29,699 nucleotides of DNA from a virus. Under the pieces are notes generated by a model. It was not told the DNA's origin. It searched no databases and saw only the letters and a program-made list of their open reading frames with translations. A program made the translations under genes and the position numbers. The stretch covers positions 1 to 29,699 of IMG/VR virus record IMGVR_UViG_3300021185_004118, one strand, 5' to 3'. Shown piece by piece: positions 1-29,699 of this stretch (position 1 is the stretch's first letter; the number at the start of each line of letters is the position of its first letter).

Positions 1-5
1 CTCCT
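1..5 (-). promoter_or_regulatory. Ribosome binding site of the next gene outside the window
   Basis: Read on the minus strand, the last five bases are AGGAG, a strong Shine-Dalgarno core. They follow the gp18 stop by about 45 bases of AT-rich DNA. The start codon must lie just beyond base 1. In T4-like phages the gene after the sheath gene 18 is tail tube gene 19, so that is the expected product, but it is not visible here. Confidence 0.6.
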
Positions 6-50
6 AATTATATTCTACTATAAATATAGTTCTTTTTTATTTTTAATTAA

Positions 51-2396
51 TTATGCCGAGAATGATGCCCCTGTCGGTAAGATGTTGAAGTCTAACACGA
101 TGAATTCAGCAGTTTTTGTTGGTTGTAGGAAAATCTGTCCAGCCAATATGTTTCTGTCAATTACATCAGGTGTGTTATTACTCTCATCCATCACCACTCT
201 AAATGCATACAATCCTTGTCTTTGTTGTATTCCTTCTAAATAAGGATTCACAGTATTTAAGAACTTACCTCTTGTTTGAGATGTATTTTGTTCAAATACT
301 AAGTATCTTGAAGTTGAAGCAATATATTTCTTAACTCTAATCATCAATCTTCTTACATTGATTCTATCAAGTGCAGATGCTTTATCTTGTAAAGTTTTCT
401 GTCCAAATGCAACAATACCTTCTCCAGGGAACTGAGCGATTGGATTAATCTTTCCTTCATATAAAGTATCTCTTTCAGAATGTGTTAATCTGTTTAATAC
501 AGATACCGCACCTACGATACCACCTCTATTTAAACCAGCTGGTGCAAACCACTCAGCAGCAACCGCATCGTTTGAAGCGTAAATTCCTGGCATCAATACT
601 GATGGTGGAATTGTTGTTAGTTTATTTGTTCTTGAATCTATTGTTTTAACCCATGGGTAGTAAGTACCTACATAGTTAGAATCAACCGATTCACCTTGTG
701 AAATTGCATCTGCGATAGTATCTCCACCATCTGTTACATCACCAATGAAGAATGCATCTTCTCTAGCTTCTACCATATCAGTTACTTTATCAAATACATA
801 AGAGTGTAATCTTCTTACAACACCAGGTACAGATACCAAGTTGATATCAAAATCATCTGGATTAGATACTGCGTTGATTGCTTTTACATATGCAACTGAA
901 CCTTTAGCGGTTGAAGTAGATAAATCAAATCCTTGTGAGTTTCCAGCACCCCAATCAGAATCACCATATTTAGCTGATTTGATTGTTGGTGATACTCCAT
1001 CGAATCCACCTTGGAAACCTACTATAAATTGTCTTTTATTAACATCAGTTGAATTAGAACCAGTAAGTTCATATCCAAATGCTTTAGTTCCACCTTGTAT
1101 AGTTACAGTACCATCAAATGCAAATACTGTGTTTCCACCTTGTGTTGCTGATGTTGGTATTGGTGATAAGTAATTGTTGTTATCTATTTTTATAACAGCT
1201 GTATCTAAATCTATACCACTATATTGTACTGATTTAGAAGATGTGTTTTCATCTGAACCAGTTGAGAAGATAGCTGATGGTACAATAGATTCACCATATC
1301 CATGAGAACCAATATCTCCAACAAAAATTGGGTTATAATATTTTTCATGTCCGAATGGTCCAGCAATGATTGGGAATGAACCTTCATCAGAACATTCTAC
1401 TCTAATAAACTTAGAATTGTTTTGGTAATCACCATTCATTGTTTGTTTACCATTTGCATCAATAGTAATATTCATATCACCAATTCTTTTCTTAATGTAG
1501 TTTGGTGATGCAGGGTCTAAATTAACATTATTAAATGTTTCTAATACACTTGGTCTCTTATTAGTATCAGAGAATCCTCTTACACCAATTGAGAAAGTAG
1601 AATAATCAGTTGCATTTGATGAACCAGCCGCTTTAACATTGAATATTATAATTTTGTATTCTTTATTATAATTAGAACCATCACCGATAGTGTGGAATCT
1701 AAATAAATCATGTCTTTCACCAGAAATCAATTGAGATTTTATATATGGTGTTGATGAATGTAGAATATCTTGTGTAAATGCTTGGTCACCTAAAGTAATT
1801 AACTCAGTTGAACCACTAGCAATATCTAAATTGTTTTCTGTTGCAGAATTTTCAAAGTAGTTGTATGCATATACTGTTTTTGAACCTCTTGGGTTACTTC
1901 CAAATACATCTCCTATATCATTTCCATTTGCTGGATTAGTTGATGCGGATATTGCACTTGAACCACTTATTGTGATATTAAATTCCGTACCAACACTTCC
2001 TGTATCAGCAATTGTTAATGTTGAACCTGCATTTGATGTTCCATCTCCATTATGAGTTTGGAATATTGTTGATATTAAGTTAACCGATGAACCACTACTT
2101 ATTACAGCTTGAGGTCCTAGTTCTGTATATCCACCCTGATTACCTACACGAACAATAGTTACTGTTCCTGCATCTCTCAGGTAGTTTTGTACGGTATATC
2201 CTGTATAGTATTCTCCATTAGGTGTACCGAATATTTCTTCGAATTCTGATTGTGTATTAACAACGGTTGGTACAAAAGCAGGTCCTTTATGGAAAGGTCC
2301 AATTATTGCTGCTCCAATTTGTCCAACTCCTTGTGATATGAAAGAAAGGTCATTTTCTCTCGTAAATACACCAGGTGATACAATTTTTTCTGCCAT
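51..2396 (-). CDS. gp18: Contractile tail sheath protein, T4 gp18 family
   Basis: This is the sheath subunit that polymerises around the tail tube and contracts to drive injection. Residues 1-90 follow the T4 gp18 pattern: an early SPGV segment, then GPFHKGPAFVPTVV followed by an EFEEIFGTP motif. The last 130 residues match it more closely, with SRYLVFEQN, an NPYLEGIQQRQGLYAFRVV block, an NNTPDVIDRN motif and the ending FIVLDFNILPTGASF. At 781 residues it is longer than T4 gp18 (659 residues). The extra length lies in the middle, rich in Gly, Ser and Asn, where sheath proteins carry variable surface domains. The start is supported by AAGGAG eight bases upstream. It is the last complete gene of the cluster. 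The family call is secure; the extent of the surface insertions is inferred. Confidence 0.95.
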   Translation of the reverse strand: MAEKIVSPGVFTRENDLSFISQGVGQIGAAIIGPFHKGPAFVPTVVNTQSEFEEIFGTPNGEYYTGYTVQNYLRDAGTVTIVRVGNQGGYTELGPQAVISSGSSVNLISTIFQTHNGDGTSNAGSTLTIADTGSVGTEFNITISGSSAISASTNPANGNDIGDVFGSNPRGSKTVYAYNYFENSATENNLDIASGSTELITLGDQAFTQDILHSSTPYIKSQLISGERHDLFRFHTIGDGSNYNKEYKIIIFNVKAAGSSNATDYSTFSIGVRGFSDTNKRPSVLETFNNVNLDPASPNYIKKRIGDMNITIDANGKQTMNGDYQNNSKFIRVECSDEGSFPIIAGPFGHEKYYNPIFVGDIGSHGYGESIVPSAIFSTGSDENTSSKSVQYSGIDLDTAVIKIDNNNYLSPIPTSATQGGNTVFAFDGTVTIQGGTKAFGYELTGSNSTDVNKRQFIVGFQGGFDGVSPTIKSAKYGDSDWGAGNSQGFDLSTSTAKGSVAYVKAINAVSNPDDFDINLVSVPGVVRRLHSYVFDKVTDMVEAREDAFFIGDVTDGGDTIADAISQGESVDSNYVGTYYPWVKTIDSRTNKLTTIPPSVLMPGIYASNDAVAAEWFAPAGLNRGGIVGAVSVLNRLTHSERDTLYEGKINPIAQFPGEGIVAFGQKTLQDKASALDRINVRRLMIRVKKYIASTSRYLVFEQNTSQTRGKFLNTVNPYLEGIQQRQGLYAFRVVMDESNNTPDVIDRNILAGQIFLQPTKTAEFIVLDFNILPTGASFSA

Positions 2397-2466
2397 TTTT
2401 ATTACTCCTTGTTATGTTTTTGTATAATAATACTCTTATATAAGTATAAATAACTTTTTCTAAAGG
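2397..2466 (-). promoter_or_regulatory. Gap upstream of gp18 with RBS and dyad
   Basis: This 70-base AT-rich gap holds AAGGAG at 2405-2410, eight bases before the gp18 start, so that start is well supported. It also holds the perfect dyad CTTATATAAG at 2435-2444 and the octamer TATAAATA on the plus strand (TATTTATA in the direction of transcription) at 2445-2452. The same two element types recur in other gaps of the window. A late promoter for the abundantly needed sheath protein is plausible, but none is proven. Confidence 0.45.
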
Positions 2467-2766
2467 TTAGTTTTTAACTTCTTTAGATTTAGTTTCTTCT
2501 TTTTCTATTGGTGTAAACTCATTAGTATTTGGGTCATAGTTTCCATCTCCATACTTTTCATTTAAACCAGCAAATATTTGCTTTTCTTTTTCTACTAGTT
2601 CTTGATGTTGATTAAGTAAATCACTTTCTACTTTTTCAACTTCATCAATTCTTCTTTTCTTTTCAACCGAAAGTTGGCCTAATCTTGTAAAAATTGATGC
2701 AACTTCTTGTTTTAAGTTATCTATTTCAATAACTTCATCTTTTGTAAACTTTATTTTTTTTGCCAT
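2467..2766 (-). CDS. Small coiled-coil protein of unknown function next to the sheath gene
   Basis: This 99-residue, charged, soluble protein has no signal peptide or membrane segment. Residues 12-72 form a continuous Lys/Glu-rich heptad pattern (LKQEVASIFTRLGQLSVEKK and onward), which predicts a long coiled coil. It is followed by a compact KYGDGNYDPNTNEFTPI segment (71-87) and a Lys/Glu-rich tail. My recollection is that small proteins with a coiled coil followed by a YGDG-type turn are common beside structural genes of marine myophages, but I know of no assigned function. It lies between the Hint/FN3 gene and gp18, with gaps of about 70 bases on each side. No Shine-Dalgarno is evident upstream of its ATG. 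A role as a tail assembly factor or minor structural protein is a guess from context. Confidence 0.75.
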   Translation of the reverse strand: MAKKIKFTKDEVIEIDNLKQEVASIFTRLGQLSVEKKRRIDEVEKVESDLLNQHQELVEKEKQIFAGLNEKYGDGNYDPNTNEFTPIEKEETKSKEVKN

Positions 2767-2838
2767 TTTGATATATTTAATTTAATAATCTTTAGTGTAT
2801 ATATAAATATACATTTTTTTTCAAAACAATATTAATTA
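2767..2838 (-). promoter_or_regulatory. AT-rich gap with TATAAATA octamer and imperfect dyad
   Basis: This 72-base gap between the Hint/FN3 gene and the small coiled-coil gene contains TATAAATA (plus strand) at 2802-2809. The octamer sits inside an imperfect inverted repeat, GTATAT-ATAA-ATATAC, at 2797-2812. There is no terminator-like GC stem and no Shine-Dalgarno for the downstream gene. The octamer lies about 36 bases upstream of that gene's start, similar to its placement in other gaps. Confidence 0.3.
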
Positions 2839-4146
2839 TTATAATGTTACACTAATAGATGAATTACTTCCACCAATAGTTGTCCAACCTGACCTTAATC
2901 CAGATTGTATATTTCTAACTCTTGCATAATATGTTCCAGCTGTAACTGCTCCACCTGCAAGTTGTATGTTTGATGCATTCCAATTTGTTTCATTTATAAC
3001 AGGTGATGAAAAATCAGAATTATTATCTACTTGTACATCATATCCTGTAATACCACCAGAATCAGTATCAGGTGTTCCACCACTCCATGATAAGTTTGGA
3101 TGTGAGTATGATACACTTGTTGGTGCAGTTGGCCCATCAAAATCTGTATGTGAATTAGTTCCTTTGTTGTGAGTTATATATCCATTAGCTATATAGGTAT
3201 CTGTATTTGATACATCTAATGATACAATCTCTACATCTTCTTCAATAATTTCAATTGATGAAATAGAAACTTGTTCTACTTCACTACCATTACCTTTTAT
3301 TAAAATATCTCCTTCACTTAATAAGTGAGCTCTTTTAAATCTATAATCACTTCCATCTAATACTAAGAATGGATGTTCTGATGTACATTTTACATCTCCA
3401 TTATTTATATCATAATATTTACTTGCAAATGAGAAAACTACATTTTCAACTTCAACTTCTCTTTCAAATTGTCCAAGTTCACTTGTATTCCAATTCATAT
3501 ATTCAGCATCACCGAAATTACTTAACTCATTTAATGAATATCCTTGTAATTTCATTCCTTCTTCAGCTTCACCTATTTCTATTGATGTTCCATCTGCCAA
3601 TTTAATTGGTGTATCTGATGTTAAACATAATCCTGTTGTGTTACCATCGTAAGTATCTATTGAATAAACTGTTTTATCTTTATTTACACCATATCCATCA
3701 CTACTACCTATATGGTCATTATAACCATCAGCAAAATTACCTCTAATAGTATGTGTTACTGCTCCATCTAAAATTCCATCTGAGTTATCCATTGCAGATA
3801 CATCAAATGTTGCAGATAATCCACTATTAGTATTTATTGCTATTTTACTTCCAGCTGGTACTGACCAAGTTACATTTCCACTATAAGAACCATTTTTTGA
3901 TGCAAAGTTTGAACCTGCACCTGTTGTTCCTATTGTATATGTTTCTGTTGTTGATTCGATAGCATATGTAAATCCACTCATTGAATCAATGGAATCTACG
4001 GCGAATGTAGATAATCCTACATTATCACCTGATGATGGTGAGCCTCCTTTAATAGTACCTAGTGATACGTTTGCATCTTGTGTTACTCCATTAGCACCTG
4101 CTAAATCGTTTAATGAAAGGGTATCTCCTGAGCTTAGTGTTGGCAT
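2839..4146 (-). CDS. Virion-type protein with internal Hint (intein-like) domain and C-terminal FN3-like domain
   Basis: The 435-residue protein has three parts. Residues 1-173 are Ser/Gly/Thr-rich and start with SSGDTLSLNDLAGANG, resembling N-termini of phage minor structural proteins. Residues 174-327 form a Hint domain. It opens with Cys174 in the block-A motif CLTSDTPIKLADG and contains the block-B motif CTSEHPFLV. It ends with DTYIANGYITHN, whose His-Asn pair is the last two residues (326-327). Residues 328-435 are an FN3-like beta domain containing LSWSGG, a GYDVQVDN strand and a YYARVRN strand. Residue 328 is Lys, not Cys, Ser or Thr, so this is not a canonical intein. It fits bacterial intein-like (BIL) domains, some of which cleave or splice. 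No homing endonuclease fits into 154 residues. The start is supported by AGGAG at 4156-4160, overlapping the stop of the glycosyltransferase gene. It is probably a tail or baseplate accessory protein; the Hint call is strong. Confidence 0.85.
   Translation of the reverse strand: MPTLSSGDTLSLNDLAGANGVTQDANVSLGTIKGGSPSSGDNVGLSTFAVDSIDSMSGFTYAIESTTETYTIGTTGAGSNFASKNGSYSGNVTWSVPAGSKIAINTNSGLSATFDVSAMDNSDGILDGAVTHTIRGNFADGYNDHIGSSDGYGVNKDKTVYSIDTYDGNTTGLCLTSDTPIKLADGTSIEIGEAEEGMKLQGYSLNELSNFGDAEYMNWNTSELGQFEREVEVENVVFSFASKYYDINNGDVKCTSEHPFLVLDGSDYRFKRAHLLSEGDILIKGNGSEVEQVSISSIEIIEEDVEIVSLDVSNTDTYIANGYITHNKGTNSHTDFDGPTAPTSVSYSHPNLSWSGGTPDTDSGGITGYDVQVDNNSDFSSPVINETNWNASNIQLAGGAVTAGTYYARVRNIQSGLRSGWTTIGGSNSSISVTL
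3166..3627 (-). other. Hint/intein-like domain coding segment
   Basis: This segment encodes residues 174-327 of the FN3-like protein. The nucleophile candidate is Cys174 (codon 3625-3627). The block-B TSEH motif supplies the Thr and His that assist the N-terminal acyl shift in Hint proteins. The terminal His326-Asn327 pair (codons 3166-3171) would drive Asn cyclisation. The residue after Asn is Lys, so a standard trans-esterification to a +1 nucleophile is not available. N-terminal cleavage, C-terminal cleavage, or the alternative splicing described for A-type BIL domains are the possible outcomes. Confidence 0.85.
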
Positions 4147-4158
4147 AATTGTTTTCTC

Positions 4159-5154
4159 CTATATATTATAAATATCAAGTAATCTATTTACCCATAAATC
4201 TTTATCAGAAAAGTTTTTTTTCATATATTCTTTTATATGAGTAAACCATTTTATTTTTTCATCATATGAGGTAGTTACTAACTTAGTATAAATATGTTTA
4301 AATTCTTTTTTAGATGATGCACGATATGGATATTCTAAATCTTTACACCATGATGTATGTAATATTGGTAATTTACCATAATCAACCGCTTCAAATATAG
4401 AATATCCAAAAGGTTCACTAGTAAAGCAAGAATGAGAGATTCCCCAATCCATATTATAAAATGTATTTTTAAATTTAGAATTATAATGATATATTTTAGA
4501 TTTAGAGGTATCTAATTTAGTTCCTTGTTTCCAAACTATATTAAATTCTGTTGTGTTTGTAAATATATAAGATTTTAACCCATCTAAGTAATATGGATTC
4601 TTTCTTCCTTCACATCTTGCAGCGAAACCAAGTGTATTCGAATCATTTAATGGTAAATTTTGTTTAAACTCGTAAAAATTTGGTATATTTGTATTTTTAA
4701 ACAATATTTCATATAATCCAACCCATATTGAATTTTCTGACCAATCATTTACCTGTTTTTCCCAACTTGAATCCAAATAAGGATGCCAACTTAACATAAC
4801 ATCACTTCCCATTTGAGATTTTAATATATGGTCTACTGAATTATGTAAAACATTTGAATGTATTTTATCACTATTATCTATTATCGGTTTTGTTGGTGTA
4901 TAATGACCATGTAATATATTGATTCTTCGTGCTCCTTTACATAATTCTTCAAACTTTTCTATATTATCTCCATGCCAATGAGCTTCTATTGGAAAATCAT
5001 AATCTCCATATTCTTTTGGTTTTGTTCTATGAATTAAAAGAATTGGTTTTACATCTAACTTAGGTGCAACTAATTCCATCCATAGATTTACCCAAGTATC
5101 AGTACCAGCGTTTACCCAAGGGCCACCACCAGTTGTATAATACACATCATACAT
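4159..5154 (-). CDS. GT-B fold glycosyltransferase, probably GT4-like
   Basis: This 331-residue soluble protein probably transfers a sugar from an activated donor by a retaining mechanism. The C-terminal half carries the E-X7-E signature (Glu247 and Glu255 in EPFGYSIFEA) followed by GKLPILHTSW, the donor-binding region of GT4-type enzymes. A preceding GFAARCEGRKNPYYLDG segment (about 175-191) contains the Arg and Lys expected near the donor phosphates. The N-terminus (VYYTTGGGPWVNAGTDTW) resembles a Gly-rich acceptor-side loop. The start lies 3 bases after the stop of the upstream fibre gene and has no visible Shine-Dalgarno, suggesting translational coupling. Its stop overlaps the RBS of the Hint/FN3 gene. 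The position inside the fibre cluster suggests glycosylation of virion fibres or of host surface glycan. Donor and acceptor cannot be told from sequence. Confidence 0.8.
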   Translation of the reverse strand: MYDVYYTTGGGPWVNAGTDTWVNLWMELVAPKLDVKPILLIHRTKPKEYGDYDFPIEAHWHGDNIEKFEELCKGARRINILHGHYTPTKPIIDNSDKIHSNVLHNSVDHILKSQMGSDVMLSWHPYLDSSWEKQVNDWSENSIWVGLYEILFKNTNIPNFYEFKQNLPLNDSNTLGFAARCEGRKNPYYLDGLKSYIFTNTTEFNIVWKQGTKLDTSKSKIYHYNSKFKNTFYNMDWGISHSCFTSEPFGYSIFEAVDYGKLPILHTSWCKDLEYPYRASSKKEFKHIYTKLVTTSYDEKIKWFTHIKEYMKKNFSDKDLWVNRLLDIYNI

Positions 5155-5157
5155 ATT

Positions 5158-6435
5158 TTATTTTTTTACGATTATAATTCCTGCAAAAGTTGTAGAAAAA
5201 TCAACAGTTACTTGATTTACTGAATTTGTTGTTATAGAATTAGGTAATTCTTGTTTTGAAGTTGCAGTATTCCATGCTTGAACAATTGGATATTGTTCAC
5301 CTAAGTTATGGTCTACATCATAAGAAGATGCTCCACTAACTGTTTCTTTGTGAGTTGTTAAATTTGTTATTTGTGCTGAACCACTAATGATTCCACTTGG
5401 AACACTTGTAAAATTACCATAATCTAAGTAATAAGTTCCATCTTCTCCATCTAATAAGTTTGCATCTGATGCAACACCTTGTACAACATGACCACCCTTT
5501 GCAACTACTATTCTACCACTTTCGGTCGATGCAAATGTTACAGTTACTTGATTAGTATTTGTTGTTACAATTGAATTTGGTATAAAATAACCATCATTTT
5601 CATCATATACAGTTACAATTACATTTTTAGTACCAAAGTTGTGAGTTACTACTTTAGAAGATACATTTGTAAACGTATCTGTTATTGTTGCAACTTGGTC
5701 TACTGATAATCCTGTTAAATCACTACCATCTCCTTGGAAAGAACCACTAAATGAACCACTTACGGTCATTCCATCTAAATTACTACCACTTATAACACTA
5801 TCTGCATCTAATTTAGTTTTTACTCTTGCATCTGTATAATAAAGGTTTGTATTTTCAGATAATTGTGAAGTATTGAATCCACTAAGTGATATCTGTGAAG
5901 AACCACTAACAGTTCCAGTTGGTAAGTTTGTTACTATATTAGAAACTGTAATTACTTCTGATTCAGAACCTAATTTTCCTGCTTTCCAATAATCATTTGA
6001 AGAATCCCATAATAAAGAACCACTTGTTGTTGATGCTCCTGTTGCATCTTTTATTAAGATACCTCCTGTTGTTTGAGAACCACCATAGTTAAGTTCTAAG
6101 GTATTATCTCCAATATTAACAGTAGTTGAATCAATTGTAGTTGTAGTTCCCTCTACTGAGAGATTTCCTACTATCGTTATGTTGTTTGAAAATGTTTTGT
6201 TACCTGCTATGGTTTCATTACCTGTGAGGTTAACATATCTTGAATCTAGTGAAGTTGTGTAAAAGTGGTAAGTATCTTCTGTGGCTATTTCTTTAATGGA
6301 AGGAGTTCCATTATCTTTTTCAAAGTAAATCTTTCCATCGTATGTGTTTATTGCCAATTCACCTAACTCAAGATTAGACGTTGTTGGTTTTCTACCCTCT
6401 ACCGATGTTCTTTTTAGCTTAATTAATTGTGCCAT
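5158..6435 (-). CDS. Tail fibre-type protein with two C-terminal HN(F/L)G modules
   Basis: The 425-residue protein starts with a short segment (MAQLIKLKRTSVEGRKPTTS, then LELGELAINTYDGKIYF) resembling the N-terminal fold of phage fibre and tropism proteins. The middle has a GNLSVEGTTTTIDSTTVNIG module shared with the 947-residue protein and an NLYYTDARVKTKLD module shared with the 1494-residue protein. It also has SGSSQI-type repeats. The C-terminal half holds two copies of a roughly 60-residue beta module (about 252-316 and 364-425), each with a THNFG or DHNLG turn, PNSI, and a VTVTF or VTVDF strand. There is no S74 chaperone domain. The start is preceded by AAGG about 12 bases upstream and by TATAAATA at 6451-6458. 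A role in adsorption is inferred from family and context. Confidence 0.85.
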   Translation of the reverse strand: MAQLIKLKRTSVEGRKPTTSNLELGELAINTYDGKIYFEKDNGTPSIKEIATEDTYHFYTTSLDSRYVNLTGNETIAGNKTFSNNITIVGNLSVEGTTTTIDSTTVNIGDNTLELNYGGSQTTGGILIKDATGASTTSGSLLWDSSNDYWKAGKLGSESEVITVSNIVTNLPTGTVSGSSQISLSGFNTSQLSENTNLYYTDARVKTKLDADSVISGSNLDGMTVSGSFSGSFQGDGSDLTGLSVDQVATITDTFTNVSSKVVTHNFGTKNVIVTVYDENDGYFIPNSIVTTNTNQVTVTFASTESGRIVVAKGGHVVQGVASDANLLDGEDGTYYLDYGNFTSVPSGIISGSAQITNLTTHKETVSGASSYDVDHNLGEQYPIVQAWNTATSKQELPNSITTNSVNQVTVDFSTTFAGIIIVKK

Positions 6436-6450
6436 ATATATGACTTACCT

Positions 6451-6458
6451 TATTTATA
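6451..6458 (-). promoter_or_regulatory. Candidate T4-type late promoter
   Basis: The minus strand reads TATAAATA, identical to the T4 late promoter -10 consensus. It is followed directly by AAGG and the ATG of the 425-residue fibre gene 16 bases further on. It is the only gap octamer in this exact sense orientation. A transcript starting just after it would have a very short leader, which is also seen for some T4 late genes. Confidence 0.4.
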
Positions 6459-6486
6459 TAATTATATACCCCCTAAGAAATACATC

Positions 6487-6502
6487 ATCTTTATATAAAG
6501 AT
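6487..6502. repeat. 16-base perfect palindrome ATCTTTATATAAAGAT
   Basis: This is a perfect dyad in the 121-base gap between two fibre genes. It is centred on TATA like those at 2435-2444, 16336-16349 and 19380-19397. It could be an RNA hairpin, a processing site or a protein binding site. It has no GC-rich stem or T-run, so it is not a normal terminator. Confidence 0.4.
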
Positions 6503-6541
6503 ATATATGTATTTTTTAGATTATTAAAAATCGAACTATTA

Positions 6542-6571
6542 AGTAAATTCTCTTATTTAAGAAAGTTTACT
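6542..6571 (-). terminator. Weak hairpin spanning the stop codon of the 1501-residue fibre gene
   Basis: Two 14-base arms (AGTAAACTTTCTTA and AAGAGAATTTACT with the adjoining T, on the minus strand) pair at 13 positions including one G-U, with a loop of 2 to 4 bases. The TAA stop of the 1501-residue gene (6557-6559) lies within it. A T5 run follows about 12 bases after the stem, which is far for an intrinsic terminator. An attenuator or mRNA 3'-end stabiliser is equally possible. Confidence 0.3.
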
Positions 6572-9500
6572 CTTTAATTCATCAATCTGTTTTTGTTGGT
6601 CTTTAACTGCTTCGATAAGTAATCCAGTAAGTTTAGCGTAATCTACACCCTTAAATCCATTATCTCTATCAGTTACCAACTGTGGTAGAACTTTCTCAAC
6701 ATCTTGTGCAATTACACCAACATTTGGTAATGATTGTTGTAACTCATCTGCATTATCATTCCAATTCCAAGTAACACCTTTAAGTGATTGTACTTTTTCA
6801 ATTGGATTAGAAATAAGTTCTATATTATCTTTTAATCTTTCATCCGAAGAAGCGTATGCTACAACATCTCCACCTACGTTTAATGCTCCACCTATACCTA
6901 CACCACCATCTACAATTAATGCTCCTTCAGTTTTACTTGTTGATGCAGTTGCATCATCTATTCTAAGTGTTCCGAATGTTACATCATCACCACTACCTAA
7001 TCCTAAATTACCAGCAGTTAGTGTTCTTGTTGAAACACTACCATTTGCATCAGTAACATGACCATCTCCGTTAGTTGTTATATTGAAATCTAAATCAGAT
7101 ATTACAGTTGCTCCTGTTAGAGCACCAGTATCAACAGAAATGTCATCTCCATCAAAAGTTGGGTGAGTATAATTAATTGTTCCTGCAGCATCTACACCTA
7201 AGTTAGTTCTTGCAGTTGATGCGTTTGCTAAATCAGATAAGTTACTTGATTTAGCTAATTTTGTTCCAACTGTTGTAGTTAAAGCAACTACATCACTATC
7301 TCCATTTGCAATACTTGCTGAAATTTCACCTAATGTATCTAATGTTGCTGGTGCAGTACCAATTAAAGCAGTAAGTTCTCCTTGTACATAAGCAGTTGTT
7401 GCAATTTTAGTTGAATTATCATCAGCTGAAGGAGTTGGTGCAACTGTTGTTCCAGTAAATGTAGGTGATGTGAACATCGTACTTTTACTTTCGTTTGTTA
7501 CATTTCCTAATCCTAAATCTGATGCAGTTAATGTTCTTGTTGAAACACTACCATTAGCATCTGTTACTAAACCACTTGTGTTTGTTGTAATATTAATATC
7601 TAAATCTGATATTACAGTTGCTCCTGTCAATGCAGTTGTATCAATATCTATATCATCACCCGCTAAATTAGTTGGTAATACATAATTGTTTGCCGATGCA
7701 GCAATACCATCTAATTTATTTTTTAAAGTAGTTGTAAAGTTGTTATCAGTTTGAGATGCAACTACAAAATCAATGTTACCATTAGTATCATCATATCCAA
7801 CACTAATTCCTGTTTCTGTTCCATCTAACATTCCACCTACGAAATCTTCAACTTGTTCTTGTGTTAGTTGTGTGTTTGTGTTTGTTGTATATGAAGGTGT
7901 ACCGAATGTACCATCATGTTTTAAGAATTCTCCACTTGAACCAGCTGCTGGTACTAAATTCCCATTACCTGTTCCTATTAAAGTTCTTGTTTCAGCTGCA
8001 GTTCTATTAACTTCAGCACCTGCTTCAATACCATCTAATTTAGAATGGTCATCAGTTGTAAAGTTTTCATCTGTTTGTGATGTAACTGAGAAATCTAATG
8101 AATTTCCAGTATCATCATAAGTAACACTAATACCACTTTCGGTATTACTACTTACCATTCCACCTACTATATCTTGAACTTGTTCTGTTGATAATTGTGT
8201 GTTATTTGTTGTAATTGAACCACCTAATGAAATAGCTGAACCATCTATTGTTATACTTGAATTTGATAATTGTGAATTTCCTATACTTGTTATTTGTGAA
8301 GAACCAGATACAACACCACCAATTAATTCAGCTGAAAGTGTATCACCACTTAAAATCATATTAACTTCTGTTGTATCAGAAACTGCTAAGTTTGTATGTG
8401 AAGAAATATCAACAGTACCTGCTGTTATTTCCTGTCCACTTAATGATATATAAGTGTTACCAGCTACAGTTACATCTGTTGAATTATCTGTTCCAGCAGC
8501 ATCTACTCCAAGTGCCGTTCTTGCAGCACCTGCTGAAGTTGCACCTGTACCACCACTTCCAACTGGTACTGTTCCACCAGTTATTTCTTGTCCACTTATT
8601 GATAAGTAATTTGTATTTCCTAATGTTACATCTGTTGAATTATCAGTTCCAGCAGCATCTACACCTAAGTTTGTTCTGGCAGTTCCTGCATTTGTTAAAT
8701 CTGATAAGTTACTTGCTTTTGCTAATTTTGTTCCAACAGTTGTTGTTAGTGATGCTAAACCTGATTGGTCTGATGCTAATGAAGCGGATAGTTCACCTAA
8801 AGTATCTAGTGTTGAACCAGCCGTACCTACTAAATCAGTAAGTTCTTGTTGTACATAAGCAGTTGTTGCAATTTTAGTTGAATCATCATTTGAACTTGGT
8901 GTTGGTGCCGCGGTTGTTCCAGTAAATGTAGGAGAAGTAAACATTGTTGATTTACTCTCATTTGTTACATTACCCAAACCTACATCACCTTTTGTAGTTC
9001 CTTGTGCTCTTAAACTTGCATATGTTCCACTTTGTGAGAAAGCAGCAACATCACTAATCTGTGATGAATCAATAGATACTTGTGCTGAACCTGATATTAC
9101 TCCACCAATTAGTTCTGCGGATAAAGTATCACCACTTAAAATCATATTAACTTCATCAGTATCACTTACTGCTAAGTTTGTATGTGAAGATATATCTACT
9201 GTTCCTGCAGTTATTTCTTGTCCACTTAATGATAAGAAATTACTACCAGCTAATGTTACATCTGTTGAATTATCAGTTCCAGCTGCATCAACTCCTATTG
9301 TAGTTCTAACTGCTCCTGCAGATGTATCATCTAATATTGTTTGTGCGAATGTTGAAGCAACTTGGTCTGAACCAGATACTACTCCATCACCTACGGTAAA
9401 TGTTACTGTTTCATCTGAACCTTGGTTAAGTGTTATTGCACCACCACCATCTAATCCTGCACCTGCACTAAATGTAATTGTATTATTATTAACACCACCT

Positions 9501-11062
9501 AATGCTTGTACTTGAGATGAACCAGATACAACTCCACTTGGTAATATTGTTTGTACATCACCTGTGGTTACAGTACCTATTGTTACTATTGAGTTATCAC
9601 CAGCATATGTTCCACCAGCAACAGTTGCCAATGTTGAATTAAATGCTTGTACATCTGAACCAATTGCAACTCCTAAGTTAGTTCTTGCAGTTGAAGCATT
9701 TGTTAAATCACTTAAGTTTTGGTCTTTTTGTAGTTTTCCACCTACTGTTGTTGTTAATGCAACTACATCACTATCCCCATTTGCAATACTTGCAGAAATT
9801 TCTAATAATGTATCAAATGCTGCAGGAGCACCACCTAATAAATCAGATACTTCTCTTTGTACATAAGCAGTTGTTGCTATTTTTGTTGAGTTATCGTTAT
9901 CAGCTTGTGTTGGTGCAGTTGGATTACCAGTTAATGCTGGTGAAGCTAAATCAGCTTTGGTATCAATTTCTGTTTGTTGAGCAGTTGATACTGGTTTGTT
10001 AGCATCAGAAGTATTATCTACATTTCCTAATCCTAAATCACTTGGTGTTAAATCTCTTGTTGAAATACTACCATTTGCATCTGTTACTAATCCACTTGTA
10101 TTTGTTGTTATGTTAAGGTCTAAATCTGATATTACAGTTGCTCCACTTAATGCAGTTGTATCAATATCTATATCATCACCAGCTAAGTTAGTTGGTAATG
10201 AATAATTGTTTGCCGATGCAGCAATTCCATCTAATTTAGTTTTATCTCCATCTGCAAAAGCTCCTTCTGATGGTTTAACTTGTAGTGTTGAGATTGTTAC
10301 ACCCTTAACACCAGCTAAATCAGTTAATTCTGAATCCATCAATGCTCCTGCTGCAGTTACATTACTTGTATCTGTTACATCTGCACTTGCCTCTATACCA
10401 TCTAATTTAGAATGGTCGGCAGTTGTAAAGTTTTCATCTGTTTGTGATGGGAATGTAACAACAAAATCCATATTTCCATTAGCATCATCATAAGTTACTG
10501 CGATACCTGTCTTAGTACCACCAGTTGCAACAAGTGCTCCTGCTATATCTTGAACTGCTTCTGTTGATAATTGTGTGTTTGTAGTAGTTACTGAACCACC
10601 AAGTGAGATAACTGAACCATCTATTGTTATACTTGAGTTTGCTAATTTACTATTTGCTATTGATGCTAATGTAGATGCTCCCCCAGCTGCAATACTAATA
10701 TCTCCACTTACATTTGCAAATATAGAATCTTCTATATTTGTGAAACTTACTTTCTTTTCAGTTCCTGCATCACTAATAAGGAAATTATCTGATTGTGCAA
10801 TTGAAGCTCCTCCTAATGCATCAAGAATATCAATATTAAAATCACTTGCGGCTACTCCTGTTAAGTTAGAACCATCTCCAACAAATGAACCTGTAAATGA
10901 ACCAGAATAATTAACAGCTGGTTGTATTCCTTGGTCAACTCCACTTGAGTTTAAGGTTATGGTTTCAAGAGTACCATTCTGTACTTGTAAGGTTATTAAG
11001 TTACCATTCTCATCCGATGGGAATTGTAATGAACCTGAAATTTTGGGATTGTGTATTATCAT
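6557..11062 (-). CDS. Long tail fibre with repeated modules and C-terminal S74 intramolecular chaperone
   Basis: The 1501-residue protein is rich in Thr, Ser, Asn, Asp and Gly and has no Cys. Its N-terminus (MIIHNPKISGSLQFPSDENG) differs from that of its neighbours and is followed by GSFTGSFVGDGSNLTGV. The shaft contains three copies of a roughly 75-residue unit that starts STKIATTAYVQ and ends NLSDLxNAxTARTNLGV, a pattern of trimeric phage fibres. Other repeated units are TQLSTE/QVQD-type, ENFTTxDHSKLDGI and ASDLGLGNV. The C-terminus (about 1403-1501) is a Peptidase_S74/endosialidase chaperone with SSDERLKDNI (Asp1407), VIAQDVEKVLPQLV, GVDYAKLTGLLIEAVK and a final coiled coil. Such domains trimerise the fibre and often cleave themselves off near the SDERLK motif. 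The start has AAGGAAAC about 7-14 bases upstream. Function as a trimeric fibre is well supported; the receptor is unknown. Confidence 0.92.
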   Translation of the reverse strand: MIIHNPKISGSLQFPSDENGNLITLQVQNGTLETITLNSSGVDQGIQPAVNYSGSFTGSFVGDGSNLTGVAASDFNIDILDALGGASIAQSDNFLISDAGTEKKVSFTNIEDSIFANVSGDISIAAGGASTLASIANSKLANSSITIDGSVISLGGSVTTTNTQLSTEAVQDIAGALVATGGTKTGIAVTYDDANGNMDFVVTFPSQTDENFTTADHSKLDGIEASADVTDTSNVTAAGALMDSELTDLAGVKGVTISTLQVKPSEGAFADGDKTKLDGIAASANNYSLPTNLAGDDIDIDTTALSGATVISDLDLNITTNTSGLVTDANGSISTRDLTPSDLGLGNVDNTSDANKPVSTAQQTEIDTKADLASPALTGNPTAPTQADNDNSTKIATTAYVQREVSDLLGGAPAAFDTLLEISASIANGDSDVVALTTTVGGKLQKDQNLSDLTNASTARTNLGVAIGSDVQAFNSTLATVAGGTYAGDNSIVTIGTVTTGDVQTILPSGVVSGSSQVQALGGVNNNTITFSAGAGLDGGGAITLNQGSDETVTFTVGDGVVSGSDQVASTFAQTILDDTSAGAVRTTIGVDAAGTDNSTDVTLAGSNFLSLSGQEITAGTVDISSHTNLAVSDTDEVNMILSGDTLSAELIGGVISGSAQVSIDSSQISDVAAFSQSGTYASLRAQGTTKGDVGLGNVTNESKSTMFTSPTFTGTTAAPTPSSNDDSTKIATTAYVQQELTDLVGTAGSTLDTLGELSASLASDQSGLASLTTTVGTKLAKASNLSDLTNAGTARTNLGVDAAGTDNSTDVTLGNTNYLSISGQEITGGTVPVGSGGTGATSAGAARTALGVDAAGTDNSTDVTVAGNTYISLSGQEITAGTVDISSHTNLAVSDTTEVNMILSGDTLSAELIGGVVSGSSQITSIGNSQLSNSSITIDGSAISLGGSITTNNTQLSTEQVQDIVGGMVSSNTESGISVTYDDTGNSLDFSVTSQTDENFTTDDHSKLDGIEAGAEVNRTAAETRTLIGTGNGNLVPAAGSSGEFLKHDGTFGTPSYTTNTNTQLTQEQVEDFVGGMLDGTETGISVGYDDTNGNIDFVVASQTDNNFTTTLKNKLDGIAASANNYVLPTNLAGDDIDIDTTALTGATVISDLDINITTNTSGLVTDANGSVSTRTLTASDLGLGNVTNESKSTMFTSPTFTGTTVAPTPSADDNSTKIATTAYVQGELTALIGTAPATLDTLGEISASIANGDSDVVALTTTVGTKLAKSSNLSDLANASTARTNLGVDAAGTINYTHPTFDGDDISVDTGALTGATVISDLDFNITTNGDGHVTDANGSVSTRTLTAGNLGLGSGDDVTFGTLRIDDATASTSKTEGALIVDGGVGIGGALNVGGDVVAYASSDERLKDNIELISNPIEKVQSLKGVTWNWNDNADELQQSLPNVGVIAQDVEKVLPQLVTDRDNGFKGVDYAKLTGLLIEAVKDQQKQIDELKSKLS
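6560..6859 (-). other. S74 intramolecular chaperone domain coding segment
   Basis: This covers residues about 1402-1501 of the long fibre. Visible motifs are ASSDERLKDNI, WNWND, IAQDVEKVLPQLV and VDYAKLTGLLIEAVKDQQKQ. It is homologous to the domain at 11787-12083 in the 1494-residue fibre (YASSDERLKNNI, IAQEIEKVLPELV, VKYDKLVSLLIEGIKEL). Confidence 0.88.
7501..7710 (-). repeat. In-frame direct repeat within the 1501-residue fibre, copy A
   Basis: About 210 bases here closely match 10021-10230. The offset is 2520 bases, exactly 840 codons. Both copies encode NYxLPTNLAGDDIDIDT, TxISDLDxNITTNTSGLVTD and DLGLGNV. This indicates internal duplication within the gene. Confidence 0.75.
10021..10230 (-). 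repeat. In-frame direct repeat within the 1501-residue fibre, copy B
   Basis: This is the partner of 7501-7710. Long identical stretches include the region encoding ISDLDxNITTNTSGLVTDAN and the segment encoding DGIAASANNY. Scattered third-position changes show that the duplication is not brand new. Confidence 0.75.
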
Positions 11063-11116
11063 TTTTTTGTTTCCTTATTGTATTCTTTTTAATAAATATT
11101 AACTATTTTTTTTTAA
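11063..11116 (-). promoter_or_regulatory. Short AT-rich gap with RBS
   Basis: This 54-base gap holds AAGGAAAC shortly before the start of the 1501-residue fibre gene. Further upstream is ATATTTATT, one base off the TATTTATA motif seen in other gaps. No terminator is visible after the upstream gene. Confidence 0.3.
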
Positions 11117-11770
11117 TTAAAATTCTTCTCCATCAACTGTTGATATAACTGTTGCAGCACCATTACCTGTAACATCACCTGTTAAAGTTATTTGTGCTGA
11201 ACCACTAAATACTCCTCTTGCATTTATTCCATCTGTTATTTTATCACTAAGTCCTGCGATGTTGTCTGAATCAACTGAACCACTTACAATTTGTCCACCT
11301 CGTGCAACAACTACATAACCACTTTGATTACTGTCAAATGTTGCTCTTACATTATCATTATCAATTATTTGTAATGTTGATGGTATCATTTGAAAATCAT
11401 TTGAATCATAAACTTGTACGATTGCATTTGGTGTATCTAAATTATGTTGTACACTCCAAGTATCAGCATTTGTAAAAGATTGTTTTACTGTTGCATTTTG
11501 TGAAACTGATATGTTTGTTAAAGCAGAACCATCACCTTGAAAAGCTGATGCTGATATAATCCCTACTACACTTAATGAACCACTTAAAGTTCCTTCATGG
11601 TCAAGTGTAACAATTTCTTTAATATTATCACCCTCACCAGCAGAACCACTTTTACGAAGAAATACTTTTCCATCATGAACGTTCATTGCCAATTCACCGA
11701 TTGCTAAATCAGATGTTGATGGTTTATTACCACCAGCTAGGTTTCTTTTTAATCTAATAATTTGTGCCAT
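11117..11770 (-). CDS. Short fibre-type protein with one HNL module and C-terminal DGEEF
   Basis: The 217-residue protein begins MAQIIRLKRNLAGGNKPSTS and continues with DLAIGELAMNVHDGKVFLRK. This is closely related to the N-terminus of the 425-residue fibre protein. It is followed by SGSLSVVGIISASAFQGDG and LTNI. Residues about 96-158 form one HNL beta module (SVQHNLDTPNAIVQVYD, then IPSTLQI, NVRATF and GYVVVARGG). The last part has GVFSGSAQITLTGDVTGN and ends in VDGEEF, matching the C-terminal motif of two other fibre genes. The start is supported by AAGGAAT. It lies 13 bases after the 1494-residue fibre gene, so the two are co-transcribed. It could be a short tail fibre or an adaptor; no receptor domain is recognisable. 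Confidence 0.82.
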   Translation of the reverse strand: MAQIIRLKRNLAGGNKPSTSDLAIGELAMNVHDGKVFLRKSGSAGEGDNIKEIVTLDHEGTLSGSLSVVGIISASAFQGDGSALTNISVSQNATVKQSFTNADTWSVQHNLDTPNAIVQVYDSNDFQMIPSTLQIIDNDNVRATFDSNQSGYVVVARGGQIVSGSVDSDNIAGLSDKITDGINARGVFSGSAQITLTGDVTGNGAATVISTVDGEEF

Positions 11771-11783
11771 TTGTTTTTATTCC

Positions 11784-14700
11784 TTATTGATTTTTTTCTT
11801 TTAATTCTCTGATTTCACTTGAAAGTTCTTTTATTCCCTCTATTAGTAATGATACCAATTTATCATATTTTACAGCCTTATACCCATTTTCTTTAGTAGT
11901 TACCAATTCAGGTAATACTTTTTCTATTTCTTGAGCAATTACACCATAATCTTTACCTTTATAAATATCTTGTTTTTCTTCATTCCAACTAAAACTATTA
12001 CCAGAAATTGAATTTATTTTTTCTATTGGATTTTTAATCGGTTGAATATTATTTTTTAATCTTTCATCTGATGATGCGTAGGCAATAATATCATCAGTAG
12101 CTTGTATAGTACCAGTTACATGAATTCCATTATTTATATCGAATCGTGTTCCTGAATGATTCCAAGTAATCGATGCATTTGCATCACTACCTCTATCAAC
12201 TTCAATACCACCACCATTTGCAGCTGATGAGTTTGCTGAACCACTTGCAACTGTAATTAGTTTATCTTCAATTGATAATTCAGAAGTTGAAATTTCTGTT
12301 GCAGAACCTAATACTGTGAAATCACCACTTATAACAACATCACCCGAAGCGTTAATATCATTGAAAGTTACATCAGAATTTGTTTTTACATTTTGGTTAC
12401 TTCCTCCTAAGTATCCCCATTGTGTAGCTGATATTGTAGATGCTCCGATATTTGCAAGTTGAGTTACTTCCCCACTTGTTAAAGATACACCTTTTACTTT
12501 ATCTACTGTAGCGTTACTAGCATTACCACTAATATCACCACCCATTGGTACAGAACCACTAAATACTCCTTCTGCATCTAATTTAGTTTTTACTCTTGTA
12601 TCTGTATAGTAAAGATTTGATGAACCCTCTGATAAATCATCAGTATCAAATCCTGTTAATGATATTTGAGAAGAACCAGAAACTATTCCAGCTGGAATAT
12701 TTGATAAACCGGTATATGATACTTGAGATGAACCACTAATAACTGTTTCAGTATCTAATTTTTTCTTTATTCCTTCGTTAAAATGTAGAGAACCAGTATC
12801 TAAGAATATACTTCTATTAGTATCAATAGTACCACCACCATCTAAACCTTTACCACTTCCAACTGATATAGATGAGTGGTCAATATGTTCGTTTGCTACA
12901 AAACCAGTCGTATCATCGTGAGATATTTGAACAGATGATGAAATTACTCCCTCTGTATCTAATTTATCTTTTACTTTACTATCAGAATATTGATTTATAG
13001 AAGAATAATTTGTAGTTGAAGTTACATCTATTTGAGATGAACCACTAACCACACCACCTTTTAAGTTTGCTGATAAAGTATCACCACTTAAAATCATATC
13101 TATATTAGAAGTATCTGATACTCCTAAATTAGTATCAGTTGAAATATCAACACTTATTAAATATGAACCTGTTTCTGATGCAAGTTGGTCTATTCTTATA
13201 TCTTGAACACCTTGTTGATTATCATTAGAAGATGTATAATCATTTAAAGATGATATATTAGTTTGGTCATCATATGAACCAGTATTTGATTCTATATTAT
13301 TTAATCTTGATTGAACTAAACTTATATTTGTATCATTTGATGATGTATATGAATTTAGTGAATCTAAAATACCAACAACTTGTTCTGATGAAGATACTAA
13401 ACCATCTCCTAACTCATTACCATATCTTGAATCTAAATCTGAATAAAGTTGTGAAGAACCTGATACTATACCACTACCATTTGTGATAGCAGCAAGAGAA
13501 ATACTTCCACCAAGTGCAACATTTTGAGAAACAATAGTTATTTCATTATTTTGTATTTGTGTACCATTTATTTGTGATGAACCACTTACTACTCCATCAG
13601 GAAAATGTGATAAAAATGAACCACTAAGTACTGCATCAGTATCTAATTTTGTTTTTACTTTACTATCAGAGTATTGGTTTATAGAACCATAGTTTGTAGT
13701 TGCAGTTACATCTATTTGTGATGAACCACTTACTAACCCACTAGTTGATGCAGGAATTCTTGCATCTACTCCAGCAGTAAAGTGTATAGAACCAGTATCA
13801 ATTGCAATAACTACGTTACCTACATTACCATATGCACCACCCGATTCTGTTCCTTGTTGTGTGTGTACTATACCTGTTGCAGATGGAGATATTGTTGATG
13901 TAGAGTTTACAGCAGTTATATCACCAGCACCAGCTTCAATTAAAGCATCATTTACTGCTTTTGTTGTTGGTATTGAGTTAGGGTCATCTGCAATAGAAGC
14001 AGAAACATTAAAAAATGCAGAAGTTCCTAAAGTTCTTTTCTTTAATAATCCACTTACATCAAATAATGCATCATAATCAGTTCCACCCCCAGCTGCAACA
14101 CTTGAAAGTGTTAGTGTACTAAATGTTGGTGAATCATTTGTGTTTAATCCTAAATCTACATTTGTAGAAACACTATTAATACTAGCCGTTATTGAACCTT
14201 GATGGTTTGATGCAAATGAAGAACCACTTACAACACCTTCGGTATTTAATTTATTTTTTACATCTGAATCTGTATAATGAGATAAATCTGATATTTGAGA
14301 TTCAGTAATTGTTATTTGTGATGAACCTGATACTACTCCACCAATTAGTTCAGCGGATAAAGTATCTCCACTTAGTATCATGTTAACTTCTGATGTATCG
14401 GATACTGCTAAATTAGTATCATCTGATATATCAACAGTTGTTAAGTAAGAACCAGTTGATGTTTCTATATTATCTAATCTATCTTCTATTGAAGAAGTTG
14501 TAGATTCAATATTTGATATATCTGAATCATTTGATGATGTGTATGAATTTAGTGAATCTAATATTCCAATCACTTGAGATGAACCACTAATTACTGTTTC
14601 AGTATCTAATTTTGATTTTACTCTTGAATCTGTATAATAAAGATTACTACCTTCTGTTAAATTAGCCGTTGTAGCAGTTCCTAAATAAGAACCACTATGT

Positions 14701-16268
14701 ATATTATCATTATCTAATTTTGATTTTACTCTTGTATCGGTATAGTAAAGATTACTAGCTTCAGTTACTTGGTCGGTATCAATACCTGTTAGTTCCCCAC
14801 CTTCTCCTTTGAATCCTACTGATGAACTTACTTTAGCATCAAATACGAATTGAGATGTATTGTGGTCCCATTGTAATGATTTATTAGCACCATCAATTTC
14901 TAATCCTGCTCCATCTGCAGCTGCTGAATCAGCAGAACCACTTGCAACTGTAATTAATTTATCTTCTATTCTTAATTCTGTTGAAGATATTTCTGTTGAA
15001 GAACCTAAAACTGTTAAATCACCAGTAATTGTCATATTACCAGTAAATGAACCTGTGTTAAATGTTACATCTGATGTTGTTGATAAATCTTGATTGATTG
15101 TATCTAAGTTTGCTTTATTTGAATGTGAGTGAGATACATCACTTAATAAATCTAATCTACTTTCAAACGATGAAGTTGTAGAATGAATATTTGAAATGTT
15201 TATATCAATAGAAGATGTAAATGTTTCTACATTATCTAATCTTACATCTTGTAAAGCTTGTTCAGTTGTTATAGAACCAGTTTCAGTTGAAAGTTGGTCT
15301 AATCTCGTATCTTGTGCAGCTTGTTCAGTTTCAATAGAACCTGTTTCGGTTGATAATTGGTTTAATCTTACATCTTGTGCAGATTGTTCGGTTGATATAG
15401 AACCAGTTTCAGTTGAAAGTTGGTCTAATCTTACATCTTGTGCAGCCTGTTCTGTTGATATAGAACCAGTTTCAGTTGAAAGTTGGTTTAACCTCACATC
15501 TTGTGCAGATTGTTCAGTAGCAATAGAACCAGTTTCAGTTGAAAGTTGGTTTAATCTATCTTCAAATGATGAAGTTGTAGAATGAATATTAGTAATATTA
15601 ATATCATTTGAAGCAGTATATGAATTTAGTGAAGTGTTTAATACTTCATCATCTAAATATGTTTTATCTATTATAGTACCTTGCCAAGTACCTGTTGCAA
15701 TTGTACCAACAGTAGTAATTGAACTAGCACCTGTAAATCCTGTCTTATCGGCTGATTCTAGTACTACTTGTGATGAACCACTAAATACACCATCTCCACC
15801 TACTTGTAAAAATCCTAAATCATCTATTTGTTGTGATGAAGAAACAATACCACTACCATTTAAAGTAATATTATCAATTGATGCAGAAGTTGCATATATG
15901 TGTCTCCATTTTTTTGAGTTTGAACCTAAATCAAAGGTATCATCTGTATCAGGAATAATAGAAGAACTAAGGTCTGCGGATATTACTATATTATCAGTAT
16001 CTTGGTTTCCTAAAAATAAATTACCACCTATTGTTAAATCACCTGTAGCAGTTATGTTAGTTGCTAAAATATTAGAACCAGTTATATTACCTGAAATATT
16101 TAATGAACCGCTATTTGATTCATCTAGTTTTGCTAGAATCTTATATTGAGTATTAGAACCACTACCATCACCAACTACAACAGTCTCTATGTCTTTATCA
16201 TAGAATAATTCTGATTGTTGTATTGAGCCTGATGGAGTTCCTCTTCGTAGTTTTAAAGTTGCTGCCAT
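11784..16268 (-). CDS. Long tail fibre with coiled-coil repeats and C-terminal S74 chaperone
   Basis: The 1494-residue protein begins MAATLKLRRGTPSGSIQQSE, with VVVGDGSGSNTQYKIL soon after, typical of phage fibre N-terminal domains. Residues about 238-342 are five 21-residue repeats (RLNQLSTETGSIxTEQxAQD type), a probable trimeric coiled-coil shaft. Further on are two modules of GDLTVLGSSTEISSTELxIEDKL type, several NLYYTDxRVKxKLD modules, two NLAVSDT/NLGVSDT modules and many SGSSQI repeats. The C-terminus (about 1396-1494) is an S74 chaperone with YASSDERLKNNI (Asp1401), VIAQEIEKVLPELV and a terminal coiled coil. It probably trimerises and may self-cleave. The start has AGGAAG about 10 bases upstream and a terminator lies further upstream, so the gene may have its own promoter in the 16269-16365 gap. 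The fibre call is secure; the exact position on the virion is unknown. Confidence 0.92.
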   Translation of the reverse strand: MAATLKLRRGTPSGSIQQSELFYDKDIETVVVGDGSGSNTQYKILAKLDESNSGSLNISGNITGSNILATNITATGDLTIGGNLFLGNQDTDNIVISADLSSSIIPDTDDTFDLGSNSKKWRHIYATSASIDNITLNGSGIVSSSQQIDDLGFLQVGGDGVFSGSSQVVLESADKTGFTGASSITTVGTIATGTWQGTIIDKTYLDDEVLNTSLNSYTASNDINITNIHSTTSSFEDRLNQLSTETGSIATEQSAQDVRLNQLSTETGSISTEQAAQDVRLDQLSTETGSISTEQSAQDVRLNQLSTETGSIETEQAAQDTRLDQLSTETGSITTEQALQDVRLDNVETFTSSIDINISNIHSTTSSFESRLDLLSDVSHSHSNKANLDTINQDLSTTSDVTFNTGSFTGNMTITGDLTVLGSSTEISSTELRIEDKLITVASGSADSAAADGAGLEIDGANKSLQWDHNTSQFVFDAKVSSSVGFKGEGGELTGIDTDQVTEASNLYYTDTRVKSKLDNDNIHSGSYLGTATTANLTEGSNLYYTDSRVKSKLDTETVISGSSQVIGILDSLNSYTSSNDSDISNIESTTSSIEDRLDNIETSTGSYLTTVDISDDTNLAVSDTSEVNMILSGDTLSAELIGGVVSGSSQITITESQISDLSHYTDSDVKNKLNTEGVVSGSSFASNHQGSITASINSVSTNVDLGLNTNDSPTFSTLTLSSVAAGGGTDYDALFDVSGLLKKRTLGTSAFFNVSASIADDPNSIPTTKAVNDALIEAGAGDITAVNSTSTISPSATGIVHTQQGTESGGAYGNVGNVVIAIDTGSIHFTAGVDARIPASTSGLVSGSSQIDVTATTNYGSINQYSDSKVKTKLDTDAVLSGSFLSHFPDGVVSGSSQINGTQIQNNEITIVSQNVALGGSISLAAITNGSGIVSGSSQLYSDLDSRYGNELGDGLVSSSEQVVGILDSLNSYTSSNDTNISLVQSRLNNIESNTGSYDDQTNISSLNDYTSSNDNQQGVQDIRIDQLASETGSYLISVDISTDTNLGVSDTSNIDMILSGDTLSANLKGGVVSGSSQIDVTSTTNYSSINQYSDSKVKDKLDTEGVISSSVQISHDDTTGFVANEHIDHSSISVGSGKGLDGGGTIDTNRSIFLDTGSLHFNEGIKKKLDTETVISGSSQVSYTGLSNIPAGIVSGSSQISLTGFDTDDLSEGSSNLYYTDTRVKTKLDAEGVFSGSVPMGGDISGNASNATVDKVKGVSLTSGEVTQLANIGASTISATQWGYLGGSNQNVKTNSDVTFNDINASGDVVISGDFTVLGSATEISTSELSIEDKLITVASGSANSSAANGGGIEVDRGSDANASITWNHSGTRFDINNGIHVTGTIQATDDIIAYASSDERLKNNIQPIKNPIEKINSISGNSFSWNEEKQDIYKGKDYGVIAQEIEKVLPELVTTKENGYKAVKYDKLVSLLIEGIKELSSEIRELKEKNQ
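11787..12083 (-). other. S74 intramolecular chaperone domain coding segment
   Basis: This covers residues about 1396-1494 of the 1494-residue fibre. Motifs are YASSDERLKNNI, NSFSWNEEKQDIY, YGVIAQEIEKVLPELV and AVKYDKLVSLLIEGIKEL, followed by a short helical tail. It is the second such domain in the window. Confidence 0.88.
15243..15557 (-). repeat. Five 63-base tandem repeats encoding 21-residue coiled-coil units
   Basis: Five in-frame copies of exactly 63 bases encode RL(N/D)QLSTETGSIxTEQxxQDx. Copies differ mainly by N/D at position 3 and by A, S, E or T before TEQ. The repeat register (RLNQL, then IxTEQ) fits a coiled coil broken by a TETGS turn. Unit number could change by slippage or recombination, altering shaft length. 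Confidence 0.9.
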
Positions 16269-16365
16269 TAATTTTTCTTCCTAATATATTACATATAAAT
16301 ATAGATGCACAGATTTATTGTTAAAACAAATCCATTACTTATATAAGTATATGAAAATGTAAGTT
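16269..16365 (-). promoter_or_regulatory. Gap between terminator and the 1494-residue fibre gene, possible promoter
   Basis: Downstream of the intrinsic terminator this gap holds the 14-base perfect dyad TACTTATATAAGTA at 16336-16349. It also has TATAAATA on the plus strand (TATTTATA in the sense direction) at 16294-16301, 26 bases before the start, then AGGAAG. Because a terminator precedes it, a promoter here is expected. A TTAACA box lies 17 bases before the TATTTA, but this sigma-70-like match is weak. Confidence 0.35.
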
Positions 16366-16397
16366 AAAAAAAAATCCCCAACCTTTCGGAAGGGGAT
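16366..16397 (-). terminator. Intrinsic terminator after the 947-residue fibre gene
   Basis: On the minus strand ATCCCC-TT-CC, a GAAA tetraloop, GG-TT-GGGGAT form a hairpin with six plus two base pairs and one internal TT/TT loop. It is followed directly by a run of nine T. It starts about 24 bases after the stop of the 947-residue gene. It is the only GC-rich stem in any gap and stands out from the surrounding AT-rich DNA. Confidence 0.9.
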
Positions 16398-16420
16398 TAA
16401 TTTATTTAAGTATATTCCTA

Positions 16421-19264
16421 TTAGAATGTACCTCCATCGAGTTCGTTACTCGCAACGAATGATGAACCATTCCATTGAATTACATCACCTGCCGTAGCAG
16501 CTGCTACTGATTCAAGAGATTTGTTTGAATCAAAGTAAACAAATGAGTTAGCAGTTGCAGCATTGATTCTCAATTCTGCAGTTCCACTTACTGTTACATT
16601 TGTACCATCATCAGTAATCAATGAATCAACTAATAATCCATTAGAATCAGCTTTAAGTACTGTGTTAGAAGTAGGAGTAGCATTTAATCTTGCTATTTCC
16701 TTTTCACTTCCAAGTGCACCAGCCATCCAATGGTCCTCAGATGCATCCCATAGTAAAGAACCACTTGTAGTTCCATCACCGGTAACATCACTAACTAAAA
16801 GTCCAGCATCACCTGCACCATCAGCGTAGTTAAGTTCAATAATTCTATCACCAATGTTTACAGTTGTAGAATCGATTGTTGTAGTTGTTCCCTCAACTGA
16901 TAAGTTACCAGTTACAGTTACATTACCACTAAGTGTTGGGTTTGTTGGGATTCCAATTGTTACAGTTTGACCAGAAACAGAAGTTTCGATTTCGTTAGCT
17001 GTACCAGCGAAAGTTAAATCTTGTGTTTTTAGTGCAACTGAACCATTACCACTTGAACCACTAATATCTAATGTACTAGCAACACCAGTAAGAGCCGAAC
17101 CATCTCCAATGAATGAACCAGTGAAATCAGTTGTTCCACCTACATCACCAAAGTCATCACCACTTATTCTACCACTACCGAAATCAGTTGCCTGATTTGA
17201 TAAAGAAGAAACTACTTGTGCTGAACCAGATATTGTTCCACTTCCACCAGCGATTGTTTCGTAAGTAATAGTTCCACCTAAAGATGTATCAACACCTGCA
17301 ATTGTAATTCCATCATTTGTAAGTGATGAATTAGCAATATTAGATATTGTGTTACTACTTGCATCAATTGTTTTGTTTGTAAGAGTTACAGTTGAAGCTG
17401 CAAATGAACTTGTATAGTTTTCTAACCTACCAGCTCTTTGTTGTAATGCAGTATCTGCAGTTTCAAGTGCACCAGTTGCAGCAGCTAATTCAGCTTGGTC
17501 TACGAAATCTCCACTTACAGAAGATGTAAATGCAGATAGTTGGTCTAATCTTGAATCTTGTCCACTATTTGTAGTATTATTAGATGCAGTATATGCATTT
17601 AAAGAAGCATTTAATACTTCATCATCTAAATTTGCTTTATCAATTGCAGTACCATTCCATACACCAGTAGCAATTGTACCAAGTGTTGTAATTGAACTAG
17701 CTCCTGTAAATCCTGTCTTATCAGCAGATTGTAATACTACCTGTGCCGAACCAGTTACTACACCAACTCCACCAAATAATACTTCATCAGTAATTGCACC
17801 ACCAAGAGAAACCGAAGTTCCACTAATAGTAATTGCTGAATTTGCTAATTTATCATTTGCAATTGAACCAGCTAATTTATCGTTAGATATTGAACCAGCC
17901 AATTGTGAATTTGTAATTCCTGATACTTGTGCAGAACCAGAGAATACACCATCACCATTTGCAACTAATACTTTAGATTCTGAACCACTTGCTCCAGCAA
18001 TCCATTGGTTAGTTGTACCATTCCATAATAATGAACCACTTGCAGGGCCATTTGCATCATGTACTTCTAAACCACCAAGTGCTGCTCCACTACCATTAAG
18101 AGCTAAAATGTTATCTCCTAATACAACAGTAGTTGAATCAACTGATGTAGTTGTTCCTTGTACTTCTAAATTACCAACAACTGTTAAATCGTTTCCGATT
18201 GTTACATCATCAGGTAAACTTAATGTTACTTTTACATCATTACCAACTTTAGTTACTGCAGTTGCGATTTCATTTGCAGTTCCTAAAAATTGTAAATCAT
18301 CATTGATTAAATCTACGTTTTGAGTTCCGCTATCACCATCAACAGTTAAGTTAGTTGCTAATCCAGTTAATCCTGAACCATCACCAACAAATGAACCTGT
18401 TATAGTTGAAGTTCCTGCAACATCACCAATCGATGCTCCACTTATTCTACCACTACCAAAATCAGTTGCTTGGTTAGAAAGTAAAGAAACAACTTGTGCT
18501 GAACCAGTTACTACACCAACTCCACCAAATAATACTTCATCAGTAATTGCACCACCTAATGATACTGAAGTACCACTAATAGTAATTGCTGAATTAGCAA
18601 GAGATGAATTTGCAATGTTTGTAATAGTGTTATCAGGACCATTGATAGTTTTGTTAGTTAAAGTTACAGTTGAAGCTGCGAATGAACTTGTATAGTTTTC
18701 CAACCTACCAGCTCTTTGTGATAAAGCAGAATCAGAAGTTTCTAGTGCTCCTGTTGCTGCAGCTAATTCTGAATTATCTACGAAATCTCCACTAATAGAA
18801 CCAGTGAATGTAGATAATTGGTCTAATCTCGTATCTTGTCCACTATTTGTAGTGTTGTTAGATGCAGTATATGCATTTAAAGATTCATTAGAAACACTTG
18901 AGTTTGCTAATTGAGATGAGCCAGATACTAATCCTGTTCCACCTGTTTCAGGAGATGCTTTAACTTCGATGTTTCCACCTTTGTTAAGGATATAAAGTTT
19001 GTTATCATCAGTATCGTAAAATGGAATACCATCAACATGAGTGTTGTAGTCTGCTCCACTTAAATTCGGTACGGTTGTTCCTTGTAATATTTTGTTTACA
19101 GGAGTAGCCGTTGAACCATCAATACCAACAAATACTAAACTATCACCATTTGCGATTGTTCCTAAACCAGATGAACCTGTTACTACTAAAAGCTCTCCTG
19201 CTCTTGTAGTTGCAGATGATAATCCCTCAAGATTACCTCTTCTGTGCTTAATAATTTGTGCCAT
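16421..19264 (-). CDS. Tail fibre-type protein made of two tandem copies of one large module, C-terminal DGGTF
   Basis: The 947-residue protein begins MAQIIKHRRGNLEGLSSATT, with RAGELLVVTGSSGL next, related to the N-termini of neighbouring fibres. The body is largely an internal duplication: a unit beginning LNAYTASNNTTNSGQD at about residue 134 recurs about 426 residues later. Each copy has a SRLDQLS coiled-coil start, RAGRLENYTSSFAASTVTLT, SNQATDFGSGRISG, GDGSxLTG, a GTTTxxDSTTVxxGD module and SGSLLWxxxxxxWxAGAxGS. A 39-residue block containing DEVLFGGVGVVTGSAQVV is also repeated. There is no S74 domain; the protein ends SNELDGGTF. AAGGA supports the start. The stop is followed by a strong terminator, so this gene ends a transcription unit. 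It probably forms a fibre or collar/whisker element; its target is unknown. Confidence 0.88.
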   Translation of the reverse strand: MAQIIKHRRGNLEGLSSATTRAGELLVVTGSSGLGTIANGDSLVFVGIDGSTATPVNKILQGTTVPNLSGADYNTHVDGIPFYDTDDNKLYILNKGGNIEVKASPETGGTGLVSGSSQLANSSVSNESLNAYTASNNTTNSGQDTRLDQLSTFTGSISGDFVDNSELAAATGALETSDSALSQRAGRLENYTSSFAASTVTLTNKTINGPDNTITNIANSSLANSAITISGTSVSLGGAITDEVLFGGVGVVTGSAQVVSLLSNQATDFGSGRISGASIGDVAGTSTITGSFVGDGSGLTGLATNLTVDGDSGTQNVDLINDDLQFLGTANEIATAVTKVGNDVKVTLSLPDDVTIGNDLTVVGNLEVQGTTTSVDSTTVVLGDNILALNGSGAALGGLEVHDANGPASGSLLWNGTTNQWIAGASGSESKVLVANGDGVFSGSAQVSGITNSQLAGSISNDKLAGSIANDKLANSAITISGTSVSLGGAITDEVLFGGVGVVTGSAQVVLQSADKTGFTGASSITTLGTIATGVWNGTAIDKANLDDEVLNASLNAYTASNNTTNSGQDSRLDQLSAFTSSVSGDFVDQAELAAATGALETADTALQQRAGRLENYTSSFAASTVTLTNKTIDASSNTISNIANSSLTNDGITIAGVDTSLGGTITYETIAGGSGTISGSAQVVSSLSNQATDFGSGRISGDDFGDVGGTTDFTGSFIGDGSALTGVASTLDISGSSGNGSVALKTQDLTFAGTANEIETSVSGQTVTIGIPTNPTLSGNVTVTGNLSVEGTTTTIDSTTVNIGDRIIELNYADGAGDAGLLVSDVTGDGTTSGSLLWDASEDHWMAGALGSEKEIARLNATPTSNTVLKADSNGLLVDSLITDDGTNVTVSGTAELRINAATANSFVYFDSNKSLESVAAATAGDVIQWNGSSFVASNELDGGTF
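17748..17803 (-). repeat. 56-base perfect direct repeat, copy A
   Basis: It is identical base for base to 18501-18556, 753 bases (251 codons) away and in frame. It encodes AITDEVLFGGVGVVTGS. Identity at third positions suggests recent duplication or gene conversion within the 947-residue fibre gene. Confidence 0.85.
18501..18556 (-). repeat. 56-base perfect direct repeat, copy B
   Basis: This is the partner of 17748-17803. Flanks on the left side remain similar but diverge at synonymous sites. Confidence 0.85.
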
Positions 19265-19430
19265 TTTTAATTTTTTCCTTTTTTGTTAAAATGTTAATTT
19301 AAAATAATTTTTTGTTAAATAACCTTTATTGAATTTTACTTATGTAACCATTTGTTCAACGGGAATGTTCCCATAATTAAAACACTATATAGTGTTTGTT
19401 ACTTTTATAAATATGATGAGAATTTTTAAA
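19265..19430 (-). promoter_or_regulatory. Longest gap of the window, with palindromes
   Basis: This 166-base AT-rich gap lies between the 197- and 947-residue fibre genes. It holds the 18-base perfect palindrome AAACACTATATAGTGTTT (19380-19397), the inverted repeat GGGAA-TG-TTCCC (19361-19372) and TATAAATA on the plus strand (19406-19413). It also contains the AAGGA ribosome binding site of the downstream gene. In the sense direction the 18-base palindrome is extended by a fourth T and then AATTAT, so it could be a weak terminator. A promoter plus terminator region is plausible. Confidence 0.4.
19380..19397. repeat. 18-base perfect palindrome AAACACTATATAGTGTTT
   Basis: It is the longest perfect dyad I see in the gaps. 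It is centred on TATA and lies between two fibre genes. It could be an RNA hairpin, a regulator site or a weak terminator. Confidence 0.5.
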
Positions 19431-20024
19431 CTAAAAAGTTTCTCCATCTATTTCTACTTTTTGAACTCCACTTATAAAATGAGTAGAGCCTGTACTTACG
19501 TTTATACCACTTGAATTTAAAACAATACCATCTCCTGGGTCTAATTCAAGTACAACATTTCCACTTGATGCACCTCCTGTAATACCTTCATCTGATGTGA
19601 AAACTGCAGTGATATCACCGCCTCCACCGCCTCCACCTCCTCCTTCAAGAGAAGATAAATCTATTGACATTGATGTTTGAGTAGAACCTACTAAATCTTG
19701 TCCAAAAAGAGTAAGAACAGATGTTCCAGTATCAAATGATGCACTTGTAAATGAACCACTATTGAATGAGAATTCTGCAAAAGTTACTGTATCTTCGAAT
19801 GTTGAAATGAAATCTGCAGGAACAACATCTGCTTTATATAATGAACCACTATCTTGAACATATATTATTTGGTTATCTGAAAATAGGTTAGGAGAAATAC
19901 CAACTAAGTCAGAGGAAGCATATACTTTAAATGCTCCTTTAACGAAATCAATATTCATTAAGGCAGTTGTTCCCGCGTTTTTCGTCGCGGTATTTAATCC
20001 TAATCTTTCCCCTATAAATGGCAT
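19431..20024 (-). CDS. Short fibre-type protein with nine-glycine hinge and C-terminal DGETF
   Basis: The 197-residue protein has an N-terminal domain (1-125) unlike its neighbours: MPFIGERLGLNTATKNAGTT, then NIDFVKGAFKVYASSDLVGI, IIYVQDSGSLYKADVV and a beta-rich SFNSGSFTSASFDTGTS segment. A run of nine Gly (about 131-139) follows, probably a flexible hinge. The C-terminal part has GDITAVFTSDEGITGG and VLELDPGDGIVLNSSGINVS, patterns common in fibre shafts of other phages. It ends VEIDGETF. AAAGGAA about 8-14 bases upstream supports the start. It sits 17 bases after the 2227-residue fibre gene, so it is probably co-translated with it. It could be an adaptor or tip protein of that fibre; the function is inferred from context only. 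Confidence 0.75.
   Translation of the reverse strand: MPFIGERLGLNTATKNAGTTALMNIDFVKGAFKVYASSDLVGISPNLFSDNQIIYVQDSGSLYKADVVPADFISTFEDTVTFAEFSFNSGSFTSASFDTGTSVLTLFGQDLVGSTQTSMSIDLSSLEGGGGGGGGGDITAVFTSDEGITGGASSGNVVLELDPGDGIVLNSSGINVSTGSTHFISGVQKVEIDGETF
19612..19645 (-). repeat. Poly-glycine codon run (nine Gly)
   Basis: A simple-sequence tract (mixed GGA, GGT and GGC codons) encodes LEGGGGGGGGGDIT. It separates the N-terminal and C-terminal domains of the 197-residue protein and probably acts as a flexible linker. Confidence 0.8.
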
Positions 20025-20041
20025 ATTATATTCCTTTCATT

Positions 20042-23000
20042 TTAAAAATTACCTATCGAACCACTACTTGGTATTACTTTAACTCTCATATTTGTTGCAG
20101 TACTATTTATTGCAGCACCTAATACGTGCCACTTATCAAACCCACCTTGTGTTCCATCAACATCAAGTGTGTGAATTACTGATGGAGATGGACCTAAAGG
20201 TGCAGATGTTCCATCAGCATAGTGAACTAAACAATATTCTCCCACAGTACTTCCTCCAAATCCATCTGTCATTGAAGTTGGTACATTTATCATACTTGAA
20301 CCACTTGGTATTACAAATACTGTTTGTACCGCACTTCCCCAACTCATGTTTCCTGCAGATGCAGAAATAATTTCTGCAAAATCTGAACCACTTATCGTTG
20401 CCGCAAGTGTCATAGTTTTACCACCAGCAAGTGAATATGAACTATCACCTACCGATGTTTTAATTTTGTAATACGGTGATGCAGTATTTGCTGTATAAGC
20501 AGTTACTTCAGGTGGAGTATCACTATTTAAGGTACTCGCACCCATCACCGAGTTATACGCACTCGAATAATTACCATCCGAAGCGTAGTTCGAATAATAA
20601 ATATATACTTTACCAGTATTTGCTGATTGGTCAACTGTTATTGTTTCATTTGATAGTGTTACTGATTCTGAGTAAGTATCTGTTACTACTATGTTGATTG
20701 AGTACGTTCCTGCCTCTAAAGAACCAGTTGGTTGTATCTCAAATGGTGATGTTGAACCACTTACATCAAATTTACCACCATCAGTACCCGCGAGGGTAAC
20801 TGTAAATGGTGAATTACTTTCTACATCAGTTACTACCAATGTACCTGCATCTGAATCAGCAACTGCATTATCACTTTCGTAGTTTGATGATGATGTAAAC
20901 GAAGCAACCGGTGATTGGTTACCAAATACATTCAAGGTAACTGAACCACTACCAACATTTCCATATTGGTCATCAAATGTTATTGTTGTACTTACTGTAT
21001 CTCCACTTTGTGTTAATGAACCACTCAAATCTACTGCTAAAGTTAATCCACCAGTATCATTTATTGCAATTGCCGCATTTGATGATGTGAATGATTGTAC
21101 TATTGGTGAACCAAATGATGGTGAGTAAGATACATCAACATCTCCAGCGTTTCCATTTTCAAATCCAGTCGCATCTCTTAATACCGAACCACTTAATGCA
21201 GATTCTATTGCATAAACTGCAGTATCACCACTCATTGTACCTGCATCTGCTTGTGTTATTACTAACGAACCACTTACAACTCGTGTATTAAATCCATGTT
21301 CATCTTTTAATGTTACTTCCCAAGGGTAAGTTCCACTTGGTACTGAAGTATTATTTACATTTAATCTCATATTTGGAGTTGAAACCGATGGTGTGAAATA
21401 AGTTGAGTTGTAACTTGACCAAGTTAAACCAGCATTTGGCATTGAATCACTTTCAGTATCAGATATTGTTAATTCTAATACTTCAACTGAACCAGTTGCT
21501 TGGTTTGTATTTTCAAATTGAGTTGAAAGTGAACTTGTAGTTGGTGCATTGTTTGTAGTTACATTAACTGATATAGAACCACTACCTACATTACCATGTT
21601 GGTCTGCCCAAGTTATATTAGAGGTGATTGAATCTCCACTTGTTTCACTACTTCCACTTATATTTGTTCCTACTGATAAATTACCACTTGCATTTACAGA
21701 AACAAATGCATTTGATGAAGTAAACTCTTGTACAACTTGTGAACCATAGTTAGGTGAATAAGAAACTCCTAAATCTCCTTGTGTTCCTGTTCTACCATTT
21801 GAGTTTGTTACGATATTGTTACCATTTACAGCTGATTCTATAACATAGAACGTACCATTTGTTGAAAGAGTACCTAAATCAGCCTCTGCGATTGTTATTT
21901 CTCTTTCATATTGTGATGTTTCACCAAATTGGTCAAAGATTGAAGCAGTATATGAATAAGTTCCACCATCAAAATCAGATGCCGCAGTTAACTGAACTGA
22001 AGAAGTGTTTGAATTTTGTGGTTCTATGTTAAATTTACCTGCATCTGTTCCACTTAAACTCATACTGAATGGAGTATCTGATTCTTCATCTGTAATTGTT
22101 AGTGAAACCATTAATGCACTTGATGTTGCTTGGTTTGTATTGTAAACTCCACTATTATTAGTGAACGAAGCACTTGGATGTGAGTTTCCAAATACATTTA
22201 CTGTTAAACTACCACTACCAACATTACCATAGTTATCTTGGAATGTAATATCAGATGAAATTGTATCACCTGAACTTGTAAGTGAACCGCTTATATCAAC
22301 TGCAAGGGTAAGATTACCACTTGAATCAATATCTATCGATGGATTTGATGAAGTAAATGATTGAACACTCGGAGTTCCATCTGAACCAGAGTATGAAACA
22401 GTTAATTGAGAGGTATTACCACCTTCAAAGCCAGTTGCATCTCTCAATGAATCATTATTTCTTGCTGATTCTATAATATGAGAGGTTGTATCTCCACCAA
22501 GTGTACCAGTATCGGTTTGATTGATTGAAATCGTGTTACCTATGTAATCTGAAACTTCACTATAAGAATCAGATACTCTTAGGTTATAAGTTATGGTCCC
22601 TGCAGATAAATTCTCATTTGCTCTAATGTATAAAGAAGATGAATTTGAGTTTGTATAATTGAGATTGAGTTTCCCCGCATCAGTACCAGATAAAGAAGCA
22701 GAATAAGGAGTATCACCTTCAGTGTCAGTTATCGAAACAAGAACCAAGTTTGTATTTGTTGTTGCTAAATTTGTATTTAGATTAGAATTTTGTAATGTGA
22801 ACGATGCACTTGGGTGATGGTTGTGTACTATATCTACATTTAAGTTATCAGTCGTTATTGTACCGAAAGTATTAGTAAATGTAATTACAGAATCCAATGA
22901 ATCATCACTTTGTGTTACAGAACCACTTAAATCAACTCCTAATGATAAATTACCACTGCCATTTATTACAATTGCTGGATTTGATGATGTAAATGTTCCA

Positions 23001-26000
23001 CTTTGATTTGAATTATAATCTGCAGTACTAGAACCATAGTTTGTTGTTTTTATAGTTGTACCATTTTCTTCAGATTCTTTAATATACGGTCCTGCTGACC
23101 AGTTATCAGAAATAATTGCTGGTGTATCATCAGTAATTGGTATTGTGATGATTGCAGGGTTAGATGATTCGTTATATGAATCTTTAACTTGAACTGTATA
23201 TTGATATTCGTTTATTAAATCGGAATTTAAGAAAACTCCTACTTTTCTCGTTACTACTCCACTTGAACTCATTTGGAATGGGTTCTCATGTGGGTCTGTT
23301 AATTGAGAAGTACCACCATACGAACCACTTGATACATTTACATTATCTAATTCTAACTTATATAAAGTAAAGTTAGCAAATGTTATAGTATCTCCTTCAT
23401 TATCTGCTGCAGATATTGTTCCAACAGTTGTTCCATCTGATGAATTCTCATTTATAGATGATAGTGATTGATTTGAAATAGTTGGTACTAAGTTATCAGT
23501 TACATTTACAGTAATTGGTAAAACAACTATTGAATCAGAATCTTGTCCTAACTCATAGTGTTCATCTGATGCAGATATACTGAAATTATATGTTGTTTGT
23601 TCTTCATAATTTAAAGAACCAGTATTTTGTAAGATATCAACATACGTTGATGATTTTATTACTTCAAAATGATTACCATCTATTGAAGATGAGTGTATTG
23701 TTATTGAATCTCCATTTGCATCTGTAAAGAATACTCTTTTTAATAAAGTATTATCAGCTGAACTTTCATTTAAGTTTGAAGTTACCGATGTAATTACATT
23801 TCCACTAGTAGAAGTTTCTCTAAATACAGGTGTTGAGTTTGGTGTTACAAATATTGTAATATCTTTTTCAATTGATGAGTTAAATGTATCAGTTGTTTTT
23901 GCAATAAACGTATGTCCATGTGAACCACCTACTAAATCAGTATTAAATGATGCAGATGTTGGTACTGCATTTAAGGTTACAATACCATTGGATGCAACTC
24001 TAACTAAATCATCAGTATATGTTGAACCTGTGCCAAATGTTAATGCCTGTCCTTCAGGGTCTGTTGCTTCTAAAGTAAATATTGGTGAACCACTTGAACT
24101 ATATTCAGATATAGTTTGATTACCACTTGTTATAGCAGGGTCTGAGTTTGGATAAAATACTGCGTTTAAGAAATCTACTACTGAACCACTTGTACCTGGA
24201 TTAAACGATGATGAAAACATCGTTGGTAGTTTTTCTTGTGATACAATTCTATTTCCATCAAAATCAGTATCTCCACCACCACCAGAACCACTTAACGCAT
24301 ACCTTGTATCATAAGAAGATGTTAATTGTGATGAACCACTTATTGTACCAGCTGGTATTTCAGTTAAATAAGATGATGTAAACGAACTTAAACCATCTAC
24401 TTCTGTTTGAATTGAAGAAGTGAATACGTTTAATGAACTTATATCAGTTTTAGAACCACTTAAAACACCTGTTCCGCCTAAAGTTCTAAGAACAGAACCA
24501 GAAACCAATCCATCAGGAAGTTCTGTTAGGTAAGATGATGTTTGAGCAGATATAGCATTTACTTCTGTTTGTATTGATGAAGTAAATGTATTTAACGAGT
24601 CAATTACAGTATGTGATGAGGATATAAATCCTAAATCAGTAATTTGTTGTGAACCACTAATAATATTAGTAGGTATATTTGTTAAATCAGTATAATCAGA
24701 TACACCACTTGAACCACTTAAAGAATATCTTGTATCATAAGAAGAAGTTAATTGAGATGAACCACTAATTACACCACTTGGTAAAGTAGATGTAGTATCA
24801 AGTGAAATTACCCAATACCCATCATAGTAAACATAAAGATTACCATCGTCTGATTTCCACCATAAATCTCCTTGTGATGGAGAACTTGGTGCAGAATCTG
24901 AAACAGTTACACTTGAACTACCACCACTTGCAGAAGATGATATAATATAGTTACTACCATCTACATTTATTGTTATATTTTCACCTGCAACTAATGAACC
25001 ACTAAATACACCATCAGAATCTAATTTAGATTTTATACTTGTATCTATTGATGATGTGAATGTTTCAAGAGCAGTTAACCTTTGTCTACTTGAAGTATAA
25101 TGGTTTGCAAATGCAGTATCGTTTTCTGTATCAGTTGAGTTAACTAAATTAACAATTTCTACGAATTGGTCATAATCTGCATTAGCACCACTTAGTATAT
25201 TATCTATTCTACCCTTTTCAGTTAATATCTGAGTATCAAATGATGCAGAATCAGTATAATAAGAAGATGTAAATGTATTTAAGTGTGTTATATTTGTTAA
25301 ATCATCATATGAACCTGTATTTGATTCAATTTCACTAACTCTTTGTTCTAAAGAAGAAGTTATTGAATCTATACCACTTAATCGTGTATCGGTTGATGAT
25401 GTATAATCATTTAATGAACTTATATCTGTATGAGAACCACTAAGTAATCCTTTACCACCAGTTAGAACATCATAATCTACTTGAGATGAACCACTTACTA
25501 ATCCACTTGGAACATTTGTAAGTTGAGTATAATCTGTTGTACCACTACTACCACTTGGTATTGTTATTGTATTACCACTTGATATTGTAAGTTGGTCTCC
25601 ACTTATAGAAAGTGTTTGAGAATCAGTTTCACTTGTTAAATACGATGATGTTGCTGCAGATAATGCATCTACTTCGGTTTGTATTGATGAAGTAAACGTA
25701 TTTAAATGAGTTACATCTGTATGTGATGAAGAAATGAATCCTAAATCACTTATTTGTTGTGAACCACTAATTGTTCCTGCTGGTGTATTATCACCACTAC
25801 TTGTTACAAATCCTAATTCTGCTATTTGAGATGAACCACTTATGATTCCACTTGGGAATTGTTCTGATGAACTTATGATTCCTCTTCCAATAGTTTCATA
25901 AGAACCTGTTACATTTGATAATTGAGTTATTCTTGTATCTAATGAAGAAGTTGTTTGTTCTAAGTTAGATATTTTAATATCGTTTGAAGCAGTATAAGAG

Positions 26001-26725
26001 TTTAATGATGTAGTTGAATCAGAAGATGATATAAATCCTAAATCTGTTATTTGTTCTGAACCACTAATTGTTCCAGCAGGTGTACTATCACCACTTTCTG
26101 ATACGAAACCAAGTTCAGTTATTTGAGCAGAACTACTTATAATATCAGTTCCACCTAATATTTGAATTGAACCACTAATTAAACCACCTGGTATATTTGA
26201 TAAGTTTACATTCCAATTAGCACCACTACCACTTGCATTTATACCATCTATTCTTGTATCAAATGATGATGAATCATTAAAATATGATGAAGTAAATGAG
26301 TTTAGTGATATGTTAGAACCACCACCACTACTACTACCAGTCGGTATTGTAATTGTATTACCACTTGAAATTGTAAGTTGGTCTCCACTTATAGAAAGTA
26401 TTTGACTATCTGAACCTGTATTATCAGTTGCGTTTTCTAAAGTAGTTATTCTACTATCTAAAGATGTACTAAAAGAAGTAAACCCGTCTGTTTGTGTTAT
26501 ATCTATTTGACCTGAACCACTAACTAAAGTTGGTAAAGCTACTATTGAACTAAATGGTATGTTAACAAGTGAACTTCCATCACCAGTAAATGAACCACTA
26601 AATGAACCAGTTACACCACTTGCAGCTGCTAAGTTAACCGAACCTGCGTTTACAGCGAAATCCCCCTCGATTACCGATGCGGTTACTACTCCTTGTATCT
26701 GTTTACTTTGAATTAATGTTGCCAT
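20042..26725 (-). CDS. Giant tail fibre/adhesin with cadherin-like domains and ~210-residue tandem repeats
   Basis: At 2227 residues this is the largest protein here. N-terminus: MATLIQSKQIQGVVTASVIE, then GSFTGDGSSLVNI. Residues about 70-600 are SGSSQI, LGFISSS and SLNxFTSS repeats that predict a trimeric shaft. Residues about 608-640 contain SAPSSPSQGDLWWKSDDG and LYVYYDGYWV, a module common in phage fibres. Residues about 850-1210 look cadherin- or Ig-like, with EATDPEGQALTF, NYEEQTTYNFSISASDE and NENSSDGTTVGTISAADNEG. From about 1212 to 2040 a unit of about 210 residues is repeated, with NxxPSASFT, SLSGTDAGKFN and IESAxN motifs. The last 190 residues are unique and Gly/Ser-rich, ending SSGSIGNF; they may be the receptor-binding tip. 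Only one Cys is visible. The start follows the upstream stop by two bases (TAAGAATG), with AAAGGAAAG unusually far upstream, suggesting coupling. Confidence 0.9.
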   Translation of the reverse strand: MATLIQSKQIQGVVTASVIEGDFAVNAGSVNLAAASGVTGSFSGSFTGDGSSLVNIPFSSIVALPTLVSGSGQIDITQTDGFTSFSTSLDSRITTLENATDNTGSDSQILSISGDQLTISSGNTITIPTGSSSGGGSNISLNSFTSSYFNDSSSFDTRIDGINASGSGANWNVNLSNIPGGLISGSIQILGGTDIISSSAQITELGFVSESGDSTPAGTISGSEQITDLGFISSSDSTTSLNSYTASNDIKISNLEQTTSSLDTRITQLSNVTGSYETIGRGIISSSEQFPSGIISGSSQIAELGFVTSSGDNTPAGTISGSQQISDLGFISSSHTDVTHLNTFTSSIQTEVDALSAATSSYLTSETDSQTLSISGDQLTISSGNTITIPSGSSGTTDYTQLTNVPSGLVSGSSQVDYDVLTGGKGLLSGSHTDISSLNDYTSSTDTRLSGIDSITSSLEQRVSEIESNTGSYDDLTNITHLNTFTSSYYTDSASFDTQILTEKGRIDNILSGANADYDQFVEIVNLVNSTDTENDTAFANHYTSSRQRLTALETFTSSIDTSIKSKLDSDGVFSGSLVAGENITINVDGSNYIISSSASGGSSSVTVSDSAPSSPSQGDLWWKSDDGNLYVYYDGYWVISLDTTSTLPSGVISGSSQLTSSYDTRYSLSGSSGVSDYTDLTNIPTNIISGSQQITDLGFISSSHTVIDSLNTFTSSIQTEVNAISAQTSSYLTELPDGLVSGSVLRTLGGTGVLSGSKTDISSLNVFTSSIQTEVDGLSSFTSSYLTEIPAGTISGSSQLTSSYDTRYALSGSGGGGDTDFDGNRIVSQEKLPTMFSSSFNPGTSGSVVDFLNAVFYPNSDPAITSGNQTISEYSSSGSPIFTLEATDPEGQALTFGTGSTYTDDLVRVASNGIVTLNAVPTSASFNTDLVGGSHGHTFIAKTTDTFNSSIEKDITIFVTPNSTPVFRETSTSGNVITSVTSNLNESSADNTLLKRVFFTDANGDSITIHSSSIDGNHFEVIKSSTYVDILQNTGSLNYEEQTTYNFSISASDEHYELGQDSDSIVVLPITVNVTDNLVPTISNQSLSSINENSSDGTTVGTISAADNEGDTITFANFTLYKLELDNVNVSSGSYGGTSQLTDPHENPFQMSSSGVVTRKVGVFLNSDLINEYQYTVQVKDSYNESSNPAIITIPITDDTPAIISDNWSAGPYIKESEENGTTIKTTNYGSSTADYNSNQSGTFTSSNPAIVINGSGNLSLGVDLSGSVTQSDDSLDSVITFTNTFGTITTDNLNVDIVHNHHPSASFTLQNSNLNTNLATTNTNLVLVSITDTEGDTPYSASLSGTDAGKLNLNYTNSNSSSLYIRANENLSAGTITYNLRVSDSYSEVSDYIGNTISINQTDTGTLGGDTTSHIIESARNNDSLRDATGFEGGNTSQLTVSYSGSDGTPSVQSFTSSNPSIDIDSSGNLTLAVDISGSLTSSGDTISSDITFQDNYGNVGSGSLTVNVFGNSHPSASFTNNSGVYNTNQATSSALMVSLTITDEESDTPFSMSLSGTDAGKFNIEPQNSNTSSVQLTAASDFDGGTYSYTASIFDQFGETSQYEREITIAEADLGTLSTNGTFYVIESAVNGNNIVTNSNGRTGTQGDLGVSYSPNYGSQVVQEFTSSNAFVSVNASGNLSVGTNISGSSETSGDSITSNITWADQHGNVGSGSISVNVTTNNAPTTSSLSTQFENTNQATGSVEVLELTISDTESDSMPNAGLTWSSYNSTYFTPSVSTPNMRLNVNNTSVPSGTYPWEVTLKDEHGFNTRVVSGSLVITQADAGTMSGDTAVYAIESALSGSVLRDATGFENGNAGDVDVSYSPSFGSPIVQSFTSSNAAIAINDTGGLTLAVDLSGSLTQSGDTVSTTITFDDQYGNVGSGSVTLNVFGNQSPVASFTSSSNYESDNAVADSDAGTLVVTDVESNSPFTVTLAGTDGGKFDVSGSTSPFEIQPTGSLEAGTYSINIVVTDTYSESVTLSNETITVDQSANTGKVYIYYSNYASDGNYSSAYNSVMGASTLNSDTPPEVTAYTANTASPYYKIKTSVGDSSYSLAGGKTMTLAATISGSDFAEIISASAGNMSWGSAVQTVFVIPSGSSMINVPTSMTDGFGGSTVGEYCLVHYADGTSAPLGPSPSVIHTLDVDGTQGGFDKWHVLGAAINSTATNMRVKVIPSSGSIGNF
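20608..23100 (-). repeat. Tandem ~210-residue repeats of the giant fibre
   Basis: Homologous points (the VFGN or VHNH turn before PSASF-type strands) fall near residues 1300, 1508, 1722 and 1930, a period of 208-214 residues. Each unit has an Asp-rich loop (TDTEGDTP, TDEESDTP, TDVESNSP), an SGTDAGK-type turn, an IESA motif and FTSSNxxIxIxxSGNLxLAV. The third unit is most diverged (NAPTTSSLSTQFE) and the last is truncated. Confidence 0.8.
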
Positions 26726-26727
26726 TC

Positions 26728-27096
26728 TTATCTACTCACTATCTTTCCTTTTACTGAAAAATCTTCCTTCACTATATCAGCAGGGACAAGTGTTATATTT
26801 TCTGTAAAATTAATTACTATATCTGTACCATTATCTATAACCGAATATGTATCAGCCGTTTTCTTTATTCCTTGTAAATAAATATCAACATAATCATCAA
26901 TTGAATCAACTGAAACATCTTGGAATATAAATTTTTTATTAGAAAGTGTTGCCGTAAATAAAACCCCATTTAAAGAAATAGAATCAGGTACATGACTAAA
27001 TATTTCCATATCTTGAAATGTTTCTAATACTAAATCCTTAAACCTCTGTCTATCATCAACAGGAGTTACTATATTTGGTTTAATTCTACTACTCAT
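26728..27096 (-). CDS. Small protein of unknown function upstream of the giant fibre
   Basis: The 122-residue soluble protein begins MSSRIKPNIVTPVDDRQRFK. I recognise no family. Residues about 69-120 (YVDIYLQGIKKTADTYSVID and TDIVINFTEN) follow a beta pattern also seen in the 110-residue neighbour and at the C-terminus of the gp15-like protein: a hydrophobic VYVNG-like strand, a Y turn, an I-x-F strand and a final D-x-V strand. The start codon overlaps the end of the upstream gene by 8 bases (ATGAGTAG), and its stop is two bases before the giant fibre start, so all are one operon. An adaptor linking the tail to fibres is plausible from position, not proven. Confidence 0.75.
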   Translation of the reverse strand: MSSRIKPNIVTPVDDRQRFKDLVLETFQDMEIFSHVPDSISLNGVLFTATLSNKKFIFQDVSVDSIDDYVDIYLQGIKKTADTYSVIDNGTDIVINFTENITLVPADIVKEDFSVKGKIVSR

Positions 27097-27421
27097 CTAC
27101 TTGTATATCTCCCTCTATCTTAATATCATCATCTAATTCTAAATTATATCCAAAATTTTCTTTTTTAAATTTAATTAAAAAATCTTTTCCACTATGTTCA
27201 AATAAATAATCATCTTCAACTATAAATTGACCATTAATAAATATATCAAAACGTGCATGTTCGGGTCTAAAATCTCTTAAAAGAATATCCAAATCTTTCA
27301 TTCTACCATTAGCAAGTTTCCATATCCAATATAATGGATGATTCATGTTCTCAGGAGTTAATTGATACTCATCCGGCTCATGAACTTGTTTTAATATTTT
27401 TTTTAAATCTTTTATTGCCAT
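27089..27421 (-). CDS. Small protein of unknown function following gp15
   Basis: The 110-residue acidic protein (MAIKDLKKILKQVHEPDEYQ) contains NHPLYWIWKLANGRMKDLDI, a helical amphipathic stretch. A C-terminal beta module follows (58-110) with FDIFINGQFIVEDDYLF, FLIKF and DDDIKIEGDI. No family is recognised. It begins within the stop codon of the gp15-like gene (TAATG) and ends 8 bases inside the next gene. This arrangement implies translational coupling and probably a shared role in tail completion or fibre attachment. Confidence 0.75.
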   Translation of the reverse strand: MAIKDLKKILKQVHEPDEYQLTPENMNHPLYWIWKLANGRMKDLDILLRDFRPEHARFDIFINGQFIVEDDYLFEHSGKDFLIKFKKENFGYNLELDDDIKIEGDIQVDE

Positions 27422-28581
27422 TATAATTCTATAAATTTACCTGTTATACCAAATTCATCTGTATTTTCTAAAATATATCCTAACTCAGTTTGAGTTGATT
27501 GTAAATCAGTAGGATATGTTCCACCTACTGAAAGTGAACCTGTTGCGAAGTTAAAATAAACTTCATCAGTACTATCTTGATATACATAATTATATTTTGC
27601 TTTTGGTATTATTACACCATTTACATAAACTCTAAACCATTCATCTTCATTAAATGTACCAATTAATTCTGGTGGTAATTTTGGAAGTTCTACTCCACTA
27701 ATTTTCATCGTATCATCATCTACAAAAGAACCTTGTATAGAACCCCTAACTGCAATAAAATCAATTACATCAGAATATTCATTTACTAATTTCTTTTTTA
27801 CACTTGAGTTTGTTACATTTCCACCATCTAATCCTGTTAAATCAGTTTCCAATCCCCAAACTACTTTTTTAGGTGTAATTGATTTTTTATGAGTTGATTC
27901 ATTATCAAATTGTTCTGGTAAAAGATATGCATAAACTGCCATTGTAAAATTAGTTCTAACTATTCTCTGAGAACCTTCACTTACTTCGGTTGTATTATCA
28001 AATGAATCTATTTTTACTCTAAATTTAAATCCACCCTTGTCTCCCCAATACTCATCTGTTGCATATTGGAATGCTTCAACAACTTTATTCATGTGTTCTG
28101 TAAAATCAGTCCAAATGATTACTTCATATGTAATGTTTACATAATCAGGTATTACAATATCATATAATTCAACTGGTTTTTGTGTTCCAGTCATTGCTGA
28201 AAACTTATCATATCTGTGTTTTTTTGAATATCTTGATACTGAGGGGTATGAAACGTGTCTATTCATCGTATTTGATAACGCATCATCTCTATTAATAGAG
28301 TTTCTTTTAAACATTACCAATGGAATTTGTAATACTCCTTTTTTATCTCTTAAATACCCATCTTTTTGTACAGATTTCCATCTTTCAGGATTTCCATACA
28401 CAACTGGTATCTTTTGTTTTTCTTGGAAGATTTCAACAGTAGGTAATACGGTATCTATCATGTGTTCGGCAATTGCCATATCCACATCATATAACTTTAC
28501 ACCTTTTCCTTGCTCAATACTTTGTTTTTTGTATTGAGTTCCTCGATTAACAGGTAAGTTTTTTAAAGGGTCGATTGCCAT
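27421..28581 (-). CDS. gp15: Tail sheath stabiliser/tail completion protein, T4 gp15-like
   Basis: In T4, gp15 forms a hexameric ring at the head-proximal end of the tail, stabilising the sheath and joining it to the neck. Shared features are an early I-P-V-x-Y-x strand motif (KIPVVYGNPERW), a central NITYEVIIWTDFTEHMNKVV (compare MIYELSIFTRYEDDMFQIV in T4), then FKFRVKIDS and a late TNFTMAVYAYLLPE (compare LTFEVNGWMYPP). At 386 residues it is longer than T4 gp15 (272). The extra C-terminus (about 310-386) holds an RVYVNGVIIPKAKYNYVY beta module ending GITGKFIEL, absent in T4 as far as I recall. Its start overlaps the gp14-like stop by one base (TAATG), with AAAGGAT about 13 bases upstream. 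The 13-14-15 order supports the call. Confidence 0.85.
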   Translation of the reverse strand: MAIDPLKNLPVNRGTQYKKQSIEQGKGVKLYDVDMAIAEHMIDTVLPTVEIFQEKQKIPVVYGNPERWKSVQKDGYLRDKKGVLQIPLVMFKRNSINRDDALSNTMNRHVSYPSVSRYSKKHRYDKFSAMTGTQKPVELYDIVIPDYVNITYEVIIWTDFTEHMNKVVEAFQYATDEYWGDKGGFKFRVKIDSFDNTTEVSEGSQRIVRTNFTMAVYAYLLPEQFDNESTHKKSITPKKVVWGLETDLTGLDGGNVTNSSVKKKLVNEYSDVIDFIAVRGSIQGSFVDDDTMKISGVELPKLPPELIGTFNEDEWFRVYVNGVIIPKAKYNYVYQDSTDEVYFNFATGSLSVGGTYPTDLQSTQTELGYILENTDEFGITGKFIEL

Positions 28582-29144
28582 TAGTGATATATCCTTTCAT
28601 CTATTTGAATTTGACTTCTTCTTACCATAAATCCAACACCAATAAGTGTATTGTTAGAATTTTGGAATGTATTTGTTTCTTTATCGTAAATTTGAGGTTG
28701 TCCACCAATTCTTTGGTTTTCTCGTATGTTATCCATTTCATAATAGATACCATCAAATAAAATAACATCTCCAATCTCAGGATAACCAACTGATAAGTTT
28801 TGTATTGCTTCTGTTGGTATTAATGTACCATTTACATCTCTAATTTTAGGAACTGAGTGTGAAGTTTCTCTCAATCGTTCTCTATTGAATCTAAATTCAA
28901 CTGCTTGTTGTTTATCTGCACCGAATCCTTCGTAAACTACATTCATTGGTTCTCTATCTACTATCGCCATAATAGTAGAAGGGGCTCTCCATACTTTACC
29001 AAGAGATTCACCATATAGATTAGTTTTAGTTTCACCCACAGATACCTTGAACAAGGTTACTGCTTGTTCTACTACATAATCTACCACCTCCTCAGAGATA
29101 GTTTTTATGAAATCCAAATCCTTTGCATTGAAAAACTTTGGCAT
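28581..29144 (-). CDS. gp14: Neck protein, gp14-like
   Basis: The 187-residue protein begins MPKFFNAKDLDFIKTISEEV. It contains VDYVVEQAVTLFKVS, TNLYGESLGKVW, a beta-rich FRFNRERLRE segment and PEIGDVILFDGIYYEMDNI near the C-terminus. This pattern is typical of gp14-type head completion/neck proteins of T4-like marine phages. T4 gp14 is longer (256 residues). Its place between gp13- and gp15-like genes agrees with the conserved 13-14-15 order. AGGA overlaps the upstream stop and precedes the start by about 8 bases. The role is to close the portal vertex and accept the tail. The call rests partly on synteny. Confidence 0.7.
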   Translation of the reverse strand: MPKFFNAKDLDFIKTISEEVVDYVVEQAVTLFKVSVGETKTNLYGESLGKVWRAPSTIMAIVDREPMNVVYEGFGADKQQAVEFRFNRERLRETSHSVPKIRDVNGTLIPTEAIQNLSVGYPEIGDVILFDGIYYEMDNIRENQRIGGQPQIYDKETNTFQNSNNTLIGVGFMVRRSQIQIDERIYH

Positions 29145-29148
29145 AACG

Positions 29149-29691
29149 TTATCCTATATAAATTGCTAGTGGAACTTTGTTTATGATTGTTTGTTGTTGG
29201 TCAACCATAGAAGCTTCGTTCTCTATTCTTTGTTTTTTACTTACTTCATTAAGATTCTCTCTTAGTTGTTCAATAAGAGCATCTTTTTCTGTTTGTGCTT
29301 CAGCTCTAAGTGATGCACCATCTAAAGAAACTTCTGAACCAGGAATTGGTACTGAAGAATATTTCTCTCTAATTGCACCTAACATTTCTTTTGCCAACGC
29401 AAGTGTATATTTTCTAACCCATTGTTTACCAACATCATTTATTCTACTATATTTAGCAAAACTATATCCAATGTTTGAATAATCTGATACTACATTTGGA
29501 ATTATGATAGTGGAGTTTTCTCTTCTATCTTTTACAACTTGATATTCAAACCAAAGTTTGTAATCTGATGCAGGTTTTGGTAAAATTGTTATTTTATTGT
29601 TTACTATATTGAATGAATGTGCAGATTTTCTCATTTGGTCATTGAATTCAATCTGTTGAATCCTTAACATATCCTCATAAATTGGCATCAT
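29149..29691 (-). CDS. gp13: Neck protein, gp13-like, possibly 5'-partial
   Basis: The visible 180 residues include KLWFEYQVVKDRR, a KQWVRKYTLALAKEMLGAIR helix, YSSVPIPGSEVSLDGASLRA and a long helix EAQTEKDALIEQLRENLNEV. The helix-IPG-x-x-x-LDG-helix layout is characteristic of gp13-type neck proteins of T4-like phages. T4 gp13 has 309 residues, so this is short. No stop codon occurs between the tandem ATGs at 29686-29691 and the window edge, and no RBS can be seen in the eight remaining bases. The true start may therefore lie outside the window. With gp14 it forms the neck to which the tail docks. Family confidence is moderate, helped by gene order. Confidence 0.68.
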   Translation of the reverse strand: MMPIYEDMLRIQQIEFNDQMRKSAHSFNIVNNKITILPKPASDYKLWFEYQVVKDRRENSTIIIPNVVSDYSNIGYSFAKYSRINDVGKQWVRKYTLALAKEMLGAIREKYSSVPIPGSEVSLDGASLRAEAQTEKDALIEQLRENLNEVSKKQRIENEASMVDQQQTIINKVPLAIYIG

Positions 29692-29699
29692 TATAAATT

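Follow-up and report, generated by a model that had tools for sequence, protein, structure and literature searches.

The open reading frame at positions 2839-4146 (minus strand) of the viral DNA analysed here, a stretch of 29,699 bases called the window throughout, raises the question of what a Hint domain with an intact-looking active site, and with a lysine in place of the Cys, Ser or Thr that follows a canonical intein, is doing inside a phage protein. The gene encodes 435 amino acids plus a stop and its homologues have similar boundaries. Its product is laid out as an N-domain, the Hint domain (Cys174 to Asn327), the pair Lys328-Gly329 and an FN3-like domain. The gene is followed downstream by a gene for 99 amino acids and then by a tail sheath gene, next but one, which was recognised by Pfam matches at 4e-12 and 5e-11 and whose best-covered matches were to Microcystis phage Mel-JY01 (48%) and the uncultured huge phage LR756508 (42%). 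Upstream lies a gene for 331 amino acids, beyond which are genes that we read as fibre-like. The position near the tail sheath gene suggests that the 435-residue product is a phage structural protein. Elsewhere in the window we observed two very long proteins with repeated segments (6557-11062 and 11784-16268), whose ends appear to resemble self-cleaving tail-fibre chaperone domains, and a 2227-residue protein (20042-26725) with many repeated Ig- or cadherin-like stretches recognised by eye. Promoter and terminator scans of the window gave no excess over shuffles.

All parts of the protein lie on the minus strand, which the sequence-only reading had left unstated while placing the key residues correctly. 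The N-domain covers residues 1-173 (3628-4146) and the Hint domain runs from Cys174 to Asn327 (3166-3627), exactly the 154 residues that had been estimated and too few for an endonuclease. Within it are Cys174 (3625-3627), the putative nucleophile of an N-S acyl shift; block B as T255-S-E-H258 (3373-3384); Asp316 in block F (3199-3201); and His326-Asn327 (3166-3171), the putative site of Asn cyclisation. Lys328 and Gly329 occupy the +1 and +2 positions (3160-3165) and the FN3-like C-terminal domain takes up about residues 337-435 (2842-3138).

The identity of the domain was examined by family profiles, a profile search of the PDB, Foldseek and VIA-align. Pfam Intein_splicing matched the window protein at E 3e-6 with 27.6 bits, below the curated 35.8, and NCBIfam intein_Nterm matched at E 9.4e-5 with 23.3 bits, just under the cut-off of 24.5 that the relative L016 exceeds with 25.8. 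PHROGs gave no match to the window protein at E 0.01. A profile of the Hint family searched against the PDB returned BUBL1 BIL2 of Tetrahymena thermophila first (3e-6) and the Clostridium thermocellum BIL second (3e-5). The full-length AlphaFold2 model, built on 17 aligned sequences, was mediocre (pLDDT 72.8, pTM 0.46), being weaker in the N-domain than in the Hint and FN3-like parts, and Foldseek matched it to inteins, BUBL1 BIL2 and the C. thermocellum BIL with E down to 1.2e-9. FN3- and Ig-repeat matches to the whole model, with rmsd of about 17-45 Å, were given no weight. For model residues ~170-330, the 50 matches listed by VIA-align were inteins, BILs and hedgehog domains (Z 12.3-19.6). 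BUBL1 BIL2 was the best among the matches listed (Z 19.6, 1.7 Å over 137 residues, 26% identity), and the C. thermocellum BIL (Z 18.7, 1.6 Å over 132 residues), the DnaB intein 1mi8 (Z 18.4, 2.0 Å over 135 residues) and a hedgehog Hint (Z 17.7, 2.0 Å over 135 residues) followed, differences in Z below 1 being counted as ties. As the DnaB intein is nearly tied with the BILs, the fold alone does not separate a BIL from an intein; the comparison with BIL, intein and Hint families proposed by the sequence-only reading did give intein and BIL matches, with Pfam and NCBIfam scores under their cut-offs. The profile matches, the matches to solved BILs and the Hint-fold matches of the predicted structure together argue that the motif set is not a product of chance, and the AlphaFold2 model places the domain in the Hint superfamily.

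A-type BILs are defined by Cys1, a block-B TxxH and a C-terminal His-Asn in two papers (PMC4031507, PMC7765530), and the family of the window protein has all of these. It also has the non-Cys/Ser/Thr residue at +1 that marks this type, and lacks the Cys, Ser or Thr of a canonical intein. The setting of A-type BILs is in variable, non-conserved proteins; here the C-part is exchangeable and the N-domain is constant in the family.

To follow these residues beyond the window, relatives were collected by several scans. The whole protein gave 25 relatives; with the Hint alignment, 281 stretches of viral contigs matched, and the best 80 of these were kept; scans anchored on the upstream glycosyltransferase-like gene described below (best 80 of 444) and on the N-domain (best 80 of 146) were added, together with six named phage loci. 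The pooled loci held 160 unique Hint regions, reduced to 67 by de-replication at 80% identity, and the N-domain was recognised in 56 of the 67. Among these 56 relatives, Cys1 and the block-B His were present in every one, the block-B Thr in 55 with Ser in the remaining one, and Asp316 was conserved in 48, with His in 7 and one gap. The C-terminal end was readable in 54, as L237 is cut by the contig and L136 stops early, and all 54 carried His-Asn-Lys, 53 of them followed by Gly. The active site thus looks as intact as had been claimed, and the +1 residue is more than a missing Cys, Ser or Thr: since the lysine is invariant along with His-Asn in the family, it is a conserved feature and not a sign of decay. 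In the remaining 11 of the 67 regions, Lys+1 was found in three (two truncated family members and L107); of the other eight, one is a stand-alone ORF that has degenerated, and seven have a different +1 residue, namely V in 3, T in 2, G in one and A in one. Loss of the catalytic residues in homologues, which the sequence-only reading had named as grounds for abandoning its proposal, is not seen within the family, and it is the distant L107 (LR756508) that deviates. This relative lacks the N-domain and has its block-B Thr replaced by Ser and its block-B His by Gln while keeping HNK, so the N-terminal chemistry would not be universal.

Pairwise dN/dS of the Hint domain was 0.12-0.61 in 10 comparisons, which indicates purifying selection. 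The ratio stayed below 1 across all three protein parts and the Hint was not consistently lower than its flanks, with dS near 1 in the most distant pairs. The N-domain and the Hint also travel together, as 255 of 256 N-domain ORFs in a redundant set carry the Hint and the remaining one, L152, is truncated at the edge of its contig; the best 80 of 146 N-domain loci contained no Hint-free allele. Some copies depart from this picture: the Hint genes at L136 4990-5964, L154 5007-6652 and L185 1033-2205 have an early stop or frame change (assembly error or decay), and L015 (5707-6198) and L020 (3889-4380) each have, a few kb away from an active-looking gene, a stand-alone 163-residue Hint-like ORF that lacks both Cys1 and His-Asn. 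In 50,697 phage records, tblastn with the window protein gave only weak matches to the Hint part in 7 records (best E 2e-2), and with the relatives L026 and L016 it gave 16 and 63 phage records, some through the C-part alone. A species-genome collection of bacteria and archaea scanned with the Hint alignment yielded 82 pattern matches and no confirmed relative, which is not proof of absence.

What follows His-Asn differs widely among the 56 relatives. The tail measures 90-115 residues in 30 of them, 215-260 in 18, 130-150 in 2, 61 in 1 and 10 or fewer in 3, the last 2 having no readable HNK. In sampled members the 90-115-residue class is FN3-like, with Pfam fn3 above its cut-off in L016 (1.6e-7) and L194 (1.4e-7) and under it in L023 (2.6e-4), and the 215-260-residue class is Laminin_G_3 (5e-16 in L026, 8e-8 in L117). 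The C-terminal domain of the window copy gave no Pfam fn3 match of its own, so that its description as FN3-bearing holds through L016 and L194, along with the beta strands in the model. HNKG is kept by the short-tailed members too, among them L272, which came from a later scan and has 4 residues beyond HN. As HNK is kept ahead of FN3, LamG, another module or a few residues, Lys+1 outlasts every kind of C-part seen, and the joining of the N-domain to an FN3 domain, which had been suggested as the outcome of splicing, cannot be the general purpose of the Hint.

The sequence-only reading missed the glycosyltransferase-like gene directly upstream (4159-5154, minus strand). A model of its 331-residue product (pLDDT 88.2) matches GT-B glycosyltransferases over the whole length, the PDB matches being 6kih (Z 23.6) and MshA, TarM, HepE and BshA (Z about 21-22); no Pfam family scored above its cut-off and PDB sequence profiles gave nothing convincing. 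The sequence contains EPFGYSIFE, which we take to be an E-x7-E type motif of GT4-like glycosyltransferases, the second E being Q in some members. The modelled fold and the motif together point to a putative GT4-like glycosyltransferase with a predicted GT-B fold. The pairing of the two genes is strict. The Hint and N-domain scans yielded 90 unique Hint regions; upstream space was sufficient in 74, and in all 74 the glycosyltransferase stood directly upstream on the same strand. Starting from the glycosyltransferase, the Hint lay directly downstream of all 61 unique genes that left 1.5 kb of space (two others close to the end of a contig were set aside), and the two sets are not independent as contigs recur between them. 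Searched against the phage records at E 0.01, the glycosyltransferase had one match, LR756508 (L107), where the order is reversed with the Hint protein coming before the glycosyltransferase. There the Hint protein ends in HNKH and is 30% identical to that of the window over 159 residues, and the glycosyltransferase is 36% identical to its counterpart. No glycosyltransferase was found within the stretches fetched for the named records L102-L106. Glycosyltransferases are common in phages, and the pairing is therefore no proof of a shared reaction; it suggests that the enzyme probably decorates the Hint protein encoded next door.

Some of the glycosyltransferase loci also encode a second Hint protein (L108 912-1973, L109 2949-3995, L180 2826-3989, L270 2913-4061, L271 2868-4013, L272 1863-2927 and L275 1126-2232). 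These proteins have a Gly-rich stretch ahead of Cys1 and 4-5 residues beyond HN, with ends such as HNVHDK, HNVHAK, HNVHSK, HNVHGK and HNGKGE, and some sit before the glycosyltransferase. A scan with them gave 76 loci.

In these 76 loci, Lys+1 recurs in Hint proteins with other flanks. In L294 (2097-4001), L293, L281, L284 and L289, HNK followed by TAA ends the protein. Tandem-Hint phage proteins were found in L281 (2601-4364), L284 (2085-4862), L303 (3-4655) and L308 (3-7088); successive Hints are joined by HNK-C or HNKF-C in L303, L308 and L284, a lone Lys forming the HNK-C link in L303 and L308, and HNKG continues into further sequence in L297, L300 and L322. A single terminal lysine would leave splicing little to restore, which suggests that the lysine matters to the reaction itself. 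The rule has counter-examples, as HNA, HNR or HNL stand at junctions in L284, L281 and L305, and other Hint clusters carry A, L, G, I, C, S, T or V at +1. When the Hints were grouped into 20 clusters at 40% identity, Lys was the commonest +1 residue in 8, a count that is indicative only (the clusters were seeded from an HN-K family and share ancestry, and one takes in sites other than genuine ends). Five canonical phage inteins served as controls, along with a Hint protein that carries no annotation. Four of the five inteins could be read at +1 and had T, C, C and S (the last by eye); in the fifth, the Gordonia terminase intein (L349), the end was not identified. The unannotated Hint protein, from a Ruminococcus phage (L347), had A.

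We consider it probable (about 0.6) that the window protein is a virion component, of the tail or another surface structure, which processes itself by means of an A-type BIL-like Hint domain. The best reading of the sequence data is that this domain is predicted to cleave the phage protein and may re-ligate it, programmed cleavage or unusual ligation being the likely putative role of the Hint. Cys174, aided by the block-B His258, would form a thioester at the bond after residue 173, and Asn327, aided by His326, would cyclise and cut before Lys328, the conserved HN suggesting C-terminal cleavage. As the +1 residue is not Cys, Ser or Thr, the products would be mainly the cleaved N-domain, Hint and C-part, and a fraction might be re-joined through attack on the thioester by an amine of the Lys328 fragment. 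Lys+1 may take part in the cleavage or ligation chemistry or be required by it, and the glycosyltransferase would then decorate the same protein. This scheme agrees with descriptions of BILs: type A members with HN ends mostly cleave, and for their ligation it has been proposed that the C-fragment attacks the N-terminal thioester with its free amine (PMC4031507), and the products of BILs are mainly cleaved (PMC7664689). On ligation the sources disagree, which counts against the re-joining step: one review holds that A-type BILs cannot ligate their flanks (PMC7765530), and one BIL spliced only once its +1 Tyr had become Cys (PMC4031507).

The invariant lysine invites a stronger interpretation, in which the N-domain passes from the thioester at Cys174 to Lys328, onto either its side-chain amine or its freed backbone amine, to give an isopeptide-branched or Lys-capped product. 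Lysine at +1 in all readable N-domain relatives, its place as the last residue of five proteins and as the lone linker of two tandem arrays, and an isopeptide bond to K[epsilon-NH2] reported for the top structural match, BIL2 (PMC8616854), all lean this way; but the acceptor described there is a lysine of the neighbouring ubl5 domain and not the +1 residue, the HNA, HNR or HNL junctions break the pattern within the tandem proteins themselves, and the +1 residue is T, V, A or G in L102-L106 and in the second Hint proteins. The +1 lysine may also be kept for another reason, for example because it speeds Asn cyclisation, and we regard the amine-acceptor route as rather doubtful. Carried further, it would define a distinct phage class of HN-K Hints that move the N-domain from the Cys1 thioester onto the amine of Lys+1, making a branched or capped virion protein with no helper enzyme, which a dedicated glycosyltransferase then modifies, with the tandem HNK-C arrays and the HNK-ending proteins as further forms; such a class, suggested by sequence patterns, is offered only tentatively. 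The strict pairing with a GT-B/GT4-like gene could instead point to a transfer like that of Hedgehog, where the N-domain thioester would be attacked by an external acceptor, perhaps a sugar or glycan that the partner enzyme helps to make. The strong structural match to the hedgehog Hint is in keeping with this, as are the relatives with only 4-9 residues after HN, in which the C-part can evidently be dispensable. We know of no precedent for a sugar as a Hint acceptor, which counts against it, and no acceptor-binding region was identified in the protein. The conserved HN moreover points to C-terminal cleavage, whereas Hog domains are described as using only the first acyl shift (PMC7664689), and we judge this transfer unlikely.

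Two further rival accounts were considered. A degenerate or mobile intein that lost its +1 nucleophile by chance would explain why 1mi8 is nearly tied with the BILs in structure and why intein_Nterm and Intein_splicing are the best family matches. It is hard to reconcile with a lysine in all readable relatives against T, C, C and S in the control inteins (four read of five), with the lack of a Hint-free allele in the best 80 of 146 N-domain loci or with the exchangeable C-flank, and 154 residues leave an endonuclease no room; we consider it highly improbable. That the Hint is catalytically dead and kept only as a structural module gains something from L107, which has lost the block-B His, and from the stand-alone ORFs of L015 and L020. 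Within the family of the window protein, however, Cys1 and the block-B His in 56/56 and HN in 54/54 readable copies make a dead module a poor prospect, about as unlikely as the Hedgehog-like transfer, and self-processing by an A-type BIL-like Hint remains the reading that we prefer.

Hint and BIL chemistry is already known, and entries of similar fold from uncultured Caudovirales phages are present in databases as 'Hint domain containing protein' and 'Fibronectin type III'. As similar sequences are thus already held under generic names, it is the interpretation that looks undescribed and not the existence of the sequences. Among open-licence PMC articles, searched by title and start of abstract, none dealt with an HN-K phage Hint, an exchangeable C-part or a Hint-glycosyltransferase pair. 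The conserved putative cutting residues and Lys+1, next to a glycosyltransferase-like gene, hint at a maturation route for a phage protein that has not been described before. If active, the Hint would let members of this family, which has 281 matching stretches of viral contigs, mature by autocatalysis and would add to virion assembly a covalent tailoring that needs no other enzyme. With its conserved Lys+1, an active domain would also make the choice between cleavage and ligation directly testable in Hints that lack a standard +1 nucleophile, and might be developed into lysine-directed tools for joining proteins.

Compared with known systems, the window protein shares its Hint chemistry with the canonical phage inteins of terminase, helicase and ribonucleotide reductase, which differ in having C, S or T at +1 (four read of five) and housekeeping hosts. 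The jumbo phages of Erwinia, Dickeya and Yersinia (L102, L104-L106) also have a virion structural protein, by its annotation, with a Hint close to the C-terminus; they differ by a collagen-like N-part, a 10-residue tail, T or V at +1 and no glycosyltransferase in the fetched stretch. These virion proteins may belong to PHROG 38766, which the relative L026 matches at 5.7e-7. The 'large intein domain protein' of phage NCTB (L103) is another phage protein whose Hint lies close to the C-terminus, and differs by Ala at +1, another N-part and no glycosyltransferase in the fetched stretch. The closest solved structure is BUBL1 BIL2 (PDB 6y75, 6tmm), which like the Hint of the window sits between two other domains and for which Lys isopeptide chemistry is reported (PMC8616854). 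BIL2 has, on that account, ciliate ubiquitin-like flanks and an acceptor lysine in the next domain, whereas the window protein is a phage protein whose conserved Lys is the +1 residue itself and whose partner is a glycosyltransferase. With the C. thermocellum A-type BIL (PDB 2lwy) the window protein shares the Hint fold, the HN end and a +1 residue other than Cys, Ser or Thr. We know of no A-type BIL family with an invariant Lys+1, and none appeared in open-licence PMC by title and start of abstract. It is the invariant Lys+1, the phage setting and the strict gene pairing that set the family of the window protein apart from the A-type BILs.
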